This document shows, in pieces, positions 1-64,000 of a DNA stretch of 64,000 bases. The position numbers were made by a program, and so were the translations under genes. Location: positions 19,240,167 to 19,304,166 of the forward strand of contig OZ023214.1 in NCBI GenBank assembly GCA_963995525.1. The letters run 5' to 3'. This DNA is from Escarpia spicata. Lineage: Eukaryota > Annelida > Polychaeta > Sabellida > Siboglinidae. The notes under the pieces are model-generated. The model was given only the letters and a program-made list of their open reading frames with translations, searched no databases and was not told the DNA's origin. Positions within the stretch are counted from its first letter, which is position 1. Each line of letters opens with the position of its first letter.

Positions 1-731
1 GACAGAACTTGGCTACTTTGTATTGTTTCATGGCATATTGATGGACAGAACTTGGCTACTTTGTATTGTTTCATGCCATATTGATGGACAGAACTTGGCT
101 ACTTTGTATTGTTTCATGGCATATTGATGGACAGAACTTGGCTACTTTGTATTGTTTCATGGCATATTGATGGACAGAACTTGGCTACTTTGTATTGTTT
201 CATGGCATATTGATGGACAGAACTTGGCTACTTTGTATTGTTTCATGGCATATTGATGGACAGAACTTGGCTACTTTGTATTGTTTCATGGCATATTGAT
301 GGACAGAACTTGGCTACTTTGTATTGTTTCATGGCATATTGATGGACAGAACTTGGCTACTTTGTATTGTTTCATGGCATATTGATGGACAGAACTTGGC
401 TACTTTGTATTGTTTCATGGCATATTGATGGACAGAACCTGGCTACTTTGTATTGTTTCATGGCATATTGATGGACAGAACCTGGCTACTTTGTATTGTT
501 TCATGGCATATTGATGGACAGAACTTGGCTACTTTGTATTGTTTCATGGCATATTGATGGACAGAACTTGGCTACTTTGTATTGTTTCATGGCATATTGA
601 TGGTCAGAACTTGGCTACTTTGTATTGTTTCATGGCATATTGATGGACAGAACTTGGCTACTTTGTATTGTTTCATGGCATATTAATGGTCAGAATTTGG
701 CTACTTTGTATTGTTTCATGGCATATTGATG
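1..731. repeat. 43-bp tandem satellite, about 17 copies
   Basis: A 43-bp unit beginning GACAGAACTTGGCTACTTTG repeats head to tail from the first base, so the array probably continues left of the window. Copies are almost identical: scattered single-base variants include ACCTGG for ACTTGG and GGTCAG for GGACAG, and variants are commoner near the right end. The unit length is not a multiple of three and no frame looks coding. Such homogeneity suggests recent amplification (inference). Confidence 0.97.
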
Positions 732-811
732 CGACACAATCGTAGTTTTCTTTTTTTACTAATTAATTATTAAAAACATTATTTAACATTCTTCTTCTTC
801 GTTTGTCATAG

Positions 812-877
812 GTGCATACTCCCACAGTCTGGGGCTTTATCGCACTTTTGTGATTGGATACAATGTGGATGAAGTTG
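812..877 (+). CDS. possible internal exon of an unassigned gene
   Basis: A pyrimidine-rich tract ending in TAG (about 791-811) precedes an open 66-base stretch that ends in G followed by GTAATT. With phase 1 at both ends it reads as about 22 residues including AYSHSLGLYRTFVIGY, which is protein-like and follows an AT-rich branch-point-like stretch. I do not recognise the family. Neighbouring exons would lie left of the window or were not found downstream. It could be a chance splice-like pattern. Confidence 0.35.
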
Positions 878-3800
878 GTAATTATAATATAGAACATGGA
901 TACGGTACAGGTTAACATAACTAAATCAGTTATAACAATTAAAATAATTTATTTTCTTAAACGAGCAATCTTAAACAGAATGTTTCACGTTTATTACGGC
1001 ACCAGGCGAAACTATTTTGTACGAGTTAACTTTTTTCTCTCCAAATCTACAAATACGAGTGTTTTCCTTGTATTATTTTGTAAATGAAAACATTGATGTC
1101 CCAAAACAGAGCAGCTAAATCATTGTCCAGCAGTAACGGACACCGTATGGCATAGTTAAGTGATATAATGTATCGTGTTCGTGGGGATTACGGTTTCAGC
1201 AGCAACTTTGAGCAGGGACATTAACGGGCACTAAACGCCGGCGGTACGGCCGACATAAAGTTGGCGACATGGTCGTTGAGCACCACATTTGACGTATCAG
1301 TCCCGGCCAGCATTGCTCGTGGCGCTATCTCCTTTCCAGCCCGCATTTGATACCTCCCATTCAGCAGCGATTAATCCGGCACGGCCCATTTACTTTACGA
1401 CGGCCTGATGCATTGTCACACGGCGACTTCTCGCCAGGCCGACACCGACACCGCATCTCACATATGCTGCTCATGTCCCAGGTGCGAAACTACGACAGGA
1501 TGTCGGGGCTATCATTTCACGGTGGTTTATCTTCAATAAAAGTTCAGCTCACCACGAACTATTCACGCCCATGTCGACGCGCGAAGATCGGGAGCGCCCG
1601 CCGACCGACCGGAAGTAGTTGGCTACTCGCGTCAAGATGGCATCCGCGAGCAGTATCGATCGCTAATTTGTCATGCGTCTGGACGGTCGCGTGTCCGGTC
1701 AGGGAGAAGGTGTTACTACCAACTGGCCGCTTCCGTCAGGAGAAGGCTATACGTTGACCAAACGCGCATATATCATTCGGACCCATCCGGATGTACTAAT
1801 GGACAAGTGTTGACAACGTTCTAGTGTTTCACAGAAAGCGGCCACAGTCCGCTGTTGTGAATATTTAAACGGTTCGAACTTATGACGTCTTGCGAGAAAT
1901 ATATCATACTTTTATGAGTAAAATGGCAGATATTTTACGAAGAACATAGCGCGGAGAAGCAGTGGCAATTGTTGACAAACTGGTAGGCCTACTGCCTACC
2001 TGTATGATGTGGTAAATTGTCGCATCATACCAAAACGTCCCACTTAGATCCCGCCAACAAACTTTCATTGTCCGTGAGACGACATTATCACGAACGGATC
2101 ATATAACAAGATACGTTAAACGCAAACAATTAATACAAATATGATCGATTGGTATATAGATGCTAAAATTGGTCGATTGGAGTTAGGCACGTCTTTTGTT
2201 AGTGATTGCGTAAAACGCGGTTATACCAGTTGAACGATTATTAAAATGCGTTATCTATACACGAAAGATTGAATTATATTTTGGATGATTGAGATTTAGA
2301 GTGATTACAAAAATCTCTGCGGTATTTGTTAGTTAACTCATGGCAGACGAGGTAGATCTGTGTCCTATTTAATACATCTAAGTGTTTTACTATCTGACGT
2401 TTATAAACGTAAAATGCACTCAGAAATTAAAATCCTACGAATAGCATAGACACATTTCAATGGGATTCAGGCGAGGTTTCCACTCTAGCGCACCCTTTCC
2501 CGGAAACGCACTCAATCCGCGCACTAAGATTGCACGGAATACGCTCTCTGGTGTTATGTACGGTGATAGTCAAGCCTTAGCAATTCATGCATCACAACCA
2601 GCGTTCGAAATAAGCGCTTGTCCGGTTGTCCGGGACAAGTGATTTGTTGTCCGGACAAGTAGAATGTCATGCACGGTTGTCCGGTGGACAAGTGTAAATT
2701 TACAGTAAATAGTGATTAAAACTTTCTAATTTGTGGAAATTCTAGTGAAATACGGTTCGCCAGCGATCACGCACTTTACAATTTCGTTAGCGTGTTGGCG
2801 TCTTATCGTTCCTCCGCCACCCTGTGTTGCACATCAGTATTCCGCGAAGCGTAGTTTGCCCGTCAACTGCGTCATCTTCACCGATCTAGCTCAGCCGTTC
2901 TCACAGGAAAACTAGTTCCGTTTTATTGACGGTCAACTTGATTCCACGCATGGATCACATTTGATGAACTTAATACTTAGTATATTCGAGTATCACTACC
3001 TTTTATTAGAATAATTATGTAGTAGGCCAGTTAACCAATATTAACCAACTCGGACTCGGAAGTCTTCAACTTCGCGAAGTCACCAAACGTTGGTTCAGCA
3101 GATCGGCAAACTATTGTCAGCGCCGGATGAATGTTCAGCTCTCCGGTGAACTTGTGGTGGTGGTTGATGAACGGAATGTTAATAAACATCTCAAAAGTGT
3201 TGTCGTGTCTTCATCACATTTATTTTACCACAAATCGTGACTTTAGGACACTGACTTTTTGCGAATTTGGAAAACTGACGGAATTAGCATCTGTCGGACG
3301 AACATTCTCTGATTGCAGAACCTACAGAATCGATGTTTTGAAACATGATTTAACTTAATAAACATAAATTACAATTTGTATACGCAACATTAAGAAAAAT
3401 AACGGATGCATGACAGGATCTAAACAACTCAAATCCAAATTAATTTAAGCAAGACGCTCAGCCGCCGGGGCCGGCGACATGTACGGCACGGCGACCTACT
3501 ATGGCTGCCTACGCGGGACAGCAACGTTACGACGTCATTCAATCTATACATTATAACTATAAGATGGTCCCTTGTAAATTTAATTTTGGTACACTTAAAA
3601 TTGTTTTAATATTACATAATATTATTTATACTGATCTAATAAGACTAGCAAAGATGTTAATTTAGTTGCTGGTGATCAAATGAAATTTATCTTCAGATTT
3701 TAAAATACAGAACTTTGCACGTACTGAAGTAAGTGCAGGTTGAATAAAACAATATCACATTAGTGTTGTCTATGTTACAACGTTGTGCTTCCTGGCTTTA

Positions 3801-4449
3801 TATTGGTTGTACTCGGGGTGGAGGGGTGGGGTTTTCAACGACAAACTGACGTAAACGTCTGACAGTGCATTTTATTTGTTGGTAGCAGTTTTTTGCAACA
3901 TTATGAAAAATCGCAAGGAAAATATTCCCAACTGTTGTCTCATTCCTATCATAGTCGTTGTAATATTTATATTGCCGGTACAAGTACACATGTCCACTTC
4001 CTCAGCATCTCTAAAATTAGTTGTTGAAACATCACATGATGTGTCTCCATTTAATATTCGTGATGAAAAACGTTGTTAATCATTAAAAGCCTGGGAAATG
4101 TTTGCAATTAAACGGGTATTTAAAAAAATACATTTGAGATCAGATTGTGCACAACAGTAGGAAGATTGTTTAAAATGAAATAATTCCTTAACGTGTTTTT
4201 CAAAACTTCGACAATTACTCGGACAAATGAACATTTTAGCGGACAAGTAGATTTCAAAACTAACTTGAATGGCGGACAAGTGACAAATTTGGCGTATTTT
4301 ATATTGCTGACAACCAAACATTTATAATAATGCTAGCCGTGATGCATACACAACATGCCTTATTGGAAAATAGACACGTGTTTTAAAAGGAGGCAGATCA
4401 GTTCCTAGTTCTTTTTAACATTGGACATGGAAACATTTACCAAGATTAT
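878..4449. other. AT-rich spacer with a CpG-rich patch, no supported gene
   Basis: I see no convincing gene here. A GC- and CpG-rich patch at roughly 1,190-1,750 has an open frame of 136 codons on the plus strand, but no recognisable motif and no clear splice pair. Short related phrases built on GGACAAGTG occur near 2,610-2,690 and again near 4,215-4,275, which hints at a decayed dispersed repeat. Confidence 0.5.
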
Positions 4450-4680
4450 TCAAAGGGGGGTACTATTTTAGTTACAACCATAAAACAAAATAACTTGGGT
4501 GTAACACTTATTGCAGACATGAAAGTTTCAGGGTAACGTTGGGTTGCTGCTACACGTCCTAATCAATTTATATGGTTAATTAAGGCAAATATGAGCTTGA
4601 CAAGGCAAACATGAGCTTGACAAAATACAAAGGATAGCAATTAAGCTGATTCCACAACTGAGATAATTCAGTAGCAAAGG
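4450..4680 (+). pseudogene. decayed CR1-like reverse transcriptase fragment
   Basis: Translated piecewise, this matches the C-terminal part of the CR1 ORF2 found intact at 22,252-24,837. It has GTILVTTIKQNNLGVTLIAD followed by MKVS, then after a gap a remnant of the LERVQRRATKMIP block as DKIQRIAIKLIP. Stops and indels break the frame. It is an old fragment without its 5' part or 3' tail. Confidence 0.75.
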
Positions 4681-5690
4681 ACAAGTAATAGACTGTGGTT
4701 TCACTAGCCTTCTTCACCTTATTATGGATGGCAATACTATTATTCTTTGTTAAGGTAAACGTAATTGGGAAACACGAATAAACAATACTTTTTCATCGCA
4801 GGTTATAGAAAGACACAAGCAAGCGTTCACAATGTCATGTATATTTCACACCAAGTAGATGTCAACAGAAAGACAAACACGCATACGTTCATAGTGAGAC
4901 GTTTAGTTCAAAACAAGTAAATGTATCGCGTGTATAATCAGGTTATAACAAATCGTTAAATTTCATTTTTCAAACTAATCGAATATCACTTCTTTCTTGC
5001 CGAATTTGCTTCTCCTTTTTTGCATGTCTATTGCTCTTTACTGCATATTGTTAATTGTATTAAACCTGACCGCAGAGCCATATATTATCTGGGGGAGTAT
5101 TCTGTGAATACTTGTTTAATAATTACGTCTTGTCAATCATACTTCTAGAAAAAATATATGCTTTGTGCGGAAATTATTGTTCTGTTCCGGGCTTTCGTGG
5201 AAGTTATGTCAGTGACCGGAATCGAACTTGTAGTTTGTTTGATATTATTAGACTTGCAGTAAGACGATTGAGAAGAGAAGACGAACAGTGCACTTGCGGG
5301 TATGGCCTAATGTTGGACAGCGTACATCAATGGTTCTATTTACCTATAAACCTTCTAACATTGTGTTTGTAATTGAAACTTTTTACGATTTGTACAACTG
5401 TATGGATATTATAGTTTAAAATTATAATTACAAAACTGATATTACACTGTCATTTTCCGTAACTGTGTGTTTTCTTCTATTCATTCTGGCATAGTTGGTT
5501 ATAGGAACACTATTCACCAGTTGTATTAAGTATTATAATGTTGATAAATATTGCATTGTAGTAGCATTACTATGTCATTTTACAGAACATTGTATGTCCT
5601 TCTCTCCATCCTGACATAGTTACTTCTATAAGAAAACTGTTCATTGGTATTATGATTTTTATTTTTTAAATATCATCTTGTAGCATATAT
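4681..5690. other. AT-rich spacer, nothing recognised
   Basis: No coding region, RNA gene or clear repeat could be supported. The longest open frame (86 codons from 5,112) lacks recognisable domains or composition. Confidence 0.5.
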
Positions 5691-6370
5691 TTCCACCCAG
5701 GACCGGTTTAGCTCGACGACGCACGTGCACAACAAGAATTAGCTATCCCCGCTCGCGTAATTTTCGGTGTCCAATCACGGTCAGACAGCAATGGAATGTT
5801 GCCAGGTACAAACCAGTTTCATGCACCTCGAGCCAAGCCCCGTCGTCGGCTGACATTTAGAGGGAGCCAATGGCGCAGCGACTGAAGCGACAAGCAGCGA
5901 TCAGGTTTCGACGAAGCTCCCTCCGCCGCGTCGCCTGCTCGCGGAAGGTGGACAATCCGACGCTATACATCACCGACGCCGTCACTGGCGGGTGTCCGGT
6001 TCAGTCGGAGGTGCAAATCCCATTGTGTCGCGTAGCGCCGAGCTACCATATGTGGTTGATCGCCGGCTCTCTGCCGTCAGTCGAGCTGTCGTCGGGAGCC
6101 CAGCGCGCACGTCCTGCTCACGTCTTCAGCGACACGCGCGTCTCGATGGTCTTGCCCGAACCGAAGTTCCACGCGCAGTTACACGGATTCAAGACTTGCA
6201 GGTACTTAGCAATGTTCGGAACAGGCCTATGTTTACCCGATATTTTTGTTATGCGTATGTATTGTAAGTGCAGGGGATACTTTTCTGAAGGCAACGTTAG
6301 GTTCCCACGATTACCACTGTTTAAGAGAGTACACTTGTTCGTACGATTAATTTGTTAGTGGCCATTTACT
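5691..6370. other. CpG-rich block with long open frames, possible exon or promoter
   Basis: This block is much richer in GC and CpG than its surroundings and carries a 162-codon plus-strand frame from 5,870. TTGCAG followed by GTACTT at about 6,201 resembles a splice donor. On the other strand a short stretch reads LNPCNCAWNFGSGKTIETRV and is followed by a GTGAGC donor-like sequence. Which strand is used, if either, cannot be settled. It may be a CpG-rich promoter or first exon. Confidence 0.3.
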
Positions 6371-6518
6371 TCGCCTAGTCGGACATGGTGTTGGTCATGT
6401 GGTCGGCATGTGGTAGTACGCGGACGGCTTGTAATATCGCGTGATTGGTGATCACCATGCAGAACCACGTGGTCGGTATGCAGTTCTCCGTGGTCATTGT
6501 GTAATACCACAATGTGGA

Positions 6519-6565
6519 ATAAATATATATATATATATACATATTATATATATATATATACATAT

Positions 6566-6604
<39 letters not shown>

Positions 6605-6608
6605 TATA
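6519..6608. repeat. (TA)n microsatellite
   Basis: Runs of alternating T and A are interrupted by CATATT and TGTATATA spacers. The frames rich in Tyr and Ile across it are artefacts. Confidence 0.95.
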
Positions 6609-6660
6609 TGCGCAAGACTGTACAAGTCTTCTGAATGCGATGCCTGTGCACCCGTAGACT

Positions 6661-8932
6661 AGTACGAAGATTACTCATGCCAGTCGCCCTATCTTCGGTT
6701 GCATGTTGAAACAGCGACATAGTTCTCGAGGGATCCTCATCAGGTCCTATCATGTCTGTTCTATTCTTTGTATTAGTTCCCGGAACGTACTATTGCTGCT
6801 GTTTACGTGTGCGTCGGTTTCTGGAGGCCTTCTGATAGTAATGTGCTGAGGAGCGTTGAACAGCTCAAGCATGCATGCACACTGATTGCAGCAAACTGTT
6901 GTTGCACCATGAATATGCGTAGAGCGTTTAGTACTTTGTACAGACCTAACTCTCTCTTACCGTTCGCTCTCATTCTCTCTTTCCCATAGTCGCTGCGTTA
7001 CTGCCTGTCTCAATATCGTTTGATCACTAACTTGAACACATGTTTGGTACTGATAACCGTCAGACACACTTCATGTCATACTTAGACGGCGAGGATTTAG
7101 GCGCAAAAGAAGTCACCTTATTACTTATTATCATATATTATTATTTAAATGCGCACTGATGTCCACGCTGTATCCCGAGAGAGCGTTGTCACTTCCAGTA
7201 TGTTCCTGATACCCAGCTGAGGCTACGTCCCCGGTCTAGGAGACATGATCCCAAAGACACGAAACGTCTGCAGCCTCAGTATTGGAAACCAGTCGGTTAA
7301 AGTGAACTAGGAACAGTTGGTTGGGGCTGACAATTATACACCGCTATTAATACGGGTGAAACGCAATCGTTGTTGATGTTGCCGTGATTTGATGGGACGA
7401 CACACCGACGTCCGTACCTCCTCACCCCTGATGCACTCAGTACATAGCACCCGGTGACCTTTAGGCAGCCTATTCTGGTGCGAACAGTGTGGAAATTTGT
7501 TGACATTCCGCCGGAAATGTTTTATGAGACAAAGTAGGTGCGAACGTTAACATTGCTGTTGACACCTTGCGAACACTAAATTAGTTGACGCCGTGTCGAA
7601 TAGCTCTTTAAAATAGTATTACAATATGCGATTCATCCGCTTAGTTGTGCATTCTCTCGATAAGATTGTTGACAAATGTATATACAGTCAGTGCACCTGT
7701 ACTAGAACATAATCATAATAATAAAACATAATCTATCTGGCTTGCTTGGTAAGTGTGCACTGTGTTTTCTTTTTATTTGTTTCACTAGCCGGACGTCTAT
7801 TTAATTGTTTCATTAATAATGTCACCGTGAGTGTGTTTCTTGTTCCACAGTCGGTGTTAATGCGAGTTGTCGGCCGTAGTCAGCGCGTTGCTTGTCAGAC
7901 GGACCAACGAGCGAATGGTGACATCGAAGCACTAATCGCAGTTGTGTCCGTCCGGCGAACATCGGGTATTTCCGTGAGCATTCGGCATCGTCGAAACATC
8001 TCCGTCGGGCACCATCGGCATCATGGTGATCAAGCGCACGAACACCATGCAGCAATGGCCACTACTTCCTTCCGGTCGTGTCAGAATAAATCAAAGATGG
8101 CCGCCCATCTAAGCTATGTCCATCCGCCATCCCGTCATGCATGTTGCGGATGGCGGTTGGATGTTGCACCGGTTGGCGACTTCAGAACAACATACGCCTA
8201 AAGAAGAACTAGCAGACGTGGGTGTACACACACTGCATCTAAGACCCTGCGACATCTGTAATTTTACATGCACTCTCGGAATATGGTATATATAATATTT
8301 TTATAATTTATGGGAGTGTTGCGACCGAAGAGACGCAGTTTGTATGTGTCGGCGCCTGTTAATTATAATCCATATGGTTCCATGGAAAGTGATCGTTCGC
8401 AAACATAGGTATGGTTACTATGTTATATCACAAATTATCATAAATAGTCTTTTTGTCACTGTGTTAGTGAAATTTATTTTCTTTTAGATTATGTTATTGC
8501 GCAAACCATTTGTTACCCCGCCTCTGCAGAACGCCTGCAGGAATGTGTTTTTTCGCGGACGTTATTAAACACAATTTGACGAATAATATACCTTCAACAT
8601 AAATATATTGCTGTATTAAGAATACTATACAACAAAGTGCTAACAAACAGAACATACATCGTACCTTTATAATTATATGTTGCCGACACATTAATAATAA
8701 ACCGAATTTCAGCTCATAACTTTTGTCAGTGTCACCGCTACATTATCGTTTCGTGTAATGCGTGTCTACCACCGGACATGGACAGTTTTTTTAATATTAA
8801 AGACTGATTTTTACATTTCGTCTTCGTACTGTTGTGTGATAATTGTTTGTTAGATGGCAAAGCCTGCCAGCGGTATGTATTAAGATGCAAACTATAATAA
8901 ACACAAATGGGTGTCACAACGTGGAGTGAATA
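6661..8932. other. spacer with no supported gene
   Basis: There is a good acceptor-like pyrimidine tract ending in CCACAG near 7,850, followed by a frame open to about 8,201. That frame is rich in His, Arg and Ser and has no recognisable motif. A short stretch at about 7,095-7,150 resembles sequence at about 10,128-10,200 in the TPPP-like intron, so part of this region may be a dispersed repeat or an old duplication. Confidence 0.4.
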
Positions 8933-8976
8933 TGCACACACACACGCACGCACGCACGCACACACACACGCGCGCG

Positions 8977-9043
<67 letters not shown>
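8933..9043. repeat. (CA)n/(CG)n compound microsatellite
   Basis: CA repeats are interrupted by CGCA and an alternating CG run, ending in a pure CA tract. Alternating purine-pyrimidine DNA of this kind can adopt Z-form in vitro (general knowledge). Confidence 0.97.
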
Positions 9044-9044
<1 letters not shown>

Positions 9045-9647
9045 GTATATACATATTATATAGGCTACAGGGTGTTCACATATCAGACCGGTGGTAAATA
9101 ATCATCACAATGACGGCATTGTATTTAATGAGGTTTATTTATACATTGTTACTGGTGGGTGGTGTATAGACGTCGAACGGTGCATCGTGCGCGAGCTGAG
9201 GTCTTAAAGATGAGAAGCACAAATCGTAGTTCACATAGTTTATATGAACTGATACTACACGGATAACGTGCTTTGGCTAGCGGAAATTATGTTGCTGTCA
9301 AACGATCAGGGAATGTTTCTTTCGTCTGCAGTCGTCAATGGTAATATGTCAAGGTAGCTACTTAATATAAGTACGAGCAAAATTCACTGTTATTCGTATC
9401 ACATTCCAGACGTTTGCTTTGTTTTTGGCCAGTCCGGCGCAGGCTACCATTGTTGCATACAGGGGAACGCAAGAGAACGCAAACTAACATCACGGTTGAA
9501 CCCGAGTTCTTGTCCGGGGTGAGTCCTGCGTCAATCCATCTAAGAGGTGCTGCCATTCACGGCACGTACCTACGCGGTGCTGGCTACGACAGAATAGAGC
9601 GACACCACGGCTACTCTATCGAGTCGCGCAGTTAAACGTCTTCGTTG
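9044..9647. other. downstream flank of the first TPPP-like gene
   Basis: No further exon was recognised. The stretch just below 9,648 should hold the 3' untranslated region of the minus-strand TPPP-like gene, but I see no certain polyadenylation signal. Confidence 0.4.
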
Positions 9648-11696
9648 CTACTTGCCGCCGTGCGTGCCTTCTCCCTTGTAAGCACCCACGTAACCGGTGT
9701 TGTCGTGAAGATCCTCCCGCCCGGACATTCCTTTGCCCTTGCCCTCGGCGTCGAAGCGCTCCTTGTGACTGCCCGTGTACTGCGTGGTGTCGGTCATACG
9801 GTCGACGCCGCCAGTCGCAGATATTTTCTGCGGCGGTTTGAACAAGTGTTACTTTGTGATCTCACCACCCGCAGGGGGCCGTTTCACTAACACTCCAATG
9901 AGCTAATAAGGTCGATTTTGTAGATTGAAAATGTGTAGACCTAGACCGAAAACTGTGGACGCGTCACCGGGACACTTCCGCCGGTGTCTCACGGAAATAG
10001 TGTGCTATGTGATACGACGTTATTTTTTTGCAATTTGAAAAAAACTATTTAATTATGGATTTCCTCGTGAGCTCCCTACCTTAGTGAAACGGTCCCTGAC
10101 AACATGCAAATGCAGCTTCGATATATGTTTAGACGCAAAAGAAGTTACTTAATTACTATTATTACTTATTGTTATTATCATCATCATTATAGTTATGAAC
10201 TGTACGTAAATACGCTATTCATGCATTTCAATGTTTAGCAAATTACCGATTTTTTGTTTTTTTCTTGTTTTAAGTTGCCTGTATGCATAGGTGCGTGCGT
10301 GTGTGTGCATGCGTTCGGACACATGCATGTAATTCATCGGTGTTTTCCATGTCAGGCTCATCGTAACATAAAGGGGGGGGGGGGGTGTTGACGAGGAATC
10401 TCACCGTGGCGCCGTGAGCTTTCGGTTTTCCAGCGGCCAGTTTCTCCGTCAGCTTGGCTATAGCCTCTTGGTCGCTACCCAGCTTATGGTCGGCCTTGTA
10501 CGCCTTCGCCACCTCTGCGATCAGCGCCGGCATCTGATTGAATGTCAGTGTGCTGCAACGCCAAAGACAGGCGTTGTCATTGTAACGAGACACCGCTCAG
10601 CGATAAGTTTGAAGAGTGCCAAAATACGTTCAGCATTAATTATGAGTGGTGGTTTGGACGTCACCATGTTTCGTCGGAAATTGTTAGTTTTTTCGGTGGC
10701 GCCACCTAGCGAATGAAATATATATACATGCTGATTGACGCTAATAGCAATTTTGGATCGTAAAAATTGCAAGTTCCGCACCACGCATTGATGCGGGAGG
10801 CAGGGGTTGGACCAAATTATAAACGCATAATGTTTTTGTAGTTTGTGAACTTATATGAGGCCATCTATTGAAGAGCTTGCTGTGTGTACAGGCGTGGAGA
10901 CCGAATCGTAGAAAGGACACACGTGTGGTTTTAAAACTTTAGAAGCAAAGAGCTTAAGAGGATATGAAATATACGTTTAAGCTATTGAATGGTTATGAGA
11001 AGAATATGATACATTAGGACATGCGGTAACGTTAATGAAGGAACATTGCACATTAGGGACAACAAAAGTATTCATATGGTCTAGGAATCTTGTTGTGGAC
11101 GCCACTCTTGTTATTGTTAAATACGTTACTTAATTAAAACATTACACTGTCCAACAATCGTGCCACGCGATTGGTTTTGGGAAGGGAGTCGAGATCGGGA
11201 CGATTGCAGACATTCTCTAACAACAACAACACATATATCTACACTTGGTAATATGCGCCCACGATGTCTTTTAAACCCGTATTGCATTGTGATAATTGTT
11301 CTTTGGTGTACTATGAACAAGTCAGAAACTAGTCTACCATCAGAGAGACGACACAACTCGCAATATCCGATCTATCAGATTTCGATAGCCATATTCATGA
11401 TATATAACGCTGCAAGAATCGCCAGTCAAGTGGGATCATACCCCGCTTCAACCACAAAGCTAACCGTGGGTTTGCGCTGCAAGAAAGAATTCTACTACAC
11501 GTAGGACCTAAGTTTGTACGCACTTTTTCCCCTTTGTTTTCACTTTGGAGAAGCAGATGTCGAGATTATTGGAGTTGCAGGACTTCTTGGTGAAGGCTCC
11601 GGTGTCGGTAAACCAGCGCGACAGATCCTTCGTCGTCGCCTCAGCACCGTTCGCCTTCGTCGCAAACCCCTTGAACGCTTCCGCCAGGTCACCCAT
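9648..11696 (-). CDS. TPPP: TPPP/p25-alpha family protein, copy 1 (three exons)
   Basis: Predicted tubulin polymerisation-promoting protein family member; relatives bind and bundle microtubules in the cytoplasm. Exons on the minus strand are 11,524-11,696, 10,405-10,552 and 9,648-9,827. Donors are GTGCGT and GTGAGA, acceptors end in GCAG, and phases are 2 then 0. The join gives 166 residues. The p25-alpha core begins after the ATG with [20 protein letters not shown] and carries [14 protein letters not shown]. The C-terminal exon carries TGSHKERFD and the family glycine motif GXGXGXXGR as GKGKGMSGR, ending in [15 protein letters not shown]. It lacks the disordered N-terminal tail of vertebrate TPPP1. 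An inverted-repeat element lies in intron 2. It is one of two intact copies in a same-strand cluster. Confidence 0.9.
9875..10097. mobile_element. short TIR element, family with GTTTCACTAA ends
   Basis: The left end GGGGCCGTTTCACTAA is mirrored at the right end by TTAGTGAAACGGTCCC, with further GAGCTC-type inner symmetry. About 223 bp, noncoding, inside intron 2 of the first TPPP-like gene. The same element sits at the matching place beside the exon-3 copy at 15,789-16,046, so it was present before that duplication. No target duplication is obvious. Superfamily unknown. Confidence 0.7.
10934..11090 (+). pseudogene. decayed CR1-like ORF2 C-terminal fragment
   Basis: In pieces this resembles the LRGDHIEVFKILNGYE segment of the CR1 ORF2 at 22,252-24,837: AAGAGGATATGAAATATACG followed by TATTGAATGGTTATGAGAAG, then GGACATGCGGTAACG. 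The frame is interrupted by stops. It lies in intron 1 of the first TPPP-like gene, opposite to its transcription. Confidence 0.65.
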
Positions 11697-12955
11697 CTCG
11701 GTGGTCTGCAGCGGTGTTGTTTAAAGTTCAGCTCACACGGGCAGTGCGAAATTCCACACAAATTACACGCCCGCAGGCACGCACGTATGCACGTATGCAC
11801 GCACACACACACATTCACACACACACACGCATGCACGCACGAGGTATACAGCATCGGCCTATACAAGCAAATAATTTGACGACTATAAACGCGATTTTGA
11901 GTTATCCCCATATTGCTAGTTTAGCACACAGCGACAAGCGGCCATAACAACCTATTTAAATAACATACGCGAGTTACGTGAAATACCCCGGATGGTGATC
12001 GGCAGAGGAGCGGTGTGTTGGATTGACAGCTCTTCAACCGCGGAGCTTTCACCGGGTCAACACTGGCAAAAACGTTTGCTTCCTACTTCTTGCAACCGTC
12101 TGTTACGTTATGTTCGTCAGTTAGGTACGTATAGCCAGTGACGTCATTTACGAATTTTGGCGGATTACTTATTCAAAAGCGTGACAGCGCACGCGTGATT
12201 TCTCTTGAGCTGCATGCACATGCATAACACTTCTAATATATCAATCCCGGTGTTTGTCAGTCTGTTTGTTGATCATCTGCCAATGCACGTTAAGGCCCAA
12301 TGCTGATAAGAGATACATAGCTCATTTGCATAGTACCCACCTACGACACCTGCAGTGCGATCTTCAGATTCATTATATGTCATGCACTCGGCTCTCGGTC
12401 TTTTCACTCCAAGGAGCTATCTGGCGGACGCAGTTGGAAACGAGAATACGAAGCAAGCAAGCAAAACAAATCTTCACCAGTAATCTATATAATTTTATAG
12501 AAATGTATAGATGTATATATAAATCTACAAAGCAAAGTAACATACATTATAGAAATATTACAAACTATACATTATAGAAAACTATAAAATAGTACTAATT
12601 CAATAGTACAAAATATTCTATAACAAATATCCACAAAAATCCTATGGAATAGATGTTATCGAAACCATTATGGCGTGTACTCGTTGGTGCTTGTTTACTA
12701 GGTGGAGCCACTATTTCTCTTGAGAACAGCCACTCACTTTCCGTGTGGATTAACGCACAAAGAATTCGGATTAAACTTCATGGTGGTAAAGTAATTACCT
12801 ATTGTGATTAATTACCAAACATCTGACTGTGAAATAACAGCACCCTAGCATGTACACATCTTATCGCTTACATCGATTATTCAAACTTCGTGACGTGGCG
12901 CCATCGTCTGTTCCAAACATGGTATTCGACATAGTATAATAATAATATTATGATA
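11697..12955. other. upstream flank of TPPP-like copy 1, spacer
   Basis: A CA-rich run with CGCA interruptions lies at about 11,775-11,840. The rest is spacer without a supported gene. The promoter of the first TPPP-like gene should lie here, but no element could be assigned. Confidence 0.4.
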
Positions 12956-13204
12956 TGGTAGCCTTGGACAGCCTTGGACAGCCTTGGACAGCCTTGGACA
13001 GCCTGGGAGAGCTTTGGACAGCCTTGGAAGCCTTGGACAGCCTTGGACAGCCTGGGAGAGCCTTGGACAGCCTTGGACAGCCTTGGACAGCCTTGGACAG
13101 CCTGGGAGAGCCTTGGACAGCCTGGGAGAGCCTGGGAGAGCCTGGGAGAGCCTTGGACACCCTGGGAGAGCCTTGGACAGCCTGGGAGAGCCTGGGACAG
13201 GAAG
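12956..13204. repeat. 10-bp minisatellite with two variant units
   Basis: About 24 copies of a decamer occur in two main forms, AGCCTTGGAC and AGCCTGGGAG, interspersed in irregular order with a few hybrids. Because ten is not a multiple of three, every frame on both strands cycles over 30 bases, and several stay open (up to 137 codons). These repetitive frames (for example QGCPRLSKA on the minus strand) are most likely artefacts. Confidence 0.95.
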
Positions 13205-13299
13205 ACGTAGATTATCCACCATGAAACTATGCTCTTATGTGGGAAGATTTCAGCCACATTGCAATTACTGCGCGAAGACGATTCGTTCATAAATTTCCA

Positions 13300-13452
13300 T
13301 CAGAGTTTATTGCCAGGTGCTCATACAATTAGTGAACTAGACCAATATGGTGTGGACGAACATGCCCAAGGTTCGAAACGGCAACAAGTGGATTCGAACC
13401 GGGAATCTCTTGATTGAGAGTCCGATGCTCTACTATTGTGCCGCCGCGCCCC
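13300..13452 (-). mobile_element. SINE head fragment, tRNA-related
   Basis: On the minus strand this matches the tRNA-like head of the SINEs at 35,520-35,840 and 34,620-34,965. It contains a B-box-like GGTTCGAATCC relative (CGGTTCGAATCC) and an A-box region with GAGCATCGGACTCTCAATC. The 3' tail is missing, so the copy is truncated. Confidence 0.75.
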
Positions 13453-13496
13453 ACGTGACATAAAACATGTTTACAATTTGCGTCATGTCCTATCCG

Positions 13497-14992
13497 CGCT
13501 TCCGTATATGGGTAAAAGTCAAATTATGTGACACTTGTAAATTTGGTGTCCCTTCAATACCATGGTTCCTCAAACTCATGGATAATGCATTTAGGATGCC
13601 ACTTTGCATAAATCCCCAAAATGTCAACCAAGAAATCATCAAATCGTTTTGGATCTTGACGTTTAGTGAACAGTAGAGAGACATATAGGTGATATTTCAG
13701 TGGAATTTCGCCTGTCCCTGGAAGAGTGTCTGCTTTTCACATTGGCAGAAATGTTATTTGTATGCTGCAGAATACATTTCCTAGGAGACTGGCAGATACA
13801 CATGTAATTCCATGATTCATTGTGCAAAACACACTGGCCTGACACAACGGCAAGTATGGCACACACAGCTAAACATACGTGTCCCCAGATTTAATTACCA
13901 ACACTAGAGTCCATGTATCCTAACCAACACTAAGATTGCGTGCCACCTAACGAATGTTTGTGCAGCTAATGCGGTCGGTGGTTCTTTTATAAGGTGTTCC
14001 CACACGACATCAAACAATTTTTAAAGTTATCAAAAACATTTCAGTCTTAAAGTGCCAAATCAATTTTCACTTTCCAGAGACATTTTACATGATAGGTGGC
14101 GTATATGATGAGTATACTTTCTCGTTTACTACTCCGATACCAATATTTTCGAATGATAAAGCAACATTGTTAGTTTTTGATACGTGTGGACTAAAAGTCT
14201 TCGAGACACTTCCGCATACACGGGTTATCATCACATTGTCGAACACTATGAGCTGAGAGCGCTGTAAAAAGTAATAAAATTTATACTCCGTTACTTTCCA
14301 GTCCGTTATATATAAATGGTAACGGGGTGGTAATTAGTGGATATGAATGCCAGGAGAGGATACCTATCAATTCCAGATTAACTCTGCAGATCTGTTAAAA
14401 GTATTTTGTTGGCTTTTAAAATGCTTAACAAGAACTGGTTAGCTTTACAGGCTTGCTTCATTAGCATTCCGTTACCTAATAAACACTCGGTAACGAAGTG
14501 GTAATTGAGTAAATAGTTCCAAGTTTTATTCTCGTTTGAAAGCAAAATGTTGTCTCTGAAGGGTTCCTTCAAGTTGTTTTCCTTCACGGTTACTTTGTTC
14601 ATAGTTTGACATTATTGCACTCTGTTACTTAAGAAGCTATTCTACGTACTTACTAAAAATAAATGATCTGCTTATATTTGCCAGAATTGGTTCAAAGTAA
14701 ACTAGTTATGCTTTATTCAAACTGTGTAGACTTGGTAAAGTCAGAAAATGCCCATCAGCCTTAGGCTTTTCATGGCAGTTTGGTAACGAAGTGGATATCT
14801 GATTTTTGGCTTACATATTCATTGTTTATTTCTTTACAAGAGTGCATATTAAGCTCGGCTTGACATTTATTTTACTTCCAGAGGAAACATATACTTCCCA
14901 AATTAAGTTGATTGCTTAATCGAATCTTCCATCAAATGTCATTCCAAAAGTGTCACATAATTTGCCTTTTACCCACATACACGCATGCACGT
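13497..14992. mobile_element. possible TIR DNA element with no transposase seen
   Basis: The left end reads TATGGGTAAAAGTCAAATTA followed by TGTGACACTT. The right end, read on the other strand, gives TGTGGGTAAAAGGCAAATTA followed by TGTGACACTT. The arms agree for about 35 bases and then diverge. The 1.5-kb interior has repeated GGTAACG and GTGGTAAT phrases and no coding frame longer than 74 codons. The two matches could also be unrelated dispersed copies. Confidence 0.4.
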
Positions 14993-15788
14993 ATGACACT
15001 GTAACTAGAAAGGTATGTTTTAATACGTTTTGGTATTATTTCTTTTGAAAGTAAACACCACACCAAATTGGCTCGGGACATAATATTATAACAATGCAAA
15101 TATTGTGGGCCAACGTATTGCTCTGTGGAATACTATCGCTGTAAGTAAGTGCATGTATTTCAGCTGTTACGCGCCGTATGTAAGCGGATCACATTGAACA
15201 AGTTGTTGCTTATGTCAGCTGCAAGCAATCCTTCTGAGCGGGCAATGTGCTCTCGTTTACTTGTCAAAAAATGCGCGTATAGTTTCGTTTGAAGTGCTTT
15301 CGGCACGCATTTGTAGTGTTCATTTCATCCGTTTGCTTCGTTTTACTACACGTTGATGTTCGGCAAAAATGTGTGCATACGCACACGAGAACGAACACCC
15401 ATGACCACCGAGTAAACTTGGTGGCATATCTCCGCGCTGTTCATCCCTCGGAAATCACCGGGAGGTTGCGGTGACGTTAGGGGTCGTCTCAAACGTCCGC
15501 AAAGTCCAAAAACGTAAAGCGTTTGGTTCAAACCACAGCCGACCCTCACCGATATGTGGTGTATGACGTGATTTTGAGCGATCCCAAATGACTTTCAAAA
15601 TGGCTTCCAAAATTACACCCACCGAATTCAACAGATTTCATGTCATGTGCATTCTTACAGGTTCCACTCGAGAGGTGGCGCCTCTGTACTGACTTAATTT
15701 CCCTGAGACGACCAACCCACGAGCCATCAATAGTAATCTTATGTTTTGGGGGACTTGGACGACCATCCCTTAAGCGAGGTCGAGCGGT

Positions 15789-16046
15789 CTAGCGCTTGCC
15801 GCCGGCCCCCTTATAGCCTCCGACGTAGCCGGAGCTCTCGCGGACGGGATCCTCCCGTCTCGCCCGTCCAGCCCGTCCCGCCCGTCCCGCCCGTCCCGCC
15901 CGTCCCGCCCGTCCCGCCCGTCCCGCCCGTCCCGCCCGTCCCGCCCGTCCCTTGCCCCTGCCGTAGGCATCGAAACGCTCCTTGTGACTGCCAATGTACA
16001 GCGACGTGTCCGTCATTCGGTCGATGGCGCCCGTCGAAGAGAATCT
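15789..16046 (-). pseudogene. isolated TPPP-like exon 3 with a Gly-Arg-Ala repeat expansion
   Basis: The exon begins after an acceptor ending in CCGCCGCAG and stays open for 85 codons to TAG. It starts [15 protein letters not shown] and carries [11 protein letters not shown]. The usual glycine motif has become GRGK followed by about ten Gly-Arg-Ala units from a 9-bp GC-rich minisatellite, before [18 protein letters not shown]. No matching exon 2 was found upstream, and the exon-1 copies further upstream are broken, so this is probably a gene remnant. An expressed variant cannot be ruled out because the frame is intact. Confidence 0.65.
15855..15955. repeat. 9-bp in-frame minisatellite inside TPPP-like exon 3
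   Basis: The unit CGTCCCGCC (plus strand) repeats about ten times and encodes Gly-Arg-Ala on the minus strand. It lies exactly at the family motif GXGXGXXGR. The outermost units carry substitutions while the inner ones are identical. Confidence 0.9.
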
Positions 16047-16093
16047 CTGCGGCGGTTTGAACATGTATTATTTTGTGATGTCACCACCTGCTA

Positions 16094-16261
16094 GGGGCTG
16101 TTTCACTAACACCTTTATGAGCTCATCAGCCCGATGTTTCTTGTTGAAATTGATTTGGTTCTTTAACAGTGATCTTGTAGACTGGAACGTTTTGTGTTTT
16201 GAAGAAAAAAAAATTAATGACACATTTCCTCATGAGCGCACTGTCTTAGTGAAACGGTCCC
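16094..16261. mobile_element. short TIR element (GTTTCACTAA family), duplicated copy
   Basis: Ends GGGGCTGTTTCACTAA and TTAGTGAAACGGTCCC. It occupies the same place relative to the exon-3 copy as the element at 9,875-10,097, and similar intron sequence continues on both sides. The interior has lost about 55 bases compared with that copy. Confidence 0.7.
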
Positions 16262-16608
16262 TGGCAACTTGCAAATGCACTTTCGACATAATAGTTAGAC
16301 GCAAAATAAGGGGTGGTTTCAAACATTGACATCGCAACGTCAGCGCCGATCGAGGGCGGTGCGAACAATGAGTGACAGTTAGGGTTATCTATCAATACGC
16401 TAACATTGGAGATTGCATGTGTATCTCCTCCGTGGCGCCGTTGTCCACCCGCCTCTTTTACAATTACACTAATTCGCTTACTTGGACCATTGACCTCTGA
16501 TCTACCAATTGGCGATAGATTTCAGAAAATACAACGATAGCATGTTTTTGATGATCTGCTTTTCTAGAGGACATATTTCCTACATAAGTGAATTGAGTAG
16601 TGATCAAC

Positions 16609-16611
<3 letters not shown>

Positions 16612-16653
<42 letters not shown>
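16612..16653. repeat. (TA)n microsatellite
   Basis: A pure alternating AT tract of about 40 bases. Confidence 0.95.
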
Positions 16654-16658
<5 letters not shown>

Positions 16659-17187
16659 GATGGCGCCATGGTAAACGAATGTAATCAAAATTCTGTAATG
16701 GTGATAATTAATGGGCTTGGGCTTGAGTTGTTACTCAGTGTGTGAGTGTAAATAAGTAACACTTATTGTTGTACGCGTTGCAAGTGTTTTAAAACAAATT
16801 ATATATAACACATAACAACGACACCATGCATCAAATTAAAGGTGGGACTTTCAGTTTCATTATCACAAACAAATATCAAACATTTCCACTTGAACAGTTA
16901 TGTTTAGCCAATCCACACATAAAATGTGTGTATCGCTTGTCTGGATTTTGGAAAGAACAAAATGCTATTTCCGTGTGACGATATAATTTTTTCAAATAGC
17001 AGTGGGTTTCCCACCAGCATATAAAAACCGTACTCCGTCAAGATGGATCAAAGACAAAATGCATACGATGTGACTAAACGTGCAAATATTATCGCACCTT
17101 GCCGCTTGCGTCCCCCTTTGCCTTTGAATTTAGGTGAGCTTCCGAAATTATGAACGTCGTCGCAAAAAGTCTTCAACTCCTCCCTTT

Positions 17188-17362
17188 CCGAAGTCAGGAT
17201 CAGAGACAGCGAAGTAGTGCTGAAGCTCCGGTTCTGTCCACCCAATATGAAATTGGTTCGGCAGCCAGTGGAGGTTTGTTTTGCTATTCTGAAGCTTTGG
17301 TGTCACTGGAGGTTTTGTCCCCCAGACAACTGTTTCTGGATCTGCGTCTGATTCTGCCCTAG
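17188..17362 (-). CDS. exon-like open frame of unknown family
   Basis: Beginning just after ATACTTACAG, the minus strand reads about 58 codons to TAA: MYITRAESDADPETVVWG, then KPPVTPKL, then HWLPNQFHIGWTEPELQHYF, ending near FGKGGVEDFLRRRS. The wording and lack of low complexity look like real protein. A diverged, broken relative lies at about 37,505-37,640. I do not recognise the family. It could be a terminal exon of a small gene between the TPPP-like copies, or part of a decayed mobile element. Confidence 0.4.
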
Positions 17363-17551
17363 TAATGTACATCTGTAAGTATTGTTGTAAGTTGACGGAG
17401 TTGCGCAACTAATTATATTATAATCGTGACGTCAGCTTATGGATATGACAAGTAGACCGACAGTAACTCCTCAGTATGAGGAAATACCATACACATGTTC
17501 TTAATTATGATCCAAAGTAAGCGTGCTTAGTCTTAGAGGGGTTGAGGTCCT

Positions 17552-18010
17552 GGGGACCATTTCACTAACATTCTTCAGAGCTCTTAAGCCCGATTTTGCT
17601 CCATAAAATCGAGTGGTCTCCTTACTTAGGAGCGAAAATGAAAAACTGCGTTTCACTAACAATTCACCCTGGATACGGTCCATAAACATTACTGTACTCA
17701 ACGGCACAAGTTGTTGGCGCTCTCTACGCTATTGTAAACTGAAAATTGTCAACACTGTCACTGACGCTCCTGTCAAAACATTTGACGCGGAAATAGTGTC
17801 CCCTGTGATATGTCGATGGCGTCTGCAATATTTCGTTTCAATTCTTCGCACAGTGAACAAAAAGTCAAATGTTGTTGACGAGTGGTTGTTGGCCCGAATT
17901 TTCAAAAAACAAAACTGTTCAATCTCGTTTGCCAAATTGTGCCAACTGCATAGATTATCGATTAGCATTGCCTTAAGAGTAATTTAACGATCACGTTAGT
18001 GAAACGCATT
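17552..18010. mobile_element. longer TIR-like element (GTTTCACTAA family), copy in unit A
   Basis: The left end GGGACCATTTCACTAACA and the right end CGTTAGTGAAACGC are inverted relatives of the ends at 9,875-10,097. The interior includes GGAAATAGTGTCCC, also present in the other copies. The right terminal bases have diverged. Confidence 0.5.
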
Positions 18011-18179
18011 TAGAAAATATTGCCGCCTGCACAGTTGTTCATTAAAGTTGCGTGTGCTTGGAATAAGGTCGAGTTAGTTCTTCAAGTACCGGGTACAACG
18101 CCTGCGAGTTATTGCCGGTGATGAATTTGCGCAGCAAGGAACAACAACGATATGAACCAGAAGACTCCATCGCACGTAC

Positions 18180-18331
18180 TTTCTCCCTTGCTCTTTCACC
18201 ATAATTGTTGGAGTTGCACGCCTTCTTAGTGAGGACGCCGCTGTCAGTGAACCATCGAGTGACGTCACTCGAGGTCGCCTCAGTCACGTGCCACATTCTT
18301 TCGTAGCGAACGTCACGAATGCTTCTTCCAT
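18180..18331 (-). pseudogene. broken TPPP-like exon 1, copy A
   Basis: The minus strand starts MEEAFVTFATKECGT, then shifts frame because of about five extra bases near 18,280. It regains SSDVTRWFTDSGVLTKKACN and then lacks 17 bases where copy B and the intact genes encode LDxxF. A GTACGT donor is still present at the exon end. Two independent frame lesions make this a pseudogene exon. Confidence 0.8.
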
Positions 18332-19156
18332 GTTGCTAGTCTAGAACGACAACACAACTTGGCAGGGAGAAGATTGACCAAGCAGGCGACAGGCCGACGG
18401 ATGTGTCTGGTGCTAAACATACGTAAGCTACTCTTACGGTGAAACGGATCAAGAATTGACGTATCCATCACGTGACTTGTTGCCTAGCAAAAACTCCGTC
18501 AAGCCATCAAGAAATGGATTCCTATCAACGATACCATGCAGCAAACAAAATGTGATACTTTCAGTATCACTGTCACAAACACATATCAAACATTTCCACC
18601 TGAACAGTCACGTTTAGCCAATAAAACGTCTATTCCGCTTTTCCGGATTTGTGAAAGAACGACATAGTATTTCCATAATGACGGTGCTGTCATCCAACTG
18701 ATTCATACTTGGCTTCTAAACACATTTCTATAAACTGTTAGATGACCTAACACCTCCATCGATCAAACCACCGATATCATTGTTATAATGAGTCTTCTCA
18801 AATTCCCACGTCGCTTGGCTTCATAGATCCATTGCCTAGCGATTAGGTCCGTGAAGCTTATAAAATGGCCGCCGCACATGTGAAGCAATCGATCGTACAT
18901 TTTGCTGAAATTCCGGCCCCATATGTGTTTCTTTGCAACAAAAGTAGTGTTTCGTGTATGTAGGATAGATTGATATGGCATAAGTTATGCCGCCTTAGTA
19001 ATATACAACAGTACACATTGTGAAGGAGGTCGAGCAATGATTAAGATTGTGTCGTCAGATTCAAGTTGGCCGACAGCAGCTGTTTAGTATGAGTGAATAC
19101 CATATACAGGGTCTTTGGTATGATGCAATGTGAGCGTGCTGTGAGGGATTGAGGAC

Positions 19157-19852
19157 CTGGAGACCGTTTCACTAACATTCGTAAGAGCTCTTAACTTAAG
19201 TCCGATTTCTAAGACGACGTTATACCACTCTTTAATTATCATAAACAGCTAGATTTTACTAACTGCGTTTTATTTTTGGTCCTCTTTCATGCAGAGATCT
19301 AGTTGTTCATAGTCAAATAAGTCTTCCAAATGTTAGCGATTAAGTTTGCTAAAGCATGATTTGTTTACAATACATTAGCGTCTTCACCGGTTGACGGGTG
19401 TGTAGCGGTTAAGGCTTTGCGAAGGTCAAAGTTGTTGTGACATTTGTTAATAAATTGTGAGCAAAGTTTAAGCTGTATCTAACTTAACCTGTGCACTACT
19501 GCCCTTCGTATTTTTACTATACTCGACGACAATTTCGGTTTAAGTTGTGGGCGCTCTTTACGCTCTTGTAAACTGAAAACTGACACTCCTGTCAAAACAT
19601 TGCACTGTGTGTGACACGGAAATAGTGTTCCCTGTGATATGTCGGTGGCTTCTGCAAGATGTCGTTTCTATTCTTCGCACAGTGAACAAAAGGTCAAATG
19701 TTGTTGACAAGTGGTTGTTGGGCCGAATTTTCAAAAACAACTGTTCAATCTCTTTTGTCAAATTGTGCCAACTGTGTAGATTATCGATTGTCATGATGGA
19801 AATATCGCTTGTTGCCTTAAGATTAATTTAAAGATCACGTTAGTGAAACGCA
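19157..19852. mobile_element. longer TIR-like element (GTTTCACTAA family), copy in unit B
   Basis: Starts GAGACCGTTTCACTAACA and ends ACGTTAGTGAAACGC. It carries the same internal segment as the unit A copy plus about 340 extra bases near the left end. No transposase frame is visible. Confidence 0.5.
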
Positions 19853-20010
19853 TTTTGAAAATACTCCTTGATTTTTCCGTCAGATTGCGTTCAATAAGGT
19901 CGAGCTAGGGCTTCAAGTACGGGGTACAACGCCTGCGAGATAATGCGGGGGATGAATTTGCGCTGCAAAGAACAACGACGATATGAACCAGACAACGTCA
20001 TCGCACGTAC

Positions 20011-20173
20011 TTTTTCCCTTGCCCTTTCACCATGGTAAAGCACTCGTCGAGGTTATTGGAGTTGCATCCTTCTCAGTGAGCACTCCGCTGTCTGTGAACC
20101 ATCGAGTGACGTCACTCGAGGCAGCTTCAGTGCCACATTCTTCCGTAGCGAACATCGCAAATGCTTCTTCCAT
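20011..20173 (-). pseudogene. broken TPPP-like exon 1, copy B
   Basis: The minus strand reads MEEAFAMFATEECGTEAA then SSDVTRWFTDSGVLTEK. One base is then missing compared with copy A, so the following CNSNNLDECFTMVKGQGKK is in another frame. A GTACGT donor survives. The lesion differs from that of copy A. No linked exon 2 was found. Confidence 0.8.
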
Positions 20174-20345
20174 GTTGCTAATCAAAAACGATAACAGGGA
20201 GATGCTTTGCCGGGCAGACGACCAGGCGACGGATGTGTCTGGTGCTATGCATACGTAGTCTACTCTTCCAGTCAAATGGATCAAGAATTGACCTACCAAT
20301 CACGTGACCTGCTGCCTAGCAAGACCTCCTTCAAACCACCAAAAT

Positions 20346-20749
20346 GGACACCGTAGACGTGGTGGGTTCGGATAGTCCGTTGTATAATTGATTGAAATTC
20401 TGGTCCAAAAGAGTTTTTATGACAAAAACATAAGGCAACGTTTTTATATTAATAACTATTTTTTGGTTTGAATTTATGAGATGTCACGTCGCAATAGCAA
20501 CGTTATATACATGTTAGCAAAGGCAAAGCTTGACGGAGGTCTCTCGCAAAATGTTCTTTGTGACGTAGGGAAACCGCGACGTACTGGATACATCAATTGG
20601 ACAATGGTATAATAATGTACGAAAAGTGTAACATTTGTGCACAGAAAACAGTCTTCTTAAAGACTACATAGACAGTGAATGGTGTAAACACAGTTGACAA
20701 AACTATTTTAAATAGCTAATTAGATTATTATTATTAAATAAATTCTGAT
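20346..20749 (+). mobile_element. probable 5' region of the CR1-like element
   Basis: This AT-rich stretch lies between the end of duplication unit B and the ATG of CR1 ORF1. The exact 5' boundary of the retrotransposon cannot be set from one copy because the second copy is truncated. No promoter motif is assigned. Confidence 0.4.
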
Positions 20750-21952
20750 ATGGCGCCTTGCAAGCGGCAAGTCAAGGCAAAGAGACACTTGGTGTGCGAC
20801 GACTGCCACAGTTGGGTAGATTTTGCCTTATCCGGCTGTACGAAGTCATGGACAGAAACCAAGGAAGAGGGATTCACCTTTCAGTGCGTGGGGTGTTGGA
20901 AGGTGAAATGTCTGGAGAAAGAGGTAGCTAGGTTGGTAGATATTGTGAAGGGGATGGAGATGAGAATCAGCAAGGAGACAGACGGAATGGAGAGAGACGA
21001 CAGGGATAAAGTTGGGAATACTGTGAAACTGAAGGAGCAGAGTAGTGGCAACAAGACCGAGGAAAGGAGACTGAGAGGAGGGAAGGTGATCGGAGGGGAA
21101 GAAAGTGGAGGATCGACGGCAGGTGTGAAGGTGGCAGGAGAGAAAGTGACCGTAGAGAAAGAGGTAGGAGGGAAAAAGAGACGGGAGAGGAGAGAAGGAA
21201 ATGCAATGGGAGGAAAGATGACGGGAAGAAAGGAAGTGAGAGTACATGTGACAGAAGAGAAGTCGGGAGGGACGATGACAGGAAGAAAGGTGACAAGAGA
21301 AACAGCGTCAGGAAAGAATGGAACGGACGAGATTGTGACGGGAGAGCAGAAGACAGGGGAACAAGATTACAACCAGACAGATGCAAACCGTAGAAAGAGC
21401 TACACTGAGGCAGTGATTGAGGGGGCAATGAGGAAAGAGAGGGTGTTTATGGGCGATTCGATTATGAGAAAGACAGATAAGACTCTAAGCGAGGGGGAGG
21501 ACGTCGTTGTTTGTCTACCGGGGGCTAGGATAGAACATGTAACTGAAAGGGTAGAGAAGGTACTGGGGCATGGCAAGGGAGGGTCTATACTAGTACATGT
21601 AGGGACAAATAACGCAGAGAGGGAGGGAACAACTGGGATAGTTAAGAAGTACAGACAGTTAGTGAAGAAGTTAAAGAAGACAAGAGTAGAACAGATTATC
21701 CTCTCAGGAATGTTGCCAGTAATGGGAGGAAGGGGGCCGACATATAGAAACTGCAAGAGGATGGCGATCAACGCACTAGTTGAGCAGATGTGTAAAGAAG
21801 AGGGGGTGGGATTCGTAGATTTATGGGGATACTTTGTTGGGAGGGAAAATATGTACATGAGAGATGGCCTACATCTAAGTGGAAAGGGGCAGCAGTTTTC
21901 TCAGAGAACTTGCTGCAATCTGTTGACAGTGGGACAGGCTGCATCTATTTAA
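20750..21952 (+). CDS. CR1-type retrotransposon ORF1: zinc finger plus SGNH esterase
   Basis: This 400-residue protein starts at ATG. Residues 1-60 hold a PHD-like cysteine array (LVCDDCHSW, then GC, then FQCVGCW). Residues about 75-225 are a lysine-, glutamate- and glycine-rich segment of loose repeats around GxKVT. The C-terminal third is an SGNH/GDSL-type hydrolase: block I FMGDSI gives the nucleophile Ser, HVGTNNA gives the block III Asn, and MRDGLHLSGKG gives the Asp-His pair. ORF1 proteins with an esterase are known in CR1-clade elements; their role in retrotransposition is not settled. The frame is intact and is followed by an overlapping ORF2 frame. Confidence 0.9.
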   Translation: MAPCKRQVKAKRHLVCDDCHSWVDFALSGCTKSWTETKEEGFTFQCVGCWKVKCLEKEVARLVDIVKGMEMRISKETDGMERDDRDKVGNTVKLKEQSSGNKTEERRLRGGKVIGGEESGGSTAGVKVAGEKVTVEKEVGGKKRRERREGNAMGGKMTGRKEVRVHVTEEKSGGTMTGRKVTRETASGKNGTDEIVTGEQKTGEQDYNQTDANRRKSYTEAVIEGAMRKERVFMGDSIMRKTDKTLSEGEDVVVCLPGARIEHVTERVEKVLGHGKGGSILVHVGTNNAEREGTTGIVKKYRQLVKKLKKTRVEQIILSGMLPVMGGRGPTYRNCKRMAINALVEQMCKEEGVGFVDLWGYFVGRENMYMRDGLHLSGKGQQFSQRTCCNLLTVGQAASI

Positions 21953-24837
21953 ACTAGATTCGCAGGGGGGATTCACAGAGAAGCCTGAAACTGGAGGCAT
22001 AGATAAAGACAGCAGAAATAAATCGGCAAAGAACAGCCTGGAAAACTGTTCTGAATCAGGATATAAATGCATTTGTTTAAATGCAAGGAGCATAGTAAAC
22101 AAAAGAAGTGAACTAAACATTATGGTAGAAGATATTGACCCTCACATAATAGGTATAACCGAATCGTGGGCCACCACTGATATATCAGATGCCGAATTGG
22201 GACTAACAGGATATGTAATGTTTATGAAAGATAGAATAGGAAGAAAGGGAGGTGGAGTTATTTTTATATATTAAAGAATCTATCCAGGCTTATGAAATAA
22301 AATTAGAAAGAGAAGCAGATTGCGAAGAAGCTGTTTGGTGTAACATAGTTACAGGAAACTCAACGTTAACAGTTGGGTTAGTTTATCGAAGTCCAAACAT
22401 AGGCATAGAAGAGAATGAAAAAATACAAAACGCTATAAGGGAAGTAAGCAAACGGAACTGTATTATTATGGGGGACTTTAACCGTGGGCATATACAATGG
22501 AAATCTCTACAGAGTATGGGGAGTGAGGACCACAAGTTTTTAGTTTTAGTACAAGATAGTTTGCTTTCTCAGCATGTGCTAGAACCAACCAGGGGAGAGA
22601 ATGTGTTAGACTTAGTTTTGTCCTCGCAGAAAGAATTAGTTGACAATGTCAAGATATGTGAGCCACTGGGGAGTAGTGATCACAACCAGATACATTTTAC
22701 CATCAAAGTAAAATCAGAAAGGAATAGTAAAAAGCAGTATAGGAGAAATTTCCACAAAGGAAGGTATAAGGACATGAGGAAATATTTAGCAAAGATAGAC
22801 TGGAATAACACACTGAAGAATAAGACAGCAACCGAATGCTGGAATATCTTAAATAGTGAAATTAAGTGCATAGTCGATAAATTTGTACCTTTAAAAAAAC
22901 AAGGGAAACGGTCTAAAAAGAAACACTTATCGAAAGAAGCCATTAGACAAATTAAGTATAAACAAATGATGTGGAAGTCATATAGATGTACTGGAAATGA
23001 TGAAGACTACAACATTTATAAAGAAGCACTTAATCAAGCTACAGCTGAAATTAGAAATTCAAAGAGAAGCTATGAAAAAAAATTAGCTAGTAATATAAAA
23101 CATGACAGTAAGAGTTTTTATGCGTATATTCGAAGCAAACAGAAAGTTCAGGATAAGGTCGGTCCTCTAGAAGATAGTGCTGGAAATACAACATCAGAGG
23201 GATTCTTAATGGCAGAAGACCTGAATGAGTATTTTAGTTCAGTGTTTACTAGGGAAGATATTAGTTCACTGCCAGTACCAGAGGCTAAGTTCAAGGGGGC
23301 AGATTCATACTATTTAGGACAGTTAGTTGTAACCTCGGAAATGGTAGCTAAGAAAATAAGGGCTATGAAGGATAATAAATCACCTGGAGTGGACGGGATT
23401 CCGCCCAAACTACTATTGGAAATTGTAAAACAAATTAGCACACCGCTTGCAACAGTTTTCAATTTGTCATTAGAAGAGGGAGTGGTTCCTTTAGAATGGA
23501 AAGAGGCAAACATTATACCGTTATTTAAAAAAGGTTCGAGAAACAAGTCAGAGAACTATAGACCAGTGAGTTTAACATCAGTGATTTGCAAATTATTAGA
23601 AAGACTAATTAAAGATCACATGGTGGATTTTCTTGTTAAACATAACTTGATAAACCCATCTCAACATGGGTTTTTTAAAGCGAGGTCATGCTTAACAAAT
23701 ATGTTATGTTTTTTGGAAGACATCACTAGGTGGGTAGATGAGGGATCACCAGTAGATATCATCTATTTAGATTTTCAAAAAGCTTTCGACAAAGTACCAC
23801 ATCAAAGATTACTCCTTAAGCTAAAGGCCCATGGCATAGGAAATGGTATAATAAACTGGATAGAAAAATGGCTGAATGACAGAAGACAACGTGTAGTAGT
23901 TGATGGGGAGGCTTCAAACTGGAAATCGGTATTGAGTGGGGTAACACAGGGATCAGTACTAGGACCTATATTATTCTTAATATATATCAACGATTTGGAC
24001 GATGATATAACAAGCAAGGTGTTAAAATTTGCGGATGATACAAAAGTGTTTAGAAGGATTAAAAGTGATGGAGACAGACAGCATTTACAAGATGATCTTG
24101 ATAGGTTGATCAAATGGTCTGAAAAGTGGCAAATGCTGTTCAATTTTTGGAAATGTAAATGCCTCCACACAGGTCATGGGAATGAAGAGGTAAAATATAA
24201 AATAGGGGGTACTGTTCTAAGTACTACTGTAAAAGAAAAGGACTTAGGGTTAACCATTAGTGCTGATATGAAGGTTTCAGAGCAGTGCGGAATTGCAGCT
24301 TCAAAGGGAAATCAAATCCTTGGATTAATTAGGCGAAACATAACGTATAAGGAAAAAGAGCTAATACTACCGCTGTACAAAACAATAGTTAGGCCTCATT
24401 TAGAATATTGTATACAAGCATGGAGGCCATATCGCAAGAAGGACATATATATGCTAGAAAGAGTACAGAGGAGAGCGACTAAAATGATACCAAATCTGAG
24501 GGATCTTAGTTACGAAATACGCCTAAAAGAATGTGGTTTAACAACACTAGAGACCAGTAGATTGAGAGGAGATCACATAGAAGTGTTTAAAATATTGAAT
24601 GGTTATGAAAATATTGATAGAAACATTTTTTTCTCAGTTAAGAAAGATAGAAGGACCAGAGGACATGAAGCTACATTAGTAAAGGAGCAGTGTAGATTAT
24701 ATATAAGAAAGTTCTCATTCTCACAAAGGACTGTAAATGAATGGAACAGATTATCTCCTGATTGTGTTGGTGCTAGTAGCGTGAATATGTTTAAAAATAA
24801 AATCGACACACACCTTAAAAAGGCGGGATACATGTAG
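21927..24837 (+). pseudogene. CR1-type ORF2: endonuclease and reverse transcriptase, one frameshift
   Basis: ORF2 encodes an APE-type endonuclease and reverse transcriptase for target-primed insertion. A frame open from 21,927 overlaps the end of ORF1. It encodes the endonuclease start (CLNARSIVNKRSEL, then GITESW) with no ATG before 22,122. One extra T in the run at 22,261-22,265, compared with the copy at 40,204, shifts the frame. From 22,252 the rest stays open to the stop: MGDFN and SSDHN (endonuclease), YLDFQKAFDKVPH, TQGSVLGP, the catalytic KFADDTK, and C-terminal LERVQRRATKM. PQG is changed to TQG. Otherwise nearly complete, so insertion is fairly recent. Confidence 0.92.
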
Positions 24838-24937
24838 ATAAAAAGTATTGGACTCTCGATAAGCCAAAAGGCTTCCTTGTCCAACTGCCATCCAGAGTAA
24901 TTTTCTGGTTGGCAATCTTGTTAAATCTTGTTAAATC
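24838..24937 (+). mobile_element. CR1 3' tail with two hairpins and a decamer repeat
   Basis: Directly after the ORF2 stop lie GGACTCTCGATAAGCC, a small AAGCC/GGCTT stem, a second stem (GCCATCCAGA pairing with TCTGGTTGGC), and a terminal AATCTTGTTA repeat. The same tail occurs at 27,858, 33,958 and 42,805. Such tails are normally the template recognition site of the element's own reverse transcriptase. Confidence 0.85.
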
Positions 24938-26047
24938 TATAATACAGTTTCACTGAAAACCAATCCTTGCGTGCGTGCGTGCGTGCGTACGTTGTGTTGT
25001 CGTGTTTGTGCGCGCGCGTGTGGGGGATGATAGCATGGATGGGTGCGTGCATGCGTCCGTGTGTTTGTAGTTAGTTTGTGTGCGTGCGTATTTTATACTC
25101 AACATCAACGAGAAATATGCAAATTATTAAGAACAAGTCAAACATAACCGTAAAAGTTCGGCGCTACAAATGCTGTGCCAATACAAAATGGCGTCTTCAG
25201 CAAATACCAGGATTTTGCACAAGTAACAATTTTTTAACAGACGACTTCTAACATTAACATCGAATTACCAGAAGTTCTTGAATTGACCTTACAGCGATCG
25301 GCAGTGCGGGAATTATAAATTGTACGAGTTATTCTTCGCTAGTGGGGCCATGACGGCGTAGCTATTAAAAACTATTCGCCATATTACGGTTTCCCACAAT
25401 GCACTACAGCATGACCAGTTTCCTGTTGCTTTGTAACACAGCACTTATCAGAAACAGACAAATAACCACACATGTCGTGGGGAACGTGCGCGCGCGCGCG
25501 CGCGTGTGTGTGCGTGTGTGTGTGTAATGGTGTGCGTGTATGCGCGCGCTTAATAGTACAAAAACGCAAAAGAACACAGGTGAAGATAACAGCCGATTTA
25601 ATAAGGTTGCATATAAATGCAGAAATGGCGATTGCACGGGCTTTGTTAGTTGCGGGAATCCGAATGTTCGCAAAATTACATATACAGTGAAACCTACAAG
25701 GAAAATGTCGCATTTAAGAACACTACTGTGGGATTCGATTTGAAACACTAGATACCGCAGTCATATGACACTTTCACATGTGTGTAATTGTAAAACGTGT
25801 ACCACAAGCACCGTGACGTCATGTATACTTATACAAATACTATACAAAAACAACATAAATACGAGCTGATAAACAGGCGGACGGACATTCGTGTCACTTG
25901 TTGAAGGGTTGACGCAGCGAACCAACGCGGCTGCGTAGTGGCGTAGTGTCCCTGCAGCCTTCGCGTTCTGTCTCTATGGAATGTTCGTTGACAACGACAC
26001 TACTGGTGTGCAATGCCTCGCTCACGGTCCACGTATTGTCAATGTTA
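24938..26047. other. spacer with GCGT- and GT-rich simple repeats
   Basis: GCGT-type runs lie at about 24,969-25,090 and a CG/GT tract at about 25,487-25,530. Frames through these tracts are rich in Cys, Val and Arg and are not credible. The 3' untranslated region of TPPP-like copy 2 should lie just below 26,048. Confidence 0.5.
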
Positions 26048-27591
26048 CTACTTTTCGTACGTTCCTTCTCCCTTGTAGTTGCCGACGTAGCCAGAGTTGT
26101 CGGCGATTTCCTCTCGGCCGGACACCCCCTTGCCTTTGCCATCGGCATCGAAGCGCTCCTTGTGACTGCCCGTGTACTGGGATGTGTCCGTCATCTTTCC
26201 CACATTGCCAGTTTTCGAGGTTTTCTGAAAAGAAAATGGGTGCGTCATATGTTATTGTAGAAACATTGGTGTTGGTGATGGTGGTGGTGGTGGTGGTGGT
26301 GGTATCGTCAGTTATATTAGTATTACTTAATGGTTTTGTGGGTCGGATGGTGGTAGTGGTGCTTTATAGTGAAAGCCCCAGTGACGTTGAATAGTGGATA
26401 GTGTTGGTGCTGCACGGTGTCAATGTGGTGTTAATCAGTATCGTCATTATTGTGCCACCGACAACGTTAGAGACCGTAATAATGACTACAGTAGGATGTT
26501 TCGATCGTGCTACTTTTTGGCCAAGTTCCAGTTAACGAACACCAACGTAATAAAAGACGAAATAAAACATTCGAATATTCGGTTGAGAAAATGCAATAAT
26601 TAATCAAATAAATCGCTTGGCAATCGTGACGTACACATATATTCACTTATATTTTATAAACACATTCCTGTTATTGAGTTTGCGTTAAGACGTTTCGTCA
26701 GATCTTCGCCAAATTCGTCACAACTAAACTCGAAATCCTACCTGCGTTTTAAAAAAAATTCCGGAACCTTCGTCACAACTGAACTCGAAATCCTACCCCA
26801 GTCCGACCATGACTTTCCGGAATCTAACGTACCGTTGTTCCGTGTCCCTTTGGCGAGGCGTTCGACAGTTTCTCCTTGATCTTCGTGACCGCCTCCGCCT
26901 CGTCACACTTCTTGTCGTCTTTATACTTCTTGGCTAGCTCAGCAATCAGCGCATCCACCTCCTTCACCGTCACCGTGCTGCCGGACAGAAAACACAACAC
27001 TTCAGTTTTACTCAGTCGCGTTCTACGTTTAGGTGTTGTCTGCAGGGATGATGCAACTTTAGCTTAGATTATGTTTAGATCGAGCGTATGCTTAGAATAT
27101 AACTAGGATTTGGCTGAACGTAATTCGAGCTGATAACCCTAATTGAGCCAAAGGAGTCCCCGTGGAACTTAATTCAACTTAAAATTAATTTTTTATAGCA
27201 CACATTGCAACAGCTGTTTTTTTGTTGATTCCTACTCAGAATGGCGAACCATAAAACACTTCAAATCCCGAATTAAAAACACAGTTCAGGTAATTGGAAC
27301 ATAACTCTTAGGGTCTTCAATTAAAAATAAGACAACCAACAATTCAATCTGGATGTGCGTGAACATTTAAAGACACTTGCACGCCATCTGCTGATTACTC
27401 ATGCCAACTCACTTCTTGCCCTTGGGTTTGACCTTCGAGAAGGCGATGTCGAGGTTGTTGGAGTTGCATGTCTTGCCGAAGACGCCGGCGTCCGTACACC
27501 AGCGTGTGATGTCCTTGCTCGTTGCCTCGGCGCCATTGTTCTTTGTCGCGAACAACTTGAACGCAGCATTGATGTCTCCACCGGAAGCCAT
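26048..27591 (-). CDS. TPPP: TPPP/p25-alpha family protein, copy 2 (three exons)
   Basis: Predicted microtubule-binding TPPP family protein. Minus-strand exons are 27,413-27,591, 26,833-26,977 and 26,048-26,224. Donors are GTGAGT and GTACGT; acceptors follow TCCGGCAG and CTTTTCAG. Phases 2 and 0 equal those of copy 1. The join gives 166 residues: [34 protein letters not shown], then [18 protein letters not shown], and a C-terminal exon with [10 protein letters not shown] and the motif GKGKGVSGR, ending [15 protein letters not shown] possible 5' UTR acceptor (GTTTCAG) lies ten bases before the ATG. Splice sites are stronger than in copy 1. Intact, same strand, about 16 kb from copy 1. Confidence 0.93.
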
Positions 27592-27744
27592 TTCTCAGTT
27601 CCTGAAACACCGTCAGTCGTTGTATTTTATTAGTGATAATATGCCTACTCATCCCACCTTTATAATGACATAAACATTCATGTATACAAATGAGAGCAAG
27701 TTATTCGTGTAGCAATTGCAGTGTAGTTGAATTCGTCCCATAAA

Positions 27745-27855
27745 AGTCAAGCTGGTGTTCGATTGAACAGATCTGCCAGGGAGTAAAGTGTAAAGCGCTT
27801 TGAGCTGTCCCAATGACTGGATACTGCGCTATATGAACTTATCATATATAGCATA
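27745..27855 (+). mobile_element. SINE 3' half
   Basis: This matches, on the opposite strand, the 3' half of the SINE at 35,520-35,840. It has TTCGATTGAACAG, GCCAGGGAGTAAAGTG, AAAGCGCTTTGAGC and ACTGGATACTGCGCTATAT. The tRNA-like head is absent. It abuts a CR1 tail fragment. Confidence 0.8.
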
Positions 27856-27857
27856 AG

Positions 27858-27945
27858 CTGGACTCTCGATAAGCCAAAGGCTTTCTTGCCCACCTTCCAT
27901 AGGGAGTTAATTATCTGGGTGGCAATCTTATTAAATGTAAAAACG
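27858..27945 (+). mobile_element. solo CR1 3' tail fragment
   Basis: GGACTCTCGATAAGCC, the AAGCC/GGCTT hairpin and GGGTGGCAATCTTATTAAA match the tail of the element at 24,838. No ORF2 sequence precedes it, so it is an extremely 5'-truncated insertion. Confidence 0.85.
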
Positions 27946-29934
27946 TAAAAATATGTAAATGGTGTAGTGTAGACAAATCCGTCTGGTGGCGCTACCGTAT
28001 GCCACGTGCCGCTGTGAGGTAGGCCTAAACCGTTTCTCTGTTCAGGTAAACTACTTATTTTATTTACAAATTTAATTTATTTTGGTAAACCGTAATTTAC
28101 TCCAATGGTAGCGAGATCGGCTACACCAGGAGATGAAGCAGAATTAAGTGGGTTAATGCAATTAATGCCGAGCTTTGGCAGGTAGGCCATGTCACACACT
28201 GTTAGGCCTACCATTGTGTATCTTTGCAACACCTTTTTATTATAACACGGTCATTTATCATATAATTTTATATAATCACAAAACACGTTTATGGATATTT
28301 AGTAACATCGAAGGTAGATGTTGCTGATAACGTGTTTGTTGTTTGTTTGTCTCTCCGTCTATTTTTTGGTCAGTGTGTGTGTGTGCGTGCGTGCGTGCCT
28401 GCATGCGCCTGTGCGTGACGAGTAATTAAGTCCCTTCCTTGAGTCAGTCTAATCTTCTAGCGACATTCGATATGTTGCGTGTGTTTGAGTAGAGTCTACA
28501 AGGTGCCGGTCTCAACATGTTTGCTAGTCCACAAAGGTATTGCTTGAGAACCAACGTTTGAGCTCCTCCACTCTTATAATTACAGAGCGGTGTGGTAGTG
28601 TGGAGATTAGAACATCCATTTTGCATGCCAGCGCTGTTAGTTGAAAACCATGACCGAGCATGGCACATTTCGTGTAAAAACCTGGCTCTCAACATTGAAG
28701 ACTATAATCCTTCCTACCTCACATAATCATGTTGTTAATATCGATCCCGTCTCTTTAATCTCGGATGGAAAAGAACCACCGAGGTTGATAAATACTCTGG
28801 TAGTGTCCACCCTAGGTGTCAGTACAGAAAGGTTGGCTTGGTTGAAATAGGTTGACTAGTCGATTGAGGCCTGCCAAGACCATCATATTCTGAAAACCGT
28901 AATAAGTCATATATATATATATAGTATATATACTATATATATATATATATGTCTGTCACAGGCGTTGGCGATCAAACCGCACGGTCGTTTGTAGCAGTTC
29001 TGACACCTTATTGACAGACTGTTATCTATTAGTTCTATTCCCAGGCGTCCTATACTATCATTTCTTGGCCAAGCATTGACCGAGTCTCCTTCAACACCCT
29101 GAAACATGTCCTCTCATAATCACCCTATAGAGGCTATAGCATTCACCCTGGAACCCAACGGGACCAGCCAGTTGGATCAGTCATTCCGCCTTACAAACGA
29201 ACACCTATTAGAGTACATTTCCAAAGTAACAAAAACATAATGTATTGCTATACGTATATTTGATTAGCCGTTTTATATGCAAGGCAAACATTTCCAGTCT
29301 CAAGAGAATTCCTGCTCAGCTCTACATGCTGCGGGCATTGTGTACCGGCTGCTTGGTTCTGTAGCAGAGGCGCGTTTTCTCTGTTGGTTAACGCCGGCAG
29401 TACAATTGTGTATGAATAAATTAAGACAACTGTGGGATTCACGACAAGCCAGTGCTGTTTCTCCACACCTACCATTTGGCATTTGTTGCTTCGGGAAACA
29501 ATACTTTATGTTATCTATAAGGTCGTTGAATATTCATACCTAGTTTGTAACGTTGCGCACCAAGCTATATGATTATTAATTTAGATGGCTTCACCAGTGT
29601 CAATATCCGCATGTCCCCACGGATTACACGATAAGTAAAACATACTAGAAGTTTTAATATGTAACACTGCAACTTGGAGAGAATGGTGGAGCGATGCGAT
29701 GGAGTCATCGCTCGCTCTATTGGTACATTCTGCACACGGCAGCGGGGAAAAAGCATCCGGTTTCTTGGAATGCAAACTATACGGTTAATACTTTTGTGGC
29801 GTTCAATGTATACTGTACGTTTGGTGGTCGTGTTTTAACCTGTTCATAGACTGTCACGATTCAAACGCCGTTACAGTACTTGCGTATTCCACCGGCCCGA
29901 ACATGTGATGAACGAGCAAGAACGCGGCGTTGCT
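27946..29934. other. spacer, no supported gene
   Basis: Simple repeats: GTGC-type near 28,373-28,415 and a TA tract near 28,908-28,952 that is itself a short palindrome. No frame with recognisable domains was found. Confidence 0.45.
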
Positions 29935-30125
29935 GTAGAAAATCGATCTACACTGTATTTAATCGAGCTAGTACATATATATACACGTGTGTGAGGGGTT
30001 ATGCTGGTGTTTTCCTCCTAGACAGTTTCTATCTCAACGCAAAACGTTCAGGGATTAATCTACGACCGGTCGGAAGAAAACTAATGTCTTTCTTATTTTC
30101 GAAATTCCATTTGGTTAAGGGTTTT
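29935..30125 (+). repeat. direct duplicate, copy 1
   Basis: TATTTAATCGAGCTAGTAC, TTATGCTGGTGTTTTCCTCC, TCTCAACGCAAAACGTTC and CTACGACCGGTCGGAAGAAA recur in order at 30,810-31,045. This copy has only a short TA/GT stretch where the other has a long microsatellite. Origin unknown; no coding frame. Confidence 0.8.
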
Positions 30126-30809
30126 TGCCGGTTTTAAGGTTCATACCGTGTGTTATATGGACTTGTTTATTTATTGTTCATTCACTACGCGGACTTTTTA
30201 TGTAACTTGTTTTGTTAACGCAAAAAACTGTTTTATGTCATAACAAACCTCATGGCGATTGCATCATCCGGAGCCATGGAGATGTTTGCTAGTGCTACTT
30301 AATCATTCCACATTCTCTCGCAGTGTTCCACTCGCCACGCCGAACGATCGGAGTTTTATTGCGCGTGTGCGTCGCCATGCCGACTTCAACGTGCGACGAA
30401 AGAATGACAGTGCTGTGTCGGCAGATGGTGACGAAAGAATAATTGTTATGGGAAGTGCTGTGTGGCAATCTTTAAATAGTGTCTGTATTAGTAATGAATA
30501 GTGTATGTGCAGTGACTTTGTTGCCGCTGACATATAGTCTATGTTTATCGATGCGTCCAGACAGAAGTGGCCGACTCAGTCTGTACTCAGGGCGCAACAT
30601 AAAAACGTCACGGCGAAAATAAAGCTGTGTGAATAATGTAGTTAATTTGAGCTGGTGGGGTAACCTAATATCGTGGCTGTCAAAATCCCCGACGTATCTA
30701 CAAATTGGTACACAAGAACAATAGCAAAGGCACATTATGTGCAAAAACCAAGACAATGGAATCAGAGCTAATTGTCACGTGTTGGAATTGGTTCATGATT
30801 AAAATGCAA

Positions 30810-30844
30810 GATCTGTATTTAATCGAGCTAGTGCAGATATACGC

Positions 30845-30899
<55 letters not shown>

Positions 30900-31045
30900 T
30901 GTGTGTGTGTGTGTGTGTCTGTGTGGGGGTTATGCTGGTGTTTTCCTCCTAGACGGTTTCTATCTCAACGCAAAACGTTCATGGATTCTACGACCGGTCG
31001 GAAGAAAAATAATGTCATTCTTATTTTCAAAATTGATTTACAGAA
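30810..31045 (+). repeat. direct duplicate, copy 2, with GCGT expansion
   Basis: Second copy of the block at 29,935, about 870 bases downstream. A (GTGC)n and (GT)n run at 30,843-30,920 fills the position of a short TA/GT stretch in copy 1. Flanking blocks are about 90 percent alike by eye. Confidence 0.8.
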
Positions 31046-32360
<1,315 letters not shown>

Positions 32361-33400
32361 GCTCTCCCGCGCGCGCGTGTCTGAATGAATGCTTGTTTGC
32401 TTGTGCAAGGAATACGTGTTTGGACACATATACGCAAACAAAATTACCCACGAAAGTGGCCAATATATATAGAAACAGTCACGGCGAACGTCTCGTAATA
32501 AAGGACAACTAGCCGTAATGGACATGTGTGTGTGTACGCAATTTACACATGATAAAGCTATTCTCTGGTTTGCTATGTTTACAATGTGTGTTTTACATCG
32601 CCTCGGACTTATTGTTCAGTGACGATTATCACATTTCTGCGCAGAAGCCAGCCGCTGACACACAGTTTTGTTTGGTTTCGGACTTAACGTTTCAACTACC
32701 GAGATGGACGTCATTCTTGTTTTATGACCAACAATTGCTCTTGTTGCTTCTTCACCTAAACAAGCTTCCCCGTAGAACTTGCCACATAGCAGTTAATCGC
32801 AACCCGATATATGCTGCCGATTCCAACGAATTATGCCGTTCCACACGATACCAGGGCAGCGTTGTAATACGCAAAGGAAAGGGTACACCTGACCTACTTC
32901 GTCAATACTGACAAGCTGCAAACACTGATGTTACGAGATATTACAACGCGAGCACACCCTACTCACCTGCTAAATGCCTTCACGTGAAATCTACGGTGGT
33001 CAGTGCCGACGTCAACTGAGAGGAGACGGAAGAGCAGCGAACCTGATTCAACAGCGACCGAGTCGAAGTGATCGTACAGGGAGAAAGAGCGACGCAGACA
33101 AGTCGACGGCGTCGGTGGTTGCCCCGCTACCGGGTTATTTATGGTCGCGTACCGCTGACACGGTGAAAACAACGCTGCCACCCACACAACAGCGTCTCTC
33201 GTTACCAGGGCAACAAGCAATGGCGGAGTGGTTATCTCTATGCAGTGGAGAGACCATACAACTTTTTTTTACCAACTTAATGATAATACCTACAGGGATT
33301 GAAGCATTGACGTCACTCAATGTCGCAATTAATAGACGTCGGCGGTAGGAGGCGTTATCGTAATCCTTTCAAATAATGCTATGTAAGTTGATATCATCAG
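32361..33400. other. spacer, no supported gene
   Basis: Open frames of up to 127 codons occur on both strands without recognisable motif or splice context. Confidence 0.4.
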
Positions 33401-34045
33401 CATTCAACAAAGTGCCACATCAAAGATTACTGCTTAAACTAAAGGCCCATGGCATAGGAAATGGTATAATAAACTGGATAGAAAAATGGCTGATTGACAG
33501 AAGACAATGTGTAGTAGTTGATGGGGAGGCTTCAAACTGGAAATCAGTTTTGAGTGGTGTACCTCATGGATCAGTACTGGGACCTATATTATTCTTAATA
33601 TATATATCAACGATTTGGACGATGATACAAAATTGTTTAGAAGGATTAAACGTGATGAAGATAGACAGCATTTACAAGATGATCTTGACAGATTAATAAA
33701 ATGGTCTGAAAAATGGCAAATGTTGTTACATTTTGGGAAATGTAAATGCCTCCACACAGGACATGGGAACGAAGATGTACAATATACAATGGGAGGTTCT
33801 GTACTAAGTACTACTGTAAAAGAAAAAGACTCAGGGTTAACCATTAGTGCTGATATGAAGGTTTCAGATCAGTGCGGAATTGCAGCTTCAAAGGGAAATC
33901 AAATCCTTGGATTAATTAGGCGAAACATATAAGGAAAAAGAGCTAATAATACCGCTGTACTCTCGATAAGCCAAAAGGCTTCCTTGTCCATCTGCCATCT
34001 AGAATAAATTTTCTGGATGGCAATCTTATTAAATCTTGTTAAAGT
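33401..34045 (+). pseudogene. internally deleted CR1 copy with 3' tail
   Basis: It begins within the reverse transcriptase at AFNKVPHQRLLLKLKAHG and runs through VLSGVPHGSVLGP. It has lost about 36 bases that encode the catalytic FADD region, so NDLD passes straight to DTKLFRRI after a frame change. It continues to IPLY near 33,957, then jumps directly into the 3' tail at CTCTCGATAAGCC. The terminal AATCTTATTA and AATCTTGTTA units are present. Non-functional. Confidence 0.9.
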
Positions 34046-34619
34046 TGGTATTACGGCAATTAATATTCCAGCATGTGAGGCGTGTAAACAACTTGTTAAG
34101 TATAGGCCCGTGTTAGCAGTAGGGAGACTTTAACAGGGTAGTAGCTATAGATATATCAATACGCTAACTGTGGGGGCAGTTTGGGAGTATCTCCTCCCAA
34201 GTGTCTAGGCTCACTCGCATCTTTCTATGTCCATTCCCATCATTTGATCATTGGCCTCCAATTGACGATGCATTTAAAAACACCAAGGTAGTTATTTGTA
34301 GTTATTGACTTAGTCCCTACTACGTGTTTGCTGCAACTGGCGGGTCACTCTCCAGGGGCGTCATTTTAGCTTTACTCCTGCTTCATCCGAACATAGTTCC
34401 CCTGCAGTAATCGGGGACTGCAGAAATTCGGTCAGCGCAAACAAGTGTAAGATGAAACCTGTGTCGCAATGATATATGATGCGCTTGGTTTGTTTCTCCA
34501 TGAATGGGTGTAAGCTGGTTGTTTTGATAACTGATTGTTCTAAGTGACCCGAGCTGGCTCCGACGGCAGGAAACTTGACTTTATGGATTATTGTCATCTG
34601 AGCATCTGCAAGTATCTTA
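34046..34619. other. spacer, nothing recognised
   Basis: No feature supported. A 108-codon minus-strand frame (34,361-34,687) overlaps the following SINE and has no recognisable motif. Confidence 0.4.
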
Positions 34620-34965
34620 TGACAATAGTAAAAGTAAAGGCAAGTTCTTAGATAGCACAGTATCCAGTCCAGTTCAAAACTGCTCAAAGCGCTTTATTTC
34701 CTAGCAGACATGTTCAATCGAACACCATCTCAGTTTCTCTTGGAAGCATTCAGCTATGCTGCAATTAATGCGAGAAAACTATTGGTGCACAAATATCCAC
34801 CACAATTTATAGACAGGTACTCAGTCATACAGCTGAATGAACTGGGGCAACGTAGAGTGAACGAACTTGTCCAAGGTTCGAAACAGCAGCACAAGATCCG
34901 AACCCGGGTTCTATCGAATGAGAATCCAATGCTCTAGCCACAGCGCCACAGCACTTCATTGGTAA
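34620..34965 (-). mobile_element. tRNA-derived SINE, copy a
   Basis: On the minus strand the head has an A-box-like TGGCGCTGTGGCTAGAG and B-box-like GGGTTCGGATC, followed by a body shared with the copies at 35,520 and 51,415. It ends AAAGCGCTTTGAGC-like, ACTGGATACTGTGCTATCTA, AGAACTTGC. Total about 340 bp. The 3' end resembles that of an L2-like LINE fragment at 57,085. Confidence 0.88.
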
Positions 34966-35034
34966 TGATATACACTGTACAGTAGTTTTGTTTATTATAA
35001 AATGTATGTTTTATTTATCTGCATTTAGTAGTAG

Positions 35035-35515
35035 ATGGAAATTCCATTAGGAAAGTGAACAGCTTTGTATACTTGGGGCGGAACAGTGTCTGAGGACGGA
35101 TGGATTGGTAATGAGGATGTCCACAGTTTGGAGGAAGGTGGAAGGCATTGTGTGCGGCTGTAAGTTGAGAAAATAAACAGCTGAAGGGAAATGTGTCAGA
35201 TGCCTGTTTGATGTCAACTTATTGTGTTAGAATCACTTGTATTGTTGGAGACAGGACAGGATAAGCTACAGGTAGCGGAGAACAGCAGGTTCCGAAGTAT
35301 ATATGTATAATGACACGAGAAGATTTAAAAGAAGATGGGCGTTTAATATAAGAGATTGTAATGAAAACAACACATGAAAATAATTCAGGGCAGATTGAGA
35401 TTGGCAAGACACAATATTATACACAGGATGAGTGAGAAACGATTGACGAAGAGAGCGTGGAAAGGAGAATTGGTTGGTCGAATGAGAAGAAGACGACCGA
35501 CAGTATGGTTAAAAT
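35035..35515 (+). pseudogene. decayed RTE-like reverse transcriptase C-terminal fragment
   Basis: Piecewise translation gives VNSFVYLG near the start and later blocks resembling the RRMD and R-W-G-H region of RTE-type elements (for example KRRWAFNI-like and RRRRPTVW). Many stops and shifts. A similar fragment lies at 38,930-39,400. Confidence 0.55.
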
Positions 35516-35519
35516 AAAA

Positions 35520-35840
35520 GTAAAAAAAGGTAAGTTCTTATATAGCGCAGTATCCAGTTCTTAGTGCTTTACACTTTACTCCCTGGCAGACCTGTTCAAT
35601 CGAACACCATCTCGACTTCTCTGGGAAGCAACTGGCTGCAATTAATGCGCGAAGACTATTCGTACACAAATGTCCACCACTGTCTATAGCCAAGTACTCA
35701 TTCATACAGCTGAGTGAAGTGGGGCAACGTATAGTGAACGAACTTGCCCAAGGTTCGACACCGCCGCACAGGATTCGAACCCGGGTTCTCTCGGTTGAGA
35801 GTCCGAAACTCTAGCTACTACGCCACTGCACCACGGCGAT
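35520..35840 (-). mobile_element. tRNA-derived SINE, copy b
   Basis: The best-preserved head: on the minus strand GTGGCGTAGTAGCTAGAG-like A box (TGGCGTAGTAGCTAGAG) and perfect B box GGGTTCGAATCC, which are internal RNA polymerase III promoter elements. The body has TTCGATTGAACAGGTCTG and the tail has ACTGGATACTGCGCTATATA. About 320 bp. Confidence 0.9.
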
Positions 35841-36595
35841 ACACACTTAAAGCTGTGTATGGACAACAGTAATGAACAGCTAAAAGTGGGAGACCATTCC
35901 AGGAGATATGAACAGTTGTTTGCATTAGACAACGCACTACTAATACATCGAATATGCTGATTTGAACACGTTAGAAGTAAATCAGATTATAAATAATAAC
36001 TGAGTCAACCAATCACACACAGGCCTACCCGCCATATGGTACCTACCCCACCTCAGGACACTACACGAATTCTGTCTCATTTCACGCCAATTTCATCATT
36101 CTCATCAATGATTGATCCATCAACAGGGAGAGTGAACCGGAAAAAGAATGCTACGGCGGAAATTTAATTTACATTTTTACAATACTCATTAATTTTGTAT
36201 CCTAATCCTAGCAGTTAAAAATATGTGTGGCGGATGTTATTGATTTTTTTTCTGTAGGTTTCACATTCACAATCTCGAACCGACGTTGTAGGCTTCGGTT
36301 GGCCACTTATAGAACTGTTTCCATTTGTCGTGCAATATGTTTATAAACAGTAACTAAGAACAGTTAGAACTTAGAATCACGAAACTGGGCGCAGGGAATA
36401 ACATACGAATGGGCCAAATCTACGGATTGTATAAATGGTAGCAACGTGTAAAAAGGGACGACAAACTGTGGGGCAGACACTTATATAACAAAAGTAATGC
36501 AGCATGTAGAATATAGCGAAGATTAATGCAGGTACTGAATTGGCCGGGATCTCACAGCATCGACATCGGAACCGGTATGGGAGTGGGGGGTCAGC
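35841..36595. other. spacer, nothing recognised
   Basis: No supported feature. Confidence 0.4.
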
Positions 36596-37485
36596 CCCTC
36601 TCAAACATTTAAGTGGTGGACTGGAGGTAGGATTAGCCTACCAATATTTGGGGAAAGTTGGTGAATTTTGCGGGGCAATTTGATGTTTATGGTCAGCCTG
36701 GTGTGCAAACTGATGCCTGTGGAGAGCCTGAAGGTGGTTTGGCGAGCCTCAAGGGGTGCAAATTGGGGTTTTTGGATAACCTCAAGGTAGGTGTTTTGGC
36801 GAGTCTCGGAGGGGGTGCACATTTTGGTTTTTCGAGACCTCAGCCCCCTATATTCACCACGTTACGACGTGAGTGCATATATCTCTTTGGGAAGATGATC
36901 GGTAGCATCGGCCCATGACAAAGAATACCTCTTTTTTCCTCATTTTTAGACCTAACGGAACACGTGTTCCCCTAGGATTCTTGCTGCACGTTGGCCAAAT
37001 AGGACCATCACCTATGAAGAGCTACGCCGCAAAACAAACACCCCCCATCGCTGGAAATACAGATTATAAAGAGACGGCGATGGTCTGAGCAGCACGTGGC
37101 GAATGTCAATTGGCGCACTGTCCAAGACAATCCTCCACCGAACAACTTACTTATAACAAACGTAGCCGCCGGAACCGGGGAAAACGTTGTGGTTGCTAAG
37201 TCCCCAATATTTTGATGGGGGCTGGATATAGGATTAGCCTCCCCAATATTTAGGGACGGGTGTACATTTTGGGGTGGACATGTTTTGGTAGGGGAGCTGG
37301 AAATACGGTTAGCCTCCCAATGTTTAGGGAAGGGGTAAATTATTGGCTGCAAAGATTTTTGGGAAAGCCTCAAGGTGGGTTTTTGGCGAGTTTCGGGGGA
37401 GTGCAAATCGAGGTTTTTGGAAAGCCTCAATGTGGTTTTTGGCAAGCTTCATGGGGTGCAAATCGAGGTTTTAAAGAGCTTAAAC
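36596..37485. repeat. degenerate repeat block
   Basis: Two phrases alternate. One is like GGATTAGCCTACCAATATTT (three diverged copies near 36,625, 37,212 and 37,302). The other is like CCTCAAGGTGGGTTTTTGGC with GGGGTGCAAATCGAGGTTTT (several copies near 36,740-36,830 and 37,370-37,470). No coding frame. It may be an old tandem array or a composite non-autonomous element. Confidence 0.7.
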
Positions 37486-37504
37486 CATTTTGAACATCGC
37501 CGCG

Positions 37505-37640
37505 AAAATATCCAACATTATTATCCATCCAACCCCACCCCACCCCCGACTTCCGAAGTCATGACGCGACAGTAAAGTGGTACTGAAGCCCCTGCTCAGC
37601 CCACCCAATATTAATTTCGTTCCGGCGCCTATAACTAAAC
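37505..37640 (-). pseudogene. decayed relative of the exon-like frame at 17,188
   Basis: On the minus strand ATATTGGGTGGGCTGAGCAG, GGGCTTCAGTACCACTTTAC and CATGACTTCGGAAG parallel the sequence that encodes HIGWTEPELQHYF and DPDFG at 17,188-17,362. Stops break the frame. Confidence 0.6.
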
Positions 37641-38915
37641 AAAATTCTTCAAAGGAAGCCATATTTTTCGAAGTTATTGAAAGACGGACCGAATAGATCA
37701 GCAAGGATTACAAATACGTCTCCACAAAGCGGTCAACGACCACCTGTAGCGGGTTTCGACAAGTCCACAGCCAGTGTCTCACCGTCGACTTGTATTCAGT
37801 CAGAGTGTGTACAAGCGTTGTTTGTATAGCGCGTAACCAAATTCGTTCCATCTTTCTAAAGCTTGTTGTATTCCAACAAGTACTAGGCGAAAACTCTTTC
37901 ACGCCCACTACCAGATTAACAACAAGAACTCGGCGAAAACTCTTTCACGTCTACTATCAGATTAACATAATCGGTAGCACGGATAGAGAACACGTCGACT
38001 TTGATGTCGTCTATCGATCAATGCTGAAAGGTCAGGCGTGGTTTCGAAGGTAAACAACGCTGCGTTGTTTGAGGACCGTTGTTGCCGCGCGGAAGTATGA
38101 CAGCTAATCAATAAATCGAGGGTATAGCTTCGTTGCGGGCACGCCTGGGCAGGACCTTCCAGCATTGATTAAAACTACACGCACGGTCTGTTCTCAACGA
38201 GCACACAGGACGATTCGCTGGCGGATGTGTGAAATGTTGTGTCCCTAAAATAGCTGTAAACGAACGTTTTATGCGTTTGGAGAAGAAAAAAAACGCCCGT
38301 CCAAGCAAGTGTTTGCACGAGTGATATAATTATCACAGAACTGGTTTTGTGTGAAAGCAGCAACTATACAGCATTGTCGATGTTTACTTGTTGCCTAGAC
38401 AACAGCGACGCCATTTGTAAACACGCTACATGTATGGCGTTCTCGGAAAATTTAACTAGGCTGACCAAAGTTAAATGTCACGTGTACTGCACGAGGCACG
38501 TAGAAGGCCTATACCAACAAATCTGTCATTATGTTTCCTCTGAATGTGGATACAATACGCGATAATCTGATAAGTACTTTGCATATCCATTGTGTTGTGA
38601 TCACGTTTTGAAACATGTTTATGGTTTGAGGATCTTGAATGGAAATCCACAATCAATTGCGGCTTTGAAAAATCGATCGAACATTCGTTATTACCAGAGT
38701 ATTTTCGTGAGTTTATATAATCATATGCTGGGGGGGTCGTAGAGTTCCGCTGGAAACTTGAGCGGAGCAGGTGGGGAAGACGAGGATCAGTTCGATCGAT
38801 ATTTTAGAGGGTGCAGTTATTTTGGGAGTTTTCTGTGAACACCAGGGCAACTGGAGATTATAAACCACACCACCCAAACAAACCATTATGGGCCTGCAAA
38901 CCAACATGACTGCAG
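37641..38915. other. spacer, no supported gene
   Basis: No feature supported. Short motif TTTCGCCGAGTTCTTG-type repeats near 37,885-37,945 (CGAAAACTCTTTCACG twice) may be a local duplication of about 50 bases. Confidence 0.4.
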
Positions 38916-39415
38916 AAATAAAATCTTTCAGATATGTAAACAAGTGACCAGCTTTGTGTACTTTGGCGGAAGGGTGTGTGCGGGTGAAGGAAGTATCGAA
39001 ACAGTACAGAGGAGGGTGCAAACAGGAGCGGCAGCACTGAGATGGGTTGAAGACATTGCGGGACAATAAACCGAAGAAAAAGCTAAACGGAAAGTGTTGG
39101 AAGCCTGCAACCAGCTTGTGTGTATGGACTGGGAAGAGTGACACACAGACACGAGGAGAAGGATGGGCAGCAGGAACAGACTGGGTCCGAATACTACGGA
39201 AAGTAACCTGAGAAGATAGACGGTAGATGAAATAATTTAAAATAGACCGAGATGGACAGGGCACATGGAAAGAGTCAGCGAGGGCATGCCGACACAAAGC
39301 ATGGCAAACAGAAGAGGGTGGTATAAGATGGAAACCAAAGATGAGATGGAATGGCAGCGTGAATCGGGACGCTGGGAGGTCAGGTGCGAATGGCCCAAAA
39401 TGGAAGATCAATTAC
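38916..39415 (+). pseudogene. decayed RTE-like reverse transcriptase C-terminal fragment
   Basis: Plus-strand pieces read VTSFVYFGGRV, ETVQRRVQTGAAALRWVE, KRKVLEACNQLVC and PRWTGHMERVSEGMPTQS. This is the order expected for the C-terminal part of RTE-type reverse transcriptases (F-YLG, RI-AG, K-KV-----R, RW-GH--R). Stops interrupt it. A 232-codon frame on the opposite strand is a shadow. Confidence 0.7.
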
Positions 39416-40203
39416 ATCACAGTTTGCCTATGTCAGAAACAAGATTATTTGCGTGACCTCCGTTAAGTTCTGCCGTTGTTAAAAGTGTTAATTGTTGATA
39501 TTTGAATGACGTATTACTGCATGGCATTTCCTAGATCAAACATTCTTGCATAAAATTGTAATTTTTTTATTTTTGCCTATGTTCTTGTCATAAAAAAACT
39601 TGGGGGGGACAGAATTTCAATGAAATATACGACGAAATGTCTGAACGCTCCACGTATTCGGCATTCAATTTTTGATGGCGTGACGGAGTTTTTGCTAGGC
39701 AATAGATTACGTGATTGATATGTCATTTCTATGGTACTGTTGTTCAGCTTTTCAAGTGGGCACATTTCACAAGATGATGGCGCCACCTGGCGAATGTGAA
39801 AATAACTATACAAAGGAAGCATAATGTTGAAACGTAATTAATTTTGCCACTTTCATTTTAACAAAACAACAATTCCAAGTCTCACTTAAATATGGTATTT
39901 ATTGAAATTTCCTTTTCACATCTCTTGATTAATGACATCTCTGGTATAATTCCCTATTTAACAATCTACATACTGTGCCATAATATAAATACACTATGCC
40001 TCTGGCACTCCAATAACATACAGAAAGCATTTCTCCAAACAATGACCCTGATTGACTGTATTCCATACAGTATGAAATATATGCCCCAATATCACTGACA
40101 GGGGATCACAAATATCTAAACGCACTGAAGTAATACAACTTAAAAGATTACCATGCCGTTACTGATTTGTAAACAAATAAGTTATTTATACACAACTAAC
40201 TTT
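39416..40203. other. AT-rich spacer left of the truncated CR1 copy
   Basis: No gene. At about 39,670-39,730 the minus strand resembles a phrase next to both duplication units (CACGTGAC, then TTGCCTAGCAAAAACTCCGT, at about 18,475-18,510), a dispersed repeat of unknown kind. Confidence 0.45.
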
Positions 40204-42793
40204 GGGAGGTGGAGTTATTTTATATATTAAAGAATCTATTCAGGCTTATGAAATAAAATTAGAAAGAGAAGCAGATTGCGAAGAAGCTGTTTGGTGTAAC
40301 ATAGTTACAGGAAACTCAACGTTGACGGTTGGGTTGGTTTATCGAAGTCCAAACATAAGCATAGAAGAGAATGAAAAAATACAAAACGCTATAAGGGAAG
40401 TAAGCAAACGGGACTGTATTATTATGGGGGATTTTAACCATGGGCATATACAATGGAAATCTCTACAGAGTATGGGGAGAGAGGACCACAAGTTTTTAGT
40501 TTTAGTTCAAGATACATTCCTTTCTCAACATGTGCTAGAACCAACCAGGGGTGAGAATGTGTTAGACATAGTTTTGTCCTCACAGAATGAATTAGTTGAC
40601 AATGTCAAGATATGTGAGCCACTGGGGAGTAGCGATCACAACCAGATACATTTTACCATCAAAGTAAAATCAGAAAGGAATAGCAAAAAGCAGTATAGGA
40701 GAAATTTCCACAAAGGAAGGTATAAGGACATGAGGAAATATTTAGCAAAGATAGACTGGAATAAGACACTGAAAAATAAGACGGCAACAGAATGCTGGAA
40801 TATATTAAAGAGTGAAATTAAGTGCATAATCGATAAATTTGTACCCTTCAAAAACCAAGGAAAACGGTCCAAAAAGAAACACTTATCGAAAGAAGCCATT
40901 AGAAAAATTAAGTATAAACAAATGATGTGGAAGTCATATAGATGTACTGGAAATGATGAAGACTACAACAATTATAAAGAAGCACTTAACCAAGCTACAG
41001 CTGAAATTAGAAATTCAAAGAGAAGCTATGAACAACAATTAGCTAGTAATATAAAACATGACAGCAAGAGTTTTTATGCGTATGTTCGAAGCAAACAGAA
41101 AGTTCAAGATAAGGTCGGTCCTCTAGAAGATAGTGCTGGAAATATGATATCAGAGGGATTCATAATGGCAGAAGACCTGAATGAGTACTTTAGTTCAGTG
41201 TTTACCAGGGAAGATATTAGTTCACTGCCAATACCAAAGGCTAAGTTCAAGGGGGCAGATTCAGACTATTTAGGACAATTAATTGTAACCCCGGAAATGG
41301 TAGCTAAGAAAATAAGGGCTATGAAGGAAAATAAATCACCTGGAGTGGATGGTATTCCACCCAAACTACTATTGGAAATTGTAGAACAAATTAGCATACC
41401 ACTTGCAACAGTTTTCAACTTGTCATTAGAAGAGGGAGTGGTTCCTTTAGAATGGAAAGAAGCAAACATTATACCGTTATTCAAAAAAGGTTCGAGAAAC
41501 AAGTCAGAGAACTATAGACCAGTGAGTTTAACATCAGTGATTTGTAAATTATTAGAAAGACTAATTAAAGATCACATGGTGGATTTTCTTGCTAAACAAA
41601 ACTTGATAAACCCATCTCAACATGGTTTTTTTAAAGCGAGGTCATGCTTAACAAATATGTTATGTTTTTTGGAAGACATCACTAAGTGGGTAGATGAGGG
41701 AACACCAGTAGATATCGTCTATTTAGATTTTCAAAAAGCTTTTGACAAAGTACCACATCAAAGATTACTGCTTAAACTAAAGGCCCATGGCATAGGAAAT
41801 GGTATAATAAACTGGATAGAACAATGGCTGATTGACAGAAGACAACGTGTAGTAGTTGATGGGGAGGCTTCAAACTGGAAATCGGTATTGAGTGGGGTAC
41901 CACAGGGATCAGTATTAGGTCCTATATTATTCTTAATATACATCAACGATTTGGATGATGAAATAACAAGCAAGGTGTTGAAATTTGCGGATGATACAAA
42001 AGTGTTTAGAAGGATTAAAAGTGATGGAGATAGACAGCATTTACAAGATGATCTTGACAGGTTGATGAAATGGTCTGAAAAATGGCAAATGATGTTCAAT
42101 TTTGGGAAATGTAAATGCCTCCACATAGGACATGGGAACGAAGAGGTAGAATATACAATGGGGGGTACTGTACTAAGTACTACTGTAAAAGAAAAGGACT
42201 TAGGGTTAACCGTTAGTGCTGATATGAAGATTTCAGAGCAGTGCGGAATTGCAGCTTCAAAGGGAAATCAAATCCTTGGATTAATTAGGCGAAACATAAC
42301 GTATAAGGAAAAAGAGCTAATAATACCGCTGTACAAAACAATAGTTAGGCCTCATTTAGAATATTGTATTCAAGCGTGGAGGCCATATCGCAGGAAGGAC
42401 ATAGATATGCTAGAAAGAGTGCAGAGGAGAGCAACTAAAATGATACAAAATCTGAGGGATCTTAGTTATGAAATACGCCTAAAAAAATGCGGTTTAACAA
42501 CACTAGAGACCAGGAGATTGAGAGGAGATCAGATAGAAGTGTTTAAAATATTGAAGGGTTATGAAAATATTGATAGAAATATGTTTTTCTCAGTTAAGAA
42601 AGATAGAAGGACTAGAGGACATGATCTTGCATTAGCAAAGGAGCAGAGTAGATTGGATATAAGAAAGTTTTCATTTTCACAAAGAACTGTAAATGAATGG
42701 AACAGATTACCTGCTGATTGTGTGGGTGCTAGTAGCGTGAATATGTTTAAAAATAAAATCGACACATACCTCAGACGGGCGGGATACACATAG
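40204..42793 (+). CDS. 5'-truncated CR1-type ORF2 (endonuclease/reverse transcriptase)
   Basis: An open frame of about 863 codons starts inside the endonuclease at the point matching 22,246 of the other copy, so the first catalytic block and ORF1 are missing and there is no proper start codon. It contains IIMGDFNHGH and GSSDHN (endonuclease), [23 protein letters not shown], the catalytic KFADDTKV, and C-terminal LERVQRRATKM, ending in YLRRAGYT. No internal stop or shift, which suggests a young insertion. It differs from the first copy at scattered residues. Without a start and the N-terminal endonuclease it should be inactive. Confidence 0.93.
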
Positions 42794-42895
42794 ATAAAAA
42801 GGTCGGACTCTCGAAAAGCCAAGGGCTTCCTTGTCCACCTGCTACCTAGAGTTAATTCTCTGGGTGGCAATCTTGTTAAATCTTGTTAAACTTAA
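42794..42895 (+). mobile_element. CR1 3' tail of the truncated copy
   Basis: GGACTCTCGAAAAGCC, a stem of CTACCTAGAG with CTCTGGGTGG, and a final AATCTTGTTA repeat. Same layout as at 24,838. Confidence 0.85.
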
Positions 42896-43596
42896 GGCAC
42901 AACAAACTTATAATACCCAGTATGACATCGTTCAAATAATTTTGGAGTGACACATTTCAAGGCAGTCTTTAATTAAAATGCTGTCTGATATGTATGCAGT
43001 GTTAGTTTCAAAAGTCAACTATTTACGTGAAAATATACATGTTCATAATTTGTTCTAACAACATTAACAATGGACATTCTGTTGACCAGTTTACACATTT
43101 CGTAGAGCACAACAGAAATTTGAAGATGTTACATTCTAATTCACATACACGTGTGTAAACATATTAAAATGATAACAAATACTGGCACTGCAAAAATACT
43201 GATCCATTAAGTTATCTAAAATAACATTCAAGTAATAAAAATGATAACTTTGGAGGTTGATGACCGACCAGAAACCGACCAGTTTCTTTCTACTGAGCAA
43301 CAACTGAACCTTTTCAACAAATTAAACACTGATAATGTCTAATATACCTTGGTATTGAGAAAACAGGATTATACAGCAACATTTGGAAACTGATTTTAAA
43401 TGCACAATTCCAATGGCACTTCTGTGTAAACAGACACAGACCCACAATGATATGCTTCTATGTCTTCTTATAAAATACATGAAACTGAGCAACTGGCAAC
43501 CTTATGTGCAGGTACAGTGCATATCTGTCTTGTTATGTACAGTTTCTGTCATCTTGCACGGGCGGGTTCAGTACTGGGCAGTCCGCTGGGTTGTCT
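42896..43596. other. AT-rich spacer downstream of the ADCK5-like gene
   Basis: The 3' untranslated region of the minus-strand ADCK5-like gene should lie here. No other feature supported. Confidence 0.4.
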
Positions 43597-43612
43597 TCAA
43601 ATCTTCTCCATC
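43597..43612 (-). CDS. ADCK5: ADCK5-like terminal exon 14
   Basis: After acceptor GTTTTCTAG, 16 bases complete AAG and add MEKI and TGA. It fits the phase, but so short a match could be chance; a longer terminal exon elsewhere is possible. Confidence 0.4.
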
Positions 43613-46600
43613 CTAGAAAACACAAGAGCATTACATTATTACAATGAGAGCATTACATTATTACAATGACATATCATTACGATACTACACCATCAGTGTA
43701 CTGTGTTACTTCAACATTAGAGCATTATGTTTTACAACATTAGAGAATTACTTTACTACAACATCAGAGTATTACATGAAAAGCATCAAAGCATTATGTT
43801 AACATACAAACGGAGCATGACATTATACATTACTACAACATCAAAACATTACATATATAACATCAGAGCTTCAGTATTCTGTCAAACGGACCAAATTTGC
43901 GACAGCATTTTAATATGCATCTTTAATATGGAAAGATCATACCAGTAAATGAAAAGAAACTTTTTTGTGCAACGACACATACATGTAATTCTTGATACAT
44001 ATTTATTTATATATTTTAGTACTGTTAGTAGTACTGAAAACAAAATAGATGGGCGGCCAAGGCGATGAATTGTGACTTTCGTGGGCATTTTTTTAACAAA
44101 CAGCCAACCATTTTAGATGTTCTCCATATACGTCACTGATTATGGGTTATTGGACTTTCTGATTTTTTTTTTTTTGGTCAGCAAACAGGTTTTATGTCAA
44201 ATTTGACATAAATTTGATAAAAACCGTATTGTGGCTCTATAAAACGTAAAAATAATGTTAAACATTTTCCAAACACTTTAATATTTCTCTACATAGGCCA
44301 CATATTACAGAATCAGACTTTATGTCGATCAGATTTGATATTTTTGACCAGATATGGGTCATTTGTGTTCAGTAAAGTGCACATTTTGACCAAAATGTTA
44401 TTAAGCAACAAAATATGTGAACAAAATCTAAAGTGGTTGGAAAGTTGTAACCCACTGATTCCATTCTGAAAAATACTGGTTAACATAGTTGCTTAACTAC
44501 ATTTTGGGCAAATTTTGAATTTTCTGGACACAAATTATCCATATCTGGCCAAAAAACACAAATCTGACCGACAAAAACTCTGATTCTGTAATGTGTGGCC
44601 TATGTGGAAAATGTGTAACATTGTTATTATGTCTTATAGAGCCACGATATGGTTTTCATCAAATTACTTTCAAATTTTACGTAAAAACACGTTTTCTGTC
44701 ATAAAAATCAAAAATCAGAAAGTCCAACAACCCATACCATAATCAGTAACGTATATAGAGAACATCTAAAATGGTTGGCAGCTTGTAACAAAAAATGCCC
44801 ACAAAATTTGTTCTGAGCACTTTTCTAGTCCTTGGCCGTCCGTCTAAAATAATTAATTGCATAACCCAGCATCATAGTTTAAGACTTAGAAAAACAAAAC
44901 TGACAATTATATGAGTTATATAATCCATGCACATCCTATTTCTGTGCTAATACTTAAATAAAAATCATTGTCAGTCTAACCAAAGAATTTATTAGGTTAA
45001 ACCATCACCATGCAAAACTAGCCCTGGCTGATCCCCTACGCGAAGTGCGGAAGTTAGCCGAGTCAAACTAGTAATTGACTTCGCCAGTCGAGACTGCATC
45101 ACCTGTGAGAACAACGCAAATACCCGCCCCAATTTGAAGACGGATAAACGACTTCTGGGAATCCCATTATAAAATGACCCGTTCGCCCATTAGCACGAAC
45201 AGCTGAACGGTATTGTGTATTCGAATAATTGCTTCTATTTCCTAAACATTGCATGTAACATGAGCCACGGTTGGTTGAAATTAGTTTTATTATGACCACC
45301 TGACCTGAGTAGATCTACTGATCTAGTGAGCGATGGATTTGATAGGCTGAGCTTAAATTAAGAGTTTCGCGAAGCGATCAGCCAGGGGGGGTACTGCTGG
45401 CTGGCACTGACGTAATCAGCAGCAGCGACCCTTGGCACGCGAGGATGGGTTAAACTGAACTGAACAGGTGGGAATAATTCAATAGGAAACAGTATGATCG
45501 TTTATTTTCGAGAAAATTGCACCATGTCCAACACACTCCCTCGGACATGAAAGCGTGACTGTGGAAGGGGGAAGAGGGGGGTGGGAGAACACACCTTTGT
45601 TCCTGCTCCTCTATCACACGGTGCAACTCTGAGAGGTTCGGGATGCGTCCGAGCAAATGGAGAATCTTCACGTACAGCATGCCAAACCAGATCAACCAAC
45701 TCTCAGATCTGTCACAGACGATCACGTGTTTACAAAGTGCAGCAGCAACATTTGTTGTAGTATGACATGAGAAGTTTAATTTACTTTCATATTTATATTA
45801 CTATTATTAATGTTTTATTATTATTTATTTTTCCAGGTAAAACAATAGCATTATCGATAAATGTATAACTTCCATTAAACTGCCTTAATTGTAAATATTA
45901 AACATGTATGTGTACATATGGACAATTTGTGTGTATGTCTGTGTGTGTGCATGTGTGTTAGTTATTATATTAACTAATTTAACAATCAATCAAATATATA
46001 TTGATATCACGGATTATTATTATTAGCGTACCAAATAAATGCCCAATATACAGCCTCATTTTGCATTTATTGTGCTAATAATACAAGAAAGGCTAGTACT
46101 GAAGAACATCACATTAAATACAAGTTATTACATGTTAATTTCATGTATGAAATAAAGGAATTTTGATTATTTGTTTACTACTTTTTTTATAGCAACTCTA
46201 CAGTAAGCATTTATATATATATTATTCTGTAGTATTCAATTAAAACTTTAATGCTTTGTTATTCGACATACTAAAGGTACAACATACCACAACACAAATC
46301 TACAGGTCCCTCTGAATATCCAAATTCCTCGGATAAATACCTGTAATGTATCTGGTGCACGAAACCCTAAATACACACCCATTTGTCATGCACCTTATGG
46401 GGTTAACCCACCCTTCATACTTACTTGAGTTTATAGTCAAACACAAGTCTCTCCCAGAATGACGCGAGCCGGCCCTGCAGTGTCAGCTTCACTTCTATGC
46501 CGATACTTGCCCCAGAGATGGCGCTGTCAGAAGAAATCATCGTCAAATCCCATCAGTCTGACAAGCTTCTGTATTTTTCTGCATCCGTTTTATTATTAAA

Positions 46601-49600
46601 AATTAAATATAAAAAAACAACACCATATCAGCTTCTTTTGATGTTTTTTTTTACAAAACAATATATACTATAGATGTTGTAAATTTAAATTGCACTGTAA
46701 TTGTACATTTAACTTCCATATCTGTCTAAATATATCGAGCAGGGGAACATTTAATTACTGAATGGGCTGCCTGACTAATTCTTTTTAGCACACAACATGT
46801 ACCTCAATTAATTCAACTTTATTTCAACAGACAAATAAACAAAAATAAAGTAGTGATGCCATTACTATATTGCTTAAATGTACAGTGCTGGATGGAGACA
46901 AGATTGTAATACTTATATATATATATTATCTGCCCTATAACTTTGTATAATACATACCAATGCTTATTCACCATCTTATATTAACATTTTGAAATACACA
47001 CAAGTTGATTTGCAAATATGAACATCCTCCAGATGGCGCCACATACACATAGGCACAGAAGATGGTTTCCTGGAGTGTTCTTATATGCCATTTTAAAAAC
47101 ATTTACTCAAACCAAATTGGAATAATATTTAGAAATACTGTATAAAATCAGTACAAAAACCTTTAATTGGTAAGAACTCTACTGGATAATTAAAAAAATA
47201 TGAGCATTGTTTCTTTTCTGATGGGTCGCAGGTGAATCCCTGGAAGTTAGGTGCTCGGGAGGCAAAGCTTCTAGAAGGGAAAGCTTAATATACATACATA
47301 CACACTCGCTAGCTCAGTTATACTTAGATTGGCAAATGATTGCCACACTGACCACCGAGCCATGATGGTGTAGCGGTCAACTGGATGACCGTGGAGGCGG
47401 TTGATTGATCGGATCGTGTTCAGGTTTCTACAACAGAAGATGACACAATCACTCCCGATAAAACCCTTACAATCAGAGTAAATATTCCCCCAAACAAAAC
47501 ACACGTGTACAAAACCAAGCCTGGATTTGATTGCAACTGTAATTGGTTGTAATATAAATTAAGATGTAACCACAATGAAATCTGTGATGGTGAAACTATA
47601 ACTGTGTAAAGGATCGTATTGTAAGTTCTTAAGGTCCAAAAAAGGTACGCATTTAGCCCTGGTTCAAATTGTTCCCACCAATACTAATAATAAGTATTGT
47701 ATGAAATATAATTATAATCTTAATCACGTTACAGTAATTGAACTTAAAATTGTTACAGAGGTGTGACAGTGAGATGTGTGGAAGAAACACAGTGAAAAGT
47801 AGCAGAATGAGAGAAGGTATAAAGGAGATAATTAACCAACAAAGGACGCAAGCATGTACAAACTACTAGAAAATTGAGAAACGCCAACAGCCTGTGCCTA
47901 AATGGTGACCATATGAAAGGTGTTAGTGTTACAGGCAGTGGTGTGGATGGGTTTACGGCACAGAGTTGCAGCGGTTTAGTACAGTGCAACCTTGTGTCCA
48001 GATTAACCGTTTTTTTTCCAGAAAAACTACTCATGTACATCATGAGGCATATATTCGTTTAGAAATTCTATTCCCGACGAATAATTTCCGGATGCCAAGG
48101 TTTCCTTCCAAATTATTAGGGATTTGGGATCTTAATTAATGAGGTTCCACCGTAGTCGCAAACGTGCTGATCGAAGATCTTCCACAGACATTCTGAACTT
48201 CAGACCGAGAACGAATTGAGAACGTACCTAATAATTAGCAACAACGCCTGTGGCATGTTTCGAAGGACAGCCATGATTTCATCGAAATGGTGTTTTGCCT
48301 TTTCTCTCATGTATTCAAAGTCCTTCTCGGTCAACTGAGAGGGTAAATGAAGCGTCTCGCGGGCCAAAGGTCGCTGCACTAAGATCTCGCTGAAGATAAT
48401 GTGGTCTGAAAGCATCAGATCTTCGATCAGGGCCTTGCATGTTACTAGGGGTGTTGTGTGCAACAGGAAGTGTCACGGGAAATTTGCACCATTGGAAATT
48501 GTAGATATAAATCATCTTATAGACTGAAAGTAGTTCACTTGTTTAGGTCGATTTATAAAATGTATGTACAAAATGTACCAAAATGCATAAACCTTCCAAA
48601 ATCAGCAGTTAAAATCTAATATGCAGATAAAGGGAGTTATACACTCTGTTTTTCACTGCATGATTTGTGATAATTATCTTAATAGATAACTTAAATACAA
48701 AGTTAGTTCAATTGTATGTTTGCAGTATTATTATGCATTTTAGACAGCAAGTCTGTTGCAAATTTAAGCACTGCGGTGCAAATTTCCCGTACACAAATGA
48801 TCCAGACACAGTGTGGCATGGCACTTCACCTGCCTCCACTGGACCACCTCTAAATGCTTACGGCTCACCTAAATATGAGCAGCATACCACGCGGCATGTC
48901 TTTCATGGCTCGGAAGAACTTATCGTGGAAGTCCTGCATCTTCTCCTTCAGTTTGTTTTGTTCTTCTTTCGACATGTTCTTCCATATTTTGCGAGTGATG
49001 CGCTTCATGGGGCGTCTAGGGTGACTTTTGGTGTAAATTGGCCTCTGTACCAGTAGCATAGAGAAGGGGTACCAGTCTGGGACAGACGCAGCATCGTTTA
49101 CATCTCGTACTGAGCTGGCTACTAGTAATTGGTTCTATAGGTATCAGCCTCGCAATTACCTGTTTTGCCACAAGCCACCGAATAAGACGATAGCCTTGTG
49201 TTATATCAAACAAAAACTACTTAATTTTACTGTTCAACAATAAGGAGTGGTGAAAATGTTAATTAAACGCATTTTACAATTATCGATAGCAATTGCTAGA
49301 CGGTTTTTACTGCAGTTAGATAATCTTGACGTGGAAGAATATTTAACATATCTACAATAATTATCATTTAAAAAGCAGGGTTTCTATTATTTATTCGCTA
49401 AAAGTTTCGATAGAAACACAAAACAATCACATATAGACATTAAATAGTAGTTTCTTGAATGTCACTTTTAGAGACTACGTAGCACAACTTGTTTGCTTAC
49501 ATGAATATTTGTATTTTTGAAATGTTTATTTTAAGTGAACTAAACTTAGATGTATGTTTCTACTGAAACCAATTTTCTGTGATGTATAAAAGCATGTTTC

Positions 49601-52600
49601 TCTAGCACAAAACATCTAAGAGCACAGAAATGATGCAACCCATACGTAATTTACATTTACTACACACGGCATCTGCCCTATTGAACCCGTATGCAAACAA
49701 ATAAAATGGCTGACCTTGTACGCCAAGCTGTTTGGCATATTTTGCCATGCTGTCTTCATCTCTCAGAATGATGGCCTTGTAAAGTCGACACAAACTCACG
49801 CGGTTGGTCTCGCTCAGCGAGTCATACAGCCCGTGATCTAGCAAGACAAGTTGAGCCTTACCATCCTTCCCCTGTCGTACAAAAACTGCAACAAAAACCA
49901 CAGTCGGTAAACTACAGTGTAAATCCAAACACTTTTGTGCCCAGTGAACATGTCTAGAATCTTGATTAACAAGTTTTTCTAGAAAAATGAATCATGCGCA
50001 TAACGACGTATACACTCGTTTTGGAAATTCCATTCCCGTGAAGTGTTTTCCGGATAATCAGGATCATAATTAGTGTGGTTCCACTATAGTTCCAAATGTG
50101 CTGATTGAAGATCTACCCCATCTCCAAATTGACCTCTTGCTGTGCTCCAGTATGTTGGACCGCCATCTTGTTCTATTTATAGCATATTGCTCCGATGTCG
50201 GGCAGTGGCTGATGATTACACTGCTTGGCGTCAGACTGTATACAGAGGCGTTGGATGGGGCTGACAATAAGAGACACCAGCCTGCGGCTGAGAAGAGGAT
50301 GCAGCGCAAACAATACGCTGCACCACCAATGTCATCCTTTTTTCTGTTCTGGCTGCGGCAAGGACTGTCACTCCCAAATCTCCAGAAACTGACAACAGGG
50401 TGCACCATCTTTGTCTCTCGAGAATATGCACGGCCTACTACTACTACTTCGATGTCAACAGGGGAAGCATGGTATCATTTCTAATGTGATCACTTCACCT
50501 CTGCAGTAGTCTTACTCTCTTCTGCTGTCCTGTTCTCTCTTGGCGTAAAATCTACTAGACATTAACTTACATGGTTTGACCCGTAAACATGAAGTACAAA
50601 ATATTGTGCTTAGTCATGCTGAAACAATATTATAATGTTGTAGTCATGATATAAAAGACCATAATCACTAGCAGTAATGAGGTGATCATTTACTATTGCC
50701 TACACTGAATGTAGTGATCACTTACTGTTGCCTGGATGTGGGTCTGCGTGTACGAAGCCTGTGTGGAAGACCTGATGCGCAAAACACTCAATGAGTTTCT
50801 TGTTGATCTGCAAACCACCAATGAGAATAAACTAACTGACATATGCTAATCACACGTATGTCGTCACAAATGCTTCCAGTTCACGGAACCAACAAAAGTT
50901 CTAAGTAAATGTGACAACAGTTTTTATTGACAAATTATTTTTTAGTGCATCAATATCACTTTGAGTTGGTACTGGCCACTAATGTAGTGAAAACATTTAC
51001 CACTTGGCAAGCAATTGACGAAGATTATATCAAACTAAATGTATCTAGGTACAATCATAGAACACATGCGGACCATGGTAAGTAACTCCATAAAGCTCAG
51101 GTATACTAAGGTGCTTATGACTGGATTTGGGTCTAAAATAAAGAAACAGCAGAATCTCACAAAGTGGTCCTTTTGAACTGGCTAGCTAGTGTACGTTGCG
51201 CTTACATCTGCAAGGCCGATGCCCATCGCTGCAATGGCATCCACATTGCTGATCTTGCAACCATCGATGAACTCTGCCGTCAGCACCCTCTGTTGGAAAA
51301 AAGGTGACATACATCAGGAATGTATAACATGCAAACAGTCTGACACATTGGTGTGTGAGGTGTGTGTAACAAGTCACATACTGGTACTTTTTAAATATCT
51401 TTATATTAAAGGTAAGTAAAGGTAAGTTCTTATATAGTGCAGTATCCAGTCCTCAGACTGTTCAAAGTGCTTTACTCCCTGGCAGACCTGTTCAATCGAA
51501 TACCATCTCAACTTCTCTGGGAAGCATTCATCCACGCTGCAATTAATGCGCAAAGACTATTCGTACACAGGTAACCACCACTGTCTATAGCCAGGTACTT
51601 ATTCATACAGCTGAGTGAACTGAAGCAATGTAGAGTAAATGAACTTGCTCAAGGTTCAACACTGCCGCACAGCATTAGAACACGCATTCCCTCAGTCGAG
51701 AATCCGGAGCTTTTACCGCTGCGCTACTGTGCTCCACAAATTATATTGATTAAAACTAATTATATTATATCAATAGTTTTAATTTTACTTAATCTCAGTG
51801 TTTCCCCTAGTATATAACAAGCGAGGCGGGCTGCCTCGTCGTTTTTCTATGCCGCCTCGCCCAAAATATGCCAAAATTGCCACCTCGTAGCTACTTCATA
51901 CGCCCTTTTTTCGTTCTTTCACGGTAAATTCAGCATCGGTGAGCGGCGCGTAATGACACCACAAAGTCACTTATATTCCTGCAAAATCGCAGATTTATAG
52001 CGACATCGTTTAGCCGTCATTGGACAACGTGAAAGATAGCACTTGTCAGTTGTCCAATCACTGAATATTGCGGGATCCCCGGTGTCTCCAATGGTGACAC
52101 CTTGTGGAGTTTCGACATACTAGAAATCTAGACATTCATGTAAAATGGCGCCCAAACGGTAACTTGTGTTTTGGTTTATGACGGTGGTGCAGACTGAAAA
52201 CCGTGCAGACTGATGGCACTACGTCACTTGTCGACACTTGTGTCGAATGCGGACTCTTTTGAAGCCCAAAAAAAAACGTGTTTCCTAATCCTATTCACTG
52301 GTCGGTATTTTTATCGAATCCGGACCCTGTTGAAGCTCAAATAGCGAATTTGTTATTGACTCTGTCAGCGAGGTAACAATGCATAGGGTTAGTGCAAGAA
52401 AACATAACCATAACCAAGAACCAGTGGACAAGTGGAAACCACACCTCTGCTGAGTAGCAGAGTTAAAAAGGAAACCACACCTCAACATGATGAAACAATC
52501 ATGATTACTGACTTTTATCAATCATGATTACTACATTTACGAGTAGTGTCTTGTTGTTTTATATCTTCCCCTCTATATTCAAGAGTACATGTTAAAACAT

Positions 52601-55600
52601 ACCTCAGAATGCACCATTTTAAAGCTAGGTGTAAAACAATCTCCGGGGGAGCATGCCCCCGGACCCCCCTAGCAATGCTTCACGCCTGCGGCACTCACGT
52701 GCCCCACCCCTACCACCATTTCACCCAGGGGAAACACTGAATCTGTAACAATGCAATGTTAAAATTTCATATAATTTCTCTTTCTGATACCATTTAAGTT
52801 TTTCACAGTGAAGTTTACCCTTTTTCTCTCGTAACATTTCGACTGTCTGGCTTTCAGTTGTCATCATTAGACTCCACTTGATGGTGATACCATCTTGTAG
52901 AATCAGTCTAATAATGACAACTGAAAGCTGCCAAATCATTATGATTGAAAAATGTACGTTTGACTAAGAACATCTATAGAAAAAACATTTAAACCATCCA
53001 GTCTAACAAACCTCTTCATGCACGTAAAAAATGTCATATCCTGCAGACATAAATTTTTAATGAATGAGCTACCAGAAATACACCTGTCAAATAAACTTTT
53101 TATATGAGTGAGAAGTGGAGAGATAAGAAATTTAAAACAAATTTACTGTATTTGGCAAGATCCATAAACAAAATTGACAAAACCTACTTAATCCTGCCTA
53201 TACTTGGCGAGAAGATCAATAAAAAACCTACTTTACACTATCTATACCTGGTGAGAAGATCCCAAAAATATTCTCACCCTATCCATACTTGGTGAGAAGT
53301 TCCACTAAAAATGACCCTATTTAGACTTAGTTAAAAGATCCAGATAAATTTGCTTGACTTAAACTAACAGTGTACATCAGAGGAAGCCTTACTTTGGTAG
53401 TGTACTTCCAGTGAATCTTCGGTACATAGATGTAGTCTAGATGTCTAAGTTCTCGCATGCACCGCTCCCCATTCTTCGCTTCGTTCTCAAAGTCAAGCTC
53501 CTGCTCAAGTGTGCCTTTTAACCTCTACAAACAACATGGATCAAATGTGAACTGTTTTAACAAAACAGTACAAATCTTCTTTATAACAGGATGTCTGTGA
53601 GCATTGTTACAGGCAATTTGGCAGACAGTATAGCTTCAACATAATCATTATAGTCTTAAGAACATTATTTTAATAAACGAAAACCTAGAAACAAGACAGC
53701 CTCCCGACATAAAACACTATATTGTAGCCATTTCCCCGTGGGTCGTCTTCTTCCCTTCAAACCTGACTTACCTGCAGCACCCACCGGAAGCCAAACTTTG
53801 GATGAACCCACTGAATGAAACCAAGCAACAGCTCAAGAGTGAGGATGTCTCCATGGAAACGCTCCCTTAAGTCAATGTACTGAACCTGTCAACACATACC
53901 AACATTCCAAACTTGTCCAAAAAAATATGGTATAAACCACATATATATATATATATATATGACAGAGCTGTAATGTTCATATTTAATAACAATTACAACA
54001 ACAATAAAAGGACTTCGTTAGTGCCAACATCTGTGAAGATATACCAACGTTCAAAGTTTTTATATGAGGGGTCATTCACGTTCTCTGACCCTTGTACCTC
54101 CCCTGAATTAGTACTTTAAAATAAAATGGTAGATACGTTTCAAGTTGGCTTTTACAATCAAATAAGACTGCCATTCAGTCTTTACACTCCACTAGCAAAA
54201 ATGTGCAACTTTTGGTAGTGCTGCATAAATTTAGATGTGGAAGAGGGTATTTATTTGTGGCATTTGTTTGGGCAGTTTCTCCACAACGCAAGTGACATTT
54301 AGTTTTCCTAAGTGATTGGATTTTGTAGCTCGGGAATAATCACAGAAAACATGTGTAATGTTACGAACAATCGATTAATGTCCAATTATCATCCAGTATG
54401 AACCCTAAAACTGGTAAAAACCCTTAATAAAAAATAGGGACATTTATAAAAACTGAAGTTAAATTTCTTCTGGGGAGGTCACAGATGAAACTCTGAACGT
54501 TTGGCGCTTGAGAGGCAAAGTGTCTAGATGGAAAGGCTTATATATACATATATATACACACAGCTAGATTATAGACTGGCCGACCTTGACTGCGACAGTC
54601 TCTCCGGTGTGTGTGACAGCTTTGTGAACTTGAGCGAGGCTGGCAGCTGCTAGTGGCTCATCCTCAAACTCACGGAACATCTGGTGTGGAGTCATCCCGA
54701 AGTCCTCCTCAAACAGTTGAATCGTCTGTTCAACACAACCACCAACATTTCAAGTCATTATCTGTACAGTATATTTGACGAAAATGTATGTACATGTTCA
54801 TAGTAAGCATCAGAGGAAACTCTTCAAATGGCCAAGCGATGTTGACATATTTAATTTGTTGTGTATTTTGTTGGAGTAAACAAGACAAACGAGGGTGATC
54901 AAGTGATGTGGATCTCGCTCCACAAATGAAAGAGGATGAGCTTAGGCCAGAGCACGGTTTCACTGACATACTTATGAGCTCCTCCACCCGATATTGTTCT
55001 TTTAAAATCAGTGTTTTTTTGGTGAAAAATGTCACTACCAGGGTGCGGCACTGGCAGGCCTGGGGTAATAGTAATATCTCTAATATGTATAGTAACAATT
55101 ACAAATACTGAAGTAATAGGTTGAATAAAAACACAATGTAATAGTAATCAATGTAATAGTAATTGACCTATCACTTTTATATTACTATTGGACATTTCAG
55201 AGTTCAGTTTGAGTTGGTTTCCAGTTCTCCAGGAGGAGAACCTCACCACCTCCTCAGAACCTCACCACCTCCTCAGAACCTCACCACCTCCTCAGAACCT
55301 CCCCACCTCCTCAGAACCTCCCTACCTCATCAGAACCTCCCTACATCCTCAGTACTGCCATACCTCCTCAAAACCTTCCCATCTCCTCAGAACAGTGTCA
55401 CAGAAATAGTGTCCTATCTGACACTTTTGCATGTGTCACAGAAATAGTGTCCTACGTGACACGTTCGCCTGTGTCACAGAAATAATGTCCTCAGACTTAT
55501 TTTATTGCAATTTGAAAACACTCCTTAAATTTAACAACTGATTCTGTTTAATGATGGATTTTCCTTATCTAAGTGAAACTATCTTAGTGAAATGGTCTCC

Positions 55601-58600
55601 AGTTCTCCAGGAGGAGAACCTCCCCACCTCCTCAGAACCCCCCCACCTCCTCAGAACCCCCCACCTCCTCAGAACCTCCCCACGTCCTCAGAACCTCCCC
55701 ACCTCCTCAGAACCCCCCCACCTCCTCAGAACCCCCCCCCCCACCTCCTCAGAACCTCCCCACCTCCTCAGAACCCCCCCACCTCCTCAGAACCCCCCCA
55801 CCTCCTCAGAACCCCCCACCTCCTCAGAACCTCCCCACCTCCTCAGAACCTCCCTACTTCCCCAGAACCTCCCTACCTCCTCTGCCTCCCGTTTGAGAGC
55901 CTTGTCCTGCAGTACCACCAGTGTGTCCGTGTACTCGGCCGGAAGAATATGGTTCATGGTTGCCAGTCCCTGGCCCAGCTTCACGTATAACCCTCCGTTG
56001 CCTAGACAACCCGCAAGTATCCTCTCTGCTGCCCTCTTGTGGCAGCCTTTGATCATCAACACCCATTCCTCTGAGTCCTGTCGGCGTAATAATACTCACT
56101 AGTTAACAAACACAGGGCGGCTGTTATCGTCACTACATGTTATGTTGATATTTAAAAACTTGTTTGCACACTGGCGCCCTCTAGAGGAGAATGATTCACC
56201 GCTCAATGAAGGAAAAAAAACATAGCTTATCGCAAACACATTCTTTGTTGTTGTGTGTTATTTAGATACACCACCAGCCTCTGAGAAGATACTGTTATAA
56301 TGTTTAGCACATCAAACCATATATGGTTACATCACCAACCTGCATCAGCACAACACTAACTAACCTGAGAGTATTCAGTAGATACCCATTGATCACGGTT
56401 GGGTTCAATTGTTATTGCATAATTTGTCATTACTTACAATGTTACTTTTTTTATAACAATGTGATTTTAATTAGGATTCGTCTGTAATTTTGATGAAAAA
56501 AAATGTAGTTGTACTCAACTTATGTTTAATCCATTTACTTACCTCCTCTATACCACGTAATTGCCATTTGTAGTCAAACGATATCGCAATGCCAATTACA
56601 AAGCACCTGCAACACAAAAGCCAAACAGGAATTATTTATGACATTAATATTTTCGTGTCAGTAGACATAAATATTATTTCTAGTATTCACACGGTTTGTG
56701 TTTATACTGGTATTTACATATCTATTGGCATTTTCAAGTCGAACAATTCAAGACTGCTTAGTAATGATTACATTTAATGGAATTACGTTTCCGTGTCACA
56801 GTTATGACCACTTTGGGGTCAATAAAAAGAACATATTAAAAAGGTTACTTTTCATTAGCTAACTTTTCAATCTCATTACTGAATGTCATATTATCAACAA
56901 TAATGCTAGAATCAAATGCATTTTTGTTACACGTATATTTCTGTCCACTGAAGAAGGTTGTGTGAAGCATTTGAAAAACTAGTGTTTGTTTTTGAGGTCA
57001 TTCAAGCATGTCTATATTTCAACAGCTGTATTTGGGTCTACAGAGCAAACAAACTGAACTGATACAACAGTAACAAATAGTAATGACAAACTTTTATAGC
57101 GCCTAAATCCACAGGAATCTGAGCTCAGAGGCGCAACATACAAGAATCATTGGGCAAAATCATTAACAGGGACAAGCAAAAGTCGTCATTAGAGCAAGGG
57201 ACCGCCGAAGGTTAGGGTGGGAATGCAATTTCAAATAAATAAGTCTTCAATTTTTTATGAAAGGTATTTATAGTCTCAGATGATTTTAAATCGATAGGGC
57301 GTTGATTCCAGATGTTGGGTGCAGCTACAGAAAAAGCACGTTTACCGATATTAAGCGTGGTTTTCGGAACAAAAAGTCGTTGCGAAACAGATGATCTGAG
57401 ATTCCTGGGGATATCGGAAAAACGAAGGAGACTATTTTACTGGAAAATAGTTAACAACCTTGTTTCATTGTTGGTTTGTGCCAATAATAATTAGATCAGT
57501 TTTATGTGGATTTAGCTTAAATTTACTTGCTTCCATCCACAGCAAGATGTCAGTGATGTTTCACCTGAAGAATCGTGTGAACCCCTGTAGAAACACCCTG
57601 TGTCGCCTCTTCTCAAATGAAGTGAGAGATGTGTAGTAGAGTCCTCCGATTACAGGTGTTGCTACTGATACATACACAGCTACCCTGGCCTTCCTAAGGA
57701 ACGGTCGACCAGGGTTTTCCTTCACTCTGGGTCTGGCTGAGAATCGCCTCCATGACTGCAGCCTGTGCAGTGTGCCATCCGCCTTCTACGAGAACAAAAC
57801 AAGAATGCATATAATGAAGTTAAAAATGTCTGCTTTAGTTGAATACATTTCACATATAGGACATGGAGGTGCAGCTTAGAAGCATATAACTTGGTAGTAA
57901 ACTCACACATGGAGTGTCCCATTTCATTTGCATTTTTCACATGATTTCAGTATAATATATATAGTGACAACTTTCAATTAACACATCTTTAACAATAGGA
58001 ATATTAAGAAAAGACCTTTCGAATGAATATGTTTTTATACTGCCAGAATAAAATAAAAAGACACAACTGAGTGATGAACCTCATCTAAACCAGACATGGG
58101 GTCAAATGCATTTGTATTTGAAAGTATCTAAATACTTTTTTAAAGTATTTGAAATGTTCAAATACTTTCAAATACTAATATAATAAATAAATGACATATC
58201 TTGTTTGAATTCTTAAGAGTTGAGCAATTTTACTGTCATTTGGCAATTCACCACTTTTACGCTAAGAAATAATGGCAAAGTAATGCCATCACCTTACTTG
58301 TCAGCTGTCACTGTGGTGCAATTCATAATGCGTGTGTGTCTAGCTGCAAGGTGTTGCATTCTTGTCATGTGTCGATATTAGGTAGATATGCTGAATATAT
58401 GCATTGCTGATACGTGTAACCAGATGCCAGTTTTGAGATAATAATAGATGTGCACCCAAGCCTTCGCCACCAAGCACCTATGAGGAACAATATGGTACAT
58501 CTATTCATTTTTCAACTTGACCATTGAAATTGACATACTGACTGATCATTACTCATGCAAAAACGATTATTATGCATTTATCACTTATTTCAATAAACAA

Positions 58601-61144
58601 ATTATATTTGTAATTGTTTAATTCTAATTAATTACTATAGTAAATGTTGTTATAACAACGTCTAGGCAATTGTAATAAAATACTTAGTAATAAAATATTG
58701 AAATTAAATTAATAACTGTACTACACCCTAACACCGCTTCCAAATAGCAGTTTACGTGTCTGTTAGGAAAATATTACAAAATACAGATTGGGATGTTATT
58801 ACACATTAGATAAGCCTAGCTGTTCCAATCATCACAACAAATAATGTATTACATTAAAAAGACAAATTAGAATATATATACTAAACAAATATTTGTACAA
58901 ATAAACTGATTTCATATTTCTAATTCAAAGGAAAAATATATGTATTACGATTGCAATTGAAAAATAAAAAACACCAAACAGTGGCGCCACCAAACAACAA
59001 TAGATAGTGCCACTGAATGAAGCCTGGGTAATCGAGGCTATTTTGTTGCATTTGAATAATAACTTATATTAACTTTTCGAAACTAGATTCACAAATACTA
59101 ATGCATGCTTTTAACCCATTTACACATAAGCTTGTGCTAAGGAAATACAGCCAGTTCCTGACCATAACATTTAAACAAAAATTATTTTGTCAGCATCAGG
59201 AAATGACAGGTCTTTATTTAAAATGGATGTAACTTTATTATAACCCAATGCACTTTTAAATGTGATAAGTCACTTTGTTATAATTAGATCGCTTCAGCCA
59301 ATGCGTTACAAGAGTTGTGTAATGACTATGCCATACATCATATTTGATTTATTTCCAACACTGTTACATTGAAAAATAGGAAGCTGATGTGCTTACAATT
59401 CATAATACCTTACCTTAGGATACCTTAGGACTGTTCTGATCGCAGGATCCTGTTGGTTCCTCAATGATCAGATCTTCTTCTTCGGGGTCTAGTATTAAGA
59501 GTTTGTGTTTTCCGGTTCCAGTGTTTAATGTTAGTGGGGCTTCATAGTCGTATAATATCTCCTGGGTTGACCAGAATTTATCAAGGCGGTTTTTAAATGA
59601 ATTTATTGATTTTGCTTGTATTACTGAATCAGGTAAACTGTTCCATGGTTCAACCACTCTAAGCGGGAATGCATTTTTTCTTATGTTTAGTTTTGCTCTT
59701 TGGTTGAACAGTTTAAGGGAGTGTCCTCTGTTACTGGATCGTGATGCCACATCCTCCCACTTAGGAAGGTTTGGTGCAGATTTGTTGTCATATATGTAAT
59801 GCATTATTTTATACACTTCAATCATGTCTCCTCTTAACCTACGATATGTTAATGTGGGTAACTTAAGTAATTTTAGTCTTTCAATATATGATAACTCCCT
59901 CATACCAGGTAGTTCTTTTGTGGCTCTTCTCTGGACATTTTCTATGGCTATTTTATGTTTCGTCTTAAATGGATACCATATTGCTATTGCATAATCTAGG
60001 TGGGATCTAACCATAGTCTTGTATAGTGGCAAGAAAGTGTATGTATCTAAGAATTGAAAAGTTCTTCTGATTACTTTTGTCATTCTGGTTGCTTTATTAA
60101 CCACTTGGTTGATGTGATCATCAAAAGAAAGTTTTGAGTCAATAATTACTCCTAAATCTTTTTGTTTGTCTGTGGTGACAAGAGCATGTTTGACATTATT
60201 TGTTGCCATAAAATATTTACTTTCACCAATATTATTTTTCCCAATTTCCATGTGTACACATTTATCAGGATGGAATTTTAACAACCACTTGTCGCTCCAT
60301 TGTTCTAGTATGCATAAATCATGTTGAAGTACATCCTGATCATCTATATGTGTTATTGTTCTAAATATCTTTATGTCATCAGCAAATAGAAATGTATTTG
60401 AATTTGTTAGATCTGGGAGGTCATTAACATATAGAACAAAAAGTAAGGGTCCTAGAACGGAACCCTGGGGTATCCCTGATATTACCTCTTTCCAGCTAGA
60501 CTCGTCTCCATTTACTGAAACTTTTTGTTTTCTATCTGTGATGAATGATTCTATCCAGTTAATCAGTTCTTCTGAAATGTTGAAGCTTTTTAATAATGAA
60601 TGCTCTTTTCCATCAAACCTGTTTGCCAATAAAGAATATTTTCACTGCTATCAATAGAGCCTTTATTTATAGAGGAACTGTTAATGTTTGGGCAAAAAAG
60701 AATATGTACTCGTTTATTAACACAATGGATGGGCAAATAACCACTGCATTTACGTAATCCTGTTCTGGCCAAGTTCATGTGACTATATTATCGCCCATAT
60801 AGGCAGAATAAACACATATTTAACGTCGATATATTTCAGTCAAGATGCTTTATCACACAGACAAATAACTGCATGTGTCATAGTCGGTAAACGTATTAAT
60901 TATCTGTGGCTAAAGTACCATGATTAAATAAATCGTGAGTCTGATGTCTTTTATTTCACAACTTGACAGCTCCCGGCGACGGTATCAATAAAACATCGCA
61001 AACACACACGCCCTGCTCCAAACCGCCCTCCATGCTACATACCTTCAACTGTTGCCTAGCTAGTGATGCATAACCAAATTTTATATTTTTTACAGGAAAA
61101 TGACGGAGTTGTTGGCATATTTTACATAATCCACAACCAAACAT
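43597..61144 (-). CDS. ADCK5: ADCK5-like aarF-domain (UbiB/COQ8 family) putative kinase, 14 exons
   Basis: Predicted mitochondrial atypical kinase of the ADCK5 type; substrate unknown in the family. Fourteen minus-strand exons, all in phase, predict 558 residues (human ADCK5 is of similar size). Residues 1-34 are basic and amphipathic (presequence-like); a hydrophobic segment lies at about 69-86 ([18 protein letters not shown]). Family marks: KLGQG (162-166), the AAAS loop (222-225), the lysine of VAVK (243), ELDFENE (290-296), catalytic HADPHPGN (373-380) and metal-binding LLDHG (395-399). ADCK5-like wording runs on through [17 protein letters not shown] and [11 protein letters not shown]. 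Exon 11 has a second version. Introns hold many transposons. Confidence 0.93.
43618..43878. repeat. degenerate tandem repeat in ADCK5 intron 13
   Basis: Diverged copies of a unit around AACATCAGAGCATTACAT, roughly 30 bases each, AT-rich. Confidence 0.7.
44048..44844. mobile_element. 797-bp near-palindromic DNA element
   Basis: The left arm (GGGCGGCCAAGG, AACCATTTTAGATGTTCTCC, ATTATGGGTTATTGGACTTT and onward) is inverted in the right arm almost to the centre near 44,440. Flanking TA on both sides fits a TA-target element such as Tc1/mariner relatives. No transposase. An RNA copy would fold into a hairpin with arms of nearly 400 bases. Confidence 0.88.
44994..45456. mobile_element. TIR element in ADCK5 intron 13
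   Basis: Left GGTTAAACCATC with CCCTGGCTGATC and CGCGAAG; the right end inverted gives AGTTTAACCCATC with CCCTGGCTGATC and CGCGAAA. About 460 bp, no coding frame. It lies 150 bases from the palindromic element. Confidence 0.55.
46425..46523 (-). CDS. ADCK5: ADCK5-like exon 13
   Basis: 99 bases, acceptor CTTCTGACAG, donor GTAAGT. Encodes [20 protein letters not shown] and [12 protein letters not shown]. Confidence 0.88.
47356..47427 (-). CDS. ADCK5: ADCK5-like exon 12
   Basis: 72 bases, acceptor TCTGTTGTAG, donor GTGGTC (weak). Encodes [20 protein letters not shown] and IMA, phase 2 to 2. The donor was chosen because only it joins exon 13 in frame. Confidence 0.85.
48050..48186 (+). repeat. 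dispersed repeat in ADCK5 intron 11
   Basis: Diverged direct relative of 49,995-50,118: GAAATTCTATTCCCGACG, TTTCCGGATGCC, GAGGTTCCACCGTAGTCGC, GTGCTGATCGAAGATCT. It lies just downstream of exon 11a in the transcript direction. Confidence 0.6.
48228..48405 (-). CDS. ADCK5: ADCK5-like exon 11a
   Basis: 178 bases, acceptor ATGCTTTCAG, donor GTACGT, phase 1 to 2. Encodes [20 protein letters not shown], the [20 protein letters not shown] segment and [16 protein letters not shown], closest to other ADCK5 proteins as I know them. Confidence 0.92.
48869..49076 (-). CDS. ADCK5: ADCK5-like alternative exon 11b
   Basis: Acceptor TCTGTCCCAG, donor GTGAGC, 208 bases, entry phase 1 and exit phase 2 exactly as exon 11a. 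Encodes [20 protein letters not shown] at the start, a very basic middle ([14 protein letters not shown]) and [10 protein letters not shown] at the end. Start and end are similar to 11a ([14 protein letters not shown] and [10 protein letters not shown]); the middle differs and is ten codons longer. Best read as a duplicated, mutually exclusive exon. Confidence 0.82.
49715..49885 (-). CDS. ADCK5: ADCK5-like exon 10 (DHG metal site)
   Basis: 171 bases, acceptor TTGTTGCAG, donor GTCAGC. Encodes [20 protein letters not shown], then [20 protein letters not shown] and [13 protein letters not shown] replaces the DFG of ordinary kinases. Ends in phase 1. Confidence 0.94.
49995..50118 (+). repeat. dispersed repeat in ADCK5 intron 9
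   Basis: GGAAATTCCATTCCCG, TTTTCCGGATAATCAGG and GTGGTTCCACTATAGTTCC with GTGCTGATTGAAGATCT recur in diverged form at 48,050-48,185. Possibly the end of a non-autonomous DNA transposon; no termini defined. Confidence 0.6.
50726..50807 (-). CDS. ADCK5: ADCK5-like exon 9 (catalytic loop)
   Basis: 82 bases, ends in phase 1, donor GTAAGT. Encodes [18 protein letters not shown] and VHADPHPGN, the UbiB-family catalytic loop with its Asp and metal-binding Asn. Confidence 0.95.
51206..51289 (-). CDS. ADCK5: ADCK5-like exon 8
   Basis: 84 bases, phase 0, acceptor TTCCAACAG, donor GTAAGC. Encodes [20 protein letters not shown] and AMGIGLAD. Confidence 0.93.
51415..51740 (-). mobile_element. tRNA-derived SINE, copy c, in ADCK5 intron 7
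   Basis: Full-length relative of the copies at 34,620 and 35,520. The minus-strand head begins GTAGCGCAGCGGTAAAAG; the B box is decayed (GTGTTCTAATGC). Tail ACTGGATACTGCACTATATA. Confidence 0.88.
51796..52739. mobile_element. hAT-like non-autonomous DNA element
   Basis: 944 bp bounded by CAGTGTTTCCCCTAG on the left and its inverted partner CCAGGGGAAACACTG on the right. AATCT is directly repeated on both flanks. CAG...CTG ends are typical of hAT elements, whose target duplications are usually 8 bp; here five bases are clear. No transposase frame. It lies in intron 7 of the ADCK5-like gene. Confidence 0.8.
53105..53345. repeat. degenerate tandem repeat in ADCK5 intron 7
   Basis: Four or five diverged copies of a unit near 45 bases with CTTGGTGAGAAGATC and CCTATA cores. 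Confidence 0.6.
53393..53524 (-). CDS. ADCK5: ADCK5-like exon 7
   Basis: 132 bases, phase 0, donor GTAAGG. Encodes [20 protein letters not shown] and [14 protein letters not shown]; the ELDF-E segment is the family's helix next to the active site. Confidence 0.94.
53772..53885 (-). CDS. ADCK5: ADCK5-like exon 6
   Basis: 114 bases, phase 0, acceptor TTGACAG, donor GTAAGT. Encodes [20 protein letters not shown] and [11 protein letters not shown]. Confidence 0.94.
54585..54725 (-). CDS. ADCK5: ADCK5-like exon 5 (AAAS loop, VAVK)
   Basis: 141 bases, phase 0. Encodes [20 protein letters not shown], then [16 protein letters not shown] and GETVAVK. The alanine-rich AAAS replaces the glycine-rich loop of ordinary kinases. 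Donor GTCGGC is weak but forced by the reading frame. Confidence 0.92.
54953..55600. mobile_element. TIR-like element (GTTTCACTAA family) in ADCK5 intron 4
   Basis: The left end CGGTTTCACTGACATACT with inner GAGCTC, and the right end TTAGTGAAATGGTCTCC, are diverged family ends. Three copies of a GTCACAGAAATAGTGTCCT phrase, shared with the TPPP-cluster elements, lie inside, as does one minisatellite array. Confidence 0.5.
55228..55398 (-). repeat. second array of the same minisatellite
   Basis: Same unit as at 55,607-55,890, about eight copies, preceded by the same TTCTCCAGGAGGAGAACCTC phrase on the plus strand. The two arrays are separated by about 200 bases containing GTGTCACAGAAATAGTGTCC repeats. 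Confidence 0.9.
55607..55890 (-). repeat. 19-bp purine-rich minisatellite touching the exon 4 splice donor
   Basis: On the minus strand the unit TTCTGAGGAGGTGGGGAGG repeats about 14 times with length variants. The exon 4 end plus donor (GAGGAG then GTAGGGAGG) matches the unit and forms its upstream edge, so the array seems to have spread from the splice site into the intron. Confidence 0.9.
55877..56077 (-). CDS. ADCK5: ADCK5-like exon 4 (KxGQ motif)
   Basis: 201 bases, phase 0 on both sides. Encodes [20 protein letters not shown], then [17 protein letters not shown] and the [20 protein letters not shown] segment. The KxGQ motif marks the COQ8/UbiB family. The donor GAGGAG/GTAGGG is the first member of a minisatellite in the intron. 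Confidence 0.93.
56543..56606 (-). CDS. ADCK5: ADCK5-like exon 3
   Basis: 64 bases between acceptor GTGTTGCAG and donor GTAAGT. Encodes [20 protein letters not shown] plus a final Glu; ends in phase 0. Confidence 0.9.
57085..57430 (-). pseudogene. L2-like LINE 3' fragment in ADCK5 intron 2
   Basis: The minus strand encodes [34 protein letters not shown] and [14 protein letters not shown] then TAA. This is the usual C-terminus of L2-group reverse transcriptase proteins. After the stop come CGCCTCTGAGCTC and GGATTTAGGCGCTATAAAAG, a 3' end resembling the local SINE tails. Confidence 0.8.
57565..57785 (-). CDS. ADCK5: ADCK5-like exon 2 (transmembrane segment)
   Basis: Acceptor TTCTCGTAG, donor GTGAAA, 221 bases. 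Encodes [18 protein letters not shown], then the hydrophobic segment, then [20 protein letters not shown]. The last codon is split and completed by exon 3. Confidence 0.88.
57786..59401. other. ADCK5 intron 1, downstream part
   Basis: AT-rich intron. A short inverted phrase lies at about 58,110-58,180 (TTTGAAAGTAT and ATACTTTCAAA), perhaps an end of a DNA element. Nothing else supported. Confidence 0.45.
59402..60655 (-). mobile_element. 5'-truncated CR1-like LINE of another subfamily
   Basis: The minus strand has an open frame of about 400 codons (59,415-60,629). It starts inside the reverse transcriptase at [20 protein letters not shown] and contains [20 protein letters not shown], the catalytic [30 protein letters not shown] and [20 protein letters not shown]. 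It ends [14 protein letters not shown] then DQNSPKVS. The stop lies within terminal repeats CCTAAGGTAT and CCTAAGGTAA, so there is almost no 3' untranslated part. No start codon or endonuclease remains. It lies in ADCK5 intron 1, same strand. Confidence 0.9.
60656..61042. other. ADCK5 intron 1, upstream part
   Basis: No feature supported between the LINE 5' end and exon 1. Confidence 0.45.
61043..61144 (-). CDS. ADCK5: ADCK5-like exon 1 (start, presequence)
   Basis: ATG opens [16 protein letters not shown] and continues to ARQQLK before the donor GTATGT. It is 102 bases and ends in phase 0, which fits exon 2. Basic residues without acidic ones suggest a mitochondrial presequence. It lies far upstream, beyond a LINE fragment, so this first exon is less certain than the others. 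Confidence 0.65.
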
Positions 61145-61618
61145 TATCACCTCGGACCACCCGCCAGTTGATCCGTTGCTTTGACGGCCTTCACCTTCTA
61201 AGGACACATGTGAGGCGCCATCTATCGGGTAATCAGCAGGATCATTCAAGGGAAACAATAAATAAATAAATCAATCAATCAATCAATCATTCAATTTTGT
61301 TCAGGCAAAAAAAGCGTACATGTAATATGCATTATGTCCACAGTAAAAATAAAAAGTATATTATAGAGTATATATTGCATTAATCCACACCCTGCGTAAT
61401 ACGCGTACAGAGGTGTTATAAACATCGCTGTGTATAATATACTCTCAACAATGTTGTTCGTCGATGCAGATATTCTGCTCATAAGACTACATGCATTTTC
61501 TAAATCTAATATTGCAACAGTCCGTGTCAGAACTAACAAACATTAGGCTAGCACTACACCTCATAGATAGGCTGTGCATAATTCTAAATGCATTATTATA
61601 GGAAACAATAAAGTGCTG
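61145..61618. other. upstream flank of the ADCK5-like gene
   Basis: Probable promoter region of the minus-strand gene. An AATC/AAAT simple repeat lies at about 61,258-61,292. No promoter element assigned. Confidence 0.4.
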
Positions 61619-61948
61619 CCCTGCAAAAAAATACTACGGTTTACTAAAGAAAATTTACTATAGTTTACTATAGTAAAAACTATAGTAAACGACAGTGTTT
61701 TTGCGGAATATTTTACCATGTTTTACCATTAGTAAATACTATGGTTTACTATAGTAAATACTTCATTTTACTATGATGAATATCACGTTTTACCATGGTT
61801 TATTACAGTGAATACCATATTTTACTATGATTTACTGTGGTGAAAGCATGGTAAAATGCAATATACTAAGGTTTACTATAATTCACCATGATTTACTATG
61901 GATGTATCATGGTTTACCATAATAAACTGTACTACATTTTTAGCAGGG
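61619..61948. mobile_element. MITE built from TTTACTATGG-type repeats
   Basis: The ends CCCTGCAAAAAAATACTAC and, inverted, CCCTGCTAAAAATGTAGTAC flank about 330 bp. The interior is a chain of loosely repeated, partly palindromic TTTACTATGGT and TTTACCATGGT phrases. No coding capacity. Confidence 0.7.
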
Positions 61949-64000
61949 TGCATAGCGGCTTTTCTATAATTAGCCCACAAGGAACATAAATCCACATTAC
62001 TATAGTAGGATGTGAACAGTTTATTCTTCACCTTCACTGAACAAACGTGAAATTTCCTGAGTAGAATATTACTTCTGCCGTACAGACTCCTTTCTCATCA
62101 CAGATTATATGGCCAAGATATTTATATGCCTTCGTTGTATTCAGAACTACATAACCAAGCGTAAGAGCTATACTTAAAAACCGTTTTTTTTGGTAAAAAA
62201 AACATTATATGTGACTTTACTCTGTTAAACACAATGTCGTTGTCATATCTATAATTGTATGATACATTTAGTAGTCTTTCCAACCCCTTAGCCGATGGAG
62301 CCATGCAGTACGTAGTACAATATATGTCATCAGCATACATGATCGAAGTGATTAACAGTTGTATCGCCACAATAGCATCCGATGGGTAGTTTCGTCAGTA
62401 GCAAACTCAAATCATTCATGTATAAATTAAATAAGAAAGGAGATACCCCCTTGTCTAATTCCATTAGTCACAGAGAAGAAGTTGGAAAATACCGAACCCC
62501 ATTTAACACACATAGTCTGATTACAGTACCACGGACACATCACTTTAATTAAATATTTAGACACTCCAAGCTTAAGTACCTTCATAAACAATGTTGTGTG
62601 ATTCACCCTGTCAAATGCCTTGGTGGCATCAAGGAAGGCAACATGCATGCATGACCCATGGTTATTGTAATATCGAAGGAGCTCCTTCAACACAAATACA
62701 CACATTTCTGTCCCGTGCTTGGGTTTGAACCCAAACTGGTTACTTGTAGTTCGTAGATGACTTTGCATTCGATAATACAGGATTTTTTCCACTATTTTTG
62801 TGAATACATTACACAGATATATCGGTCTATATAGTTATCTATGTCGCTGACACGTTTATTTGTATCCTTAATAATGGGAACAATTACTTATTTTAGTCTA
62901 TTTCTAGGTACGTAACGTGTAAGTATAGCCGACATCAATAGAGCCACTAAAACTGGCAGATATGTCGATCCGCCAATTTCATGTGCTCGCTAGTTATGCC
63001 TAAACCAGGTGATTTACTGTAAGATAAATCTTTGATAATTTCAATAATTTCATTAACATTCACCCTCATACCTTGGTCAAAGACGGCTTGCTCCTGACAC
63101 AGATCAGCAAGAAATTCCTTGCTGCAAGCTTTAGGCAATTTAACATTACTGTTTGTGGAGTTTTTGATTTCCCTCCAGAAATCTCTATCATTTTTTAACT
63201 CATTTTATCAGCAATTTTATCCGCAATAATGGAATTTTTGTTTTTCTTGCATACTCTAAGTGCATGTTTGAATTTGGACCTAGCCTGTCGCATAACGTCA
63301 TAAACCGCATTCTGGATACCTCATTTTCAGGTACCGGTTCAAGATATATAATTTTATCGTATTACTGCAAGTTTTTGACGTATGGCATAGGATCAGTTTG
63401 GTTCTGTGGAATGTTTTTTGCTAGTTCTGCGTCACGTCCTCGTTCAGGAAGAGGATCTGAGTCCTGGTGCCTTCAGCTGACTTGCCAGCTGAACCTGTCT
63501 GGTCTGTGTTTGATTCGCCTGGTTTCTCGTCCCATCGGGATCAACGAGGGTTGGGTTTCAACCCTACCCTGGCCTTGTAGACTCTTCGGCGACTTGCATG
63601 TTGCGAGTTTGACAAGCCCCTGGGTCCGACGCGATGGATTGAGTCAATATTCTCCAACCGGACATGGGCGGACTCAGTTTAGGATGCATAGATTGGTTTA
63701 ACGTACCTACGGTGCGTTTAGTTATGTCCTCGTTTTCGTACTCAACGAGACCGAAAAGCCTCAGTGAATTTCTCCGTGAATATAGTGTTTGTGATCGTGC
63801 AATTTCTAAGTCATCAACCCGTTTTGTAAGTTGTTCTATCGCCGCATCTTTCTTTTCGATGACACATCTCATGTAAGCAACTTCTTTATATAAATCATTA
63901 ACTACCACAGCTTGAAGTTCGTTGCTGCTAAGAGCAGCCACCATGCCTTTGATGAAGTCTTCTTTATCAATGGCTACTGAGCCACTAGACCCACGCTTGC
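61949..64000 (-). pseudogene. decayed non-LTR retrotransposon with coiled-coil ORF1 and RT, running off the edge
   Basis: In minus-strand order: an ORF1-like piece (63,564-63,944) with a coiled coil (VNDLYKEVAYMRCVIEKKDA) and RRNSLRLFGL; a pre-RT piece (62,947-63,138) with IIEIIKDLSYSKSPG; RT pieces (62,427-62,792) with FGFKPKHGTEMCVFVLKEL, VAFLDATKAFDRVNHTTLF and NGIRQGG; then MYADDIY, APSAKGLERLL and KYLGHIICDE. Stops and shifts break it. No endonuclease was recognised between ORF1 and RT, so there is probably an internal deletion. The motifs resemble Nimb or I-group elements; the clade is uncertain. Confidence 0.8.

What the first reader, a model, noticed from the sequence alone, without database searches (positions are those of the whole stretch)
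48228..49076. Mutually exclusive exon pair in an ADCK5-like kinase gene
Exons 11b (48,869-49,076) and 11a (48,228-48,405) lie in tandem, 463 bases apart. Both have GT-AG sites, the same entry phase 1 and exit phase 2, and similar ends (8 of the first 14 residues agree; both close with MP...LLI.R). Joining both shifts frame and meets TGA about 31 codons into 11a; skipping both gives GAA ACC TGA. Only one at a time yields a full protein. The 11b middle is strikingly basic, so the two isoforms would differ in a surface next to the kinase core. I know of no such pair in ADCK5 genes, but I could not search.
Basis: partly seen in the sequence, partly recalled or inferred. Interest (0 to 1): 0.8.

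Follow-up and report, generated by a model that had tools for sequence, protein, structure and literature searches.

The report
Ancient swappable exon in mitochondrial kinase
The two neighbouring exons look like a genuine either/or pair in the animal gene ADCK5, shared by molluscs, annelids, a ribbon worm and a brachiopod, so one gene has apparently made two versions of this poorly understood mitochondrial kinase-like protein for a very long time.

Summary
In an ADCK5 gene on the minus strand of a 1.06-Gb animal genome, exons 11b (49,076-48,869, 208 nt) and 11a (48,405-48,228, 178 nt) lie in tandem with AG/GT sites and the same phases; including both, or neither, gives an early stop. Among 125 proteins fetched, b-type segments occur in 18 named species of four lophotrochozoan phyla and three unnamed transcript-sized records. 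In nine species, b and a models from apparently the same contig differ at this exon. Of 67 segments in a tree, 19 b form one side of a branch against 48 a, support 100/99.9: one origin is favoured. A model of the Owenia b protein places the exon in the C-lobe region of a COQ8A-like fold; b adds 10 residues, net positive in 20 of 21 rows. NCBI models already call several of these isoforms X1/X2, but seven literature searches found no description of the pair. Not shown: RNA reads in this species, or any functional difference. Two inverted repeats around exon 11a are a candidate splicing switch, untested for conservation. Verdict: real, ancient, a new member of a known kind.

The parts
48869..49076 (-). 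Alternative exon 11b (70 residues, b-type)
   Evidence: AG/GT sites, open frame, phases; b-type relatives in four phyla
48228..48405 (-). Alternative exon 11a (60 residues, a-type; the type also found in arthropods, Priapulus, hemichordates, amphioxus and fish)
48406..48868 (-). 463-nt intron between 11b and 11a
   Evidence: only itself found in a genome search
49715..49885 (-). Exon 10: shared upstream exon with the LLDHG motif, ends in phase 1
47356..47427 (-). Exon 12: shared downstream exon (NLNTIR...), entered in phase 2
46425..46523 (-). Exon 13
   Evidence: splice sites and translation; matched to homologue C-termini by eye
45595..45708 (-). Exon 14 (its end, and any later exon, inferred)
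   Evidence: matched to homologue C-termini by eye
50726..50807 (-). Exon 9 (HADPHPGN)
51206..51289 (-). Exon 8
53393..53524 (-). Exon 7
53772..53885 (-). Exon 6
54585..54725 (-). Exon 5 (VAVK)
55877..56077 (-). Exon 4 (KLGQG)
56543..56606 (-). Exon 3
57565..57785 (-). Exon 2 (N-terminal part; upstream exon with the start codon not resolved)
48475..48790 (-). Perfect 16-nt inverted repeat, arms 48,475-48,490 and 48,775-48,790, inside the 11b-11a intron; candidate RNA stem
48167..48430 (-). Perfect 14-nt inverted repeat, arms 48,167-48,180 and 48,417-48,430, enclosing exon 11a; candidate loop-out stem

Best explanation
11b and 11a are a working pair of mutually exclusive exons made by one tandem duplication of an ADCK5 exon, no later than the common ancestor of molluscs, annelids, nemerteans and brachiopods (supported by comparison). 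Each mRNA carries one of the two. Because both exons enter in phase 1, leave in phase 2 and have lengths of 1 mod 3, transcripts with both or neither run into a stop upstream of later junctions and should be destroyed by nonsense-mediated decay (stops shown; decay inferred). The exon encodes a helix, a loop and a long helix in the C-lobe region of the UbiB-family kinase-like fold (model). The b version lengthens the loop by about 10 mostly net-positive residues and lacks the Glu of F.EI that all a-type rows compared keep. Most likely the two isoforms share ATP-site chemistry but differ in what their C-lobe touches, a partner, substrate or the membrane, and are chosen by tissue or stage (inferred).
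Against: No RNA evidence for this species was available. b evolves faster than a (0.417 against 0.605), and the window's b is only 29-47% identical to those of ten species. The relatives' isoforms are mostly automatic models. For dating, the tree does not say whether b arose in the lophotrochozoan stem or earlier: holding b with lophotrochozoan a is not rejected, p-AU 0.317. Several taxa show a only among the rows seen (oysters, Mytilus, Octopus, Helobdella, Dimorphilus); lost and unseen cannot be told apart. The structural alignment gives only first and last aligned residues, so whether the exon's own residues pair with COQ8A was not shown, and the b loop is modelled with pLDDT 62-71. a rows too are net positive in this loop on average (+2.1 against +4.9 in b). 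Nothing here measures a difference in function.
Confidence: 0.87

Rival explanations
1. 11b is a decaying relic in this lineage: the pair worked in the ancestor, but here only 11a is spliced in.
For: 11b is less conserved than 11a and unusually basic, +11 against 3 to 8 in the other 20 b rows.
Against: Open over all 208 nt with the usual 70-residue length and intact AG/GT sites. Six columns are invariant in an alignment of 11 b segments that includes the window. 47% identity to Haliotis b, the highest of ten species.
Confidence: 0.07
2. The pair works mainly as an off switch: joint inclusion or skipping is the regulated event, lowering ADCK5 by nonsense-mediated decay, and the b protein matters little.
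For: Joint inclusion gives a stop 87 nt before the 11a/12 junction, and skipping gives one in the third codon at the exon 10/12 join.
Against: A pure poison exon need not keep protein sequence; b keeps F5, M61, P62, I68, F69 and R70 in 11 of 11 rows from four phyla and the window and a near-constant length.
Confidence: 0.08
3. The exon was duplicated separately in different phyla and the copies converged.
For: [quoted passage not shown] The segment tree has only 60 columns and two very long b branches, Tubulanus and Lingula.
Against: 19 b segments lie on one side of a branch with support 100/99.9, and a and b are no more alike within than between species.
Confidence: 0.03
4. The b isoforms in relatives are gene-prediction artefacts.
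For: Most named records are automatic models; the Paralvinella model joins b to part of a (P0003), which looks like an artefact.
Against: Unbroken b frames in three transcript-sized lgn records; protein-level conservation between phyla that no predictor would create.
Confidence: 0.02

Closest known systems
JNK (MAPK8/9/10) and p38alpha (MAPK14) mutually exclusive exon pairs
   Same: An either/or exon pair in the catalytic domain of a kinase; in JNK it lies in the C-terminal lobe, as here (PMC8586503, passage). For Mapk14, activity and substrate specificity are reported to change (PMC1431701, passage).
   Different: Typical protein kinases studied in vertebrates, against an atypical UbiB-family protein in lophotrochozoans; here the window's two exons differ by 10 codons and a and b share only about 26% of residues.
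Muscle myosin heavy chain MXE clusters across Metazoa (PMC3912159, search listing and start of abstract)
   Same: MXE clusters present in lophotrochozoans as well as arthropods (PMC5740500, passage).
   Different: A motor gene with several clusters; here one pair in a mitochondrial kinase-like gene.
[quoted passage not shown]
   Same: 377 (60%) of clusters there hold such exons, as here; the figure legend names frame shift leading to decay as one route of regulation.
   Different: No ADCK or aarF gene is mentioned in that paper's main text; supplements were not read.
COQ8A/ADCK3 and the UbiB family
   Different: Alternative C-lobe exons in COQ8A were not looked for here; ADCK5's own function is unsettled (PMC8346625, PMC12193262, passages).

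Membership tests
Mutually exclusive exon pair | Neighbouring exons with sequence similarity, same phase, both with splice sites | tested here: met
   (similarity significant only by profiles; alone E 0.445)
Mutually exclusive exon pair | Joint inclusion and joint skipping not productive | tested here: met
   stops in both cases; decay itself not tested
Mutually exclusive exon pair | Splice-junction reads from each exon that bridge the other, none joining them | not testable with these tools
   no reads held; indirect support from b and a models in nine relatives
Mutually exclusive exon pair | Both exons conserved in relatives | tested here: met
   at protein level; exon borders and splice sites of relatives not read
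ADCK5 (UbiB/ABC1 family) | Close sequence relationship to named ADCK5 proteins | tested here: met
   Tubulanus ADCK5 isoform X2 63% identical, E 4.9e-204; Lineus and Haliotis rubra ADCK5-like 64%
ADCK5 (UbiB/ABC1 family) | Pfam ABC1 domain | tested here: met
   shown for the Owenia isoforms P0002 and P0006, E about 4e-82; the window's own spliced protein was not scanned
ADCK5 (UbiB/ABC1 family) | Family motifs KxGQ, VAVK, HxDPHPGN, LDHG (motif roles recalled) | tested here: met
   [17 protein letters not shown] and LLDHG present in the spliced translation
ADCK5 (UbiB/ABC1 family) | Mitochondrial location and enzymatic activity | not testable with these tools
   not tested; the N-terminus of this gene is unresolved

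The most novel reading that the evidence does not exclude
Lophotrochozoans run two ADCK5 enzymes from one locus: an RNA structure around exon 11a, made of two inverted repeats whose exact arms occur almost only here in the genome, decides which C-lobe is built. The b form, with its basic loop and without the Glu of F.EI, acts on a different partner, lipid or membrane than the a form shared with other animals. The conserved switch would be a handle on what ADCK5 does.
Probability: 0.25. Interest if true: 0.72.

Novelty: new member of a known kind. Interest (0 to 1): 0.55.

Why it matters
ADCK5 is a poorly understood UbiB-family protein; passages of two papers describe its role as unclear or still to be settled (PMC8346625, PMC12193262). 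Two versions of one C-lobe segment, in the same gene, appear to have been kept through the history of several animal phyla while the rest of the protein is shared. That marks a surface whose identity matters and gives a ready natural experiment: swap the exon in a mollusc or annelid ADCK5 and see what changes. It also adds an apparently single-origin, very old MXE pair in a kinase-like fold, outside the vertebrates and insects where most cases I know of were described (recalled).

Tried and rejected
A likeness between the two window exons alone is not significant (E 0.445); it took profiles. Transposon origin of the 11b-11a intron: a genome search finds only itself, though that search skips very common words. 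Folding of that intron is better than shuffles (z -3.62, 0 of 100 shuffles as low; -3.97 with 60 shuffles), but 4 of 100 control tiles of the same length are as low, so overall stability is not special; only the perfect arms are. The inverted repeats: 16 nt or more appears in 1 of 12,000 shuffles of the intron (14 or more in 9, 12 or more in 141), and a 14-nt cross match between the introns around exon 11a in 35 of 12,000. These were noticed after looking, so they are weaker than they seem. The 16-mer with one mismatch allowed has 17 places in the genome, against 9 for the reversed control; the 14-mer has 3, as many as its control: neither is a multicopy word, but near copies of the 16-mer exist elsewhere. 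In the whole window the inverted-repeat scan gave 41 diagonals of 14 nt or more, 40 printed: 34 are AT-repeat runs, 6 are not, and 2 of those 6 are these. Two long-range intron pairs (I4, I13) were too weak to use. Dating the duplication by tree failed to separate stem-lophotrochozoan from older. Window identity: the gene tree groups it with Helobdella and three unnamed records (86% SH-aLRT, quick method), suggesting an annelid, not proven. Sequence searches of solved structures stopped before the exon, so the model was used. Papers: PMC9467408 lists mouse Adck5 in a table row marked RI (retained intron, as I read it), not as a pair; PMC1431701 lists Adck1 among loci with alternative 5' exons, in a row of type ME_exon; PMC9132324 holds ADCK2 in a gene list. 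Of PMC5740500, PMC12193262, PMC8346625, PMC7263595, PMC8586503 and PMC8746764 I saw passages only; all other papers were seen as search listings only. One search listed 30 of 104 papers that hold ADCK5.

Rows left out: of 125 proteins, 67 went into the segment alignment with the window's two segments, chosen by hand to drop near-duplicate lgn oyster rows and incomplete or odd models (such as P0003, P0116, P0117, P0125). Segments were called b if at least 68 residues long, so the length counts are partly by construction. Two further near-identical b rows were dropped before the tree. In one search Haliotis pairs b of H. rufescens with a of H. rubra. The profiles used 11 hand-picked segments of each type.

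Full report
What was checked. The window is G000 contig 11, a stretch of a 1.06-Gb genome, an animal's to judge by its ADCK5 relatives. On the minus strand, 57,785 to about 45,595 holds an ADCK5 gene, rebuilt here exon by exon with AG/GT sites; the exon with the start codon was not resolved. The best named ADCK5 hits of the 11a isoform are Tubulanus (63% identical, E 4.9e-204), Lineus and Haliotis rubra (64% each); an Owenia protein without a specific name is 62% identical. The translation keeps the [17 protein letters not shown] and LLDHG motifs. The gene appears single copy; the only other matches are three weaker ones on contig 8, probably another ADCK gene.

The observation. Either exon alone gives a continuous protein through exons 12, 13 and 14; 11b followed by 11a gives a TGA 88 nt into 11a, 87 nt before the next junction; neither gives ET-stop. 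With later junctions downstream, both wrong products should be decay targets (inferred).

Relatives. A search with the 11b region returned seven proteins, a whole-protein search with the 11a isoform 7,826, of which 120 were listed, and a search with the Haliotis b region 20. Reading the segments gave two classes, sorted first by length. The a class, 60 residues in 38 of 48 rows, is the only class seen here in fish, amphioxus, hemichordates, arthropods and Priapulus, and is also in lophotrochozoans. The b class, 70 residues in 17 and 71 in 4 of 21 rows, was seen only in lophotrochozoans: 18 named species (14 molluscs, two annelids, a nemertean, a brachiopod) and three unnamed records (hand tally). 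One of the 18, Paralvinella, was left out of the alignment because its model fuses b with part of a. Absence elsewhere is weak evidence: the searches need shared words, the b queries were lophotrochozoan, and one search listed only its best 120.

Same gene, one swap. In Owenia, Tubulanus, Ylistrum, Mizuhopecten, Patella, Aplysia and Biomphalaria the b and a models agree exactly before and after this segment; Biomphalaria's a model has 6 extra residues at the segment's start. Littorina agrees over the compared parts, and Pomacea too except its last residues. The paired records list equal contig lengths. NCBI names several of them isoform X1 and X2 (or X3) of ADCK5. So the swap borders in relatives coincide with the exon borders in the window.

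One origin. On 67 segments (65 proteins and the window's two), the 19 b rows lie on one side of a branch with support 100/99.9, in 99% of 200 bootstrap trees. The tree has only 60 columns, and Tubulanus and Lingula b have very long branches. Across 11 species and 55 pairs, a segments are 60.5% identical on average, b 41.7%, the rest of the protein 65.2%; a and b are 26.2% identical within and 25.8% between species. So b most likely diverged before these phyla split, shows no sign of homogenisation with a, and has stayed under constraint, though looser than a. Whether it arose in the lophotrochozoan stem or earlier is open: p-AU 0.317 for holding b with lophotrochozoan a.

How the choice might be made. 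The frame lock explains why wrong combinations fail, not how one exon is chosen. The intron between is 463 nt, too long for simple crowding of a donor and a branch point (under 50 bp in PMC5740500, passage). Two perfect inverted repeats stand out: 16 nt within that intron and 14 nt on either side of exon 11a. The exact 16-mer occurs twice in the genome, both here; the 14-mer three times, two here. Both stems form with predicted probability 0.90 to 1.0 per pair in a fold of 48,868-48,100. The second would loop out exon 11a together with a stretch ending 11 nt before it. Against this: one arm lies in a stretch with a diverged copy in the intron before exon 10, overall folding of the intron is not exceptional in the window (4 of 100 tiles), and no relative's introns could be read. 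I treat it as a lead.

Literature. Seven searches of open-licence papers found no description of this pair; the passages seen of PMC9467408, PMC1431701, PMC9132324, PMC5740500 and PMC12193262 do not mention it. Most subscription papers, preprints and supplements were not searched. The pair therefore looks unpublished but is visible in public gene models.

Verdict. The finding is right and understated: a mutually exclusive exon pair, apparently of single and very old origin, in ADCK5. As a kind it is known; as a case it is new to the literature searched. Interest 0.55, limited by the lack of any functional result.

Noticed in passing
55615-55882 (and 55237-55393): A 19-bp minisatellite (14 copies; a second array of about 8) starts at the last bases of ADCK5 exon 4; its unit, read on the minus strand, resembles the exon end plus donor site, so the 5' splice site may have been multiplied.
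   Followed up: partly
22240-24837 and 40181-42793: Two very similar long plus-strand frames that look like reverse transcriptases of non-LTR retrotransposons, probably recent copies (motifs recalled, not scanned).
   Followed up: no
59415-60641: A minus-strand 408-residue frame resembling another, more diverged reverse transcriptase, upstream of ADCK5 (not scanned).
   Followed up: no
47990-48200 and 49950-50130: Diverged copies of one element in the introns on both sides of the exon pair; the genome search found one further partial copy, on contig 8.
   Followed up: partly
48167-48790: Two of the six non-AT perfect inverted repeats of 14 nt or more seen in the window (arms within 463 nt) lie around exon 11a (one row of 41 not printed).
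   Followed up: partly
P0003 (Paralvinella palmiformis): The gene model joins exon b to an inner part of exon a, probably a prediction artefact.
   Followed up: no
P0103, P0107, P0115, P0121 (Sinanodonta, Mercenaria and two unnamed records): The b exon is one codon longer (71 residues) and reads Q-G-P where most others read Q-R-P; two scallops and Patella share QGP at 70 residues.
   Followed up: no
P0116 (Owenia fusiformis): A third Owenia model ends a few residues after exon b, possibly a retained intron.
   Followed up: no
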